Source of the DNA: Pseudomonadota bacterium
GTDB lineage: Bacteria > Pseudomonadota > Gammaproteobacteria > Xanthomonadales > Rhodanobacteraceae
DNA: 64,000 nucleotides
Direction of reading: 5' to 3'
NCBI GenBank assembly: GCA_021827205.1
Contig: JAKAWV010000004.1
Span: 89,491 to 153,490, forward strand
How positions within the stretch are numbered: position 1 is the first letter of the stretch; each line of letters begins with the position of its first letter. The position numbers and the translations under genes were made by a program. Below the pieces are notes generated by a model. That model worked only from the letters and a program-made list of their open reading frames with translations. It was not told the origin of the DNA and searched no databases. Below, one piece after another: positions 1 to 64,000 of this stretch.

Positions 1-353
1 CTACTACTATTCGGTTGTGAAGTGAAGCCTAGTTCCGCCGCCTAATTCGTGGGTACAGACGTCGGCAATCAGAACCGCCCTACATGAATCAACGGCTTCC
101 AGCCATCACGACGTCTAAAACCGCTGCCTAATCTCGCAGCCTTCTTTCCAGCGCAGCGATCACGATGCCGGCATCGTCTCACCCCGAATTCGCACCAGCA
201 AGTGCGCCCGGCAGCGCGCCGCCGCGCTTGCTCGATGGATGTGATGCGTGCCCGCATGCAGGATGCGACGAGCTGCCAGACTGCTCCACCCCGCAACAGA
301 GTCGCGAGGTGTACTCAGCTCGGTGTTTTTGCGCAAGGGTCCGGGCCAGCTCC
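1..353. other. Non-coding region downstream of nuoN
   Basis: I see no supportable gene here. Several short open frames exist on both strands, as expected in GC-rich DNA, but none shows a recognisable family, and none has a convincing ribosome-binding site. The left part (1-60) is more AT-rich than the rest. No clear terminator for the nuo operon was found; a neighbouring gene may begin beyond the left edge. Confidence 0.5.
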
Positions 354-1790
354 TCACCCCACGAAAGCGCGCTGGCACCAATCAAGTAGCGGACCCCAGA
401 GCACGCCCAGCACCAGCAGGGCCAGGGCATTCAGCGACAGCACCCAGCGCAGCGAGGCATCGCTGCTGACCGACAGCGTGCTGTCATCGATGGGTTTGTC
501 GAAATACATCACCTTGACCACGTGCAGGTAGTAAAACAAGCTGATGATCGCGGCCACCGCGCCGACAATGGCCAACCACAGCATGTGCGCCTCGATTGCT
601 GCCTGCAGAACGAGCAGCTTGGCGAAGAAGCCGAGCAGCGGCGGCACGCCACCGAACGAAAACATGACCAGCGCCATCATTCCGGCGAACCACGGAGAGC
701 GCTGGTTGAGGCCACGCAGATCGTCGATCTTGTCCGCCTCGAAGCCGGCGCGGGACAGGGCCAGAATCACGCCGAAGGCCGCGGTGGACATCAGCGCGTA
801 GACGATCGCGTAGAACACGGCGGCGGCATTGCCGAAGGCCGTGCCCGCGGACAGGCCGAGAAACAGAAAACCCATGTGGCCGATGGTCGAGTAGGCCAGC
901 ATGCGCTTGAGGTTGGTTTGCACGATGGCAACCAGACTGCCGATTGCCAGCGAGGCCACAGCCAGCACCGCGAGCATCTCCCGCCAGTAGGGCGCCAGCG
1001 GCATCAAGCCCAGGTCAAGCAGACGCAGCGCCATGCCGACTGCGGCCAGCTTGGGCGCCGAGGCGACAAACGCGGTGACCGGTGTGGGCGAGCCCTCGTA
1101 AACATCGGGCAGCCACATGTGAAACGGCGCTGCGCCAAACTTGAATGCGATCCCCGCAATCACGAATACCAGGCCGAATACCGCCAGGGTGTGATGCGGC
1201 GTGAACGGCAAGGTACTGGCAATGCCGGCCAGATCGAGCGTGCCTGTGGCGCCGTACAACATCGACATGCCGTACAGCAACAGACCGGACGCCAGCGCAC
1301 CGAGCACGAAATACTTCATCGCGGCTTCGGTCGATCTGGGTGAGTCGCGGTCCAGCGCGACCAGCGCGTAGGAAGACAGCGTGACCAGCTCCACGCCCAG
1401 ATAGACCATCACCAGATTGCCGGCCGATACCAGCAGCATGATGCCGAGCAGGCCGAACAGCATCAGCGTGTGGAACTCGCCGATGGCCACCTTGCGCTCG
1501 CACAGGTAGGACTCGCCGTACACGAACACCAGCGCCACCGACAGCAGCGCGAACAGCTTCAAGATCTCGGCCAGCGTGTCACTGATGTACATGCCGTTGA
1601 AGGCCGTGACCGGAGTCGCTTGGTGCCCTGCCACCACCAGCAATGCGGTGATGACCAGCACCAGCATCGACAGCCAGTGCACGGCGCCGCGATGACGCGC
1701 GCCGGAGAAGGCATCCAGCAGCAGCAGGACGCAGATCGCGCCGATCAGATACAGCTCCGGCAGCAGGGTCACGACATCATTCCAGCTCAT
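354..1790 (-). CDS. nuoN: NADH-quinone oxidoreductase subunit N
   Basis: Antiporter-like, membrane-embedded subunit of respiratory complex I, one of three (L, M, N) thought to translocate protons as quinone is reduced by NADH. The 478-residue product is almost entirely hydrophobic, with about 14 membrane segments. It has the conserved charged positions of the family, including a Lys before the 'MLAYSTIGHMGF' motif near residue 300. Length is normal. It is the last gene of the nuo operon, 12 bases after nuoM, in the canonical order. Confidence 0.95.
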   Translation of the reverse strand: MSWNDVVTLLPELYLIGAICVLLLLDAFSGARHRGAVHWLSMLVLVITALLVVAGHQATPVTAFNGMYISDTLAEILKLFALLSVALVFVYGESYLCERKVAIGEFHTLMLFGLLGIMLLVSAGNLVMVYLGVELVTLSSYALVALDRDSPRSTEAAMKYFVLGALASGLLLYGMSMLYGATGTLDLAGIASTLPFTPHHTLAVFGLVFVIAGIAFKFGAAPFHMWLPDVYEGSPTPVTAFVASAPKLAAVGMALRLLDLGLMPLAPYWREMLAVLAVASLAIGSLVAIVQTNLKRMLAYSTIGHMGFLFLGLSAGTAFGNAAAVFYAIVYALMSTAAFGVILALSRAGFEADKIDDLRGLNQRSPWFAGMMALVMFSFGGVPPLLGFFAKLLVLQAAIEAHMLWLAIVGAVAAIISLFYYLHVVKVMYFDKPIDDSTLSVSSDASLRWVLSLNALALLVLGVLWGPLLDWCQRAFVG

Positions 1791-1802
1791 TGCATGGCAT
1801 CC

Positions 1803-3317
1803 TCAAAGCTTGCTGTGGCCCAGCGTCTGCACGAGCTGACTGACAGGCGCGTCGAGCATGCGCACCAATGGCTCGGGCCAGATACCGATCGCCAGAACGA
1901 ACGCGGCGAACACCGCCATCACCAGCGCCTCGCGCGCGTTGACGTCGGGCATTGCGGCAACATGGGCATTGGGTGGCTCGCCCCACACCACGCGCTTGAC
2001 CAGCCACAACGTGTAACCGGCGCCAATCACCAAGGTGAACGCAGCCAGCAGCGCCAACCATGGATTGGCCGCGAAACTGGCCAGTATCACCATGAATTCG
2101 CCGACGAAACCCGAAGTGCCCGGCAAGCCGACGTTGGCCATGGCGAAGAACACCATGAACGCAGCGAACCACGGCATCACCCTGGCCAGGCCGCCGTAGT
2201 CCTTGATCTGGCGGGTGTGCAGGCGGTCGTACATCACGCCAATGCAGCTGAACAGGGCGCCCGAGACGAACCCGTGCGAAATCATCTGCACCATGGCGCC
2301 CTGCATGCCCAGCTCGGCGGCATTGCCCTGCTGGCTGCGAATCAGCATGAACACGATGAACAGACCGAGGGTGACGAAGCCCATGTGCGCGATGGACGAA
2401 TACGCCACCAGCTTTTTCATGTCTTCCTGCACCAGCGCCACGAAACCGATGTAGATCACCGCGATCAAACTCAAACCAACCACCAGCCAGGCATAGTGCT
2501 GGGCGGCATCCGGGGTCACCGGCAGGGCAAAGCGGATCAATCCGTAGGCGCCGATCTTGAGCATCACCGCCGCCAGCACCACCGAGCCGCCGGTCGGCGC
2601 CTCGACGTGCGCATCGGGCAGCCATGTGTGCACCGGCACCATCGGGATCTTCACGGCGAATGCCAGCAGGAAGGCAAAGAACAGCCACGTCTGCGCATCC
2701 ATGCCCAGCGGCAAGGCTTGCAGCGCGGCGATGTCAAAGGTGCCAGCCCTGGAATACAGATAAATCAGCCCGATCAGCATGAAAATCGAGCCGAGAAACG
2801 TGTACAAAAAGAACTTCAGCGAGGCATACACGCGGCGTGGACCGCCCCACACGCCGATGATGATGAACATCGGGATCAACTGCGCTTCGAAGAACACATA
2901 GAACAGCAACGCATCAGTGGCCGCGAACACGCCAATCATGAAACCCTGCAGTACCAGCATGGCCGCCATGTACTGATGCACGCGGGTTTTGATCACCTCC
3001 CACGCGCCGATGATCACCAGCACCGTGGTAATCGTGGTCAGCAGTATCAATGCCATGGCGATGCCATCCACACCCAGCGCGTAATGCACATCAAGCGCGC
3101 GGATCCACATGTGCGACTCGGTGAATTGCATCGCCGCCGTGGTGTCATTGAAGCCCGGCAGCATGGCCAGATTGATCGCTAGGATCAGCAGCGCGACCAG
3201 CAGCGCCAGCCAGCGCGCCAGGCGCGGCCGCCGGTCGCCAGCCAGCAACACGGGCGCGGCGCCGATGATCGACATCCAGATCAGCAGGCTGAGGAAAGGC
3301 CAATGGGTCATGGGCAA
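1803..3317 (-). CDS. nuoM: NADH-quinone oxidoreductase subunit M
   Basis: Proton-pumping antiporter-like subunit of complex I, inner membrane. The 504 residues form about 14 hydrophobic segments. Family hallmarks are visible: 'FEAQLIPMFIIIGVWGG' near residue 145, 'HTWLPDAHVEAPTGGSV' near 230 and 'VAYSSIAHMGFV' near 310, the region that holds the channel Lys and His residues. It lies between nuoL (20-base gap) and nuoN (12-base gap), consistent with co-transcription. Confidence 0.96.
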   Translation of the reverse strand: MPMTHWPFLSLLIWMSIIGAAPVLLAGDRRPRLARWLALLVALLILAINLAMLPGFNDTTAAMQFTESHMWIRALDVHYALGVDGIAMALILLTTITTVLVIIGAWEVIKTRVHQYMAAMLVLQGFMIGVFAATDALLFYVFFEAQLIPMFIIIGVWGGPRRVYASLKFFLYTFLGSIFMLIGLIYLYSRAGTFDIAALQALPLGMDAQTWLFFAFLLAFAVKIPMVPVHTWLPDAHVEAPTGGSVVLAAVMLKIGAYGLIRFALPVTPDAAQHYAWLVVGLSLIAVIYIGFVALVQEDMKKLVAYSSIAHMGFVTLGLFIVFMLIRSQQGNAAELGMQGAMVQMISHGFVSGALFSCIGVMYDRLHTRQIKDYGGLARVMPWFAAFMVFFAMANVGLPGTSGFVGEFMVILASFAANPWLALLAAFTLVIGAGYTLWLVKRVVWGEPPNAHVAAMPDVNAREALVMAVFAAFVLAIGIWPEPLVRMLDAPVSQLVQTLGHSKL

Positions 3318-3337
3318 GACATTCCCGGCAGCGGCGC

Positions 3338-5356
3338 TCAGGCGCGACCCACGAACACGAATCCCGCCAGCAGCAGGATCAGTCCGAGGATCATGGCGAA
3401 CGCGTAGTGGTAGAGGAGACCGGACTGCAGCGCGCGCGCGCGCGTGGCGACGCGATCAACCAGCGAAGCAGAGCCATTGACGACCACGCCGTCGATGACG
3501 CCGTCATCGGCGCGCTTCCACAAGGTGCGACCCAGCGCGACGCTGCCGCGCGTGAATACCGCGTCGTAGAACTCGTCGAAGTAAAACTTGTTGTCGATGA
3601 CCCGGTAGATCGGACCCAACGCGCGCTTGATGGTGTCCGCAAGCCCCGGGTTGAAGAGATAGACATAGCTGCTCACCACGATGCCGGCGATCGCAATCCA
3701 GAACGGCGCGGTGAACACCGCATGCAAGGTCAGCGGCAGCACGCCGTGGAAATGCGTGGCCATCTCGCCCAGCACGTTGTGCGCCGGCAGGACAAAGATG
3801 GCGCTGCCGAAGAAATTGCCGTACAGCAACGGCTGCACCGCGAACATGCCCGCCAGCAGCGATGGAATCGCCAGCAGGACCAGTGGCAGAGTCACCACCC
3901 ACGGTGATTCATGCGGCGTGTGCGCCAGCACGCCGCGCTCATGGTGCGCATCGTCATCGTGACCGTGCCCGGCATGCTGATCGACGCGGAAGTGTTCCTT
4001 GCCATGAAAGGTCAGGTACATCATGCGAAAGGTGTAGGTCGCGGTGACGAAAACGCCCAGCAGCACGCACCAGTAGGCGTAGCTCGACCCCCAGATATGC
4101 GACATGCCAACCGCGTCGATGATCGCGTCTTTCGAATAAAACCCCGAGAATGGCGGGATTCCGCACAGCGCCAGCGCGCCCACCCACATGGTGAAATAAG
4201 TGATCGGCATGTAGCGGCGCAGACCGCCCATGTAGCGCATGTCCTGCTCGTGGTGCATGGACATGATCACCGAGCCGGCACCGAGGAACAGCAGTGCCTT
4301 GAAGAACGCGTGCGTCATCAGATGAAAAATGCCTGCCGCATAAGCCGATGCGCCCAGCGCAGCCATCATGTAGCCCAGTTGCGAGAGCGTCGAATAGGCG
4401 ATCACGCGTTTGATGTCCCACTGCGTGATGCCGATCAATCCGAGGAAGAACGCGCCGGTCGCACCGATCACCAGCACCATGCTCAGCGCCGTGGTCGAGA
4501 GTTCAAACAGCGGCGACATGCGCGCCACCATGAACACACCGGCAGTGACCATGGTCGCGGCGTGGATCAGGGCCGAGATCGGCGTAGGGCCCTCCATCGA
4601 ATCCGGCAGCCACACGTGCAGTGGCACCTGCGCCGATTTACCCATGGCGCCGATGAATAACAGGATGCAGATCAGCGTCGCCGCCGACCACGAGTGTCCG
4701 GGAATAATCTCGATGCTGCGCCCGACCAGACTCGGTGCGTGCGCGAACACTTGGCTGTAGCTCAGCGAGCCAAGAAAATACAGCACCGCGGCGATGCCCA
4801 GCACGAAACCCAGGTCGCCCACGCGATTGACGACGAAGGCCTTCATGCCGGCGAATGAGGCACTGGGTTTCTTGTACCAGAACCCGATCAGCAGATACGA
4901 CACCAGCCCCACGCCTTCCCAGCCGAAGAACAACTGCAGGAAGTTGTTGCTCATCACCAGCATCAGCATGAAGAAGGTGAATAGCGCGATGTAGCTGAAA
5001 AAGCGCTGATACCCATCATCCTCGGCCATGTAGCCGACGGTGTAGATGTGCACCATCAGCGACACGAAACTGACCACCACCATCATCAGCGCACTGAGTC
5101 GGTCGATCTGGAATCCGACGTGCGCACCGATGCTGCCGATCTGGAACCAGGTGTAGATGTTGTGGTTGTAGATCGCTGCCCCGCCCCACACCAACTGCCA
5201 GAACACCCAGAGCGACAGGCCGCAGGCGATACCCACGCCAAGGATGGTGACGCTGTGCGCGCCAACGCGCCCGATCTGCTTGCGCAGCAAGCCCGCCAAC
5301 AGCGCGCCGAGCAATGGCGCGAGAACGATGGCAAGCAGGATGGAAGTGGAAATCAT
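3338..5356 (-). CDS. nuoL: NADH-quinone oxidoreductase subunit L
   Basis: Largest antiporter-like proton-pumping subunit of complex I. The 672-residue product has many membrane helices, the motif 'HVWLPDSMEGPTPISALIHA' near residue 250 and 'IAYSTLSQLGYMM' near 335. A hydrophilic His-rich stretch (about residues 475-500) precedes the last helices, and the C-terminal extension fits the long lateral helix known in this subunit. The gene starts 9 bases after the nuoK stop. Confidence 0.96.
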   Translation of the reverse strand: MISTSILLAIVLAPLLGALLAGLLRKQIGRVGAHSVTILGVGIACGLSLWVFWQLVWGGAAIYNHNIYTWFQIGSIGAHVGFQIDRLSALMMVVVSFVSLMVHIYTVGYMAEDDGYQRFFSYIALFTFFMLMLVMSNNFLQLFFGWEGVGLVSYLLIGFWYKKPSASFAGMKAFVVNRVGDLGFVLGIAAVLYFLGSLSYSQVFAHAPSLVGRSIEIIPGHSWSAATLICILLFIGAMGKSAQVPLHVWLPDSMEGPTPISALIHAATMVTAGVFMVARMSPLFELSTTALSMVLVIGATGAFFLGLIGITQWDIKRVIAYSTLSQLGYMMAALGASAYAAGIFHLMTHAFFKALLFLGAGSVIMSMHHEQDMRYMGGLRRYMPITYFTMWVGALALCGIPPFSGFYSKDAIIDAVGMSHIWGSSYAYWCVLLGVFVTATYTFRMMYLTFHGKEHFRVDQHAGHGHDDDAHHERGVLAHTPHESPWVVTLPLVLLAIPSLLAGMFAVQPLLYGNFFGSAIFVLPAHNVLGEMATHFHGVLPLTLHAVFTAPFWIAIAGIVVSSYVYLFNPGLADTIKRALGPIYRVIDNKFYFDEFYDAVFTRGSVALGRTLWKRADDGVIDGVVVNGSASLVDRVATRARALQSGLLYHYAFAMILGLILLLAGFVFVGRA

Positions 5357-5365
5357 GAAGCGTCC

Positions 5366-5671
5366 TCAGCCGCGCAAATCATCGAATTCGGCCACGTTGA
5401 TCGTGCGCCTGTTGCGGAACAGCAGGGTCAGGATGGCCAGACCGATCGCCGCCTCGGCCGCCGCCACCGTGAGTATGAAAAACACGAACACCTGCCCCGA
5501 AACATCACCCAGGAAGCGCGAGAAGGCGATGAAATTGATGTTGACCGCGAGCAGCATCAGCTCGATCGCCATCAGCAACACGATCACGTTCTTGCGGTTG
5601 ATGAAAATGCCGGCCACGGCGATGCAGAACAGCACCGCGCCCAGGACGATGTAGTGCGCCAGAGTGATCAT
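5366..5671 (-). CDS. nuoK: NADH-quinone oxidoreductase subunit K
   Basis: Small membrane subunit of complex I (101 residues, three hydrophobic helices), homologous to MrpC. The membrane Glu residues known to matter for proton transfer lie in helices 2 and 3 ('[13 protein letters not shown]' near residue 36 and '[13 protein letters not shown]' near 72). The ATG overlaps the nuoJ stop as ATGA, so translation is probably coupled. Confidence 0.96.
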
Positions 5672-6285
5672 GATTTCGCTCCATCATCGCCGCGTTCCGC
5701 GGGCATGCTGACCAGGCGCACGCGATCGCGTGCCACGGCCGCCACCTGTTGCGATGCGCTCTGATGGCGCACGCCGGTGCGCTGACGCAAGGTCAGCGCC
5801 ACAGCCGCGACGATACCGACCGTGAGGATCAGCGCAGCCACCTCGAACGGCAGTAGGTACCGGGTATATAGCGCCTGCCCGATCCATGCCACGTTGGATT
5901 CGCCGCGCATGGTCGCCGGATTCGGCGGCGGCGCCACTCGCATGGCGCGCACACCGATCATTGCGATCATCTCGGCCAGCATGATCAGCGCCACGCCGAT
6001 ACCCACCGGCAGATAGCGGATGAAGCCCTCGCGCGCCGCGGCGACCTTGATGTCCAGCATCATCACCACGAACAGGAACAGGACCATCACCGCGCCCACG
6101 TACACCACGATCAACGCCAGCGCCAGGAATTCGGCATCGAGCAGCATCCAGATGCAGGCGACGCTGAAAAACGTCATCACCAGGCTGAGCACCGCATGCA
6201 CCGGGTTGCGCAAGCTGATCACCAGCAGCGCGCCGAGCACGGCGAAAAAGGCAAAGAAATAGAACGCCAGAAGTTGAATGGTCAT
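5668..6285 (-). CDS. nuoJ: NADH-quinone oxidoreductase subunit J
   Basis: Membrane subunit of complex I. I start it at the ATG giving '[16 protein letters not shown]' (205 residues), because the open frame continues upstream into nuoI without resembling the family. Five hydrophobic segments follow, with the typical '[14 protein letters not shown]' near residue 25. The C-terminal tail is hydrophilic and poorly conserved. It lies 17 bases after nuoI and overlaps nuoK by four bases. Confidence 0.94.
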
Positions 6286-6302
6286 GGCAGTGTCCTCGGC
6301 GC

Positions 6303-6791
6303 TCAGCGGAAGGCGGCGTCTTGCGCGCGCGCTGCGGCGATGTCGGTTTCGAAACGGTCGCCGATGGCCAGCAACTGCGTCTTGTTGACAATGTTCTCGC
6401 CGCGATGCTCGAAGTGATACTCGTGGATATGCGTCTCGACGATGGAATCCACTGGGCAACTCTCTTCGCAGAATCCGCAAAAAATGCATTTGAACAAATC
6501 GATGTCATAGCGCGTGGTGCGGCGCTGGCCGTCGGCACGCGGCGCCGAGTCGATGGTGATCGCCAAGGCTGGACACACCGCCTCGCACAGCTTGCAGGCA
6601 ATGCAACGCTCCTCGCCATTCGGATACCGACGCAGCGCGTGCAGCCCGCGAAAGCGGTTCGACTTGGGAATGTGCTCCATCGGGTAGCGCATGGTGTATT
6701 TGGGCTTGAACAGGTAGCCCATGGTCAGCCCCAGCCCCTGGAATAATTCCAGCAGCAGCAGGCTCTTCAGATAACGCATGACGCGGCTCAT
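6303..6791 (-). CDS. nuoI: NADH-quinone oxidoreductase subunit I (2x[4Fe-4S])
   Basis: Peripheral-arm ferredoxin-like subunit of complex I that carries clusters N6a and N6b and passes electrons towards NuoB. Two CxxCxxCxxxCP motifs are visible: '[12 protein letters not shown]' near residue 63 and '[12 protein letters not shown]' near 102. The length (162) is normal. The N-terminal amphipathic helix would anchor it to the membrane arm. Only three bases separate it from nuoH. Confidence 0.97.
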
Positions 6792-6794
6792 GGC

Positions 6795-7814
6795 TCAGGC
6801 CCCGGGCGTGACGATGTGAAAGTACTTCAGGCAACCCGCCACCAGCACCCACAGCAGCGCGATCGGGATGAACACCTTCCAGCCCAGACGCATGATCTGG
6901 TCATAGCGATAGCGCGGAAAGCTGGCGCGGAACCACAGGAACAGGAAGCTGACCAAGAACGCCTTGGCCAGCAACCAGAAGAAACTGCCGTCGCCGATCG
7001 CGCCCCAACCGGCAGGAAATGGACTCATCCAGCCGCCGAAGAAAAAGATCGGCGTCAGGAACGACACCAGAATCATGTTGGCGTATTCGGCAAGGAAGAA
7101 CAGCGCGAACGCCGCGCCGGAGTATTCCACGTGGAAGCCGGCGACGATCTCGCTCTCGCCCTCGGCCACGTCGAACGGCGCGCGATTGGTCTCGGCCACG
7201 CCAGACACGAAGTACACCACCACCATCGGCAGCAGCGGCAACCAGAACCAGTGCAGCAGTCCGCCCTGCTGGGCGCGCACGATGTCGCTCAGATTCAAGC
7301 TGCCGGCCAGCACCAGCACGCAGACCAGCGCCAGACCCATGGCCAACTCGTACGACACGACCTGTGCGGCCGAACGCATCGCGCCCAACATCGCGTAGCG
7401 CGAGTTGGATGCCCAGCCGGCAATGATGATTCCGTAAACACCCAGCGAGGTCATCGCCAGCAAATACAGAATGCCGGCGTTGGCGTTGGACAGCACCACG
7501 CCGTCGCCAAACGGAATCACCGCCCAGGCCGCCAGGGCCGGCACCAGTGCCAGCATCGGCGCCAGGAAAAACAGGAAGCGACTGGCGTTGGTCGGAACGA
7601 CGATCTCCTTGATCAACAGCTTCACCACGTCGGCGAAAGCCTGCAGCAGGCCCAACGGGCCGACCTGGTTCGGCCCCATGCGCACGTGCATCCAGCCCAG
7701 CACCTTGCGCTCCCAGTACACGAACATCGCCACGGCGATGACCAGCGGGAGAACAATGGCCAGGATCTTGATCAGCGTCCACAACACCAGCAGCAGATCG
7801 GCAAGCATGCTCAA
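6795..7814 (-). CDS. nuoH: NADH-quinone oxidoreductase subunit H
   Basis: Membrane subunit at the junction of complex I's arms, forming part of the quinone chamber. It has 339 residues, about eight helices, and family signatures '[19 protein letters not shown]' near residue 33 and '[19 protein letters not shown]' near 215. Its ATG overlaps the nuoG stop (ATGA), indicating translational coupling. Confidence 0.97.
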
Positions 7815-10165
7815 GCCTTCGTGATGTGCAGCGCGGCGCCGTGTGGCGGCAACGCGTCGGTTTCGGGATAGGTAGCGTCGATGCGTACCGCACCGCGCGC
7901 GATGGCGGCATCAATGACCACCGGCAAACTGATGCCCTCGACACTGACTTGCGCGCCACCGTGCACACCCAGCGCCAGCGCGTCCTCGGAATTGAGCACA
8001 GCCTGTGCCGGGCGCGTCAGCGGGTGCGCCTGCAACGCGACAGCACGGCGCAACACCGCATCGCCGCGATATATCGGCACGCCAGCGATGCGCTGCAGTG
8101 TTCCGGCGGGAACGCTTGCTGGCGCCGACGCCAAAGCCGTGCCCGGCGCAGCGTTCCGCGCCAGCAGCGGCGCCAGCTCGGCGCGTAGTTCGGCCAGTTC
8201 GGTGAACTCAAAGCCGGGCAGCCCCAACAGACCACCCAACGCACGCAGTGCCTTCCAGCCGGCACGCGCCTCGCCCGGCAACTTGGCGCCCGCCGCGAAC
8301 GGCTGCGGCGTGCCTTCGAGATTGATCAGCGTCGCGTCGATTTCCGGCGTGAGCCCGATCGGCAGGATCACATCGGCCAGCCCGCGCACGCGCTCGCTGG
8401 CATAAGCCGAGAATGCAATCACACAGTCGGCGGCACGCAGCGCTGCCTGGGCCTTGCCGCCGTCGGCGAAGTCCTCGGGCACCTCGGCGCCATACAGTAC
8501 GTAAAGCTGGCGCGGCTGCGCCAGCATCGCGTCCAGCGCCATGCCACCCTGCGTGGGCAGCACGCCGGCGCGCGCCAGACCCAATGCGTTGGCGCCATCA
8601 GGCACCGCGTTGAAAGTCGCGCCCGTCGCGGCCGCGATGTAATGCGCCAGCGCGCGCAACCACGATGCCTGCGCATGCCGCTGCGCCTGCAAGCCCAGCA
8701 ACACCGTGCCAGCACTGGCCTTGCGCAGCGCCTGTGCGGCTGCGCGCATCGGCTCGCTGACGCTGGCTGCGGCCACGAGGGCGCGCAGCGCCTCGGGCAC
8801 CGCGGGCGCGGCGTCCAGTTCGGAGACTGCACGCGCCAATTGCGCTAGCGTCGCCGGCAAGGCGCGCGGCGTGGCAACGAACTGCTCGCTCAGCGTGAAA
8901 TGGGTGTCGTGGCGTTGCGTGGCGACGGCAAACACCTTGGCGCCGCGCTTGACCGCTTCGCGCAGACGATGATTGACCAGCGGCAGCTCACTGCGCAGGT
9001 CGCAGTCGACCAGTAGCGCGGCACCCACGGTTTGCAGCGCTTCTACGCTGCGCGTCCACGGCTGCGCAACCGGTGCGTCCGCGAAATCCAGCGTGCGCAG
9101 GCGGTGATCGAGATTGGCGCAACCGAGACCTTGGGCCAGACGCGCCAGCAGCGCGCCTTCCTCGCAGGATGTCGCCGGCTGCACCAGCACGCCGATGTCG
9201 CTGCCGGCCACCGCGCGCAGGCGCGCGGTGGCCATGTCCAACGCATCGTCCCAATCGGTCTCGATCCAGGCACCGTCGCGCTTGACCAGTGGCCACTGCG
9301 CACGGTCCCCGGCGTACAGGCCCTGATGGCTGTAACGGTCGCGATCGGACAGCCAGCATTCGTTGATGGCTTCGTTGTCGCGCGGCACCGTGCGCAGCAC
9401 CTCGCCGCGGCGCGTATGCAGCCACAGGTTGGAGCCCAACGCGTCGTGATAGCCGATGGAGGCGCGCGCGATCAACTCCCAGGCGCGCGCCTGGAAGCGG
9501 TACACCTTGTCGGTCAGCGCGCCGACCGGGCACACGTCGATGATGTTGCCCGACAACTCGCTGTCGATGCTCTTGCCGATGTAGGTGCCGATTTCCAGAT
9601 GCTCGCCGCGCGACATGCCGCCCAGCTCGTAAGTGCCGGCGATCTCGCTCATGAAGCGCACGCAGCGCGTGCACTGGATGCAGCGCGTCATCTCGGTGGC
9701 CACCAGCGGGCCGAGGTCTTCATCGGCGACCACGCGCTTGCGCTCGTTGTAGCGCGACACCGAGCGCCCGTAACCCAGCGACACGTCCTGCAGTTCGCAC
9801 TCGCCGCCCTGATCGCAGATCGGACAGTCCAGCGGATGGTTGATCAGCAGGAACTCCATCACATCGCGTTGCCAGTGCAGCGCCTTTTCGGAGCGCGTGT
9901 GCACCTTCATGCCCTCGGCCACCGGCGTGGCGCAAGCCGGCTGCGGCTTGGGGATGGGCTTGCCGCCCATTTCCACCTCGACCAGGCACTGACGGCAATT
10001 GGCGGCAATCGGCAATTTGTGGTGATAGCAAAAGCGCGGAATGGCAATGCCGACCTTGTCCGCGGCCTGGATGATCATGCTGCCCTTGGGCACCTGCAGG
10101 GCATGACCATCGATCTCGATATTGACATGATCCGGCGCGGCGCCAGCGGCGGGTTGCGCGCTCAT
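7811..10165 (-). CDS. nuoG: NADH-quinone oxidoreductase subunit G (Fe-S, molybdopterin-oxidoreductase-like)
   Basis: Largest peripheral subunit of complex I, an electron relay. The ATG at 10165 gives 784 residues; the open frame upstream runs into a repeat array and is not coding. A plant-type [2Fe-2S] domain has Cys46, 57, 60 and 78. The HxxxCxxCxxxxxC segment near residues 110-125 ('[10 protein letters not shown]') binds another cluster, and '[16 protein letters not shown]' opens the next. The C-terminal two thirds resembles the molybdopterin oxidoreductase fold, though no cofactor is expected there. A 172-base repeat-rich gap separates it from nuoF. Confidence 0.95.
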
Positions 10166-10177
10166 GCGTTTTCTCCC

Positions 10178-10327
10178 CGGGACTCGGGACTCGGGACTCG
10201 GGACTCGCAAAAGTCTGCCCATGCCCTGCATCCGGCTTCGTACAATCCGGCCTCCCGCATTGCCACCCGCGCTTCTAGGATCCCGCCACACGCGAATCGT
10301 GTCCCGAGTCCCGAGTCCCGAGTCCCG
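10178..10327. repeat. Inverted pair of heptamer arrays between nuoG and nuoF
   Basis: Four tandem copies of CGGGACT (10178-10207) face four copies of the complementary heptamer AGTCCCG (10301-10327) across about 93 bases. RNA from either strand could fold into a long stem of about 28 bp. Similar GGGACTC heptamers occur near 37335-37355 after parE. Such arrays look like the dispersed intergenic repeats of xanthomonad genomes (from memory, unverified). Confidence 0.85.
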
Positions 10328-10337
10328 CTGAAGCGAT

Positions 10338-11648
<1,311 letters not shown>

Positions 11649-11733
11649 GTGTAACCTCGGATCAGTTTGCAAAACCGGGCATCCTGCCGCGGTTTGCATC
11701 CAAACGGGCGCGGCAAAGCCGCACCACCTTTGT

Positions 11734-11760
11734 CGCGACAGCACTTGCGTGCTCGTCGCG
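11734..11760. repeat. Hairpin in the nuoF-nuoE gap
   Basis: The sequence CGCGAC-AGCAC, loop TTGC, GTGCT-C-GTCGCG forms an 11-bp stem with one bulged base. It sits in a 153-base untranslated gap inside the operon that also holds GCGGCAAAGCCGC and an imperfect TTTGCAaaaccg...cggtTTGCA pair. No U-tract follows, so it is more like a REP palindrome or RNA-processing site than a terminator. Confidence 0.6.
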
Positions 11761-11801
11761 GCGGTACCTCCCTGCTCCGGAGCGGCATTGCGAACCGCCC
11801 C

Positions 11802-12329
11802 TCATTTCAACGCATCGAGGATCTGATCCATCTTCACGATGTCCAGATGCTCGTGGTAATGACCGTTGACCACCATCATCGGCGCGCCGGCACAGGCGGC
11901 CAGGCACTCTTCCTCGCGCTTCAGGAAGATGCGCCCGTCGCGGGTGCTCTCGCCGACCTTGATACCCAGTTTCTGCTCGCAGTGGCGCAGCAAGTCCTCG
12001 GCGCCATTGAGCCAGCAGGAAATATTGGTGCACACGGCCACGTTGTTGCGGCCCACCGGCTCCAGCGCAAACATCGAATAAAAGCTGGCGACCTCGTACG
12101 CCCACACCGGTGGGATGCCGAGATATTCGGCCACCGCCGCGATCAGCAGGTCGGTCAGATGACCGCCGTTCTGCTCCTGCGCCGCCATCAGCCCCTGCAG
12201 CGTTGCCGAGCGCCGCCGGTCCGGCGGGAACTTGGCCAGCCAGTGCTCGATGTGCTGGCGCGTATCCGCGCTGAGGACGACCTCGGGATCGACGTCCTTG
12301 ACCTGCTCGAAATTGCCTGTCGCTCGCAT
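11802..12329 (-). CDS. nuoE: NADH-quinone oxidoreductase subunit E ([2Fe-2S])
   Basis: Peripheral-arm [2Fe-2S] subunit that partners NuoF. The product is 175 residues with a thioredoxin-like C-terminal half. The cluster ligands are the Cys pair in 'CTNISC' near residue 99 and the pair in 'CLAACAGAPMM' near 140, the family pattern. It ends before a 153-base gap leading to nuoF and begins 14 bases after nuoD. Confidence 0.96.
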   Translation of the reverse strand: MRATGNFEQVKDVDPEVVLSADTRQHIEHWLAKFPPDRRRSATLQGLMAAQEQNGGHLTDLLIAAVAEYLGIPPVWAYEVASFYSMFALEPVGRNNVAVCTNISCWLNGAEDLLRHCEQKLGIKVGESTRDGRIFLKREEECLAACAGAPMMVVNGHYHEHLDIVKMDQILDALK

Positions 12330-12343
12330 CGTTCGTTTCCAGA

Positions 12344-13597
12344 TCAGCGGTCGATTTCGCCGAATACCACGTCGTAGGTGCCGATCATCGCCACCACGTC
12401 GGCCAGCATGTGTCCGCGCACGATCTCGTCCATCGAGGACAGGTGCACGAATCCAGGGGCGCGCAGCTTGACGCGAAATGGCTTGTTGGCGCCGTCCGAG
12501 ATCATGTACACGCCGAACTCGCCCTTGGGCGCTTCCACCGCGCTGTACACCTCGCCCTCGGGCACGCTGTAGCCCTCGGTGAACAGTTTGAAGTGGTGGA
12601 TCAGCGCTTCCATGTCGTTCTTCATCTCGGCGCGGTGCGGCGGAATGATCTTGTGGCTTTCCAGCATCACCGGGCCGGGATTGCGGCGCAGCCAGTCAAC
12701 GCACTGCCGGATGATGCGATTGGACTGGCGCATTTCGGCCACGCGCACCAGATAACGGTCGTAGCAGTCGCCGTTGGCGCCAACCGGAATGTCGAAATCG
12801 ACATCGGCATAGGCCGCGTAGGGCTGTTTCTTGCGCAGATCCCAGGCGATGCCCGAGCCGCGCAGCATCGGGCCGCTCATGCCCCAGGCGCGCGCCTGTT
12901 CCGGGCTGACCACGCCGATGCCGACGGTGCGCTGCTTCCAGATGCGGTTGTTGGTGAGCAGCTCCTCGTACTCGTCAACCTTGCGCGGAAAGTCCTCGCT
13001 GAAGGCATCGAGGAAATCCAGCATCGAGCCCTGCCGCCACTGGTTCAGGCGCTTGAGATCAGCGCCCTTGTGCCACGGTGATGCGTGGTAGTTCGGCATG
13101 CGCTCGGGCAGATCGCGATACACGCCGCCGGGGCGGTAATACGTCGCGTGCATGCGCGCGCCGCTGACGCCCTCGTAGCAATCCATCAGCTCCTCGCGCT
13201 CGCGGAAGGCATACAGAAATACCGCCATGGCGCCGAGGTCGAGCGCGTTCGAGCCGATCCACATCAGATGATTGAGGATGCGGGTGATTTCATCGAACAG
13301 CGTGCGGATGTACTGCGCGCGCTGCGGCGCCTCGATGCCGACGAGCTTTTCCACGGCGCGCACGTAGGCGTGCTCGTTGCACATCATCGACACGTAATCC
13401 AGGCGATCCATGTAGCCGATCGACTGGTTGAACGGCTTGGATTCGGCCAGCTTCTCGGTGCCCCGGTGCAGCAGGCCGATATGCGGGTCGGCGCGCATCA
13501 CCACCTCGCCGTCCATCTCCAGGATCAGGCGCAGCACACCGTGCGCGGCGGGATGCTGCGGCCCGAAGTTCATCGTGTAGTTGCGGATCTCTTCCAT
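12344..13597 (-). CDS. nuoD: NADH-quinone oxidoreductase subunit D (quinone-site)
   Basis: 49-kDa subunit of complex I related to NiFe-hydrogenase large subunits; it forms the quinone pocket with NuoB. I start at '[20 protein letters not shown]' (417 residues), whose His-rich loop lines the quinone site. Upstream in-frame codons overlap nuoC and look non-coding. It is a separate gene from nuoC, not the nuoCD fusion of enterobacteria, with a seven-base gap between them. Confidence 0.96.
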
Positions 13598-13604
13598 GGG
13601 CTGC

Positions 13605-14336
13605 TCAGTTCCGGCGCCAGTGGTCGGCGGTTTCGGCCGCGCCCTGCGCATAGCGCGCGTCCTCGCGCACCACGCGCGGCACCAGCACGCGCGGTTCGAT
13701 GCTGACCGGCTGGTAGATCACGCGTCGTTGTTCGGGGTCGTAGCGCACTTCGACATTGCCGATCAGCGGAAAATCCTTGCGGAAGGCGTGACCGACGAAA
13801 CCGTAATCGGTGAGGATGCGGCGCAGGTCCGGATGGCCTTCGAACACGATGCCGAACAAATCGAAGGCCTCGCGCTCGAACCAGTTGGCCGCGGGCCAGA
13901 TCGCGGTGACCGAGGGCACCGCCGGCAGACCCTGATGCGGACAGAACACGCGCACGCGCAGGCGACGGTTGTGGCGCAGCGAGAGCAAATGCAACACGGC
14001 GGCGAAGCGGCGCGGCATGTCCACCTCGCGCGGGCGGCCATCCCAATCGAAGCGCCCCGGACCGGAGGAACCCTCGACGCCACGCGAATAGCCCGTGCCG
14101 GTAGCCTGCCCGGAGTTTTCCCACTCCGACTGGCCGTAGCCGAGGTAATCGACGCCGCAGACATCGATCAGTTCCTCGAAGCCGAAAACATCCTCGTCGC
14201 GCAGCGCGCGCGCCAGCGCCGGCAGATCGCTCGACGCCACCTCGATGGTGGTCTCGCCGAAGCGCTCGATGCAGGACTGGACTTGCGCGCCGAAGCGTTC
14301 TTGCAGACGTTGGGCAAGGGAGACGGTTGCGTTCAT
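13605..14336 (-). CDS. nuoC: NADH-quinone oxidoreductase subunit C
   Basis: 30-kDa peripheral subunit of complex I, structural, linking NuoD and NuoB. 243 residues with the signature '[20 protein letters not shown]' near residue 145. A linker of about residues 85-110 ('[20 protein letters not shown]') is longer and more Gly/Ser-rich than usual. It precedes nuoD and follows nuoB by ten bases. Confidence 0.94.
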
Positions 14337-14346
14337 GCCATGGGCC

Positions 14347-14901
14347 TCAGCGCGCGATGGTGCTGGTGCGGCGGATTTTCTGCTGCAATTGCAGGATGCC
14401 GTGGATCAGCGCTTCGGCCGTGGGCGGGCAGCCCGGCACGTAGATGTCCACCGGCACGATGCGGTCACAGCCGCGCACCACCGAATACGAGTAGTGGTAA
14501 TAGCCGCCGCCGTTGGCGCAGGAGCCCATCGAGATCACCCACTTGGGATCGGGCATCTGGTCGTAGACCTTGCGCAGCGCCGGCGCCATCTTGTTGACCA
14601 GGGTGCCGGCCACGATCATCACATCGGACTGGCGCGGGCTGGGGCGGAACACCACGCCATAGCGATCCAGATCCAGACGCGCCGCGCCGGCGTGCATCAT
14701 CTCCACCGCGCAGCAGGCCAGGCCAAATGTCATCGGCCACATCGAACCGGTGCGCGCCCAGTTCATCAGCGCGTCGATGCTGGTGGTGGCGAATCCATGC
14801 TGCATCACCGGGTTGTCCGGCGCCGGTCGCAGAATGTCGTCGACTAGGTCCAGCGGCTCCGGGTTGTGCATCACCCGGTCGAAGCTCTGGATCATTCCCA
14901 T
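14347..14901 (-). CDS. nuoB: NADH-quinone oxidoreductase subunit B ([4Fe-4S] N2)
   Basis: Holds cluster N2, the last electron carrier before quinone. Ligands are the adjacent Cys pair in 'LACCAVEMM' near residue 53, a Cys in '[16 protein letters not shown]' near 118, and one in '[11 protein letters not shown]' near 149. The start at 14901 (184 residues, '[10 protein letters not shown]') overlaps the nuoA stop by ten bases; an ATG two codons later is an alternative. Confidence 0.96.
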
Positions 14902-15251
14902 TCCAGCGCTCCCTTCTTCCAGATGTAGATGAAGCCAACCACCAGCAAGCCAATGAACAAGGCCATTTCGATCAGTGCGATCAGGCCGATGCGGTCGAAC
15001 ACCACCGCCCATGGAAACAGGAAGGCGATTTCCAGATCGAAGATGATGAACAGGATGGCGATGAGGTAGTAGCGCACGTCGAACTTCATGCGCGCGTCCT
15101 CGAACGCCTCGAAGCCGCACTCGTAGGGCGCGAGCTTCTCGGCTGCTGGATTCCTGGGCGCAACCAGCAGGCCGATGGTCAGCAGGGCCAGACCCAATCC
15201 CGCGGCGACGGCCATGAACAGCAGAATCGGCCAATATTGATCGAGTAGCAC
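14892..15251 (-). CDS. nuoA: NADH-quinone oxidoreductase subunit A
   Basis: Small membrane subunit of complex I with three helices. The family begins near '[11 protein letters not shown]', but the nearest in-frame ATG lies inside the upstream tRNA gene. I therefore choose the GTG at 15251, which has GGAGGA about ten bases upstream and gives 119 residues, the usual length. The signature '[20 protein letters not shown]' lies near residue 43. First gene of the nuo operon, 66 bases after tRNA-Leu. Confidence 0.92.
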
Positions 15252-15317
15252 GGCTCGAACGTCCTCCGCGTCTGGCGCTGTACGGCCCTGTCGGGCGCAG
15301 CGCAGTGAGTGACAGTA

Positions 15318-15402
15318 TGGTGCCCAAGAGGGGACTCGAACCCCTACGACTTGCGTCGCTACCACCTCAAGGTAGTGCGTCTACCAATTCCGCCACCTGG
15401 GC
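15318..15402 (-). tRNA. tRNA-Leu (anticodon GAG)
   Basis: The minus strand folds as a class II tRNA: acceptor GCCCAGG pairing with CTTGGGC, D-loop with GGTAGACGC, anticodon stem CTACC-TTGAGGT-GGTAG giving anticodon GAG, a variable arm, T-arm GGGGTTCGAGTCCCC, and an encoded CCA end. It reads CUC and CUU codons. Enterobacteria also keep a GAG-leucine tRNA next to secG, so the context is ancient. It is probably co-transcribed with secG and processed. Confidence 0.97.
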
Positions 15403-15428
15403 CTGTGATTGTGGATCGAACTCTGCCG

Positions 15429-15839
15429 TTACTTGCCGCCCGCGGCCTCCGGCTTCGGCGCAGGTGCGGCAGGAGCGGGAACCGGCGCCCTCGGCGCGGC
15501 GGGAACCGCCCTCTGCACTGGCTGCGTCGTCACCTTCTTGGTGGCTGCGGCAGGCGCGGCACCGGCCATCACGCCCAAGCCTTGCTGCGTGCTGGCTTGT
15601 GGCGTACCGGCACGACTGAGATAAATGGCCATGCCGAGACTGACCACGAAAAATAGCGCCGCCAGCACGGCTGTGGCGCGCGACAGAAAACTGGACGAGC
15701 CGCGCGCGCCGAATACGGTGCCTGACGCGCCACCACCAAAGCCGGCGCCGGCGTTGGCGCCATCACCGCGCTGCAGCAGGATCAGCACGATCATGCTTGC
15801 GGCGATCAGCACGTAAAGAATGGAGAAGATGGTGAACAT
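15429..15839 (-). CDS. secG: Preprotein translocase subunit SecG
   Basis: Small inner-membrane subunit of the SecYEG protein-export channel. 136 residues: helix 1 (about 4-22), the conserved loop 'QRGDGANAGAGFGGGASGT' near 24-42, and helix 2 (about 55-75). The tail after residue 80 is long and Ala/Pro/Lys-rich, as in many xanthomonads and probably disordered. It lies between tpiA and tRNA-Leu on the same strand. Confidence 0.95.
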   Translation of the reverse strand: MFTIFSILYVLIAASMIVLILLQRGDGANAGAGFGGGASGTVFGARGSSSFLSRATAVLAALFFVVSLGMAIYLSRAGTPQASTQQGLGVMAGAAPAAATKKVTTQPVQRAVPAAPRAPVPAPAAPAPKPEAAGGK

Positions 15840-15863
15840 GCGTATGTCTTGAACCGGAGCGGA

Positions 15864-16601
15864 TCAGTGTGCCGCCGCGCAGATCGCGAGGAATTCCTCG
15901 GCCAGCAGCGAGGCGCCACCCACCAACCCACCATCGATATCGGGTTGGGCGAACAGTTCCGGCGCATTGGCGGCCTTGACGCTACCGCCGTAAAGCAGCC
16001 GGATCAGCCGTGAGAGTTTAGCATCGTGCGCGGCGAGTTGGCTACGCATGAAAGCGTGCACGGCCTGTGCCTGGACCGCGCTGGCGGTATGCCCGGTGCC
16101 GATCGCCCATACCGGTTCATAAGCCATCACGACGCCGGCAAAACGCTCGCCCAGCAGATGCAGCGGCGCCTGTATCTGCGTGGCGATCACGCTTTCGGTG
16201 ATGCCGCGCTCGCGCTCGTCCAGCGTCTCGCCCACGCACAGCACCGGGGTCAGTCCGCACTCTATGGCGCGCTGCAGCTTGGCCGCGATCAGCGCATCGT
16301 TCTCGTGGTGATACTGGCGGCGCTCCGAATGCCCAACCAGCACCCAGCGCGCGCCGATCTCGTGCAGCATGGCGCCGGACACCTCGCCGGTGTAGGCGCC
16401 CTGCGCGTGCGCGCTGAGATCCTGCGCGCCAATACCGACTGCACCACGCGCCAGATGCACCGCCTGCGCCAGATAAGGGAACGGCGGAAACACCGCCACT
16501 TCGCATGCTGGCGGTTGCGCGGCCAGCGTGCCGAGCAGCGTCGCGGTCAACGCGTTCGATCCGTGCATCTTCCAGTTCGCGGCAACGAGCTTGCGGTGCA
16601 T
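15864..16601 (-). CDS. tpiA: Triosephosphate isomerase
   Basis: Interconverts dihydroxyacetone phosphate and glyceraldehyde 3-phosphate in glycolysis. The ATG at 16601 gives 245 residues beginning 'MHRKLVAANWKMHG'. Catalytic residues are visible: Asn and Lys in 'ANWKM', His in 'LVGHSERR' near residue 95, Glu in 'AYEPVWAIGTG' near 164, and the phosphate loop 'LLYGGSVKAAN' near 205. It probably starts the transcript that continues into secG, 24 bases on. Confidence 0.97.
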   Translation of the reverse strand: MHRKLVAANWKMHGSNALTATLLGTLAAQPPACEVAVFPPFPYLAQAVHLARGAVGIGAQDLSAHAQGAYTGEVSGAMLHEIGARWVLVGHSERRQYHHENDALIAAKLQRAIECGLTPVLCVGETLDERERGITESVIATQIQAPLHLLGERFAGVVMAYEPVWAIGTGHTASAVQAQAVHAFMRSQLAAHDAKLSRLIRLLYGGSVKAANAPELFAQPDIDGGLVGGASLLAEEFLAICAAAH

Positions 16602-16631
16602 GAGCTTCCCCGATCCGTGTTCCCCGCATGC

Positions 16632-16661
16632 AGAATAGCCAGCGCTTGGCGGCGCGCGCAA
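16632..16661 (-). promoter_or_regulatory. Candidate promoter of tpiA-secG-tRNA
   Basis: On the minus strand a TTGCGC element (16656-16661) is 18 bases from TATTCT (16632-16637), about 30 bases before the tpiA ATG. The match to a sigma-70 promoter is reasonable but unproven; the region is shared with the divergent SDR gene. Confidence 0.4.
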
Positions 16662-16705
16662 CGCGCACAATGCGCGCCTTCCATCACGCCACGTCGAGGT
16701 GAACC

Positions 16706-17548
16706 ATGTCCGATTCTCCACGCTGGGCTCTGGTCACCGGCGCCTCGGCGGGCATCGGCGCCGCATTCGCGCGTGCCCTCGCAGCGCAAGGCTGCGCGCT
16801 GGTGCTTACTGCGCGCCGCGTCGAGCGCCTGCAAACCCTTGCGATTGAACTCGAACAGGCGCACGACACGCGCTGCGTGATCCTGCCTGCCGATCTGGCC
16901 GACCCCACCGCGCCCGCGAACCTGTGCGCGCAACTGGCCGCGCGCGGCATCGGCGTCGATATCCTGATCAACAACGCGGGCTACGGGGTGCCTGGAACCT
17001 TCGAAGCCAGCGTCTGGGCACGACACGCCGATTTCATCCAGGTGATGATGACCGCACCCACCGAACTGGCGCACCGACTGCTGCCCGGCATGCGCGCACG
17101 CGGCTACGGACGCATCATCAACGTCGCTTCGCTGGCCGGGCTGGTTCCCGGCACCGCCGCGCATACGCTGTACGGCGCCAGCAAGGCCTATCTCATCCAC
17201 TTTTCGCAGTCCCTGGGCCAGGAAAATCGCGCCTGCGGCGTGCACGTGTGCGCGCTGTGCCCGGGCTTCACCTGGTCCGAGTTTCACGATGTCAGCGGCG
17301 CACGCACGCAGGCCTCGCGCATGCCGCGCTGGATGTGGATGGGTGCCGCGCGCGTGGTGCGTGAAGGCCTCGTCGCTGTCGAACGCGGCGCGCTGGTGTA
17401 CGTACCCGGAAGCATCAACCGCAGCATCAAGACGCTGTTCAAGCTGCTGCCCGACCGCCTCGCACTGACGCTGATCGCGCGCCGCGCGCATCAGTTTCGC
17501 GTCAGCGATGGCGCCGCCGCAGAGCAACCGTCACGGCGCGACCATTGA
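16706..17548 (+). CDS. SDR-family NAD(P)-dependent oxidoreductase
   Basis: Classical short-chain dehydrogenase/reductase, 280 residues. The Rossmann motif 'TGASAGIG' lies near residue 11, 'NNAGYG' near 90, the catalytic Ser in 'NVASLAG' near 140 and the YxxxK pair in 'YGASKAY' near 155. It resembles the DltE/YqjQ-like subgroup of unknown substrate. It is divergent from tpiA and convergent with the VIT gene, so it is likely a single-gene transcript. The substrate cannot be told from sequence. Confidence 0.88.
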   Translation: MSDSPRWALVTGASAGIGAAFARALAAQGCALVLTARRVERLQTLAIELEQAHDTRCVILPADLADPTAPANLCAQLAARGIGVDILINNAGYGVPGTFEASVWARHADFIQVMMTAPTELAHRLLPGMRARGYGRIINVASLAGLVPGTAAHTLYGASKAYLIHFSQSLGQENRACGVHVCALCPGFTWSEFHDVSGARTQASRMPRWMWMGAARVVREGLVAVERGALVYVPGSINRSIKTLFKLLPDRLALTLIARRAHQFRVSDGAAAEQPSRRDH

Positions 17549-17565
17549 TCGCGCAAACGCTGCGC

Positions 17566-18264
17566 TTACGCGCCGATCCAGCGCGCGACCAGAAACGCCG
17601 CGGCGGAAGCCAGTCCGCCGACCACCACGGTTTGCAGCGCGCCGCGCAGCGCGCCGGTGCCGGTGTAGCGCCCTTTGAGCGCACCGAAAACCGCCAGCGC
17701 GCCCAGCGTGGCGACCACGGAAACGGCCAGCGCGCGCTCCACGCTGGTCATGAGCATGTAGGGCAGCAACGGCACCAGGCCGCCAACGACATAGGCGCCG
17801 CCGATGGTCAGTGCGCTCTGCAGCGCGCGCCCGGGACGCGGCTGCTCGAGGCCCAACTCGTAGCGCATCATGAAATCGACCCAGGCATCGTGGTCGCGAT
17901 GGAAAGCGCTGAGGATCGGCTGGCAGTCCGCGCGGGTGAGGCCGTAGCGCTCGAAAATCTCGACCACCTCGCCTTCCTCGTGTTCGGCCAGATCGCGCAC
18001 CTCACGCTGCTCGCGCCGGCGTTCGCTGGCGTAGTGTTCGGCATCGCCGCGCGCGGCGAGATAGCCGCCCAACCCCATGGCGATGGCGCCGGCGGCGATC
18101 TCGGCCACGCCGGCGGTGACGATCAGGCGATTGGCCGCGACCGCGCCGGTGAGACCCGCGGCCAGGGCAAATGGCACGGTGAGGCCATCGGCCATGCCGA
18201 TGACCAGATCGCGCACGCGATCGGATGCGTTGAAGTGCTTTTCACGATGCTGCGCGACAGCCAT
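17566..18264 (-). CDS. VIT1/CCC1 family metal transporter
   Basis: Predicted inner-membrane Fe2+/Mn2+ transporter of the VIT1/CCC1 family, 232 residues. The N-terminal helix has 'DLVIGMADGLTVPFALAAGL' near residue 20, the diagnostic motif. A cytosolic insert rich in Glu and Arg (about residues 75-135, 'EHEEGEVVEIFERYGL') corresponds to the metal-binding domain, followed by three C-terminal helices. The physiological metal is not evident. It lies downstream of glmM with a 124-base gap. Confidence 0.88.
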   Translation of the reverse strand: MAVAQHREKHFNASDRVRDLVIGMADGLTVPFALAAGLTGAVAANRLIVTAGVAEIAAGAIAMGLGGYLAARGDAEHYASERRREQREVRDLAEHEEGEVVEIFERYGLTRADCQPILSAFHRDHDAWVDFMMRYELGLEQPRPGRALQSALTIGGAYVVGGLVPLLPYMLMTSVERALAVSVVATLGALAVFGALKGRYTGTGALRGALQTVVVGGLASAAAFLVARWIGA

Positions 18265-18388
18265 GCATGAAGCTCCAGGGAATCAGGTGTGCTCAGACCA
18301 GATGAATTTCACGCAGACGCCGTTGCCGATCACCGTGCCCGATGATCGGCTGCGGATAGTGGCTGGGATGCGAGCGTGGGAACCTGCT

Positions 18389-19801
18389 TCATGAGAGGGC
18401 CTCGGCGCCGGGCGCGCCGCCAGCCGCCAGTCTTACGGTTTCGGCAAGTTGCGTGGCGAGCTGATCGACCCGTCGCGCGTCGCGCGCCTCCACCGTCACG
18501 CGCACCAGCGGCTCGGTGCCGGAGGCACGCAGCACCACGCGTCCATGCCCGGCCAGCGCGCGTTCGGTGGTCGCGAGCGCCGCACGCACCGCGGGCGCCG
18601 CCAGCAGCGCATCAGCGGGGACGGAGATGCGCAGATTGATGGTGCGCTGTGGCCACTTGTCCAGTTCGGCGCAGGCCTGATGCAACGACTGGCCGCTGCG
18701 CGCCAGCGCTTCCAGCACCGCCAGCGCGGTGACGATGCCATCGCCCGCGCCGGCGCGATCCAGGCACAGCATGTGGCCGGATGCTTCGCCGCCGAGCACG
18801 CCACCGTGCTCGCGCAGCGCGCGGCGCACGTGACGGTCGCCGACATTGGCGCGCACAAACGACGCGCCCAGCGCGATGATCGCGCGCGCCAGCGCCTCGT
18901 TGCTCATCAGCGTACCGACCACCACGCCACGCAACAGGCCGCGCGCCGCCAGGTCGCGCGCGAGAACGAACAGCAAGTCATCGCCATCGACCAACGCGCC
19001 CCGGGCATCGACCATCAGCACGCGATCACCGTCGCCATCGAAAGCGATGCCGAGGTCAGCCCCCGCATCCAGTACCGCGCGCTGCAAGGCCTGCGGCTGC
19101 GTGGAGCCAAATCCGGCATTGATGTTGAAACCATCCGGCGCAGCGCCGATCACCGTGAGCGCGGCGCCCAGGGACTGAAACACGCGCGGAGCAACGTGGT
19201 AGGTCGCGCCATGCGCGCAGTCCAGCACGATGCGCAATCCCCGCATGTTGAAATCCGCCGCCACCGTACCGCGACAGAATTCCTCGTAGCGTTGCGCCGC
19301 ATCGATGACGCGCCGCGCCTTGCCCAGCGCGTGCGAATCGACGGTGGCGAAGGTGTGCGCGACGGCAGCCTCGATGGCCAGCTCCAGCGCATCGTCGAGC
19401 TTCTCGCCATCGGCACCAAAGAATTTCACGCCATTGTCGTCGTAAGGATTGTGCGAGGCGCTGATCACGATGCCGGCGCTGGCTCCGAGCGTTTGCGTGA
19501 GCCACGCCACCGCCGGAGTCGGCAGCGGCCCGAGCAGGTGCACGTCGCAACCGGCCGCCACCAGCCCGGCTTCGAGCGCTGCCTCGAACATGTAGCCGGA
19601 CACGCGTGTGTCCTTGCCGATCAACACCGTGCCACGCGCGCCGCAGCCCAACACGGTACCGGCGGCGTGGCCGAGGCGCAGCATGAAATCGGCGCTGATC
19701 GGCCACGTGCCAACGCGACCGCGAATGCCGTCGGTGCCGAAATACTGGCGCGTGGCCGTGCTTGCGGCGAGCGCCGAGGTTGCAGGAGAGGAATCGGACA
19801 T
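18389..19801 (-). CDS. glmM: Phosphoglucosamine mutase
   Basis: Converts glucosamine 6-phosphate to glucosamine 1-phosphate for peptidoglycan and LPS. 470 residues from ATG 19801 (an ATG four codons upstream is possible). Substrate loop 'FGTDGIRGR' near residue 20, active-site phosphoserine in '[12 protein letters not shown]' near 118, Mg loop 'FDGDGDRVL' near 260, sugar loop 'GEASGH' near 340 and phosphate loop '[11 protein letters not shown]' near 430. It follows folP by 40 bases. Confidence 0.96.
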
Positions 19802-19841
19802 GCGCGCAAGCATAGCGCCGCGCGCTGCTGCCGCGAGCGGC

Positions 19842-20750
19842 TTAATCCTCGTCGTCGCGGCGCGGTCGGGCGCTGCGCGGCGACGGCGTACCCGCGGGCG
19901 CTGCCGCAGTCTCCACGGCCTGCCACACCGCCAGCGCTTCACGCGTGGCGGCGACATCATGCACGCGCAGGATGCGCGCGCCACGTTGCGCCGCCAGCAG
20001 CGCGGCGGCGACCGAGCCAATCACGCGCTGCGTGGGCGCGCGCTGCCCGGTGAGTGCGCCGATCATCGACTTGCGCGACAGCCCGACCAGCAAGCCCGCG
20101 CCCAAGCCATGGAAGCGCTGCAAGGAATGCAACAAGGCCAGGTTGTGCTCAAGCGTCTTGCCGAAACCGAAGCCGGGATCGACCAGCACGCGGCCGCGCG
20201 CGATACCGGCCAGCTCGCAGGACAACAGGCGCTCGGTGAGAAAGCGATGCACGTCCTCGATCACATCCGCGTAGTGCGGCGCCTGCTGCATGCTGCGCGG
20301 CTCGCCCTGCATGTGCATGAGGCACACTGGCACACCGAGTGCGGCGGCGGCATCCAGTGCACCGGGTTCACGCAGCGCGCACACATCGTTGATCAAGCCG
20401 GCGCCGGCAGCCACCGCCGCGCGCATGACCTCGGGCTTGCGCGTGTCGACCATCAGCGGCACGCCGCAGCGCGTGGCCAGACCCGCGATCACCGGCACGA
20501 CGCGCTGCAGTTCATCCGCGAGCGACACCGATTCGGCGCCAGGGCGCGTGGATTCGCCACCGATGTCCAACAGATCGGCGCCTTCCTCGATCAGGCGCAA
20601 GCCATGCGCGATGGCGCTTTCCGCATCGGCATGCTGGCCGCCATCCGAAAACGAATCCGGGGTGACGTTGACAATGCCGGCGATACGCGCGCGATCCAGC
20701 GGCAGCGGGCGTCCGGCGCAGTTCAACTGCGGCGTGGTGTCGAACATCAT
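19842..20750 (-). CDS. folP: Dihydropteroate synthase
   Basis: Joins p-aminobenzoate to the pterin pyrophosphate in folate synthesis; the sulfonamide target. 302 residues from ATG 20750 (an ATG one codon later is equally possible). The signature '[14 protein letters not shown]' lies near residue 24, '[14 protein letters not shown]' near 60, '[10 protein letters not shown]' near 120 and '[13 protein letters not shown]' near 205. Because a terminator-like hairpin separates it from ftsH, folP-glmM may form its own transcript. Confidence 0.96.
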
Positions 20751-20874
20751 CGGGCTTTTCGCTTGCGCGGAGACTTCGCCAGGCCCGGCGCAACAGCGAC
20801 GGCCCACCGGGGTTTCAGCGGTGCGCGTGCTCTCGCGATCGGATCGTTCGCATGAAGCATCACCCGCTTCCATG

Positions 20875-20902
20875 AAAAGGCCAGAGCGAACTCTGGCCTT
20901 TT
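20875..20902 (-). terminator. Intrinsic terminator after ftsH
   Basis: A perfect 12-bp inverted repeat AAAAGGCCAGAG / CTCTGGCCTTTT around a CGAA loop (UUCG on the transcribed minus strand) lies 22 bases beyond the ftsH stop and ends in a U-run. It is symmetric and could act in both directions. Confidence 0.85.
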
Positions 20903-20924
20903 CGCGGCGTTGCGACAAGTACTC

Positions 20925-22874
20925 TCAGGCTTGCGGCGCGGGCCGACCGACGCCATCACTGGGCTGGGCGGCGCTGCTGCTGCCGGCCGCACTGCCCCCG
21001 GTACTGACACCGCTACTGCCGGCAACATCATCATGTGCATGCCAATCGCTGGGCGGACCCGGCTCGCGCCCGGCCATGATCGCCGCGATCTGCTCGCGGT
21101 CGATGGTTTCGTACTGCATCAGCGCCGCAGCCATGGCGTGCAGGATGCCCATGTTGTCGGTGAGGATCTGGCGCGCACGGCTGTAGCCGGCGTCGATGGT
21201 GGTGCGCACCACCTCGTCGATGCGCCGCGCGGTAGCCTCGGATACGGTCTTGTGCTGGGTGACCGAGCGCCCGAGAAACACCTCGTCCTCGTCCTCGCCG
21301 TAAGTCATCGGACCCAGTTCCTCGCTGAGGCCGTATTTGGTGGCCATGTCGCGCGCCAGTTGCGTGGCGCGCTGGATGTCATTGCTGGCGCCAGTAGTCA
21401 CCTTGTCGGCACCGAAGATCAGTTCCTCGGCCACGCGCCCGCCAAACAGGCTGGCCAGCCGGCTCTGCAAATGCGTGCGGCTGTGGCTGTAGCGATCGGC
21501 CTCGGGCAGGAACATGGTCACGCCCAGCGCGCGCCCGCGCGGGATGATGGTGACCTTGTGCACCGGGTCGTGGTCAGGCACGTTGAGGCCGACGATGGCG
21601 TGCCCGGACTCGTGATACGCGGTGAGGCGCTTTTCATCCTCGGTCATGATCATCGAGCGCCGCTCGGCGCCCATCATGATCTTGTCCTTGGCGCGCTCGA
21701 AGTGGTCCATGCGCACTTCGCGCGAGTTCTCGCGCGCGGCGAACAGCGCGGCCTCGTTGACCAGGTTGGCCAGATCGGCGCCGGTGAACCCGGGCGTGCC
21801 GCGCGCGATGATCATGGCATCGACGTCGCCGCCCACCGGCACCTTGCGCATGTGCACCTTGAGGATCTGCTCGCGACCACGCAAATCGGGCAGGTTCACG
21901 AATACCTGGCGATCGAAGCGACCCGGGCGCAACAGCGCAGGATCAAGCACATCGGGGCGGTTGGTAGCGGCGATGACGATGACGCCCTCGCTGCCCTCGA
22001 AGCCGTCCATCTCGACCAGCAACTGATTGAGCGTCTGCTCGCGTTCGTCGTGACCGCCGCCCAAACCGGCGCCACGATGGCGGCCGACCGCGTCAATCTC
22101 GTCGATGAAGATGATGCACGGCGCGTGCTTCTTGGCCTGCTCGAACATGTCGCGCACGCGCGCGGCGCCGACGCCGACGAACATCTCGACGAAATCCGAG
22201 CCCGAGATCGAGAAGAAGGGTACCTTGGCTTCACCGGCAATGGCCTTGGCCAGCAACGTCTTGCCGGTACCCGGCGAGCCCGCCAGCAGCACGCCGCGCG
22301 GGATGCGTCCGCCCAGCTTCTGGAACTTGGCCGGATCCTTGAGGAAATCAACCAGCTCGCGCACATCGTCCTTGGCCTCTTCGCAGCCGGCGACATCGGC
22401 GAAGGTCACCTTGACCTGATCCTCGCCCTGCAGCTTGGCGCGCGAACGCCCGAACGACATGGCGCCGCGACCACCACCGCCGGACTGCATCTGACGCATG
22501 AACCAGAACAGCACACCGAAAATAAGCAGGATCGGCACCCAGTCAATCAGGATCTTGACCAGAATGTTGCCGCCATCGGCCGGTGCCTGGGTGACTTGCA
22601 CGTCGTGCTTGAGCAGGCGCGGCACCAGACTGTCATCAAAGAACGGCGCCACTGTGCGCAGCGCGCTGCCGTCGCGCAACTTGCCGGTGATGTTGGGCGG
22701 GTTGCTGGCGCTGATCGTCACCGCGCCGACGTTGTTGTTGTCGACCTGCCGCACGAAGTTGGTATAGCTCATCGCCTGGCTGCCGCGATCGGATGGCGCG
22801 AAACTCTGGAACACGGCCAGCAAAACCACCGCGATCACCAGCCACAACACCAGATTCTTGGCCATGTCGTTCAT
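20925..22874 (-). CDS. ftsH: ATP-dependent zinc metalloprotease FtsH
   Basis: Membrane-bound AAA+ protease that degrades misfolded and regulatory proteins. 649 residues: TM1 (about 7-24), a periplasmic domain, TM2 (about 105-124), the AAA module with Walker A '[10 protein letters not shown]' near 200, Walker B '[11 protein letters not shown]' near 255 and second-region-of-homology arginines, then the zinc site 'HESGHAIVG' near 420. The tail is Gly/Ser-rich. It follows rlmE directly: the four-base overlap couples the two genes. Confidence 0.97.
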
Positions 22875-23542
22875 TTTTTCCGCTCCGTCCGCGCTCCGGG
22901 CTTCAGGCCCGTTGCCAGCGCATACACCTCGCGCGAACGTGCGCGCGAAGCCTTGGGTTTCCGCATACTCACGCGCTGAAAGCCGCCGCGCAAGTCACGT
23001 ACGAAATCATCAAATCCGTTACCTTGGAACAACTTCACCAGCAACGCGCCTTCAGGTTTCAGCCATTGCCGCGCAAACCCGGTGGCCAATTCGGCCAATT
23101 CCATGGCGCGCGCCTGATCGGAAACAACCACACCACTCATGTTGGGGGCCATGTCGGACAGCACAAGATCAAGCTTCTCGCCCTGCAACAGCGTTTCCAG
23201 GCGGGTCTGAACCTCCGGCGCGCGAAAATCGCCCTGCAGAAAATCCACGCCGGCGATGCCCTGCATAGGCAGGATATCCAGCGCGATCAGGCGCCCACCT
23301 GCACCGCGTTGTCCGGCCTGGTGCTCGCGCAACACCTGCGTCCAGCCGCCTGGGGCCGCGCCCAGATCGACAATGTTCATGCGCGGCCGCAGCAGTCGAT
23401 CGCGCTCGATCAATTCGCTCAGTTTGTACGCCGCGCGCGAACGCAGGCCCGCCGCCTGCGCTTTTTTGACGTAGGAATCTGCAAAATGTTCGCGCAACCA
23501 GCGCGTACTGCTTTTGCTGCGGTTCACACGAACACAAACCAT
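22871..23542 (-). CDS. rlmE: 23S rRNA (uridine-2'-O-)-methyltransferase RlmE
   Basis: SAM-dependent methyltransferase (FtsJ/RrmJ) modifying U2552 of 23S rRNA. The ATG at 23542 gives 223 residues ('[16 protein letters not shown]'). The catalytic K-D-K-E set fits: Lys in '[10 protein letters not shown]' near residue 38, Asp in '[12 protein letters not shown]' near 130, Lys in '[10 protein letters not shown]' near 170 and a C-terminal Glu. SAM motif '[14 protein letters not shown]' is near 57. Divergent from yhbY and coupled to ftsH, as in enterobacteria. Confidence 0.95.
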
Positions 23543-23602
23543 CGACGCGGCCGGACATGATACCTTCCGCGGCCATATTTCGACCGCAGCAGATCGACGC
23601 AC

Positions 23603-23899
23603 ATGGTCCTGACCCCTTCTCAAGTTCGCTACCTGCGCGGCATGGCACACCCGCTGAAGCCGGTGCTGCAACTCGGCGGGCGCGGTGTGACCCCGGCGCT
23701 GCTGCGCGAACTCGACACCGCGCTGGATCACCACGAACTGGTCAAGGTGCGCCTGGCTGGCGCGGATCGCACCGCGCGCGCGGAACAGCTTGACGCCCTG
23801 CTCACCGGCAGTGGCGCCATTCTGGTGCAGCGCATCGGCCACATCGCCAGCGTGTTCCGGCGCAACGTGGAAGCCCCGAAGCTCGCCCTGCCACGCTGA
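23603..23899 (+). CDS. yhbY: YhbY-type RNA-binding protein (CRM domain)
   Basis: Small (98 residues) CRS1-YhbY domain protein associated with large ribosomal subunit precursors. Family features: 'RYLRGMAHPLKPVLQLGGRG' near residue 9, 'LDHHELVKVRLAG' near 41 and 'GQ/RIGHIASVFR' near 82. It is divergent from rlmE, its standard position. The last base overlaps the start of the Mth938-like gene, suggesting co-translation. Confidence 0.94.
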   Translation: MVLTPSQVRYLRGMAHPLKPVLQLGGRGVTPALLRELDTALDHHELVKVRLAGADRTARAEQLDALLTGSGAILVQRIGHIASVFRRNVEAPKLALPR

Positions 23900-24273
23900 T
23901 GGAACTCTCGCTGCAACGCCCCGGCAACTGGCTGTACGTTCGTCACGTCGGCGCTGACAGCATCACCGTGGTCGATCGCGAACTGCGGCATAGCTTTCTA
24001 TTGTGCCGCGAGCAGGCCATGGAGCACTGGCCGGTACGCGCCGCCGCCGAGTTGCAGCCCGAGCACTGGGATGCCGTGCTGGCGCTGCAGCCCGAGATCG
24101 TGCTGCTGGGCACCGGCGTGCAACAGCAGTTTCCGCCGCCGGCCACACTGGCCGCGCTGCTGCAACGGGGCATCGGCTGCGAGGTGATGCACAACGCCGC
24201 CTGCGCGCGCACCTACACGGTGCTGTCCGACGAGGGACGGCGCGTGGTCGCGGCCTTCATCCTGCCCGGCTGA
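23899..24273 (+). CDS. Mth938-like domain (DUF498) protein
   Basis: 124-residue protein of the Mth938/NDUFAF3-like family (PF04430). The characteristic 'PEIVLLGTGVQQQFPPP' is near residue 64 and 'GIGCEVMHNAACARTYTVL' near 92. Biochemical function in bacteria is unknown; the mitochondrial relative NDUFAF3 is a complex I assembly factor. That link is interesting given the nearby nuo operon but is only inference. The start overlaps the yhbY stop. Confidence 0.85.
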   Translation: MELSLQRPGNWLYVRHVGADSITVVDRELRHSFLLCREQAMEHWPVRAAAELQPEHWDAVLALQPEIVLLGTGVQQQFPPPATLAALLQRGIGCEVMHNAACARTYTVLSDEGRRVVAAFILPG

Positions 24274-24289
24274 AGCGCCATGCGTTGGT

Positions 24290-25153
24290 TCAACGTTTGG
24301 GTAGAAAGTCAAGCGGATTCAGTGGTTTGCCGTCCTTGCGGATCTCGAAGTGCAGCTCGACGCGCGGGGCACCGCTATTGCCCATTTCGGCAATCTCCTG
24401 TCCGGCGACGACGTTCTCGCCTTCCTTCACCAGACGCACGCTGTTGTGGCCGTAGGCCGACAGGTAGCTGTCGCTGTGCTTGATGATGATCAACTCGCCG
24501 TAGCCGACCAGACCGCTGCCGCTGTACACCACCATGCCGGACGCCGCCGCGTACACCGGCTGGCCCATGCGACCGCCGATATCCAGGCCCTGCCGGCCCG
24601 GTTCATCGGCTTCGAAACCGGCCAGCACCGGACCGTGCACCGGCCAGCGCCAGACGATGCCATCGATGCTGCGCGTCGGCCCACCGCTGATCACCGCGGT
24701 ATTCGCGCGGGCCGGCGCCGAAGCACTGGCAGCGACGGTATTCGCGGGCGTCACGCTGCTGCTGACAGGCGCCGCCACCGCAGCAACCGCCGCGCCGGGC
24801 GCCGCAACCACCGCGGGTATCGCCGCAGCCGGCGGTGACGTGATCGGCGCCAGCGCCGCAGGCGCGCCATGCAGGCGCAACTCCTGCCCCGGATAAATCG
24901 TGTAGGGCGGGCCGATGCCGTTGATGCGCGCCAGCTCGCGGTAATCCATCTGGTGACGGAAAGCGATGCTGTACAGCGTGTCGCCGGCGACCACGCGGTA
25001 GTAACCAGGGCGTTCGGTCACGCGCGACGTCGGCGTGCCGTAAGGTGAAAAACGCCGCACCGCCACCACACGTGGCTCGGTGGAACATGCTGCCAGCAGC
25101 AGCACCGCGAGCGCGACGATCAACAACCGGCAGAAGCGCGGGCACGAACGCAT
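24290..25153 (-). CDS. nlpD: NlpD-like LysM/LytM lipoprotein
   Basis: Envelope protein that activates cell-separation amidases. 287 residues from ATG 25153: lipoprotein signal with lipobox 'LLLAACS' near residue 20, LysM domain 'YRVVAGDTLYSIAF' near 50, an Ala/Pro-rich linker (about 95-165), and an M23/LytM domain. The domain looks catalytically dead: the zinc HxxxD is 'GLDIGGRMG' without His, and the final HxH is 'VELHFEI' with only one His, as in E. coli NlpD. No rpoS follows. Confidence 0.9.
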   Translation of the reverse strand: MRSCPRFCRLLIVALAVLLLAACSTEPRVVAVRRFSPYGTPTSRVTERPGYYRVVAGDTLYSIAFRHQMDYRELARINGIGPPYTIYPGQELRLHGAPAALAPITSPPAAAIPAVVAAPGAAVAAVAAPVSSSVTPANTVAASASAPARANTAVISGGPTRSIDGIVWRWPVHGPVLAGFEADEPGRQGLDIGGRMGQPVYAAASGMVVYSGSGLVGYGELIIIKHSDSYLSAYGHNSVRLVKEGENVVAGQEIAEMGNSGAPRVELHFEIRKDGKPLNPLDFLPKR

Positions 25154-25160
25154 GCGAACC

Positions 25161-25769
25161 TCAGTTGGATCCGAACCACCACAAACCCAGCAAGACCAGC
25201 GCACCGATGACGCCCCAGCCCAACCATTCGACCCAGCGCGCCAGAAACAGTTCGGCGCGCGGTCCCAGCCAGCGCAACAAGAAGGCCAGAAGATACACGC
25301 GCTTGCCGCGCCCCACCGCCATGCTGGCGAAAAAAGCCAGCAGCGGCACGCCGACGATGCCCGAAGCCCAGGTGAACAGCTTCAGCGGCAGCGGCGTGAA
25401 TCCGGCCAGCACCAGCAGCCAGAATGCGGTCCATGGATGCTTGGCCACGTCCACGCGCAGCTCCGCGACGAGGCGCTCGATCGGCCCCATCCAGCCCAGC
25501 TTCAGCAGCCACGGTTGCAAGGCATCGAAGGCGTAATGACCCAGGGCGTAGCCGATCAGCGAGCCGATCAGGGAAAACAGCAGGCTGATGCTGGCATAGC
25601 GATACGCGCGCCGCGGCTGCGCCAGACACATCGGCGCCAGCATCAGCTCGGGCGCCACCGGAATCGCGAACGCCTCGACCAGACTCAAGCCGCCCAGATA
25701 GCGTTCGGCATGCCGATGGCGCGACCAGCCCAGCACGCGCTGGTAGATCGCACCGAACAGGCGCATCAA
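25161..25769 (-). CDS. YqaA-family (DedA-like) membrane protein
   Basis: 202-residue integral membrane protein of the SNARE-associated/DedA superfamily, YqaA subgroup. It has four to five hydrophobic segments, '[17 protein letters not shown]' near residue 36, and '[21 protein letters not shown]' near 135. DedA relatives act in lipid flipping and proton-driven transport; the role of YqaA is unknown. It overlaps pcm by four bases and is seven bases from nlpD. Confidence 0.82.
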
Positions 25770-26446
25770 CGCGTGCCCGCCAGCAGCGGCACGAAGCTGA
25801 CCTCGCCAAGATCCTCCTGCTGCAGCACGCCGGCGGCATCGCGCCGAAAACGCAGCAGGTGCTGCCGGTCGGCCGGCCCGAATGGACCCAGCACCATGCC
25901 GCCGGGCGCCAGTTGCGCGGGCAGTTCCTGCGGTACCACCTCGCCAGCGGCGGTAAGGATGATCGCGTCGAATGGAGCTTCAGCCAGCCAGCCGAGCATG
26001 CCGTCGTCGTGGCGACTGCGGATGTTGTCGAACTTGAGCGCGCGAAAACGGCGCCGCGCCTGGCGCAACAGTTCGTCGATGCGCTCCACCGTGTAGACCC
26101 CGGGCAGCAGCCGCGCCAGCACCGCCGCCTGATAGCCCGAGCCGGTGCCGATCTCCAGCACCTTGGCCGGCGTGCCGAACTCGAGCAGCGCCTCGGTCAT
26201 GCGCGCCACCACCCAAGGTTGCGAGATGGTCTGGCCGAAACCGATCGGCAGCGCGGTGTTCTCGTAGGCGCGTGGCGCCAGCGCCTCGTCGATGAACACA
26301 TGCCGCGGCAGCGTGCGCATGACCTCGAGCACGCGCGCGTCACGGATGCCTTCCTCGCGCAACAGCGCCACCAGGCGATCGCGCGCGCGCTGCGAGGTCA
26401 TGCCCTGCCCACCCTGATCGAGCACCGGCGCGTGGTATTGACTCAC
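25766..26446 (-). CDS. pcm: Protein-L-isoaspartate O-methyltransferase
   Basis: Repairs isoaspartyl damage by SAM-dependent methylation. I choose the GTG at 26446 because it overlaps the surE stop as GTGA, giving 226 residues; an ATG at 26401 is the alternative. SAM motif I '[19 protein letters not shown]' near residue 95, substrate motif '[12 protein letters not shown]' near 65 and '[13 protein letters not shown]' near 155. Part of the surE-pcm-nlpD block typical of proteobacteria. Confidence 0.93.
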
Positions 26447-27225
26447 AGCGCCCCCGCGCGCGGCAGATCGGCTTCCAGCCCATCGATCCACGCCGCCACG
26501 GTTTCCAGCGCTTGAAAGCGGGTCAGGTCGACCTGGATCGGGGTGACCGACACGCAGCCGCGGCGTACCGCATCGAAGTCGGTGCCGGGACCGTCATCCT
26601 CGGCGGCGCCAACCGGACCGATCCACCACACCGGCTTGCCGCGCGGGTCTTCGCTGCGCAGGCACGGCGCGGCGCGATGGCGGCGGCCAAGGCGTGTCAC
26701 CTCGAAGCCGGCCAGCTCGCGCCACGGGCGATCGGGCACGTTGACGTTGAGAATGGTGTCGGCCGGCAGCGGCTGCGCCACCAGACGCCGCACCAGACGC
26801 AACACCGCCTCGGCGGCGGTGGCGTAGTGCTCGCCGACATGATCGGCCGTGACCAGCGACACGGCGATCGCCGGCAGGCCCAGAAAGCGTCCTTCCATCG
26901 CCGCCGAAACCGTGCCGGAATAAATCACGTCATCGCCCAGGTTGCCGGCGTTGTTGATGCCCGAGACCACGATGTCCGGATCGTCATCGAGCAGGCCGGA
27001 CAACGCCAGATGCACGCAATCGGTGGGCGTGCCGGCCACGCGAAAACGGCCGTCCTCCATGCGCAGCGCGCGGATCGGCTGATCCAGCGTCAGCGAATTG
27101 CTGGCGCCAGAGCGATCGCGATCCGGCGCGACCACGCTGATGCGCCCCAGCGCGGCCAGATGCTTGGCGAGTACATGAATGCCGGGAGCATCCACCCCGT
27201 CGTCGTTGCTGATCAGCACGTGCAT
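26443..27225 (-). CDS. surE: 5'/3'-nucleotidase SurE
   Basis: Stationary-phase survival nucleotidase acting on nucleoside monophosphates. The ATG at 27225 gives 260 residues starting '[16 protein letters not shown]', which contains the metal-binding DD pair. '[14 protein letters not shown]' near residue 35 and '[20 protein letters not shown]' near 88 are family motifs. The Smr gene is divergent upstream. In relatives truD precedes surE on the same strand; here the truD remnant lies beyond smr. Confidence 0.95.
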
Positions 27226-27332
27226 GAGAATCCCGGATCGCCGCGCGCGACCGGCGGCGGTTTCAGATTGCGATTCTATCAGTCGGATGTATCGCCACGA
27301 GACATCCACGGCGGCGCTGCTAATCTGCCAAC

Positions 27333-27884
27333 ATGAGCAAGCGCAACAGCATCTATGCCGATCCCGAGGACGCGGCGGAACTGTTCCGCGCCGCGGTGGG
27401 GCCGCTGCGCGAACTGCCGCCACAGGAGCCACCGCCGCGCCGCGCGCCGCCACCGCTGCGCGCGCACATGGCCGCCGCCGCCGAGGCCGCGGTGATGCGC
27501 GAATTGCTCGACGGCACGTTCGCTGCGGCCACGATCGAAGTGGGTGAGGAACTGCTGCATCTCAAGGACGGCCACTCACCGCGCCTGCTCAAGCGTCTGC
27601 GCCGCGGCGAGTTCAGCGTGCAGGACGAGATCGACCTGCATCACCTGCGCGTCGTCGAGGCCGCGGAACTGCTGGCCACGTTTCTTGCCGACAGCCACCG
27701 CGCCGGCTATCGCTGCGTCAAGATCATCCACGGCAAGGGCTTGCGCTCGGGGCAACGCGGCCCGGTGCTGAAGGCGCTCACGGCGCATGCGCTGCGTCGG
27801 CGCGCGGACGTGATCGCGTTCGCCTCGGCGCGCGCCAATCAGGGCGGCAGCGGCGCGACGCTGGTGTTGTTGAGTGCGCGCTGA
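27333..27884 (+). CDS. Smr-domain protein
   Basis: 183 residues. A Pro-rich N-terminal half is followed by a Smr domain (about residues 100-180): '[20 protein letters not shown]' near 107 and '[19 protein letters not shown]' near 135. Bacterial Smr domains can act as nucleases or nucleic-acid binders; stand-alone SmrA-like proteins have unclear roles. It runs opposite to its neighbours and ends four bases from the truD remnant, close to one edge of the truD deletion. Confidence 0.87.
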
Positions 27885-27888
27885 AGCT

Positions 27889-28101
27889 TCAGGCCTGGTC
27901 ACCCAAGGCGGCTTGCGCAGCGGCGTCATCCAGCAGTTCCTGCACCACGGCCGTGGCGTAAGCGCCGGCGCCATCGGCGGCAGAGCCCAGCACTGCCTCG
28001 ACGACGAAGTCCTCGGGTTGCGCGCGCAGCACTCCATGCAGCGGCGGCGCGCCCCAGGCGCGCGGCAAACCCGCATGCGCGACATCGTGTTCGGCACTCA
28101 T
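27889..28101 (-). pseudogene. truD: truD remnant with large in-frame internal deletion
   Basis: TruD makes pseudouridine-13 in tRNA-Glu and is about 340-350 residues; this frame encodes only 70. Its first 39 residues match the TruD N-terminus ('GVLRAQPEDFVVEAVLG'), and its last 25 match the extreme C-terminus ('GAYATAVVQELLDD', compare E. coli 'GSFATSVVRELI'). About 270 codons between them, including the catalytic Asp segment, are absent, and the two ends are joined in frame. The ATGA overlap with ispF is intact. It cannot be an active synthase. An assembly collapse is the main alternative. Confidence 0.8.
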
Positions 28102-28583
28102 GCCGCAGCCACCAGCAGCACCACGGCTTGCGCGGCGATGCCTTCGCCGCGCCCGGTGAACCCGAGCCGCTCGCTGGTGGTGGCCTTGACGCTGATCTGC
28201 GCCGGCGTACAACCCATGTCGGCGGCCAGCACGGCGCGCATTGTCGCGGCGTGCGGGGCGATTTTCGGCTGCTCGCAGATCACGGTGACATCCGCGTTGC
28301 CCAGCGCATAGCCCGCCTGTCGCACCATGGCCGCGACCCTGCGCAGGAATTCGCGGCTGTCGGCGCCGCGCCAGCGCGCATCGGAAGGCGGGAAGTGCCG
28401 GCCGATATCGCCCAGCGCGACCGCGCCCAGCAGCGCATCGCACAGCGCGTGGACCACCACATCGCCATCCGAGTGCGCCACCACGCCCTGCGTATGCGCG
28501 ATGCGCACGCCGCCGAGCATCACGTGGTCGCCCGTGCCGAAAGCGTGTACGTCGAGACCTTGACCGATGCGGATAGCCGCCAT
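28098..28583 (-). CDS. ispF: 2-C-methyl-D-erythritol 2,4-cyclodiphosphate synthase
   Basis: Fifth enzyme of the MEP isoprenoid pathway. The ATG at 28583 gives 161 residues. Metal ligands are in '[10 protein letters not shown]' near residue 7 and '[18 protein letters not shown]' near 35; '[10 protein letters not shown]' and the C-terminal '[17 protein letters not shown]' are family signatures. It overlaps the truD remnant by four bases and follows ispD after 116 bases. Confidence 0.96.
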
Positions 28584-28699
28584 GCGTAAGGCTCCTTGTC
28601 GCAGAGCAGGGTCCGGCAAGGTGCGCCGGGGATGGTGTAGCTTAGTGCCAGCGCGGGTACCGCCGAATAGGTGCCCCGGCAATCGCGCCTGATTCGGGC

Positions 28700-29407
28700 T
28701 CAGCCGTGGCGCGCCAGCCAGAACTCGGCGTAAGCCAGATCGACGGGCGTGGTGATCTTGAGGTTGTCCTCGCTGCCCTCGACCAGGAGCGGCCGCAGAC
28801 CGATGCGCTCCAGCGCCATGGCTTCGTCGGTGATCGCCACCCCGGCTTGCGCAGCCATCGACAGCGCGCGTTCGAGGTCGCCACGGCGCGCCATCTGCGG
28901 GGTCAGCGCGCGCCAGAGTCCGGCGCGCGGCTCGGTGGTCGCGATGCCGCCGGCGGCATCGGCGCGCTTGAGCGTGTCGCGCACCGGCGCGGCCAGAATC
29001 GCGCCGTGCGCATGCGCCAAGCCGGCTTGAACGAGATGCTCCAGATCCTGCGCACGCAGCAAGGGACGCGCGGCGTCATGCACCAGCACGCTGTCCTGCG
29101 CCGCGACCGTGTCCGGCAACGCGCACAGTCCGGCCAGCACCGAATCGGCGCGCTCGTCCCCGCCGCGCGCGCGCAACACCGGTTTGCCCGCAAGTTGCGT
29201 GATACCGGGCCAGTGCGCGTCATCCGCCGCCAGCACCACCATCAGCCCGGCGATGCGCGCGTGCGCGGCAAGGCGCTGCAGGGTGTGCAGCAGCAGCGGT
29301 TGACCCGCCAGATCGAGGTATTGCTTGGGCACGGCCGCGCCCATGCGCGCGCCACGGCCGGCGGCCGGGACCACGCACCAGCAGCGCGTCGATTCACGGA
29401 CCGGCAC
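28700..29407 (-). CDS. ispD: 2-C-methyl-D-erythritol 4-phosphate cytidylyltransferase
   Basis: Third enzyme of the MEP pathway: CTP plus MEP to CDP-ME. 235 residues with the nucleotide-binding '[20 protein letters not shown]' near residue 12, '[11 protein letters not shown]' near 105 and '[13 protein letters not shown]' at the C-terminus. Overlaps ftsB by 14 bases, so translation is likely coupled. Confidence 0.95.
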
Positions 29408-29702
29408 TGCTCGCTCCGGCCGGATGCTGCACCGGCACGACCTGATAAAACACCTCGCCCGGCTTGATCAGGCCCAGCTCCGAACGCGCATGCGCCTCGA
29501 TGGCGTGGGTACCGGTCTTGAGGTCGGCCACCTCGGCTTCGAGCAGCTCGTTGCGCTTCCGCAGGCGCGCGTTGTCAGCCGTCTGCGCCTGCACCTGCGC
29601 GCGCAGCGCGCGCACCTCCTGCATGCTGCCCGGCCCCCACCACAGTCGCGATTGCAGAAAGACCACCAGCACCAGCAGCAGCAGCGAGAGCCAGCGCCAC
29701 AT
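29394..29702 (-). CDS. ftsB: Cell division protein FtsB
   Basis: Bitopic septum protein that forms a complex with FtsL and FtsQ. 102 residues from ATG 29702: one TM helix (about 3-18), then a leucine-zipper coiled coil ('[18 protein letters not shown]' near 31), and the conserved '[20 protein letters not shown]' near 69. It sits eight bases after eno, its standard place. Confidence 0.94.
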
Positions 29703-29710
29703 CGGTGCGA

Positions 29711-30997
29711 TCAGGCGCGCACGCGCGGAAACGCCGTGACGCCGCGAAACTGCGCGCCGCCGCCCAGCGCCTGTTCGATGCGCAGCAACTGGTTGTACTT
29801 GGCCACGCGATCGCTGCGGCACAGCGAGCCGGTCTTGATCTGCGTGGCGCTGCCGGCCACGGCCAGATCGGCGATGAAGGTATCCTCGGTCTCGCCGGAG
29901 CGATGCGAAATGACCTGCGCATAGCCGGCCTGCTCGGCGATGCGCATGGTTTCCAGCGTCTCGCTGAGCGTGCCGATCTGGTTGAGCTTGATCAGGATGG
30001 CGTTGGCGATGCCGGCGGCGATGCCGGCGCGGAAGATCGCCGGGTTGGTGACGAAGTTGTCGTCGCCGACGATCTGCAGGCGCGCGCCCAGACGCTGCGT
30101 GATCAGCTTCCAGCCGGCGTCGTCGCCTTCCGCCATGGGATCCTCCAGCGAGCAAATCGGGTAGCGGTCCACCCACACCTCGTACAACTCGATCAGGTGC
30201 TCGGCGGCGAGGCTGCGACCTTCACCGGCGAGGTGGTACTTGCCGTCCTCGAAAAACTCCGAGGCGGCCGGATCCAGCGCCAGCCAGATGTCCTGGCCCG
30301 GGCGATAACCGGCGCGGGTGATGGCCTCGAGGATGGTCTCGATGGCTTCCTCGTGCGAGCGCAGATCCGGCGCGAAACCACCCTCGTCGCCCACCGCGGT
30401 CGACAGGCCGCGCGACTTCAGCACCGCCTTGAGCGCGTGAAAAGTCTCGGATGCGGCGCGCAAGGCCTCGCCGAAACTGGGCAGACCGGCCGGGACAATC
30501 ATGAATTCCTGCATGTCGAGGTTGTTGTCGGCATGCACGCCGCCGTTGATCACGTTCATCTGCGGCACCGGCAAGTGCGCCGCGCGCTCCTGCGCCAATG
30601 CCTGCCAAAGATCAATACCGCGCGCCGCGGCGCTGGCGCGCGCCGCCGCCAGCGACACGCCAAGAATGGCGTTGGCGCCCAGCCGACCCTTGTTGGGCGT
30701 CCCGTCCAACTCGCACAAGCGGCGATCGAGGCCCGCCTGATCAGCGGCGTCGAAATCCTGCAGCGCGCGCGCGATCTCGCCGTTGACGTGCGCCACCGCG
30801 TGCAGCACGCCCTTGCCAGCGAAGCGCGCCTTGTCGCCGTCGCGCAATTCCACCGCCTCGCGCGAGCCGGTGGAGGCGCCGCTCGGCACCGCGGCGCGAC
30901 CGCGCTGGCCGCCGTTGAGCGTGACCTCGGCCTCGAGGGTGGGATTGCCGCGGGAGTCGAGGATTTCGCGTGCGTGGATGCTGCGGATGCGGGTCAT
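29711..30997 (-). CDS. eno: Enolase
   Basis: Converts 2-phosphoglycerate to phosphoenolpyruvate; also an RNA-degradosome partner in some bacteria. 428 residues. The catalytic Glu and Lys regions are visible: '[11 protein letters not shown]' near 205, 'EDPMAEGDD' near 290, 'VGDDNFVTN' near 315, '[15 protein letters not shown]' near 338 and '[17 protein letters not shown]' near 370. It follows kdsA by 27 bases. Confidence 0.97.
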
Positions 30998-31024
30998 GGC
31001 GTTCTCGGATACAGGATGGAAGGG

Positions 31025-37328
<6,304 letters not shown>

Positions 37329-37477
37329 GAAAGGTTGGGACTGGGGACTCGGGTCAAAGCGTCGCAAACGCGCTGGATGCTCGCATGCGCGGGCATGACG
37401 ATGCCGGGATTCCCCACTCCCCACTTTTGTCATCCCGAGTGCAGCGCGTAATCGCCGGCGCCGGGGCGGCGCCATGA

Positions 37478-37550
37478 CCGGCTTGGGTGTACGTTTCGCG
37501 CGCACGTCGACCAGGCGCTGACAGGGGATGGCCATGCATCGTCGTTACGG
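37478..37550 (+). repeat. Leader direct repeat, copy 1
   Basis: A segment of about 70 bases (CCGGCTTGGGTGTACGTTTC through the first codons, ATGCATCGTCG) that recurs almost unchanged before paralogues 2 and 3. It carries the shared Shine-Dalgarno AGGGG. Upstream, 37329-37477 is non-coding, with GGGACTC-like heptamers resembling those between nuoG and nuoF. Confidence 0.85.
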
Positions 37551-39303
37551 GCTTTTGCTGCTGCTTACGGCCGCCGTCGTGCTGGCCGTTACGTATGCCG
37601 GGGTCAGGGTGTTCCAGCCCTCCGGAATGCCGTTTTCAGTCAACGTCGTGAATTCCCATACCGCGGTGATCGTGCCGGTTCCCACCATCCCGCTGCCGAA
37701 GGCCATCGAGCCAGGCGATCGGGTGGATCTCGCCGCGACGCCACGCTCGACCCGCACTGCGATCGGCCGACAATTCGATGACATCCTGCCCGTCGGGCGC
37801 ACCTACGAGTTCGCGATACGCCACGGGCGGGCAATCGTCACGGTGCCGGTCACGACTGTCGACGCCAGCACCAGCACCAGCACCGGCGTAGGGTTGTGGG
37901 AGTGGGGGACTTTTTGTTCCGTCGTACTGCTCGGCGGAATCGCACTGCTCGCCTCGTGGCGCGGCCGCGACCGGGCCGCCGCGGGCCTGGCGCTCTGGGC
38001 GATCGCCAACGTGTTCGGCTTCGCGGCTGGCTTGGCGCCACTCGATGGCAGACTCGGGCTGAGTGCGCAACTGGGCAGCGATGCGCTGGACCTGCTCGCG
38101 CGGGTCGGCTTCTACATGATGGTCGAATCCATAGCGGGCACCGCACTGACCCCACGGAGCCGGGCACTCTGGCGCGCGAGCTTTCTCCTCCTCCTCGGTG
38201 CTGGGGCTGTCGCGACCTTGGGCGGGATTCTCGTCTTCATCGCTTCGGGTTGGGCGGAATTCTTGCTACCCCAGTATGGGTTTGTCTTGACGGCCAGTTA
38301 CTTCGTGCCGGTCGCCCTGCTGTTCGCGAACTATCGCCATGCGGACGGAGCACAGCGGCTACGCCTGCGCTGGATGCTGTGGAGCAGCGTGGTGCTCGTG
38401 ACCTCGGTTTTTCTGTATAACACGCCGTTACTGGGGCCTTTTGCCTCGGATATCACGACCACCCTCATGTTGCCGATCGCCATGGCCGGCTTCCTGTACG
38501 CGGTACTACGCTACCGCGTGGTGGACGTCTCGGTGGTGCTCAATCGCGCCCTGGTGTACGCGGCGACCACCAGCCTCGTGCTGGGCCTGTTTGCCCTGCT
38601 CGAGAGCCTGATCGAGCGCACCACGCTCGGCCACGATGCCGGCCTGCTGCTGGAACTGGCCGTGCCGCTCGCTCTGGGTGCCGCACTGAGCACGGTGCAT
38701 CGGCGCATCGAGGCCATCGTCGAACGGTTTTTCTTTCGCCGCCAGTACCGCGCCGAAGTCGCGCTGCGCCGCTTCGCCGAGGAGTGCGCCTTTGTCACGC
38801 AGCCCGGGAACCTGTTCGATCTGACCGTCGAGCAGATCGCCCGCCATGCCGGCGCACCGCGGGTCGCGTTGTACGAACGCACGCCGGAGGCTTATGTCCG
38901 CATCCGCCAGCAGGGCGAACCGGCATTGCCTGAGCAGGTGACCATGGATGATCTCGCCTTTGTCGGCCTGCGCGCGCGCAACGCCGAGTTCGATCTCGAT
39001 GACACGCAAAGCCAGCTCGGCCGGGACGGTTACGCCTTTCCGCTGATGCTGCGCGGCACCCTGCTCGGCGCCCTCGTGGTCGGCCAGCGACCCGGCGAGC
39101 ACTACGCCGCGGACGAGCGCGAGTTGCTGTTCCACGTCGCCCACGAGGTCGGCGCCGCGCTGTTCGCGCTGCGCGCGCAGGAGAGCGAGACGCGAGCCTT
39201 GGCCAGCGAAGCGCGCTCGCAGGCCAGCGAGGCACGCGCCCGGACGAGTGAAGCGCTGCTGATGGAAACCCTGCGCGCTGTCGGGTCAACCGCCAGGACT
39301 TAG
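37528..39303 (+). CDS. Multi-TM plus GAF sensor-like protein, paralogue 1
   Basis: Unknown function. About 591 residues: TM1 (about 7-25), a periplasmic segment of about 100 residues with a 'GDRVDLAAT' element, seven or eight further helices (about 130-385), then a cytosolic GAF-like domain (about 405-545) and a short Ala/Glu/Arg/Ser coiled coil. The segment 'YRVVDVSVVLNRALVYAATT' matches the membrane-to-GAF linker seen in 7TM sensor histidine kinases (from memory), but no kinase, HPt or cyclase domain follows. The second ATG (37534) is better spaced from AGGGG and may be the true start. First of three tandem copies. Confidence 0.75.
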   Translation: MAMHRRYGLLLLLTAAVVLAVTYAGVRVFQPSGMPFSVNVVNSHTAVIVPVPTIPLPKAIEPGDRVDLAATPRSTRTAIGRQFDDILPVGRTYEFAIRHGRAIVTVPVTTVDASTSTSTGVGLWEWGTFCSVVLLGGIALLASWRGRDRAAAGLALWAIANVFGFAAGLAPLDGRLGLSAQLGSDALDLLARVGFYMMVESIAGTALTPRSRALWRASFLLLLGAGAVATLGGILVFIASGWAEFLLPQYGFVLTASYFVPVALLFANYRHADGAQRLRLRWMLWSSVVLVTSVFLYNTPLLGPFASDITTTLMLPIAMAGFLYAVLRYRVVDVSVVLNRALVYAATTSLVLGLFALLESLIERTTLGHDAGLLLELAVPLALGAALSTVHRRIEAIVERFFFRRQYRAEVALRRFAEECAFVTQPGNLFDLTVEQIARHAGAPRVALYERTPEAYVRIRQQGEPALPEQVTMDDLAFVGLRARNAEFDLDDTQSQLGRDGYAFPLMLRGTLLGALVVGQRPGEHYAADERELLFHVAHEVGAALFALRAQESETRALASEARSQASEARARTSEALLMETLRAVGSTART

Positions 39304-39425
39304 CAAGCCAACAACTCGAGCCCACTCAAACGGAACGCAGCCCAGGATCTTTCGGCCCGTGCCAGGGCGCGCCGCGGGTTATGGCAAGCTACCGAAAGTT
39401 CAACGCAGTGGCGTCGGAGAACCCC

Positions 39426-39653
39426 ATGAGCACAAAGCTCGAAGTCCTGGAAGCCGAAGCACTGAAACTTCCCCCGGCAGATCGCTCGCACCTTCTTGGG
39501 CGACTCATCGCGAGCCTCGATGCCGACCCCGAAGTCGAAGCAGCCTGGGAGTTGGAGGCGGATCGCAGGGAAGCTGCTCTGGAATCGGGTAGCGCAACCG
39601 AAGTCTCCGCGCAGGAGGCCATGCAGCGGCTGCGGTCAAGGCTTGCTCGGTGA
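39426..39653 (+). CDS. Addiction-module antitoxin
   Basis: 75 residues from ATG 39426 ('MSTKLEVLEAEALKLPPADR'), matching the unstable-antitoxin family PF09720, in which a conserved 'LEAEALKLPPADRSHLLGRL' start is typical. The C-terminus is acidic then basic, suited to wrapping the toxin. Its stop overlaps the toxin start as GTGA. The pair lies between sensor paralogues 1 and 2 and looks inserted there. Confidence 0.85.
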   Translation: MSTKLEVLEAEALKLPPADRSHLLGRLIASLDADPEVEAAWELEADRREAALESGSATEVSAQEAMQRLRSRLAR

Positions 39654-39943
39654 AGTATTCGCTGCACCCTGGCGCCGAGCAGGATATCGCCGATGCCATG
39701 GATTTCTATGCAGAGCAGGTCGGCATGCTCGTTGCCGAGCGCTTCCTCGACGAGTTCGAGCGAGTCGCCAATCTCCTGGTCAGTCATCCGGGCTTTGGCA
39801 CACCCACCACGAAGGGCCGACGAGTCTTTCCGCTGCGAGTCTTTCCGTACTCGGTTGTGTACCGAAGCCTCGAAACAGGCGTTCGAATCATCGTTGTCCG
39901 CCATCAGCGCAGGAAGCCCGGACACGGCGGTACTCGACGCTGA
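39650..39943 (+). CDS. RelE/ParE-family toxin
   Basis: 97 residues starting at GTG 39650, coupled to the antitoxin stop. The fold signature is present: 'HPGAEQDIADAMDFYAEQ' near residue 6, 'FPLRVFPYSVVYRSL' near 60 and 'IIVVRHQRRKPGH' near 80. ParE-type toxins target gyrase, RelE-type cut mRNA on ribosomes; the sequence does not decide which. It ends 80 bases before the next sensor paralogue. Confidence 0.87.
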   Translation: MKYSLHPGAEQDIADAMDFYAEQVGMLVAERFLDEFERVANLLVSHPGFGTPTTKGRRVFPLRVFPYSVVYRSLETGVRIIVVRHQRRKPGHGGTRR

Positions 39944-39973
39944 CAGCAGCCTTCGCTGCGGCAACGGCCGATG

Positions 39974-40046
39974 CCGGCTTGGGTGTACGTTTCGCGCGCA
40001 CGTCGACCACGTGCTGACAGGGGATGGCCATGCATCGTCGCTTCGG
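39974..40046 (+). repeat. Leader direct repeat, copy 2
   Basis: Second copy of the leader block (CCGGCTTGGGTGTACGTTTC ... ATGCATCGTCG), differing from copy 1 by only a few bases, beginning 31 bases after the toxin stop. Its presence downstream of the toxin-antitoxin pair shows that the pair lies between two complete duplication units. Confidence 0.85.
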
Positions 40047-41850
40047 GCTATTGATATTACTAACGGCCATCATCGTGATGGCCTGCGCCTACAGCGGTTT
40101 CATGGCATTCAGGCCTGCCGGACTGCCGTTTGATGTCAATGTGGAGAATGCGCATACCGCCGTGGTCGAACCGGTTGCGAACATCCGGCTGCCGCCTGCA
40201 TTGCAGGCCGGTGATCGGCTTGATCTGGCAGCGTTATCGCGCTCAGCGCGCATCGCGGTCAGCATCATGCACCTCAGCAATTACAGTTTCCCTTTGCGAC
40301 AGACCTATGAATTTGTGATCCGCCGGGACGCTATCCCTGCCACGGTCTCCGTCACGACGGTGGATCTCAGTGCCGTCAGCAACGCGTGGTGGTTTGAGTG
40401 GACAACACTCAGTTTTTCCTTGTTGCTCGGCGTGATCGCCCTACTCGCCCTGTGGCGCGGCCACGACCGGGCCGCCGCGGGCATAGCCTTGTGGACCATC
40501 GCCTTCCTGATCGGTCTTGCCTTCCAACACGCCCAACTGAGCGGACTGTTGGGACTCAGCGCTTGGCTGGGGGCCAATGTCTTTTATCTACTCGCGCGTT
40601 GCGGTTTTTACATCATGATCGAATCCATGTTGGGTCCGGCGCTCACACCGCGGGCGCGCTGGCTGTGGCGCAGCGGCTTTCTTCTGCTGCTCGCTGCGGG
40701 GGCGATCACGCGCCTGGGTGGACCCAGCCTCTTCGTCGCCACCGGCTGGGCGGAACTGTTGCGGCCTCAATATGGCCTGGTCTTCAGCGTGAGTTACCTC
40801 GTCCCGCTGGCCCTGCTGATCGTGAACTATAGCTTCGCGGACAGCGCAAGGCGGCTGCGGCTGCGCTGGATGCTGTGGAGCGGTGTGATATTTGTGGTCA
40901 ACATTTTTTTGAACAATACAGCCGTACTGGGACCCCAAGTTTCTTCCATTGTGACCAACTCCACGCTGGTGCTCTCATTGAGCGGCTTCCTGTACGCCCT
41001 GCTGCGCCACCGCGTGGTGGATGTGTCGGTAGCCCTCAACCGCGGGCTGGTGTACGCGGCCACCACCAGCCTGGTGCTGGGCCTGTTTGCCCTGCTCGAG
41101 AGCCTGATCGAGCGCAGCGCGCTGGGTCATGGCGCCAGCCTGGCGCTGGAGTTCGCCGTGCCGTTGGGGCTGGGTGCGGCGCTCAGCACTGTGCACCGGC
41201 GCATCGATGCCCTCGTCGAGCGCTTCCTCTTTCGCCGCCAGTACCGCATGGAAACCGCGCTGCGCCGCTTCGCCCAGGAATGCGCTTTCATCACGCAGCC
41301 CGAGAACCTGTTCGACCTGACCGTCGAGCAGATCGCCCGCCATGCCGGCGCACCGCGGGTCGCGTTGTACGAACGCACGCCAGAGGCCTACATCCGCATC
41401 CGTCAGCACGGCACGCCGGCACTGCCCGAGCAGGTCGCCACCGATGATCTCGCCTTCGTCAAGCTGCGCGCGCGCAACGCCGAGATCGATCTCGATGACA
41501 CGCAAAGCCAGCTCGGCCGGGACGGCTACGCTTTTCCGCTGATGCTGCGCGGCAGCCTGCTCGGTGCCCTCGTGGTGGGCCAGCGACCCGGCGAGCACTA
41601 CGCCGCGGATGAGCGCGAGTTGCTGTTCCACGTCGCGCACGAGGTCGGCGCCGCGCTGTTCGCGCTGCGCGCGCAGGAGAGCGAGGCACGTGCCCAACAG
41701 AGCGAGGCGCAAGCCCAAGCCAACAAGGCCGAAGCCCAAGCCAGCGAGACGCAGGCCCGCGCGATTCAAGCACAGCTACTGGAAGCGCGTGCCCGTGAAG
41801 CGGTGCTCTTGAATGCCTTGACTGCGTTGGGCTCAGCGACTGGCCGATAG
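40024..41850 (+). CDS. Multi-TM plus GAF sensor-like protein, paralogue 2
   Basis: 608 residues with the same plan as its neighbours: TM1, periplasmic segment with 'ALQAGDRLDLAAL' near 60, multi-helix membrane domain, GAF-like domain (about 405-545), then a C-terminal coiled coil. The coiled coil is the longest of the three, an Ala/Gln/Glu/Lys run built on 'AQASE'-like units (about 550-600). From about residue 326 onward it is almost identical to paralogue 3, while the first half differs throughout. The second ATG (40030) has the better-spaced AGGGG. Function unknown. Confidence 0.75.
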   Translation: MAMHRRFGLLILLTAIIVMACAYSGFMAFRPAGLPFDVNVENAHTAVVEPVANIRLPPALQAGDRLDLAALSRSARIAVSIMHLSNYSFPLRQTYEFVIRRDAIPATVSVTTVDLSAVSNAWWFEWTTLSFSLLLGVIALLALWRGHDRAAAGIALWTIAFLIGLAFQHAQLSGLLGLSAWLGANVFYLLARCGFYIMIESMLGPALTPRARWLWRSGFLLLLAAGAITRLGGPSLFVATGWAELLRPQYGLVFSVSYLVPLALLIVNYSFADSARRLRLRWMLWSGVIFVVNIFLNNTAVLGPQVSSIVTNSTLVLSLSGFLYALLRHRVVDVSVALNRGLVYAATTSLVLGLFALLESLIERSALGHGASLALEFAVPLGLGAALSTVHRRIDALVERFLFRRQYRMETALRRFAQECAFITQPENLFDLTVEQIARHAGAPRVALYERTPEAYIRIRQHGTPALPEQVATDDLAFVKLRARNAEIDLDDTQSQLGRDGYAFPLMLRGSLLGALVVGQRPGEHYAADERELLFHVAHEVGAALFALRAQESEARAQQSEAQAQANKAEAQASETQARAIQAQLLEARAREAVLLNALTALGSATGR

Positions 41851-41874
41851 CGCCGACTCGTCATGCCGCACGCG

Positions 41875-41944
41875 CCGGCTTGGTGTACGTTGCGCGCACT
41901 TCGACCACGTGCTGACAGGGGATGGCCATGCATCGTCGTTACGG
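41875..41944 (+). repeat. Leader direct repeat, copy 3
   Basis: Third copy of the leader block before paralogue 3, with a few small deletions and substitutions relative to copies 1 and 2 (for example GGTGTACGTTGCGCGCAC). AGGGG and the ATGGCCATGCATCGTCG start are kept. Confidence 0.8.
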
Positions 41945-43745
41945 GCTGTTGGTGGTGCTCACGGTCGTGGTGGTGGTGGCCACCGCCTATGCGGGCTGGA
42001 CGCAGTTTCAGCCCTTCCCACAACTGCCGTTCACGGTGCGCTTCGCGGATGCGCAGCACGCGCGCATTGAACCGATCCCGGGCCTCACGCCCGCCACCCT
42101 GCACGCCGGCGACCGGCTCGATCTGGCCGCACAGTCGCGCGCCACGCGCTTCGCGCCCGCCACCCTGAATGCGGGCGACCGGCTCGATCTGGCCGCGCAG
42201 TCGCACGCCACGCGCATCGCGCTGGTCACCAGCGAAGTCACCAATCTGCCGTCCACGGCGAGCTATCCGCTGCTGATCCAGCGTGGCACGGCGCAGGTCA
42301 GCGTCAGCGTGCGCGCGGTCAACGGCAATACCGGCGCGCTGGCCAGCTTGGTCGATTGGCTAGAACTTCTCAGTGTGATCCTGTTCGCGGGCATCGCCCT
42401 GCTGGCGCTGTGGCGCGGCCATGATCGCGCCGCCTGGGGCCTGGCCTTCTGGATGATGGCCCAAAACCCGCTCGCGTTTGCAAGCGCCGGTCTCACGCCC
42501 GGTGGCAACGGCCTGGCCCTGCTCGGCCTGCTCGGCTACTGGGGTTTCAGCCTGCTGGCGCCGATCGGCTTCTACGTCATGGCGGAGTCCATCGCCGGCG
42601 GCACCCTCGGCCCACGCCAGCGCGCACTGTGGCGCAGCCTGTTCGCGCTGGTCCTGGGCGCCGCGACGATCACGTCACTGGGCGGCCCAATCGCCGTCGT
42701 GGCCGCCGGCTGGGCCGGACTGATGCGGCCATTGCTTGCCCTGTTGCCAGCGGCCAGCTATCTGGTGCCGATCGCCCTGCTGTTTGCCAGCCATCGCCAT
42801 GCCGATGCCCGGCAACGCCTGCGCCTGCGCTGGCTGCTGTGGGGCAGCGTGGTGTTCATGGCGGGGCTGGTTTTCAACGACGTTCCGCTGCCGCTGAGTT
42901 TTTGGGTTACCTTGCTGCTGACCATCGGGTTGACCACCCTCGGCGCCCTCGCCATGCTGTATGCGGTGCTGCGCCACCGCGTGGTGGATGTCACGGTGGT
43001 GCTCAACCGCGGGCTGGTGTACGCGGCGACCACCAGCCTGGTGCTGGGCCTGTTTGCCCTGCTCGAGAGCCTGATCGAGCGCAGCGCGCTGGGTCATGGC
43101 GCCAGCCTGGCGCTGGAGTTCGCCGTGCCGTTGGGGCTGGGTGCGGCGCTCAGCACCGTGCACCGGCGCATCGATGCCCTCGTCGAGCGCTTCCTCTTTC
43201 GCCGCCAGTACCGCATGGAAACGGCGCTGCGCCGCTTCGCCCAGGAATGCGCTTTCATCACCCAACCCGGCAACCTATTCGATCTGACCGTCGAGCAGAT
43301 CGCCCGCCATGCCGGCGCACCGCGGGTCGCGTTGTACGAACGCACGCCGGAGGCCTACATCCGCATCCGCCAGCACGGCGAGCCGGCACTGCCCGAGCAG
43401 GTGCCCATGGATGATCTCGCCTTTGTCGGCCTGCGCGCGCGCAACGCCGAGCTCGATCTCGATGACACCCGGAGCCAGCTCGGCCGGGACGGCTACGCCT
43501 TTCCGCTGATGGTGCGCGGCAGCCTGCTCGGCGCCCTCGTGGTCGGCCAGCGACCCGGCGAGCACTACGCCGCGGACGAGCGCGAGTTGCTGTTCCACGT
43601 CGCCCACGAGGTCGGCGCCGCGCTGTTCGCGCTGCGCGCCCGCGAAAGCCAGGCCCTCGTGCGCGCGCTGGCGCAGGGCAACCTCAAACCCGAGGACGCG
43701 CGTGCGCAGGCGATCCAGCTCGAAACGACGTGGCTGATGGCCTGA
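41922..43745 (+). CDS. Multi-TM plus GAF sensor-like protein, paralogue 3
   Basis: 607 residues. Same architecture as paralogues 1 and 2, with two differences. The periplasmic segment carries a 22-residue tandem duplication containing 'AGDRLDLAAQS' twice (about residues 57-100), and the C-terminal coiled coil is replaced by a shorter, different tail ('ALAQGNLKPEDARAQAIQ'). The GAF-like region (about 428-568) differs from paralogue 2 by only about a dozen residues. The second ATG (41928) is the likelier start. Function unknown; it may pair with a separate output protein. Confidence 0.75.
   Translation: MAMHRRYGLLVVLTVVVVVATAYAGWTQFQPFPQLPFTVRFADAQHARIEPIPGLTPATLHAGDRLDLAAQSRATRFAPATLNAGDRLDLAAQSHATRIALVTSEVTNLPSTASYPLLIQRGTAQVSVSVRAVNGNTGALASLVDWLELLSVILFAGIALLALWRGHDRAAWGLAFWMMAQNPLAFASAGLTPGGNGLALLGLLGYWGFSLLAPIGFYVMAESIAGGTLGPRQRALWRSLFALVLGAATITSLGGPIAVVAAGWAGLMRPLLALLPAASYLVPIALLFASHRHADARQRLRLRWLLWGSVVFMAGLVFNDVPLPLSFWVTLLLTIGLTTLGALAMLYAVLRHRVVDVTVVLNRGLVYAATTSLVLGLFALLESLIERSALGHGASLALEFAVPLGLGAALSTVHRRIDALVERFLFRRQYRMETALRRFAQECAFITQPGNLFDLTVEQIARHAGAPRVALYERTPEAYIRIRQHGEPALPEQVPMDDLAFVGLRARNAELDLDDTRSQLGRDGYAFPLMVRGSLLGALVVGQRPGEHYAADERELLFHVAHEVGAALFALRARESQALVRALAQGNLKPEDARAQAIQLETTWLMA
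42089..42220 (+). repeat. 66-bp tandem duplication inside paralogue 3
   Basis: Two imperfect 66-base units, each starting GCCCGCCACCCT, encode repeated 'ATLxAGDRLDLAAQSxATR' segments. It is in frame and absent from the other two paralogues, so it is a recent expansion in the extracytoplasmic part. Confidence 0.85.
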
Positions 43746-43802
43746 GCCCGGATTCAGCCCATGCCCGACGGGACTGCAATCCGCACCACGCAGCAGGAGC
43801 CG

Positions 43803-44297
43803 CTACGGCGCCAGCGCTGTTCGCAGATCGGCGATCGTGGTCATCAGGGTCATCGGGTCCAGCGGCGAGGGATCGAGTCCCAGGCGCAGATAAAACGCCC
43901 TGGCGTCCTCGGAAATCGCATGCACCAGCAGGCCGCGGATGCCGATGGCTGCGGAGGCGTGAATCGCGCGTCGGGCGGCGTCCTGGAACAAAGCGCGTCC
44001 GAGCCCCTGCTTCTGGTGGCTGCGCGCGACGGCGAGGCGCCCCAGCACCACGACCGGAACCGGATCGGGCATGTTGCGCTTGATGCGTCCGGGTGCAGCG
44101 ATGGCCGCCACGGCGCTGGCTGCAAGCGCGTAATACGCGATCACGCGATCACCGTCGCAACTGGCAAAGGTGCGCGTGGCGCCGCTGGTCTGGTTGCGCA
44201 TGGCGCGACGGCGCAGCCAGTCATCGAGCGACGCGACGCCCGAATCGAAGTGATCGAGCCGGTGCCGTGCGCACAGCGGCTCCGGCGCCGAGGGCAT
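43803..44297 (-). CDS. GNAT-family acetyltransferase (probable TacT-like toxin)
   Basis: 164 residues from ATG 44297. GNAT features: 'VVVLGRLAVARSHQKQGLGR' near residue 85 with the acetyl-CoA loop Q/RxxGxG/A, and 'AFYLRLGLDPSP' near 138, which contains the usual Tyr. Paired with a DUF1778 protein it fits the TacT/AtaT toxins that acetylate aminoacyl-tRNA. The stop and start codons of the pair overlap as TGATG. A plain housekeeping acetyltransferase is less likely in this context. Confidence 0.85.
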   Translation of the reverse strand: MPSAPEPLCARHRLDHFDSGVASLDDWLRRRAMRNQTSGATRTFASCDGDRVIAYYALAASAVAAIAAPGRIKRNMPDPVPVVVLGRLAVARSHQKQGLGRALFQDAARRAIHASAAIGIRGLLVHAISEDARAFYLRLGLDPSPLDPMTLMTTIADLRTALAP

Positions 44298-44587
44298 CAG
44301 CCCCGGGACCACGGAACGCGCGTCTGCATGGTGCGTCGCAGCCGCGCATTTGGTTGCGGCGGAGCGTCCAGCCGCGCCATGAATTTGGCGTAGGCCTGCG
44401 CATCGACCGCCAGAATGGCATGGTCGAGCAAGGCTTCCTCGGCGGCGCGCCGCGCGGCTTCGAGGATGAAATCCGTGCGCGTCTTGCCGCTGGTCAGCGC
44501 GGCGCGGTCGATCAGGTTGCGCTCCGCGGCGGGAATGCGCAGGTTGAGTGTGTCGCGGCGTGGCGGTCGGGCGGGGGCGGCTTTCAT
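44297..44587 (-). CDS. DUF1778 antitoxin (TacA-like, ribbon-helix-helix)
   Basis: 96 residues from ATG 44587. The DUF1778 core 'DTLNLRIPAAERNLIDRAA' near residue 12 and 'SGKTRTDFILEAARRAAEEA' near 32 form the ribbon-helix-helix DNA-binding part; the C-terminus would neutralise the GNAT toxin. Upstream lies an imperfect palindrome (TAACGACACCGTCATTA near 44628), a candidate autoregulatory operator. Confidence 0.87.
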   Translation of the reverse strand: MKAAPARPPRRDTLNLRIPAAERNLIDRAALTSGKTRTDFILEAARRAAEEALLDHAILAVDAQAYAKFMARLDAPPQPNARLRRTMQTRVPWSRG

Positions 44588-44729
44588 GCGGAGTCCGGGT
44601 GCGGGGCGTCGCGTGCAGTCTAACATCGCGTAACGACACCGTCATTACAAAGCCGCGCGGCACACGGCTCGACCATGCGCTACCACGTGATAGATTTTTG
44701 CAGCCCACCCGACGCCACTGGAGCCAACC

Positions 44730-45284
44730 ATGTCGCTTGAAGACATCTTCTACCTGAGCCAGTCCGTGGCATCGGTTGCCGTGGTCGGCTCGCTGATCTA
44801 TCTCGGCCTGCAGGTGCGCAGCACCGAACGCAGCCAACGCGCGATCATGCAGCAGGGGCGGGCGGATCGCACCTCGCATGGCTCCATTGCCATTGCGAGC
44901 CCGGAGTTGGCGCGCGTGTTTCACAAGGGCTCGGCTGGCCATGCGGATCTCACGCGCGAGGAGTTCACGCAATGGATGATGATCTGCCGTGCGCTGTTTC
45001 TCAGTGCCGAGGATTCGTTTCTGCAGCACCAGGCCGGACAGCTCGACCGGAAGGCCTTCGACAGCTACGTCGCCGGTGTCCGCTTCCTCATGAAATCACC
45101 CGGAATGCGCGCGGCGTGGAAACTGTCCGCCGGCCAGTTCGGAAGCGACTTCGGCGATTTCGTCACGGCGCTGGTGGAGCAGACCCCGGTCGCGCAGGGC
45201 CCGGATGCCTACGCACAATGGCAGCAGTTGGTGCGGGCGCAAGGCAGCGTACCCGTTCATCCCGCGGGGGCTGGAGACGGCTGA
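44730..45284 (+). CDS. Uncharacterised membrane-anchored protein
   Basis: 184 residues, family not recognised with confidence. One N-terminal TM helix (about 9-29, 'SVASVAVVGSLIYLGLQV') is followed by a soluble, mostly helical domain with conserved-looking acidic and aromatic residues ('LTREEFTQWMMICRALFLS' near 70, 'FLMKSPGMRAAWKL' near 118). Several environmental proteobacteria carry similar single-TM proteins of unknown role (recollection). It stands alone, downstream of the divergent DUF1778 gene. Confidence 0.65.
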   Translation: MSLEDIFYLSQSVASVAVVGSLIYLGLQVRSTERSQRAIMQQGRADRTSHGSIAIASPELARVFHKGSAGHADLTREEFTQWMMICRALFLSAEDSFLQHQAGQLDRKAFDSYVAGVRFLMKSPGMRAAWKLSAGQFGSDFGDFVTALVEQTPVAQGPDAYAQWQQLVRAQGSVPVHPAGAGDG

Positions 45285-45375
45285 CAGAGATGATCGGTCT
45301 GTGCGAAGTCCCCGCAGCCCGCGGCTCCAGGACGACGGCGAAAAATGCTGCCCGACCTGCCCCGCGCCTTGCACT

Positions 45376-45954
45376 TCACCGCGCCTGCAGCCACTTCACC
45401 GCCATGCGTCGCAACGAGGCATCGGCGTTTGCATCCGCTGCGATCGCGGCGATCGGGCGCCATGCCAAGTCCAGCGATTCGGTGCTGATGGCATAGCGCT
45501 CGTCCGCGCCGGCGCGCACCACGTAGCGCACGTCCCAGTGCAGGTGCTCGGGATCATTGCCGCGCGCGGGAATCGCATGGCAGTCCAGATCGAAGATACC
45601 GCCTTCGACATGCAGGCCCGCCAGCCCCGATTCCTCCTCGGCCTCGCGCAGCGCCACGCGCGCCAGATCGGCATCGCCGTCGGCATGTCCGCCCAACTGC
45701 AGCCAGCGGCCCAATTTGCGGTGATGGGTGAGCAGCACGCGCGTGCCGTCCGCACCGACCAGCCAGGCGGAGCCGGTGAAATGGCCGGGCGGATGCGTGC
45801 GCTGACAGCAATCGGGATGGCTGCGCGCGAACTCGGTGAACAGGGTTTGCGCCGTGCGTTGTTCGGCGTCATCCGCGCGATAGGCCATCAGGCTGGCGAG
45901 AAGTTGCTGCTGATCGGGTGTCGTGTCGCTTGCGGGTGGCGTGGGCTGCTGCAT
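45376..45954 (-). CDS. Nudix hydrolase
   Basis: 192 residues from ATG 45954. The Nudix box is near residue 90, 'GGHADGDADLARVALREAEE' followed by ESGL: the REaEEExG core is intact, but the first Glu of GX5E is Asp. Relatives hydrolyse nucleoside diphosphate derivatives; the substrate is not predictable. An N-terminal helical extension of about 50 residues precedes the domain. Divergent from the APC permease. Confidence 0.87.
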   Translation of the reverse strand: MQQPTPPASDTTPDQQQLLASLMAYRADDAEQRTAQTLFTEFARSHPDCCQRTHPPGHFTGSAWLVGADGTRVLLTHHRKLGRWLQLGGHADGDADLARVALREAEEESGLAGLHVEGGIFDLDCHAIPARGNDPEHLHWDVRYVVRAGADERYAISTESLDLAWRPIAAIAADANADASLRRMAVKWLQAR

Positions 45955-46116
45955 CGGGCCTTGCTGCGTTTGGGGAGGCTCGCGTATGGTACGCGGGCGC
46001 TCGGCAGCGGTCAGTCGCCGTTCACGTCGTGCGCCGTGACGCGCAGGCCGCGCCTGTGACGGCGACTGCATCCCTCGCGCATCCGTTCGCGGCGCTGCGC
46101 ATGCCCCGGAGACCGC

Positions 46117-47604
46117 ATGAATTCGTTCCGCGTCAAGCCGCTCGACGACATCCTCGCCACGGCCGAAAAGCATAGCCTCACACGCCAGTTGGGCGCCTTC
46201 CAACTGACCATGCTCGGCATCGGCGCGATCATCGGCACGGGTATTTTCGTGCTGACCGCCGAGGCCGCGCAGAAAGCCGGGCCGGGCATGATGATCTCGT
46301 TCGTCATTGCCGGTGCGGTGTGCGCTCTGGCCGCGTTGGCCTATGCCGAACTCGCGGCGATGGTGCCGGTCGCCGGTTCCGCCTACACCTATACCTACGC
46401 GGTGATGGGCGAGGCGCTGGCGTGGACCGTGGGCTGGGCGCTGATCCTCGAATACGCGGTCTCCGCCGGCGCGGTGGCGGTGGGCTGGTCGGGTTACTTC
46501 AACGGCCTGCTGCAATCGATCGGCTGGGGCCTGCCGGAGTTTCTGCGCTCTGGCCCCTATGCCGGCGGCAGCTTCAACATGGTGGCGTTCGCGGTCTCGC
46601 TGCTGATCACCGCGCTGCTGGTGCTGGGTACCACCGAGAGCGCCCGGGTCAATGCCTTTCTGGTACTGCTCAAGGTCGCGGCACTGACCGTGTTCGTCAT
46701 CGTCGCCGTGCCGGCGGCCAAGACCGCCAACTTCACGCCGTTCCTGCCCACCGGCTGGGGCAGCCCGCTCAGCGGCAGTGGACTCGGCGTGCTGGGCGCG
46801 GCGGCCTCGATCTTCTTCGCTTACGTCGGCTTCGATGCCGTGTCCACCGCGGCCGAGGAAACCAGGAATCCCAACCGCAACATCCCCATCGGCCTGATCG
46901 GCTCGCTGGTCGTGTGTACCGTTTACTACCTGCTGGTGGGCTATGGCGCGATCGGTGCCGATGGCGCGCAGCCGATGATGGTCAACGGCCATGCGCTGCA
47001 ACCCGGCAGCCCGCAGATGGCCGCCGCTTGCCAGGGCGTGCACAACCTGGTGTGCAGCAAGGAGGCGCTGTCCTTCGTGCTCAAGGATCTGGGTTTCCCC
47101 TCGCTGGGCTACATGGTTGCGTTGGCAGCCAGCATCGCCCTGCCTTCGGTGATCCTGATGATGATCTACGGGCAGACCCGCATCTTCTTCACCATGTCGC
47201 GTGATGGTCTGCTGCCGAAGCGACTGGCCAAGGTGCATCCGCGCTTTCATACCCCGCATGTGATCACCATGATCACCGGCATCGCGGTGGCGTTTTTCGC
47301 CGCGCTGTTTCCGGTGGGTCTGCTCGCCGATGTGTCCAACTCCGGCACCCTGTTCGCGTTCGCCATGGTGTCGCTGGGCGTGCTGGTGCTGCGCTATACG
47401 CAACCCAACCGCCCGCGTCCGTTTCGCATTCCCAACATGCTGGTGTGGCCGATCTGCGTCGGCGCGGTGATCGGCTGCGTGGTGCTGTTTCTCAGCCTGA
47501 GCGAGTTCACCAAGTACTTCTTCCTGGGCTGGGCGGCAGCCGGGCTGATCCTCTATGCCTTGTACGGCATGCGCAACAGCGATATGGCGCGCAAGTCGCG
47601 CTGA
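46117..47604 (+). CDS. APC-family amino acid permease
   Basis: 495-residue inner-membrane transporter of the amino acid-polyamine-organocation superfamily, closest in pattern to the CAT/YfnA subgroup. About 12 helices. TM1 carries the substrate-binding 'GIGAIIGTGIFVLTAEAA' near residue 34; 'ELAAMVPVAGSAYTYTYAVM' near 75 and 'FFAYVGFDAVSTAAEETRNP' near 228 are family hallmarks. Substrate unknown. A GC-rich hairpin lies 20 bases after the stop. Confidence 0.92.
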   Translation: MNSFRVKPLDDILATAEKHSLTRQLGAFQLTMLGIGAIIGTGIFVLTAEAAQKAGPGMMISFVIAGAVCALAALAYAELAAMVPVAGSAYTYTYAVMGEALAWTVGWALILEYAVSAGAVAVGWSGYFNGLLQSIGWGLPEFLRSGPYAGGSFNMVAFAVSLLITALLVLGTTESARVNAFLVLLKVAALTVFVIVAVPAAKTANFTPFLPTGWGSPLSGSGLGVLGAAASIFFAYVGFDAVSTAAEETRNPNRNIPIGLIGSLVVCTVYYLLVGYGAIGADGAQPMMVNGHALQPGSPQMAAACQGVHNLVCSKEALSFVLKDLGFPSLGYMVALAASIALPSVILMMIYGQTRIFFTMSRDGLLPKRLAKVHPRFHTPHVITMITGIAVAFFAALFPVGLLADVSNSGTLFAFAMVSLGVLVLRYTQPNRPRPFRIPNMLVWPICVGAVIGCVVLFLSLSEFTKYFFLGWAAAGLILYALYGMRNSDMARKSR

Positions 47605-47624
47605 TCACTCTCACTCCGGTCATG

Positions 47625-47649
47625 CGGGCCGCGTGCGTTGCGCGGCCCG
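47625..47649 (+). terminator. GC-rich hairpin after the permease gene
   Basis: Perfect 9-bp stem CGGGCCGCG / CGCGGCCCG around a 7-base loop, shortly after the permease stop. No U-tract follows (TTGGCA), so it may be a weak or Rho-assisted terminator. Confidence 0.45.
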
Positions 47650-47847
47650 TTGGCACTGAAGATCTGGCACTGGCCTCGCACCCAGACACTCTGATCGGCG
47701 CCAGCGCACTACATCGGCGCTCGGCGCCAAGCGTCACGCGTGGTCTTGCTGGCGATGCGACCACGTGTTGCGCCACCGACCGTTTTGATCGCCACGCAAA
47801 CCGCATCAGTTGCCCTCGCCAACTGCGGCAGAGCCTGCTTCAAATCA

Positions 47848-47866
47848 ATACCATACGGTATGGTAT
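47848..47866. promoter_or_regulatory. 19-bp perfect palindrome, operator-like
   Basis: ATACCATACGGTATGGTAT: 9-base arms around one central base, typical in size for a TetR- or LacI-type dimer. No regulator or obvious target gene lies beside it, so the assignment is speculative. Confidence 0.4.
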
Positions 47867-47964
47867 CTATCGTTTTTGCTTCGACTCATTCGGCGTAATG
47901 AAGTACACCGCATTGTTTTCATGGAGTTTAATGTCCACATAACGCCGCAGGCGCCAAGTCGCGA

Positions 47965-47993
47965 TTGGCACCTGTCCAACCCCGCGCTATGCT
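47965..47993 (+). promoter_or_regulatory. Candidate sigma-70 promoter without an assigned gene
   Basis: TTGGCA (47965-47970), 17-base spacer, TATGCT (47988-47993). A transcript would run into the HiPIP terminator hairpin and antisense to HiPIP. A short RNA is possible but unproven. Confidence 0.35.
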
Positions 47994-48156
47994 CAGGCCT
48001 CGGTGGTTTCCATGGCAGTGGACCCCGATGCGCGGCCCGAACGGAACGGCGATCAGCTCCCGCCCGACCCTCGGGCCGCCTTTTGTCCGCGACTGACGCG
48101 CGTCGATGAGCTGCGCAGCGCGATCGATGCTTCGCCGCGCTCTGTCTGCGCGACAA

Positions 48157-48186
48157 CCAAAAAGAAGCCGGCGCAAGGCCGGCTTC
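48157..48186 (-). terminator. Intrinsic terminator of the HiPIP gene
   Basis: Nine-base perfect stem GAAGCCGGC / GCCGGCTTC with a five-base loop. On the minus strand it is followed by TTTTT. It begins about 28 bases after the HiPIP stop codon. Confidence 0.88.
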
Positions 48187-48214
48187 CATGTGTCGCGAGC
48201 CACCAATCTCCGAT

Positions 48215-48556
48215 TTATTTGCGCGTGGCGTGCGCGGAGCACCAGCCCTTGGCGTTCACATCCTTGCCGGGGAACAACTGGCATGGCCCCCACGGCGCGC
48301 CGGCGGCACCCCGGTAGAAATTGCAGTTGCTGCAATCTTGCGAAAGTTTGTGGTTGGGATACTTGGCCTGATCGACCTGCGCCGTGTCCTCGACGTAGCC
48401 CAACGCCTGCGCGGCCGGATCGGTGGGGCTGAGGTGCGGCAGACCGGCGGCGCTTGCGCGCATGGGCAAAGCGCCTACCACTGCGGCAGCCGCAGCGGTA
48501 CCTGCAGCGATCTTCAGAAAACGGCGACGCGATGGATCGTTCTCATGTTGCGACAT
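48215..48556 (-). CDS. High-potential iron-sulfur protein (HiPIP)
   Basis: Periplasmic [4Fe-4S] electron carrier of high potential. 113 residues from ATG 48556, with GGAGGT seven bases upstream. The N-terminus is a Tat signal ('SRRRFLKIAAG' near residue 9, hydrophobic stretch, 'ASA' near 35), as needed for export of a folded cluster protein. The mature part has the four Cys ligands in the family spacing: 'DCSNC' near 76, 'WGPCQLFPG' near 90 and 'KGWCSAH' near 105. It stands alone with its own terminator; a respiratory role, shuttling electrons to an oxidase, is inference. Confidence 0.94.
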   Translation of the reverse strand: MSQHENDPSRRRFLKIAAGTAAAAAVVGALPMRASAAGLPHLSPTDPAAQALGYVEDTAQVDQAKYPNHKLSQDCSNCNFYRGAAGAPWGPCQLFPGKDVNAKGWCSAHATRK

Positions 48557-48664
48557 TGGCAAACCTCCGTCGGTGAAAAAGCTCACGTGCGTGGCATGGT
48601 ACGCCCGTATCACGCACGCGTCATGATCGGGAACAATTTGCAGCCATGCTATAGTCGCCCGGCA

Positions 48665-48678
48665 TTTGGACGGCCAAA
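48665..48678 (+). promoter_or_regulatory. Inverted repeat just before mtnB
   Basis: TTTGG-ACGG-CCAAA ends two bases before the mtnB ATG and about ten bases after a TATAGT element (48650-48655). It takes the place where a ribosome-binding site would be expected. It could be an operator or a small leader hairpin; GGACGGCCAAACG weakly resembles tandem MetJ boxes. Confidence 0.4.
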
Positions 48679-48680
48679 CG

Positions 48681-49328
48681 ATGTCAGTCAACTTCGCGAA
48701 CAACGAGCCATCTGCGCCGATTGAACGCCTGGCGCTTGAACTCTCCAGCGCCGCTGCCGATCTGGCGCGCCGCGGCTGGACGCCGGCAGCCAGCGGCAAC
48801 TTCTCCGCACGTCTGGACCCACTGCGCATCGCCATCACCGTGTCCGGCTGCGACAAGGGCCGGCTGACGCCGGGCGATATCATGCTGATGGACGATCAGG
48901 CGCACGCATTGGGCGATTCGCGTCAGCCCTCGGCCGAAGCGCGCCTGCACGCGCAGATCTACCGGCTGCTGCCGCAAACAGGTGCCGTTCTGCACACGCA
49001 CTCGGTCACCCAGACCGTGGCTTCGCGTCATTTTTCCGGCGCCGGCCATGTGTGCCTGGCGGGCTACGAGCTGGTCAAGGCCATCCACGGCCACCACAGC
49101 CATGAGCAGGATTTGCTGCTGCCGGTGTTCCCCAACAGCCAGGACATGACCGAGATCGAACGCCATGTCGGTGCCTGGCACGCGCAGCGGCAGCCTCTGC
49201 ACGCCTACCTGATCGCCGGCCATGGCATTTACGCGTGGGGGCACGACATCGCCACAGCCATGCGCCATATCGAAGCCATCGACTTCATGCTCGCCTGCGA
49301 GCTCGAACTGAGGAAACTGCCCGCATGA
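48681..49328 (+). CDS. mtnB: Methylthioribulose-1-phosphate dehydratase
   Basis: Class II aldolase-fold, zinc-dependent dehydratase of the methionine salvage pathway. 215 residues from ATG 48681; an upstream ATG at 48666 lies inside the inverted repeat. Motifs: 'GWTPAASGNFSARLD' near 32, 'SGCDKG' near 55, zinc ligands 'VLHTHSVTQTV' near 108 and 'AGHGIYAWG' near 180. The next gene begins inside its stop (ATGA). Confidence 0.94.
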   Translation: MSVNFANNEPSAPIERLALELSSAAADLARRGWTPAASGNFSARLDPLRIAITVSGCDKGRLTPGDIMLMDDQAHALGDSRQPSAEARLHAQIYRLLPQTGAVLHTHSVTQTVASRHFSGAGHVCLAGYELVKAIHGHHSHEQDLLLPVFPNSQDMTEIERHVGAWHAQRQPLHAYLIAGHGIYAWGHDIATAMRHIEAIDFMLACELELRKLPA

Positions 49329-49885
49329 GCCGCCTGCGCGTTTTTGAGGACACCCGCCCGCAGCAACCGCTGCTCACGTTGCACGAGCACGCCGCCATCG
49401 CGCGTGAACTGGCACAGGCTGGTGTGCGCTTCGAGCGCTGGCAGGCCGTGCAGCCGCTGCGATCCGACGCCACCCAGGACGATGTGATCGCCGCCTATCG
49501 CGCCGATATCGACCGACTGATGGCGGCCGAGGGCTATCGCGCGGTCGATGTGGTCAGCCTGTACCCCGGGCATCCCGACCGCGAGGCACTGCGCAAGAAA
49601 TTCCTCGACGAGCACACCCACGCCGAGGACGAGGTGCGCTTCTTCGTCGCCGGATCGGGGCTGTTCTCGCTGCATCTGGGAACGCGTGTCTACGAGGTGC
49701 TGTGCGAACAGGGCGACCTGATCGGAGTGCCCGACGGCACCCGGCACTGGTTCGACATGGGTCCGACGCCCTCCTTCGTGGCCATCCGCCTGTTCACCAA
49801 CGCGGCCGGGTGGGTGGCGCAATTCACGGGCAGCGACATCGCCCTGCGCTTCCCGCGCTACGAACCCGGCCAGGCCGCCGCATGA
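49325..49885 (+). CDS. mtnD: Acireductone dioxygenase
   Basis: Cupin-fold Fe/Ni enzyme that oxidises acireductone to the 2-keto precursor of methionine plus formate (Fe form) or an off-pathway product (Ni form). 186 residues. Metal ligands are in 'EHTHAEDEVRFFVAGSG' near residue 98 (two His and a Glu) and in 'GTRHWFDMG' near 140. Both ends overlap neighbours by four bases. Confidence 0.95.
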   Translation: MSRLRVFEDTRPQQPLLTLHEHAAIARELAQAGVRFERWQAVQPLRSDATQDDVIAAYRADIDRLMAAEGYRAVDVVSLYPGHPDREALRKKFLDEHTHAEDEVRFFVAGSGLFSLHLGTRVYEVLCEQGDLIGVPDGTRHWFDMGPTPSFVAIRLFTNAAGWVAQFTGSDIALRFPRYEPGQAAA

Positions 49886-50613
49886 CAGGCGCACCCGCGC
49901 CCGGCATTGTCCTCACCGACATCGAAGGCACCACCAGCGATATCCGGTTCGTGCAGCAGGTGCTGTTTCCCTATGCGCGCCGGCGTCTGCCGGCATGGAT
50001 CGCGGCGCACGCGAACGAACCCGAAGTCGGGCGCTGGCTCGATGCGGCGGCGCGCGAGGCGGGGTTGGCCACGCCCGCCGCGCGCGACACGGTCGTCGAG
50101 GCGCTGCTGGCCTGGATCGACGCCGATCGCAAATCGACGGCGCTGAAGGCATTGCAAGGCATGATCTGGCGCGAAGGCTACGCGGCCGGCGATTTCGTAG
50201 CGCACGTCTACCCCGATGTGGAACCGGCGCTGCGCGCCTGGCGCGCACGCGGCCTGCGCCTGTTCGTATATTCCTCCGGCTCGATCGAAGCGCAGAAGCA
50301 GTTCTTCGCGCACAGCGCGGCCGGCGATCTGACGCCGCTGTTCGACGGTTATTTCGACACCGAAACCGGGCCCAAGCGCGAGGCCGCCTCCTACACGCGC
50401 ATTGCACGCGCGATCGGCGCGGCGCCGCAGGCCGTGCTGTTCCTGTCCGACATCGAGGCCGAGCTGGATGCGGCGCGCACCGCCGGCATGCGGACCACGC
50501 AACTGTGCCGCCCGCCCGCCGCGTGCGCGGCTGCATGCCGGCACCCCTGCGCGCACGACTTCACCGCCATCGCGCTGCCCTCGGCGCAGCGTCCATCAAG
50601 GCCAACGCCATGA
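49882..50613 (+). CDS. mtnC: Enolase-phosphatase E1
   Basis: Bifunctional HAD-family enzyme that enolises and dephosphorylates diketo-5-methylthiopentyl-1-phosphate to acireductone, the substrate of MtnD. 243 residues. HAD motif I is 'VLTDIEGTTSDIRFV' near 10 (DxEGT form typical of MtnC), motif II 'LFVYSSGS' near 128, motif III 'KREAASYTRIA' near 165 and motif IV 'LFLSDIEAELDAA' near 190. mtnA is not in the window. Confidence 0.94.
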   Translation: MTGAPAPGIVLTDIEGTTSDIRFVQQVLFPYARRRLPAWIAAHANEPEVGRWLDAAAREAGLATPAARDTVVEALLAWIDADRKSTALKALQGMIWREGYAAGDFVAHVYPDVEPALRAWRARGLRLFVYSSGSIEAQKQFFAHSAAGDLTPLFDGYFDTETGPKREAASYTRIARAIGAAPQAVLFLSDIEAELDAARTAGMRTTQLCRPPAACAAACRHPCAHDFTAIALPSAQRPSRPTP

Positions 50614-51215
50614 AGCTGTATCTCAGCCCCACCTCCCCGTTCGCCCGCAAGGTCAAGGTCGCGCTGCTCGAGAAAGGCGCGCAGGCCGTGTTCGAGGAAA
50701 TCCGTGTCGATCCATGGACCACGCCGCCCGAGTTGGCCGCGGCCAATCCGCTGTCGCAGGTGCCGACCCTGGTCACCGACCGCGGCGAGGCGATCGGCAA
50801 CAGCGACACCATCCTGGCGTGGATCGAGCGCCGCTTTCCGCAGCCGTCGCTGCTGCCGACCGACGAAGCCGCGCTGACCCGCGCGCAAGCCGTCGCCGCG
50901 ATCGCGCAGGGCCTGATCGAGACCACGGTCGGAATCGTGCTCGAACGCCGGCGCCCGCCGGAGCAGCAATCCAAGACGATGCTCGATCGCCGCCTCGCCA
51001 CCATCCAGCGCACGGTGCCCGTGCTGGCGCAGCGCTTCGCTCGCGCCCGCGAGCACTTCCACCACGACGGCATCGGCGTCGCCTGTGCCCTGGCCTATCT
51101 GGACCTGCGTCTGCCGGAATGGGACTGGCGCGCCGCGGCGCCCGCGCTGGCCGAGTGGCAGGTCTGGGCCGAAGCACGCGCCTCGATGCAGGCCAGCGCG
51201 CCGCCGGTGGTCTGA
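50610..51215 (+). CDS. Glutathione S-transferase family protein
   Basis: 201 residues. Thioredoxin-like N-terminal domain with the catalytic Ser region 'LYLSPTSPFARKVKVALLEK' near 3 and glutathione-binding 'QVPTLV' near 50 and 'IGNSDTILAWIE' near 62, then an all-helical domain. The start overlaps the mtnC stop (ATGA), so it is co-translated with the methionine-salvage genes. The coupling may be functional or chance; the substrate is unknown. Confidence 0.9.
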   Translation: MKLYLSPTSPFARKVKVALLEKGAQAVFEEIRVDPWTTPPELAAANPLSQVPTLVTDRGEAIGNSDTILAWIERRFPQPSLLPTDEAALTRAQAVAAIAQGLIETTVGIVLERRRPPEQQSKTMLDRRLATIQRTVPVLAQRFARAREHFHHDGIGVACALAYLDLRLPEWDWRAAAPALAEWQVWAEARASMQASAPPVV

Positions 51216-51253
51216 GCACCCGCCCGGCGATGTTCTGACCGAGGCCCCGACGC

Positions 51254-51775
51254 CTATGCCAGAACTTCGTATTCGCTCTTGACCAGACCGCTCGGGTACT
51301 GCTGCGTCCTTATGTGCTTGAGCATGACGTCGCGCGTTGTCGGGCCAAAGAGCGGTATCCCGACGCCGATGATCACGGGAACGCGCGTGATGGTCAGGCG
51401 CTGAATGAGCTTGGCCCGTAAGAACGACTGGATCGTTACACCGCCGTCGACGTAGGCGTGCTGGAAGCCGCGGCGTGCGAGCGTCGCCACGATCTCTTCC
51501 GGGGATCCCATCATCCTCTCTACGACCGCTCCCGCGGGCGGGGGCCTGAGCGCTTTCGTGCTCAGCACGAAAACGGGCTTATCTCCGTAGGGCCAGGCGT
51601 CGAATGCCAGGACAGTTTCATAGGTGTGGCGCCCGACGATCAGTGCGTCCACCGATGCCATGAACTCGTCGTATCCGTGCGGCTCCCCACCGTCGGGCGG
51701 AAGAAAATCAAGCGCCCCGTCGGAGCGCGCGATGTAACCGTCCACACTCGTGCCGACAAAGACCGATGCTTTCAT
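51254..51775 (-). CDS. DHFR/RibD C-terminal-like reductase
   Basis: 173-residue stand-alone reductase of the RibD_C/dihydrofolate reductase superfamily. 'ASVFVGTSVDGYIARSDGAL' at the start, 'DALIVGRHTYETVLAF' near 43, 'HAYVDGGVTIQSFL' near 105 and 'IPLFGP' near 139 are family features. Several such proteins are NADPH-dependent but without known physiological substrates; it is not the main FolA. Convergent with the GST gene. Codon use looks slightly less GC-rich than its neighbours. Confidence 0.87.
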   Translation of the reverse strand: MKASVFVGTSVDGYIARSDGALDFLPPDGGEPHGYDEFMASVDALIVGRHTYETVLAFDAWPYGDKPVFVLSTKALRPPPAGAVVERMMGSPEEIVATLARRGFQHAYVDGGVTIQSFLRAKLIQRLTITRVPVIIGVGIPLFGPTTRDVMLKHIRTQQYPSGLVKSEYEVLA

Positions 51776-51812
51776 GGCCTTCTTCCCCTCCCTCCTGTCC
51801 CGGAATAACCGT

Positions 51813-52439
51813 TTACCCCTTCGCGTGGCGCGCCGCCAGTACGGCGACGGCGGCTTCGAGGCCCAGCCCGCGTGCGCGCAGCAGCACGATCAGGTGATAG
51901 ACGAGATCGGCCGCCTCGTCCAGCAGCGCGGCATCGTCCTCGGCGACCGCGGCGAGACTGGTTTCGACGCCCTCCTCGCCCACCTTCTGCGCGATGCGGC
52001 GCAGGCCGCCCTCGAACAGGCGCGTGGTGTAGCTGTCCGCGGGGCGTTCGCGTTCGCGCGCGGCGATCAGCGCATCAAGCCGTCCCAGAAACGCCAGCGC
52101 CGGCGCCACGGCATCGCCGAAGCAGCTGTCGGTGCCGCGATGGCAGGTCGGGCCGACCGGATCGGCCAGCACCAGCAGGCTGTCGGCGTCACAGTCGGCG
52201 TGCATCGAGACCAGCTTGAGGACATGCCCCGAGCTCTCGCCCTTGGTCCACAGGCGCTGCTTGCTGCGGCTGTAGAAGGTCACCTTGCCGCCGACCAGCG
52301 TCTGCGTCAGCGCCGCGCGGTTCATGTAGCCCAGCATCAGCACGCGGCCGTCCGCCGCGTGCTGGACCACCGCGGGCAGCAGCCCGTCGCCCTTGTCCCA
52401 GGCGAGTCGATCGGGGTCGAAGTCGATTGCAACGGTCAT
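51813..52439 (-). CDS. hisI: Phosphoribosyl-AMP cyclohydrolase / phosphoribosyl-ATP pyrophosphatase
   Basis: Bifunctional HisIE, steps 2 and 3 of histidine synthesis. 208 residues from ATG 52439. The cyclohydrolase half has '[15 protein letters not shown]' near 33, '[16 protein letters not shown]' near 58 and the zinc Cys in 'DCDADS' and '[10 protein letters not shown]'. The pyrophosphatase half has '[14 protein letters not shown]' near 150 and '[13 protein letters not shown]' near 177. Last gene of the operon; ATGA overlap with hisF. Confidence 0.96.
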
Positions 52440-53206
52440 GGCCGCACCTCGATGCCGGCCTGCGCCAGCGTCCGCTTTAGCTCGGGAATGGCGATGCTGC
52501 CGGCGTGGAAGACGCTGGCCGCCAGCGCACCGTCGACGTCGGCGCCGCGGAAGACTTCGATGAAATGGGCCATCGCGCCGGCGCCGCCCGAGGCCACCAG
52601 CGGCACCCGGCAGACGGCACGCGCCGCGCGCAGCTGCTCGAGGTCGTAACCCGCGCGCACGCCGTCGCTGCCCATGCAGTTGAGCACGATCTCGCCGGCG
52701 CCGCGCTGCTGCGCCTCGACGATCCAGTCCAGCGTGCGCCGCGGCAACGCCTCGGTGCGCGCCGGGTCGCCGCTGTTGCGGCGCACGCGCCACTCGCCGT
52801 CGGCGTCGCGCAGGCTGTCGATGCCGACCACCACGCACTGCACGCCGAACGCGGCGGCCAGCTCGTCGATCAGCGCCGGTCGCTCCAGCGCCGGCGAGTT
52901 GACCGAGACCTTGTCGGCGCCGGCATGCAGCACCGCGCGTGCGTCCTCGACGCCGCGGATGCCGCCGGCCACGCAGAACGGAATGTCCAGCTCGCGCGCC
53001 ACGCGCTCGACCCAGGCGGCATCGACGCGGCGACCCTCGGGACTGGCGCCGATGTCGTAGAACACCAGCTCGTCGGCGCCGGCGTCGCGGTAGTGCCGCG
53101 CCCGCTCGACGATGTCGCCCATGTCGACGTGGTCGCGGAAACGCACGCCCTTGACGACGCGGCCGTCCTTCACGTCCAGGCAGGGAATGATGCGGCGGGT
53201 CAGCAT
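52436..53206 (-). CDS. hisF: Imidazole glycerol phosphate synthase, cyclase subunit
   Basis: TIM-barrel cyclase that uses ammonia from HisH. 256 residues from ATG 53206. Catalytic Asp11 lies in '[18 protein letters not shown]', and the second, near residue 130, in 'VVGIDSLRD'. '[19 protein letters not shown]' near 165 is conserved. Overlaps hisA by seven bases and hisI by four. Confidence 0.97.
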
Positions 53207-53928
53207 GCCAGGGCCTCCGCCAGCGTGAATCGGCCTTCCAGCAGGGCGCGGCCCAGGATCACGCCCCGCGCCCCGGCGCCACGCGCGGCGCGGATGTCCT
53301 CCAGCGAACGCACGCCGCCGGAGGCCTGCACGGCCAGGGTCGGGGCGACGGTCGCCAAATGGCGGTACAGATCCAGGTTGAAACCCGCGAGCATGCCGTC
53401 GCGCTCGATGTCGGTGCACAGCAGATGGTGCGCGCCGCGGCCTGCGTACCAGGGCGCCAGCTCGTCCAGCGTGCACGCCTCGGTCTCGGTCCAGCCGGCG
53501 CTGGGCAGGGTCCAGCGACCGTCGATCCGGCGCGTATCCAGCGCGATGGTCAGGCGCTCGCCGCCGTAACGCGCCAGCCAGCCGGCAACGGTGTCCGGCA
53601 CACGGATCGCCACGCTGCCCAGCACGACCCGCTGCACTCCGGCGTCGAAGATGCGGCCCAGGTCGTCCTCGCCGCGCACGCCGCCGCCGGCCTGTACTTT
53701 CAGACCCAGGCGGACGATCGCCTCGATGGCCCGCAGGTTGTCCAGACGGCCCGAGCGCGCGCCATCCAGATCCACCAGGTGCAGCCAGAGCGTGCCGGCA
53801 TCGCGGTAGCCCGCCGCCAGTGTCAGCGGATCGGTGGCATAGCGCGTCTCGCGGTCGTAGTCGCCCTGCTGCAGGCGCACCACGCGGCCCGCGCGCAGGT
53901 CGATCGCAGGAATGATCGTGAAGTTCAT
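53200..53928 (-). CDS. hisA: ProFAR isomerase
   Basis: TIM-barrel isomerase of histidine synthesis. 242 residues from ATG 53928. Catalytic Asp8 in '[20 protein letters not shown]', second Asp near 130 in 'DTRRIDGRW', and phosphate-binding '[20 protein letters not shown]' near 77. Overlaps hisH and hisF. Confidence 0.96.
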
Positions 53929-54530
53929 AGGCTCAGAAAATTCCGCAGCAGGCGCGCGCCCACCGTGGCCGAGCGCTCGGGATGAAACTGCATGCCGCAG
54001 ATGTCGCCCTTGCGCACGACGGCGCTGAAGACGCCGCCGTGGTCGGCGCTGGCCAGCGTGTGCGCGCCGACCGGCGCCGCGTAGCTGTGCACGAAATAGG
54101 CAAAGGCTGGATCGTCCAGGTCCGCGAGCAGCGGATCGCGCGCCGACACCTGCAGCCGGTTCCAGCCCATGTGCGGCACGCGCAGACCGGCGCGCTGCGG
54201 CAAGTGATGCACCGTGCCCGGCAGCAGGCCCAGACACTCGGTATCGCCCTCCTCGGAGCGCTCGAACAACAACTGCATGCCCAGGCACACGCCCAGCACC
54301 GGCTGGCACAGGCCGCGCAGCACCTCCTCCAGCCCGGCCTCGCGCAGCAGGCGCATGCCCGGCCCGGCGGCGCCCACGCCGGGCAGGATCACGTGCGAGG
54401 CGGCACGGATGCGCGCGGCGTCGGCGGTCAGCTGCGCGTCCACGCCCAGGCGCGCGAGCGCATAGCGCAGCGAGCCGATATTGGTGCCACCGGCCTCGAC
54501 CAGCACCACATCCGGCGATCGCGCGCTCAC
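53925..54530 (-). CDS. hisH: Imidazole glycerol phosphate synthase, glutaminase subunit
   Basis: Class I glutamine amidotransferase feeding ammonia to HisF. 201 residues. I choose GTG 54530, which overlaps the hisB stop (GTGA) and restores the N-terminal strand '[14 protein letters not shown]'. Nucleophile Cys in '[15 protein letters not shown]' near 83, oxyanion loop '[11 protein letters not shown]' near 50 and His/Glu in 'GMQFHPERS' near 186. Confidence 0.94.
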
Positions 54531-55642
54531 AGCACGCCCTTGGTACTGGGCAGCGCATCGCCTTCGCGCCGCAGCGCCGTGCGCAGCGCGCGCGCCACCG
54601 CCTTGAAGCAGATCTCGACCATGTGGTGCGCGTTCTCGCCCCGCACGTCCAGATGCAAGGTGGCGCCCAGCGTATCGCTGAGCGAGCGGAAGAAATGCGG
54701 TACCAGTTCGGTGGGTAGATCGCCGACGCGTTCGCGCGGAAAATGGCCGTTGAACACGAACCACGGCCGCCCGGACAAATCCAGCAGCGCCGTGGCGCTG
54801 GCCTCGTCCATCGGCAGGCGCACCGGCTGCGCTGCACTTGAATCGGGCACGGCGTCGGCCGCATCGGCCGCGCCATAGCGCGCGATGCCGCGTTTGTCGC
54901 CCAACGCCTGACGCAGCGCCTGACCCAACGCCAGCGCGCAGTCTTCGACCGTGTGGTGCTCGTCCACGGCCAGATCACCGTCGGCCCGAAGCTGCAGAGC
55001 GAAACCGCCGTGCTTGCCGATTTGTTCGAGCATGTGATCGAAATAGCCCAGGCCGGTGCGCACCTCGGGCGCGGCATCGCTATCCAGATCGACGCGCACG
55101 CGGATGCGCGTTTCGCGCGTGTTGCGCTCGATCACCGCCACGCGCGGCGCGTCGCACAGCACATGCGCGATCTGTGCCCAGTCCATGCCCTGCACACCCA
55201 CGCGCAGGCCGCGCACGCCAAGATTGGCGGCGAGCTGCATGTCGGTGGCGCGATCGCCCACCACCGCCGAGGCGGCGCGGCTCCAGCCATCATCGGCCAG
55301 ATAATGACGCAGCATGCCGACGCCGGGTTTGCGCGTGTCCAGTGCCTCGGCGGGAAGGCTACGGTCGATCAACACCTCGCGAAAGCGGATGCCCTGCGAG
55401 GACAGAATCTGCATCAGCAAGGCCTGCGGCCCGGCGAAATCAGCCTCGGGGAAACTGGCCGTGCCCAGGCCATCCTGATTGCTGACCATGACCAGCTCAT
55501 AGCCGGCGGCCACGCAGCGCTGCAGCGCGGCGATCACACCCGGCAGCAAGGCGAGTTTTTCGAAACGGTCGATCTGCTCGTCGGCGGGCTCCTCGATCAG
55601 GCAGCCGTCGCGATCGACGAACAGCAGCTTGCGCGCGCTCAT
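54527..55642 (-). CDS. hisB: Histidinol-phosphatase / imidazoleglycerol-phosphate dehydratase
   Basis: Bifunctional HisB, steps 7 and 9. 371 residues from ATG 55642. The N-terminal HAD phosphatase has 'LFVDRDGCLIEEP' near 7 and 'VGDRATDMQLAANLG' near 128. The dehydratase half, from about residue 180, has 'TGLGYFDHMLEQIGKHGG' near 204, 'DEHHTVEDCALALGQALRQA' near 240 and 'ENAHHMVEICFKAVARALR' near 340. ATGA overlap with hisC, GTGA with hisH. Confidence 0.96.
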   Translation of the reverse strand: MSARKLLFVDRDGCLIEEPADEQIDRFEKLALLPGVIAALQRCVAAGYELVMVSNQDGLGTASFPEADFAGPQALLMQILSSQGIRFREVLIDRSLPAEALDTRKPGVGMLRHYLADDGWSRAASAVVGDRATDMQLAANLGVRGLRVGVQGMDWAQIAHVLCDAPRVAVIERNTRETRIRVRVDLDSDAAPEVRTGLGYFDHMLEQIGKHGGFALQLRADGDLAVDEHHTVEDCALALGQALRQALGDKRGIARYGAADAADAVPDSSAAQPVRLPMDEASATALLDLSGRPWFVFNGHFPRERVGDLPTELVPHFFRSLSDTLGATLHLDVRGENAHHMVEICFKAVARALRTALRREGDALPSTKGVL

Positions 55643-56706
55643 GCGGCCTCCCGGCGCGCGGCCAGCGCGGCGAGCAGGGCGTCGTTCTGCTCCGGCGTGC
55701 CGATGCTGATGCGCAGCGCGTCCGCCAGCCCGGGATAGCGGCGGATGTCGCGCACCACGATGCCGGCCCGCAGCAGATCGGCATACACCGCCGCCGCATC
55801 GGTGAAACGTACGGCGAGGAAGTTGGCCTGCGAGGGCAGCACCGCGCGCACGCCGGGCAGCGACGGCAGCGCCGCCGCGAGCCGGGTGCGCTCGCCGCGC
55901 ACGGTTGCGATGCGCTCGCGCACCAGCGCCGCGCCCCCGTCCTGCAGCACGGTGAGCGCGGCATCGACGCAGGGCGTCGGCAGCGGATACGGCGGCATGA
56001 TCCGCCGCAGCAACGCGATCACCTCGGGCGCCGCCAGCAGGCTGCCGATACGCGCGCCGGCCAGCGCCCAGGCCTTGGACAAGGTGCGCAGCACGCCGAG
56101 ATGCTCGTAACGGTCGAGCAGCGTAGCCGCACTGGGCGCGTCGGCGAACTCGATGTAGGCCTCGTCGACGATCAGCAGCGCCCGCCCGCGCAACGCCTCG
56201 GCCAGGCGCTCGATGGTCGCCAGCGGCACCAGGGCGCCGGTCGGATTGTTGGGCGAGCAGACGAAGACGATCTTGACGGCGGGCGTCAGTCGCGCCAGCA
56301 GCGCGTCGGCGTCCAGCGTGAAGTCCGCCCGCAGCGGAATCTCCAGCACCGCCGCGCCCTGCACCTTGGCGCACACCGCGTACATGCCGAAGGTCGGCGG
56401 ACTGATGGCGACCGCGTCCACGCCGGCCCGGCAGAAGGCGCGCACCAGCAGGTCGATGGCCTCGTCGCTGCCGCGCCCCACCAGCACCCGCTCGGCGCGC
56501 ACGCCGTAGATCTGCGCCAGGCGCTGCACCAATGCGGCGGGTTGCGGATCGGGATAGCGATGCAGCGTCGCGCCGGCATCGCCCGGCGGCGGCCACGGCG
56601 ATTCGTTGGCGTTGAGCGCCACGCTGCCGCCGCGGGCCTCCATGCGCGCGGACGAGTACGGCGCCAGGGCGCGGATGTCGGCGCGCGCCAGATCGAGCAC
56701 ACTCAT
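55639..56706 (-). CDS. hisC: Histidinol-phosphate aminotransferase
   Basis: PLP-dependent transaminase. 355 residues. Motifs: '[13 protein letters not shown]' near 32, '[15 protein letters not shown]' near 77, '[12 protein letters not shown]' near 150, '[12 protein letters not shown]' near 185, the PLP lysine in '[16 protein letters not shown]' near 210 and a C-terminal Arg in '[13 protein letters not shown]'. Its ATG overlaps the hisD stop. Confidence 0.96.
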
Positions 56707-58010
56707 GCCGCGCTCTCCAGAGATTCCAGCCGCAGCGTCACCGCCCGCGCGTGCGCCTCCAGACCCTCGGCGCGCGCCAGCGTCACCGCGCAGGGTCCGA
56801 TCGCGCGCAGGCCCGCCGGACTCAGCTCCTGCACGGTGATCTGCTTCTGGAAGCTGGCCACCGACACGCCGCTCCAGGCGCGCGCGTGGCCGTCGGTGGG
56901 CAGCACGTGATTGGTGCCGGAACAGTAGTCGCCGACCGATTCCGGCGACCAGGCGCCGAGGAACACCGAGCCCGCGCTCCAGATCAGGGGCAGCAGCGCG
57001 CGCGGCGCGGCGACGTGCAGGATCAGGTGCTCGGGCGCATAGGCGTTGCTGACCGCGACCGCCTGCGCGAGATCGGCGACCTTGATCAGCCGGCTACCCG
57101 ACAGCGCCTGTGACGCAGTCGCCGCGCGCGGCAGCAGCGCACGCTGGCGCTCGACCTCGACGGCGACCGCCGCGAGCAAGGCCGTGTCGGGCGACACCAA
57201 TAGCACCTGCGAATCCGGGCCGTGCTCGGCCTGCGAGAGCAGGTCCGCCGCGACGATGCGCGCATCGGCGGCCGCGTCGGCGATCACCAGCACCTCGGAC
57301 GGCCCGGCCGGCATGTCGATCGCCGGGCCGCCGGGCAGTACGCTGACCTGCTGCTTGGCCTCGGTGACCCAGGCATTGCCGGGCCCGAACAGCTTGTCGC
57401 AGCGCGGTACGCTGGCCGTGCCCAGCGCCAGCGCGGCGATGGCCTGCGCGCCGCCGAATTTGAACACGCGCTGTACGCCGCAGCGGCGTGCGGCATACAG
57501 CACGGCTGCATCGCAGCGGCCGTCCGCGCGCGGCGGCGTGCACATCAGTACCTCGGGACAACCGGCGAGGCGCGCGGGCACAGCCAGCATCAGCACCGTG
57601 GACGGCAACGGCGCGCTGCCGGCGGGCACGTACAAACCGACGCGCGCGATCGGCCGCAGCATGCGCTCGCAACTTACGCCTGGCGCGGTCTGCACACGCA
57701 CGGGTTGCGGCGCGGTGGCGGCGTGGAATTGCTCGATGCGCGCGGCGGCTTCGGCAATCGCGAGCTTGAGCGTGGCGTCGAGTTCGGCCTCGGCGGCATC
57801 GGACTCGGCGGCGCTGACTTCCAGCGCGTCCAGCGCCACGCCATCGTGACGGCGCGTGAGCAGACGCAGGGCACCGTCACCATCCGCGCGTACCTGCTCG
57901 ATGATGCGTGCCACGCCTTCACGCACGGCATCGCCGCGCGCGCGCACCGGGCGCTGCAGGGCCTGCGCGCGCTGCACGGCGCTCAAATCGTTCCAGATCA
58001 GACTTTGCAT
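56703..58010 (-). CDS. hisD: Histidinol dehydrogenase
   Basis: Zinc-dependent, NAD-linked last enzyme of histidine synthesis. 435 residues. Signature '[20 protein letters not shown]' near 225 and following; zinc and catalytic residues in '[10 protein letters not shown]' style segment '[16 protein letters not shown]' near 260, '[10 protein letters not shown]' near 325 and '[13 protein letters not shown]' near 362. It starts 21 bases after hisG. Confidence 0.96.
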
Positions 58011-58031
58011 GATGGTGGGTTTCCGCAGTCG

Positions 58032-58931
58032 TCAAGCCAGCATTTTTTCCACCGGCAACACCAGCATCGAACTGGCGCCAGCGCGCTTCATGTCTTCGAG
58101 GTGTTGCCAGGTGATCACGCCGTGGCACAGCGCCTGCAGCGCAACCTGATCCTCGCGTCCTTCGATCGGCAGCAGCGTCGGCACACTGCCGCGCGGCAGG
58201 ATGCGGCCGATGGCGTCCAACGCAGAACGCGGCGCATGCAGCATCACCAGCTTGGATTCGCGCACCTGGATGACACCCTCGATGCGCCGCAGCAGCAACT
58301 CGATCAGCTCGGCGCGTTCGTCCGTGGGCAGCACGGCAGGCACCGCCAGCACGGCTTCGCTGTCCAGCAGCACCGTCACTTCCTTGAGCTGGTTCGCGGC
58401 CAGCGTGGCGCCACTGGACACCAAATCACAGATCAGATCGGCGGTGCCCAGCCGCGGCGCGATTTCCACCGAGCCGGACAGCGTGACCACGCGCGCGCGC
58501 ACGCCCTGCGCGCCCAGCCAATGCTCCAGCAGCGCCGGATACGTGGTGGCGATGCGCAAATCCTGCAACTGCTGCGCGCCACTCCATTCCTGCTCATGCG
58601 GAATCGCCAGCGCCAGCCGGCACTGGCCAAAACCCAGCGTGCGCAACGCGCGAAATCCGGGCTCGCGCTGCGCGGCGATGGCGGCCAAGCGCTGTTCCTC
58701 AAGCACGTTGTTGCCGACCACGCCGAGGTCGCACACGCCTTCGGCGATCAGGCCGGGGATGTCGTCATCGCGCACCAGCAGCAAGTCGACCGCCAGGGTC
58801 TCGCCGAAGCAGAACAGCTTGTCGCGACTCTGCCGGAACTTCAGCCCGCAGCGCGCCAGCAAATCCTGCGAAGGCTCGGCCAGACGCCCGGACTTTTGCA
58901 CAGCGATGCGCAGGCGCTCACGCGGCTTCAT
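58032..58931 (-). CDS. hisG: ATP phosphoribosyltransferase (long form)
   Basis: First committed step of histidine synthesis. 299 residues from ATG 58931, the length of the long HisG form with its own C-terminal regulatory domain for feedback by histidine. Motifs '[19 protein letters not shown]' near 8, '[15 protein letters not shown]' near 65, '[13 protein letters not shown]' near 115 and '[19 protein letters not shown]' near 155. The ATG overlaps the regulator's stop (ATGA). Confidence 0.96.
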
Positions 58932-59308
58932 GCCCGCACCTGCGTCGCGCGGCGCGGCGTGCGCGGTTTCGGGCTCGCGCTCGTGGCGCGGCGCGGCCGA
59001 CGCGACTGCTGCGCGCGTGCCGCCGCCGCCAAGTAGCCGCCGTTGCCCTGATTCAGATAGCGCGCGACGCGGCCGATGGTGGTGATGCTGACCGCGGTCA
59101 GGTCGTGGATCTCGCGATACGGCGTCCCCGCCAGCAGATGCGGCACCACCGACCAGCGATCGACCAGCGCCTCGACCTCGGCCGGCGTGCACAGATCGCG
59201 CAGGAAGGCGCGCATCTCGCCCACGTCGCGCATGGCAAGCAGCGCACGGCACAGACCCTCCTCGGCCAGGGCACGCGGCTGCAGCGGTTCCAGCGAACGC
59301 CTCTTCAT
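58928..59308 (-). CDS. TrpR-family transcriptional regulator heading the his operon
   Basis: 126 residues from ATG 59308. A TrpR/YerC-type DNA-binding fold: '[20 protein letters not shown]' near 36, then the helix-turn-helix '[20 protein letters not shown]' near 61. A Lys/Arg/Pro-rich tail follows residue 95. The upstream ATG (59320) abuts the operator and probably lies at or before the transcript start, so I prefer 59308, preceded by GAGAG. As first gene of the histidine operon it is the likely repressor, with histidine as the natural candidate effector; a TrpR-type HisR has been proposed for xanthomonads (memory, unchecked). Confidence 0.88.
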
Positions 59309-59320
59309 CGTTGCTCTCAT

Positions 59321-59338
59321 GTACTAACGCGTTAGTAC
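59321..59338. promoter_or_regulatory. Palindromic trp-operator-like site of the his operon
   Basis: GTACTAACGCGTTAGTAC is a perfect 18-base palindrome lying directly between the -10 element and the regulator's first codons. Its outer arms GTACTA/TAGTAC are those of the E. coli trp operator, as expected for a TrpR-family repressor, with a different centre. Binding would cover the transcription start. Confidence 0.8.
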
Positions 59339-59341
59339 GTG

Positions 59342-59371
59342 ATGCTAGCCGATGAAGGGGACGGGCTGCAA
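59342..59371 (-). promoter_or_regulatory. Candidate promoter of the his operon
   Basis: On the minus strand TTGCAG (59366-59371) and TAGCAT (59342-59347) are 18 bases apart, and the operator begins four bases downstream of the -10. The rest of the 59372-59518 gap shows no gene and no histidine-rich leader peptide. Confidence 0.6.
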
Positions 59372-59518
59372 GCCTGGGTGGTAAGGGGCCGAGCAAGCCG
59401 CGCGCTCAACCATCTGCGAACGTCGTCGGGACGTGATGAATGAAACTTCTCAATTGACGCCATAGCAGCGCAAGGATGAACATCCGACGCTACGCCCACG
59501 GTGTTAGCCCCGCCCCCA

Positions 59519-60193
59519 ATGTCACGTTCACCTTTCGAGCTTAGAAACACGCACGGCATGCCCGTCAATCCGGACGATCTACTTGCGGATATGCGTCGCG
59601 TTGCAGAGCAGATTGGAACGGCCGCCCTCACTATCCGCGACTACCAACGTCACGGACGCTTTGCTCCATCCACGGCAATGCGGCAATTCGGCTCATGGAA
59701 TGCTGCGCTAAGTGCCGCCCAGCTTGTGACGTCCAACTCGTTAAACATCTCGGACGAGACGCTGTTCGAGAACATACTTGTGCTTTGGCAGCACTACGGC
59801 AGACAACCCCGTCGCTCCGAACTTGCATCACACCCGTCAACCATTTCACAAAGCCCGTACAACAGGCGTTTCCGCAGTTGGTCGGCTTCGCTTGTTGCAT
59901 TCGTAGAATATGCAAACACTTTGGATACGCCCGTGCCGACGCCGGTTACGGACCCAGCGCGCCGTCGGACTAGCCGCGACCCATCACTTCGCTTGCGTTT
60001 CAAGATCCTTCAGCGTGATCGCTTCACGTGCTGTCAGTGTGGAGCGAGTCCCACCGTCACAGCTGGCGTTGAGCTTCACATAGACCACATTATCCCTTGG
60101 AGTCTGGGCGGCGAGACGGTCCTAGAGAATCTCCAAACACTTTGTCTGCCCTGCAACATCGGCAAAGGCAATGCAGTCGTACCGCAGGGCTAA
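59519..60193 (+). CDS. HNH endonuclease with HEAR repeats
   Basis: 224 residues from ATG 59519 (ATG 59558 is an alternative). Two homing-endonuclease-associated repeats occur, about residues 17-67 ('TIRDYQRHGRFAPSTAMRQF') and 76-126 ('SPYNRRFRSWSASLVAF'). An HNH nuclease follows near 158-220: 'CCQCG', 'ELHIDHIIPWSLGGE', 'LCLPCNIGKGN', with both zinc CxxC pairs and the catalytic His. Such genes are usually stand-alone mobile or homing nucleases, or defence components. The sequence is less GC-rich than the adjacent his operon, suggesting transfer. Confidence 0.85.
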   Translation: MSRSPFELRNTHGMPVNPDDLLADMRRVAEQIGTAALTIRDYQRHGRFAPSTAMRQFGSWNAALSAAQLVTSNSLNISDETLFENILVLWQHYGRQPRRSELASHPSTISQSPYNRRFRSWSASLVAFVEYANTLDTPVPTPVTDPARRRTSRDPSLRLRFKILQRDRFTCCQCGASPTVTAGVELHIDHIIPWSLGGETVLENLQTLCLPCNIGKGNAVVPQG

Positions 60194-60248
60194 CAATAGA
60201 GCCGACAGCCACGGTCACGGGACATCTGGCCACCGACTACCCGAGCGC

Positions 60249-60692
60249 TTACGCCGCCTTCTTGGCCCAGCGTGCCGACAAGGCCTCGCAAGCCAAAGCG
60301 ACGACGTGCGGGATGGGGCGACTGCCGGTGCGGTAATGAGCCATCGTGCGGCGGCTGAGGCCGAGCGCATCGGCGGCGGTGTTCAGGGACAGATCGTGCC
60401 GGGCCATCCACGCGGCGAAGCGCTCGGGGCCCCATTCGCCCGCCTGCTCCCGCGCCATCTCGTAGAGCTGGTCGGCGCCCATGTCCACGTCGCCCGGCCA
60501 CTGCACGGCATGACCCCAGGCATCGACCCTGGCCTTGCGGAAATGCGCCGGGTCGCGCAGCGGCCCGTAGAGCTTGAAACGCCTGACCAGGCGCGCCACG
60601 TCCACCGGCAGGGTCTCGCCGGTGCTCCAGGTGATGGTGAGCGTCAGCGGCGGCTGCGCCTTGACGGCACGGATCAGGGGCGGCTTGTTCAT
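60249..60692 (-). CDS. DUF2442 protein with C-terminal HTH
   Basis: 147 residues from ATG 60692. The N-terminal part (about 5-85) fits DUF2442: 'LTITWSTGETLPVDVARLV' near 19 and 'YGPLRDPAHFRKARVDAWG' near 42. The C-terminal part (about 95-140) looks like an XRE-type helix-turn-helix: 'LSLNTAADALGLSRRTMAHY'. It overlaps the DUF4160 stop by four bases (ATGA). Probably the DNA-binding antitoxin-like partner of a two-gene module. Confidence 0.75.
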   Translation of the reverse strand: MNKPPLIRAVKAQPPLTLTITWSTGETLPVDVARLVRRFKLYGPLRDPAHFRKARVDAWGHAVQWPGDVDMGADQLYEMAREQAGEWGPERFAAWMARHDLSLNTAADALGLSRRTMAHYRTGSRPIPHVVALACEALSARWAKKAA

Positions 60693-60919
60693 CGCACGAT
60701 CTCCTTCCACTTTGCCAGCAGCATCGTCTGGTTCGCTTCGATCCAGGCCATGGCCGATGCGAGCCTGGCGGCCGGCCGTATCGTGCCCGACACTTTCAGC
60801 GACTCGATCTCGACCGTGCAGCGGCTGCCGTCGCGGAACTCCACGTGGACATGCGGCGGTCGATGATCACGCGGATAGATCGCGACATGGCAACCGGCGA
60901 ACTGCCTGAGCTTCGGCAT
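60689..60919 (-). CDS. DUF4160 protein
   Basis: 76 residues with the DUF4160 hallmark 'VAIYPRDHRPPHVHVEFRDG' near 12, then 'AWIEANQTMLLAKWKEI' at the end. DUF4160 and DUF2442 genes are commonly adjacent and behave like toxin-antitoxin pairs in genome surveys; activity is unproven. The pair lies between the HNH gene and the interrupted lyase. The following 92 bases (60920-61011) hold nothing recognisable. Confidence 0.8.
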   Translation of the reverse strand: MPKLRQFAGCHVAIYPRDHRPPHVHVEFRDGSRCTVEIESLKVSGTIRPAARLASAMAWIEANQTMLLAKWKEIVR

Positions 60920-61011
60920 GGCTGATCATGGTGCAATAAATTCACCATGTCAACGAAGGCGGACAGCGTCAGCCGGAGCCAGGCCCGACGTGGGCGCGCA
61001 CCTGCCCCGCC

Positions 61012-61370
61012 TCAGTCCAACCCCTGCCCCGTCAGCGCCACCATCCGCGCGATGTCGCCGTCCATCGCACGGTCGCGCGGCATGAAGGCCACCTCGCGGC
61101 GGATGGCTTCCAGGGCGCGCGCGACGGCGGCGCCGGGGCGGAACTCGGGCGCGTCGGCCAGGGCCTGCATCAGCGCGCGGGTCTCTTGTTCGAACTGCGC
61201 GTGCTGCGGGTAGCCGGCCTCGGGTGCGCCGCCGATCTTGGCGGCCAGCACGCGCCAGTCGCCGCGGCGGGCCAGGCGGCGCGCGGCGTTGAGCATGTCG
61301 CGGCGGTAGTCCAGCGCCTGCGCGGCGGTGTACTGCACGATCATGAAGCCGGAGTCGGTGGCGTCCTCGT
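61012..61370 (-). pseudogene. 3' fragment of an aromatic amino acid (histidine-type) lyase
   Basis: C-terminal part of an MIO-type ammonia-lyase, cut off from its 5' part by the insertion. It resumes at 'NEDATDSGFMIVQYTAA', exactly where the 5' fragment stops. It then passes directly to 'QALDYRRDMLNAARRLAR' and a normal C-terminus. Family members have about 75 more residues between these segments, including the PxSxxxxxEDH-type active-site stretch, so there also seems to be an internal deletion. The gene is therefore broken in two ways. Confidence 0.8.
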
Positions 61371-61380
61371 TGCGGATTCT
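61371..61380 (+). repeat. Left terminal inverted repeat
   Basis: TGCGGATTCT, immediately after the CTCGT target duplication at 61366-61370. Beyond it the left non-coding arm (61381-61733) holds GC-rich inverted repeats (CGGCCGGAAAGCGGCCG near 61554) and no gene on either strand that I can support. Confidence 0.9.
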
Positions 61381-61733
61381 TGAAGCCACTGACTGACATG
61401 CTGGCAATAGCTGACCTTCCGTACTTGCTGCCCGTAGTGCCTGCCCAGCATCATCGCCGCCAAGGACCGCAGATCTGAAGGCAGCCGACGTTGCAGCCCG
61501 AGGTGCAGAGAGGCAGAGTGCGGCCCTTTGCGGTCCGCCAAGCGTACCGATCCCGCGGCCGGAAAGCGGCCGCTTAAAGGCCGCGCACATACACCGGCAA
61601 CCACCTTGTCAATCGCATCACTGGTGATTTGACGCAATGGCGAATGGGCGGTGGGATTACAGTACCGCTGGATTTCGATATTGCGCTCGGCGCCACAGCA
61701 GAGCATCAAGAAGAACGCTCAGAGGCTCCAGAT

Positions 61734-63194
61734 ATGGATTTTTCTTTCAATCGGTTGGATGGTAGCCCTTGCATTGAACTGAAAGGGCTCCGTTGCATCA
61801 ACGTGATCCTCGGACGCAACGGCGCAGGCAAGAGTCAGCTCCTACGAGCACTTGACACCGAGATGGTTGCCAAGAACGAGACATACCGCGTCAGCTACGT
61901 CACGCCGGAGCGCGCAGGCACGTTTCGGCGCGACGCAAACGTCGAAGTCAACACCGTGAATTCGGCCCGGTGGGCCGCCAATACGCGGCGCGCCAATCAA
62001 GCACCCGGCTTCAAAGCGATGTCGCACCTTGCTCTGCGTAATGCTGAGCGTGCTTATCTGATTAAGCTCGAGGACAGTGACGCGCGCGGCAAGAGCTTCC
62101 AGCGTGACTGCCTTGATCCCATTAGTCGAATGTTGAGCAATGTCTCCATATCAAGAGGCGAGATGGACTTTGAGTTTCACTCGATCAACGGTGATGCAAT
62201 CAACGCCGACAATTTGAGCAGCGGGGAATCCGAAACAATTAGCCTCGCGTCAGAGGTTCTTAGCTTCCTTGCCGCCGTGGACCGGAGCAAGCTAAATGTC
62301 CTACTCCTCGATGAGCCGGATGTCCATCAGCATCCAGACCTGCAGGGGCGCTTTGGGCAGTACTTGCTGGAACAGGTGGGCAATCTCGAAGAAGAGGATC
62401 GCAAGAAGGTCGTAATCTGCATCGCGACGCACAGCACCCCTCTGGTGTGCGCGCTTGCGAGCAGCGACATGACCTCGATCGGCACTAAGGAATTCGACAG
62501 CAACATCGTTGATCTAGCTAAGCCAACAGACAACTTGCGCAAGGTTGCCCCGTTCTTCGGGCATCCGCTGTCACTGAGCTTGAGCCGCGATCCGATACTG
62601 ATCCTTGAGGGCGAGGATGACGAGCGCGTCTGGCAGCAGGCCGCGCGTACCTCCCAAGGAAAGATCCGGCTCTTCCCAGTGCTCGCTACGTCGGTGGGTC
62701 AGCAGTCTGAGTTGGAGACCTTCACCGATCGCATGCTGAAGGCGATCTACGATCAGCCATTGGCGTATTCACTGCGGGACGGTGATAAGAGGAATGGAAC
62801 TCTTTCCCCGACTGGGTGCGTCGAACGATTTCGGTTGCAGTGTTACGCCATTGAGAACATTCTCTTGACGACCGAGTGCTTGGCCAAGATGAATGTCGCC
62901 GACTGGGCTGACTTTCAGGCCAAGACCGCCAAGTGGATCACAGCCAACGTTGGACACAAGGCGATTCCTGATCTGCAGGCTCTCGTTGCATCGGTTGATC
63001 GCTTTAGGCATGAGAAGATCAAAGACATCCGCCATATCATCGTAGCCATCACAGGCACCAAGAAGCCCTGGGAGGTCGTCGTTGGACAGGCGCTGGCGGG
63101 TGCCATAGGGACACCCAGCGCGCCGACAGATCGGTTCGGCCTCCTGACATTCATCGGGGCAGACGCAGCCAGGAAGCTCCTCCATGCCGTGTGA
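61734..63194 (+). CDS. ABC-type ATPase fused to a TOPRIM/DUF4435-like nuclease domain
   Basis: 486 residues from ATG 61734, preceded by AGAGG; the frame is open further upstream but not family-like. ATPase half: Walker A 'ILGRNGAGKSQLL' near 26, signature 'NLSSGESETISLAS' near 160, Walker B 'VLLLDEPDVHQHPD' near 191 and H-loop 'CIATHSTPLV' near 235. C-terminal half: 'PILILEGEDDERVWQQ' near 287, the Glu and Asp of a TOPRIM, 'LRDGDKRNG' near 345 and 'CYAIENILLTTE' near 365, as in DUF4435. OLD nucleases and the PARIS pair AriA/AriB combine these activities, so a single-gene anti-phage effector is likely. It is the only cargo of the insertion and less GC-rich than the chromosome. Confidence 0.82.
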   Translation: MDFSFNRLDGSPCIELKGLRCINVILGRNGAGKSQLLRALDTEMVAKNETYRVSYVTPERAGTFRRDANVEVNTVNSARWAANTRRANQAPGFKAMSHLALRNAERAYLIKLEDSDARGKSFQRDCLDPISRMLSNVSISRGEMDFEFHSINGDAINADNLSSGESETISLASEVLSFLAAVDRSKLNVLLLDEPDVHQHPDLQGRFGQYLLEQVGNLEEEDRKKVVICIATHSTPLVCALASSDMTSIGTKEFDSNIVDLAKPTDNLRKVAPFFGHPLSLSLSRDPILILEGEDDERVWQQAARTSQGKIRLFPVLATSVGQQSELETFTDRMLKAIYDQPLAYSLRDGDKRNGTLSPTGCVERFRLQCYAIENILLTTECLAKMNVADWADFQAKTAKWITANVGHKAIPDLQALVASVDRFRHEKIKDIRHIIVAITGTKKPWEVVVGQALAGAIGTPSAPTDRFGLLTFIGADAARKLLHAV

Positions 63195-63463
63195 TTAGTG
63201 ATCCTCGCGGCAGCCGACGGATCCCGCCGCCGGCGATCGTTGCCGTAGTTGGAAGCGAGGGAGCCGCTTTAAAGGCCTGCATGGCGGGAGACCACGCTTT
63301 CTTGAATACAGGACTGTGGGGCAGCCGCAAGCCGCCGTTCGTCAACGCTGGCTCTCGTCGATCCAGACGCTGTTGATGACCGCAGAGCTGTTCAAAGCGG
63401 TCACCACCAGCAGCGCCGCGACAAAGTGGCCAGCGAATACCAGCACACCCGGACAGCGTAGCC

Positions 63464-63473
63464 AGAATCCGCA
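63464..63473 (-). repeat. Right terminal inverted repeat
   Basis: AGAATCCGCA, the exact complement of the left end, followed by CTCGT at 63474-63478. The preceding arm (63195-63463) is non-coding apart from an accidental extension of the lyase frame, and carries a subterminal GGCCAGCGAATACC motif that echoes the end. Confidence 0.9.
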
Positions 63474-64000
63474 CTCGTTGCCGGTGAGGAAGGCCGGCAG
63501 GCCGTCGTTGGTCGCGGCATCGACCAGCTTGGCGATGCGGCGTTCGGCGATCGAGGCCAGCACCGGGATCGCCGCCTTGACGTAGCTCATCGCCAGCGCC
63601 AGCGGCATGCCGTGGAAGTGGCCCGCGGAGACGACTTGATCCTCGATCGCCTGCGCGCCCTCGACATCGGGGAACAGCAGCGGGTTGTCGGTGACGGCGT
63701 TGAGTTCGATCTCGACCACGCGCGCGGCCTGCGCCAGCGCGTCGCGCACCGCGCCGTGGACCTGCGGGATGCAGCGCAGGCTGTAGGCGTCCTGCGGCTG
63801 GTGCTTCTTGCCGCCGCGGAACGGCAGGAAACGCGTGTAGAAGGACTCGCGGCCGTGACGCCGGTGCGCCGGCACCCAGTCCCAGGCCAGATCGAAGTGC
63901 AGCGCCTGGTCCTCGGGCTCGCGCCAGGCCTGCGCGGTCCAGGTCGCGAAGCGCGGCACCAGGTGGTAGGGGATGTCGATCAGGGTCGAGCCGGCCAGCA
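63474..64000 (-). pseudogene. 5' fragment of an aromatic amino acid (histidine-type) lyase, truncated by window edge
   Basis: The frame enters from beyond the window ('LIDIPYHLVPRFATW') and continues through lyase motifs 'QDAYSLRCIPQVHGA', 'ELNAVTDNPLLFPD', 'GHFHGMPLALAMSYVKAA' and 'DGLPAFLTGNE', where the insertion begins. After that the frame reads about 44 meaningless residues to a stop at 63342 inside the element. The MIO-forming Ala-Ser-Gly would lie outside the window. Substrate (His, Phe or Tyr) cannot be decided. Confidence 0.85.

Follow-up and report, generated by a model that had tools for sequence, protein, structure and literature searches.

The movement of single defence genes between genomes is usually attributed to phages, satellites, conjugative elements and large transposons of the Tn7 type. 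Another kind of carrier is the mobile insertion cassette, which has IS231-type ends in Bacillus. According to one report, such cassettes were first seen in Bacillus cereus, and mic elements with qnrS2 occur in Aeromonas (PMC4444841). Tn3-type mobile insertion cassettes are described from Xanthomonas in another, so the vehicle type is already known (PMC6304161). As these texts present them, the cassettes hold a passenger gene between inverted repeats, have no transposase and are expected to move in trans. A study of the IS21 family gives its members TG..CA ends and the genes istA-istB (PMC10122671). Another study describes IstA and IstB as relatives of TnsB and TnsC and states that no target selector has been reported for IS21 (PMC10293859). 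An IS21-family transposase is among the genes of a Ralstonia transposon (PMC7371123), and Gabija and other defence genes travel on Tn7-like transposons (PMC8649781).

Here we analysed a 64,000-nucleotide stretch of DNA (the window) from a member of the Rhodanobacteraceae, in which positions 61371-63473 are a genuine inserted element with terminal inverted repeats (TIRs) and a target-site duplication (TSD); its length, read directly, is 2,103 bp. We think it likely that this insertion is a cassette of one predicted ATPase-TOPRIM defence nuclease gene, moved in trans by IS21-like IstA/IstB. The element shares the features of mobile insertion cassettes: a passenger gene lies between TIRs, there is no internal transposase, and the whole was inserted as a unit with a duplication. 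In contrast to those of the Xanthomonas cassettes, its ends are linked to IS21-type istAB rather than Tn3, and its cargo is predicted to be anti-phage whereas the described cassettes carry effectors or resistance genes. It has the TG..CA ends of the IS21 family, and istA-istB are found in its candidate autonomous relatives; unlike IS21, it lacks istAB itself, and a much greater length and an extra divergent gene set the autonomous candidate apart from that family. The arm-bearing elements resemble Tn7-like transposons in spreading Gabija and other defence cargo, but the units here are minimal and transposase-free, and no Tn7-type target-selection gene (TnsA/TniQ) was recognised. A literature search that covered titles, the openings of abstracts and few subscription papers found no IS21-type cassettes with Gabija or ATPase-TOPRIM cargo. 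The original prediction had suggested that minimal single-gene defence transposons mobilised in trans would be an under-described vehicle, a description that suits IS21-type ends with defence cargo and not the cassette type as such.

The ends of the element are as the original prediction described them (Table 1). The TIRs match at 10/10 bp between the start, TGCGGATTCT, and the end, AGAATCCGCA; the TGCTGG block lies in register at positions 29-34 from both ends, and the two ends are alike at 28 of their outer 50 positions; and the CTCGT duplication stands on both sides. The block is preserved with small changes across 13 aligned ends. How readily would such a pair arise by chance? We shuffled the window 60 times under a first-order Markov model and counted TIRs starting with TG with a 5-bp TSD at a spacing of 0.4-25 kb. 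A perfect 10-bp TIR with a 5-bp TSD appeared at 0.75 pairs per shuffled window; TIR and TSD alone are therefore weak evidence, being near chance level. A second such pair in the window, at 14693-22118, is taken as chance. None of the shuffled pairs in the 60 shuffles had a match at 29-34 in addition to TIR and TSD. We accept the insertion as real because its arms recur elsewhere, the right arms share a CA terminus, and relatives have empty sites. The GC content of the element is 58.0%, compared with 66.4% for the whole window.

Table 1. Features of the insertion and of the interrupted gene, in window coordinates
Feature	Position	Strand	Basis
Lyase gene, 3' part, with 171-bp in-frame deletion at GCGGCGGTGTAC repeat 61322-61333	61012..61365	-	Alignment with relatives
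Target-site duplication CTCGT, left copy	61366..61370	.	Direct reading; empty site in relatives
Left terminal inverted repeat TGCGGATTCT	61371..61380	+	Repeat search, end comparison
Left arm	61371..61526	+	83% identical to G000:C7 arm, 86% to G134:C25 arm
Second end block TGCTGG, positions 29-34	61399..61404	+	End comparison
Cargo gene for an ABC-type ATPase of 486 aa whose C-terminal part is TOPRIM-like	61734..63194	+	Domain, homologue, fold and motif comparisons
Right arm	63347..63473	+	Present at nine loci of the genus
Second block of right end, CCAGCA on + strand	63440..63445	-	End comparison
Right terminal inverted repeat AGAATCCGCA	63464..63473	-	Repeat search, end comparison
Target-site duplication CTCGT, right copy	63474..63478	.	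Direct reading
Lyase gene, 5' part, runs past contig end	63479..64000	-	Comparison with relatives

The interrupted gene, recognised from its sequence, is presumably a HAL/PAL-type lyase. When positions 61021-64000 of the window were searched against 13 genomes of the genus, the window's own genome counted among them, the flank matches converged on the insertion point with an overlap of 8-12 bases in eight (G126, G127, G128, G129, G131, G132, G135 and G136). A 127-base empty-site probe, made of both flanks and one CTCGT and compared on both strands with nine lyase loci, matched eight of them without gaps at 100-127 of 127 positions, one in each of the eight genomes with converging flanks; a second lyase locus in G136 gave no match to the probe (61/127). 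The comparison with relatives that had been proposed at the outset thus yields an exact empty site in eight genomes and shows that the element was inserted as one unit with target duplication. Removal of the element with one CTCGT kept leaves the reading frame as in the relatives (alignment with L152, L155 and L156). However, an in-frame deletion of 171 bp (57 codons) has occurred in the window lyase between GCGGCGGTGTAC repeats at a distance of 37-48 bp from the insertion, and excision alone would therefore not yield the full-length protein of the relatives. The restoration of the reading frame noted in the original prediction holds but does not extend to a full-length product.

What does the cassette carry? 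The ATPase/TOPRIM gene is the sole long domain-bearing gene in the element, in which inspection of open reading frames and a domain search found neither a transposase gene nor a helicase gene (UvrD-like GajB). We take GRNGAGKS to be its Walker A motif and LSSGE its signature, and we also recognise LLLLDEP, LILEGEDD and LRDGD. The protein belongs to a widespread family whose members are mostly ~485 aa among the matches listed, a length that favours the start at 61734 over a TTG at 61629. The expectation of a transposase-free element with one ATPase/TOPRIM gene is borne out by the anatomy, by the empty sites and by sister copies with other cargo. ATPase-then-TOPRIM order is common to the cargo protein, Gabija, OLD nucleases and the OLD protein of retron Eco8; unlike Gabija and retron Eco8, the element has no UvrD helicase or retron partner. 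PARIS (AriA/AriB) and fused AriAB likewise join an ABC-ATPase to a TOPRIM-like part, but the cargo here is one compact protein and the element has no separate AriB gene. From its sequence we predict that the protein is an OLD/PARIS-like anti-phage effector.

Could the cargo instead be a housekeeping or competition ATPase-nuclease that has no anti-phage role? We regard this as doubtful, although several comparisons lean towards it. The best PADLOC match, AriAB, is partial (289-527 of 694, E 6.7e-17), and Pfam DUF4435 scores 17.1 bits against a cut-off of 27. In the fold comparison AriA tops the list, with the SMC and Rad50 heads level with it, within 1 Z. The TOPRIM acidic motifs are present in the protein, and a Pfam search gave no match to OLD-like_TOPRIM.

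Other copies with the same ends and different cargo, which the original prediction had proposed to look for, were found. The window's own genome has both arms on contig C7 (83% and 86% identical) with different cargo between them. This element (L004) is 3,906 bp long, has the TSD CAGCG and carries a complete Gabija system, with GajA (609 aa, E 2.9e-300) and GajB (578 aa, E 1.6e-266) against PADLOC profiles; no informative empty site was found for it. A complete element in G134 (L034; 972 bp, TSD ATCAGG) has a 131-aa ORF as cargo, and another Gabija is the cargo of an element in G132 whose left tip is gone. None of the three complete elements (window, C7 and G134) contains a transposase. By PADLOC profiles a GajA and GajB pair is present in L004, L036 and L127, and the GajA proteins of the three Gabija systems behind related ends are mutually distant (24-27% identical). 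What stands behind related ends is one PARIS/OLD-like single gene and three Gabija systems.

Nine loci carry the right arm, and all of them lie in one genus, which is probably Metallibacterium. At eight of these loci the arm terminates in the same CA, and L040 has one base changed there. At five of the loci (L035, L037, L038, L040 and L044) no recognisable left end lies in the stretch examined. L035 and L040 have common flanks and appear to represent a single old insertion shared by two species; L034 and L037 do likewise on their right side.

A cognate autonomous transposon with related ends would be expected, and a candidate exists in a congener. A search with the arm profiles found weaker ends in G126, which we infer to be M. 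scheffleri. At C2:26325-45756 of this genome, 19,432 bp are bounded by ends that face each other, with 10/10 TIRs, a GTGCTGG block and the TSD GCCGAT. A divergent 323-aa gene, istA and istB adjoin the left end (IstB_IS21, E 3.3e-69; NF033546, 260 bits), and IstA has Mu-transpos_C_2 and rve domains, rve being just under the cut-off. Further genes of the element encode a radical SAM protein, an export set of HlyD and MacB type and an ISL3 transposase. This cargo is not defence-like, so transposons of the family do not always carry defence genes. Judged by its genes and ends, this transposon is likely the autonomous form of the element family. It has the same terminal motifs as the window element and a TSD of its own, and no strong inverted repeats bracket its istA-istB pair separately, in agreement with the IS21-like ends first proposed. 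The original prediction had counted it as a refutation if the ends belonged to a longer, transposase-bearing element. Such an element has appeared, but it is a distinct relative from a different species, as a trans-mobilised model requires.

A second locus in G126, at C5:350387, has a left end (profile E 3.6e-10) followed by GajB (E 5.9e-249), GajA (E 0), a further transposase that is presumably ISAzo13-like, a 285-aa gene, istA and istB; no right end was recognised there. The istA-istB pair, absent from the window element, is present in its relatives L125 and L127. The two IstAs of G126 are 44% identical, and the products of the 323-aa and 285-aa genes are homologous over 105 aa. The same trio of divergent gene, istA and istB occurs in another genus (L146), where two search approaches gave no convincing transposon ends. 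Overall, istAB adjoins a homologue of the 323-aa gene in three of eight loci; the five others, two of which are fragments, have no istAB in the stretch examined. The divergent protein has 103 homologues in metagenome contigs. Searches with it gave no match among plasmids, none of 47 stretches confirmed in IMG/VR and no Foldseek match at E 0.001; there were also 0 matches in 369 genomes of the class at E 1e-10, an uninformative outcome for that set. As possible end donors we compared further IS21 copies from the genus at eight loci, some of them in longer stretches. None matched exactly, and the nearest was an ordinary IS21-like copy in G137 (L047), whose IstA is 41% identical to that of L125 and whose ends, TGCGCATTCC and TGCGTATTCC, each match the TIR of the window element at 8/10 positions; no target duplication was seen around it.

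How might such a cassette move? The element would work as a mobile insertion cassette, presumably mobilised in trans by an IS21-like transposon. The cassette supplies two transposon arms and no transposase of its own. IstA/IstB from an autonomous IS21-like relative in the same cell would act on its ends, at transposase binding sites that the arms may contain, and insertion would follow the IS21 pathway with a 5-6-bp stagger. Once in place, the ABC-ATPase of the cargo protein is predicted to sense phage infection as a dimer, and its TOPRIM part may cut nucleic acid, by analogy with OLD/PARIS-type proteins.

Is the element still mobile? It could descend from an autonomous IS21-like transposon that lost its transposase genes through internal deletion and became immobile, with the gene as ordinary cargo, a reading that we consider unlikely. 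The window's own genome, an assembly of 43 contigs that is 99% complete, has no istA above the cut-off (best 21 bits over 49 positions), so that the cassette may now be stranded, or repeats may be missing from the assembly. Decay is common in the family, as seen in the five right arms that have no recognised left end and the one lost tip, and cargo-bearing istAB loci are present in M. scheffleri. However, intact ends and an exact duplication imply that the element was complete, and probably short already, when it last moved. It contains no remaining long transposase gene, and three short complete elements carry different cargo at different sites.

The window element has TG..CA ends with a short direct duplication, a criterion of the IS21 family, in which duplications range from 4 to 8 bp; the TSDs here are 5 bp in the window and C7 (L004) elements and 6 bp in the G134 (L034) and 19.4-kb elements. 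Yet TG..CA termini and 5-6-bp duplications are common to several families, and the termini also occur in Tn7-, Mu-, Tn552- and IS3-like elements. The ends might thus belong to another such DDE transposase, with the istAB of the 19.4-kb element as cargo. An ISL3 transposase also lies in that element, and most arms have no clear double repeats: internal repeats of the IS21 type, two per end (L1/L2, R1/R2), were found at 2/11 ends at a level reached by ≤2/300 shuffles. The arms of the 19.4-kb transposon resemble those of the window element over only about the outer 50 bp. Plain global identity of the left arms of the window element and L127 was rejected as a measure, since 0.76 against a shuffled mean of 0.73 is uninformative; the link to the 19.4-kb transposon rests for this reason on profile E-values together with TIR and TSD. 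Against another transposase stand two loci with these ends, in both of which istAB accompanies the divergent gene, near the left end in one of them, and the 8/10 likeness of the ends of L047. Moreover, istAB has no strong inverted repeats of its own, the best pair in the stretches compared agreeing at 15/20 positions. On this evidence a different transposase is improbable, more so than a remnant. It is scarcely credible that the arms, instead of being transposon ends, form a conserved landing site or integron-like boundary that receives genes: attC-like sequence, recognised by eye, flanks the 131-aa ORF in G134, but entire arm-cargo-arm units with duplications lie at unrelated sites, and the window unit is absent as a whole from relatives, whose empty sites contradict such a boundary.

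If the ends are indeed those of an IS21-like cassette, the elements may form a modular IS21-driven family, in which transposase-free cassettes repeatedly gain ATPase-TOPRIM nucleases. Defence modules would then replace one another between arms that stay constant, and a single istAB, paired with an undescribed divergent protein, would act on the cassettes in trans. We judge the chances of this broader proposal to be even. At 2-4 kb, a cassette that lacks a transposase and combines constant arms with exchangeable defence cargo is far smaller than the vehicles by which the spread of single defence genes is usually explained. Its compact 486-aa protein family offers a testable one-gene defence candidate, and the cassette predicts that more such genes will come to light when arms rather than genes serve as search query. 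The arms had no match, left or right, in the plasmid search, and the arm pattern had 0 matches in IMG/VR. Weak arm-like matches occur at L128, L131, L132 and L133, where no elements were delineated. In a collection of 84,980 species, from which the window's own records were possibly omitted, the right-arm pattern is found in six stretches from three MAGs. Under stricter filters, the left-arm profile at E 1e-4 detects 5/233 genomes of the family, all of them in this genus.

The lyase gene interrupted by the insertion is broken twice, as it also carries a 171-bp deletion. Alignment to relatives shows that 57 codons kept in their lyase are missing from the window copy. This deletion is bounded by GCGGCGGTGTAC repeats and lies 37-48 bp from the insertion. 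Separately, an HNH endonuclease gene is found 1.2 kb from the insertion. The window also contains a further inverted pair, which we have taken as chance: 10 bp are perfect, and the flanks match over 5 bp.

Positions of features in the window and at related loci
Sequence	Position	Feature
Window	61322-61333	lyase deletion
Window	59501-60193	HNH endonuclease, homing-endonuclease-associated repeats
Window	14693-22118	inverted pair
L004 (G000:C7)	722-4405 and 8682-9962	1227-aa helicase with NOV_C domain and AAA_21 protein, either side of Gabija element
L034	4301-4900	131-aa ORF with attC-like sequence on both sides
L037	4751-4887 and 5767-5830	right arms (full and partial, respectively)
L044	3144-7975	C5 cytosine methylase and Vsr, beside right arm
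L125	1451-2422	divergent protein gene
L127	8347-9204	divergent protein gene
NZ_CP062824.1	4404241-4405710	cargo-gene homologue

At L037, one full and one partial right arm are separated by ~1 kb, suggesting tandem or nested elements in G132. The outer element shares its insertion site with the 972-bp element of G134 (L034). An attC-like sequence, recognized by eye, lies on both sides of the 131-aa ORF in the G134 element, an arrangement that would fit the entry of an integron cassette into a pair of transposon arms. The fragment adjoining the L044 right arm is presumably IS1595-like.

Both istA-istB loci of G126 encode a divergent protein opposite to istA; its 285-aa form (L127) has 103 homologues. 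The predicted structure is all-helical with a weakly HTH-like N-terminal part, and the protein may act in regulation or as a target factor. Both proteins flanking the Gabija element of the own genome are defence-like. In E. coli, the cargo-gene homologue is an additional gene between yfgI and guaA and adjoins a broken integrase-core gene.
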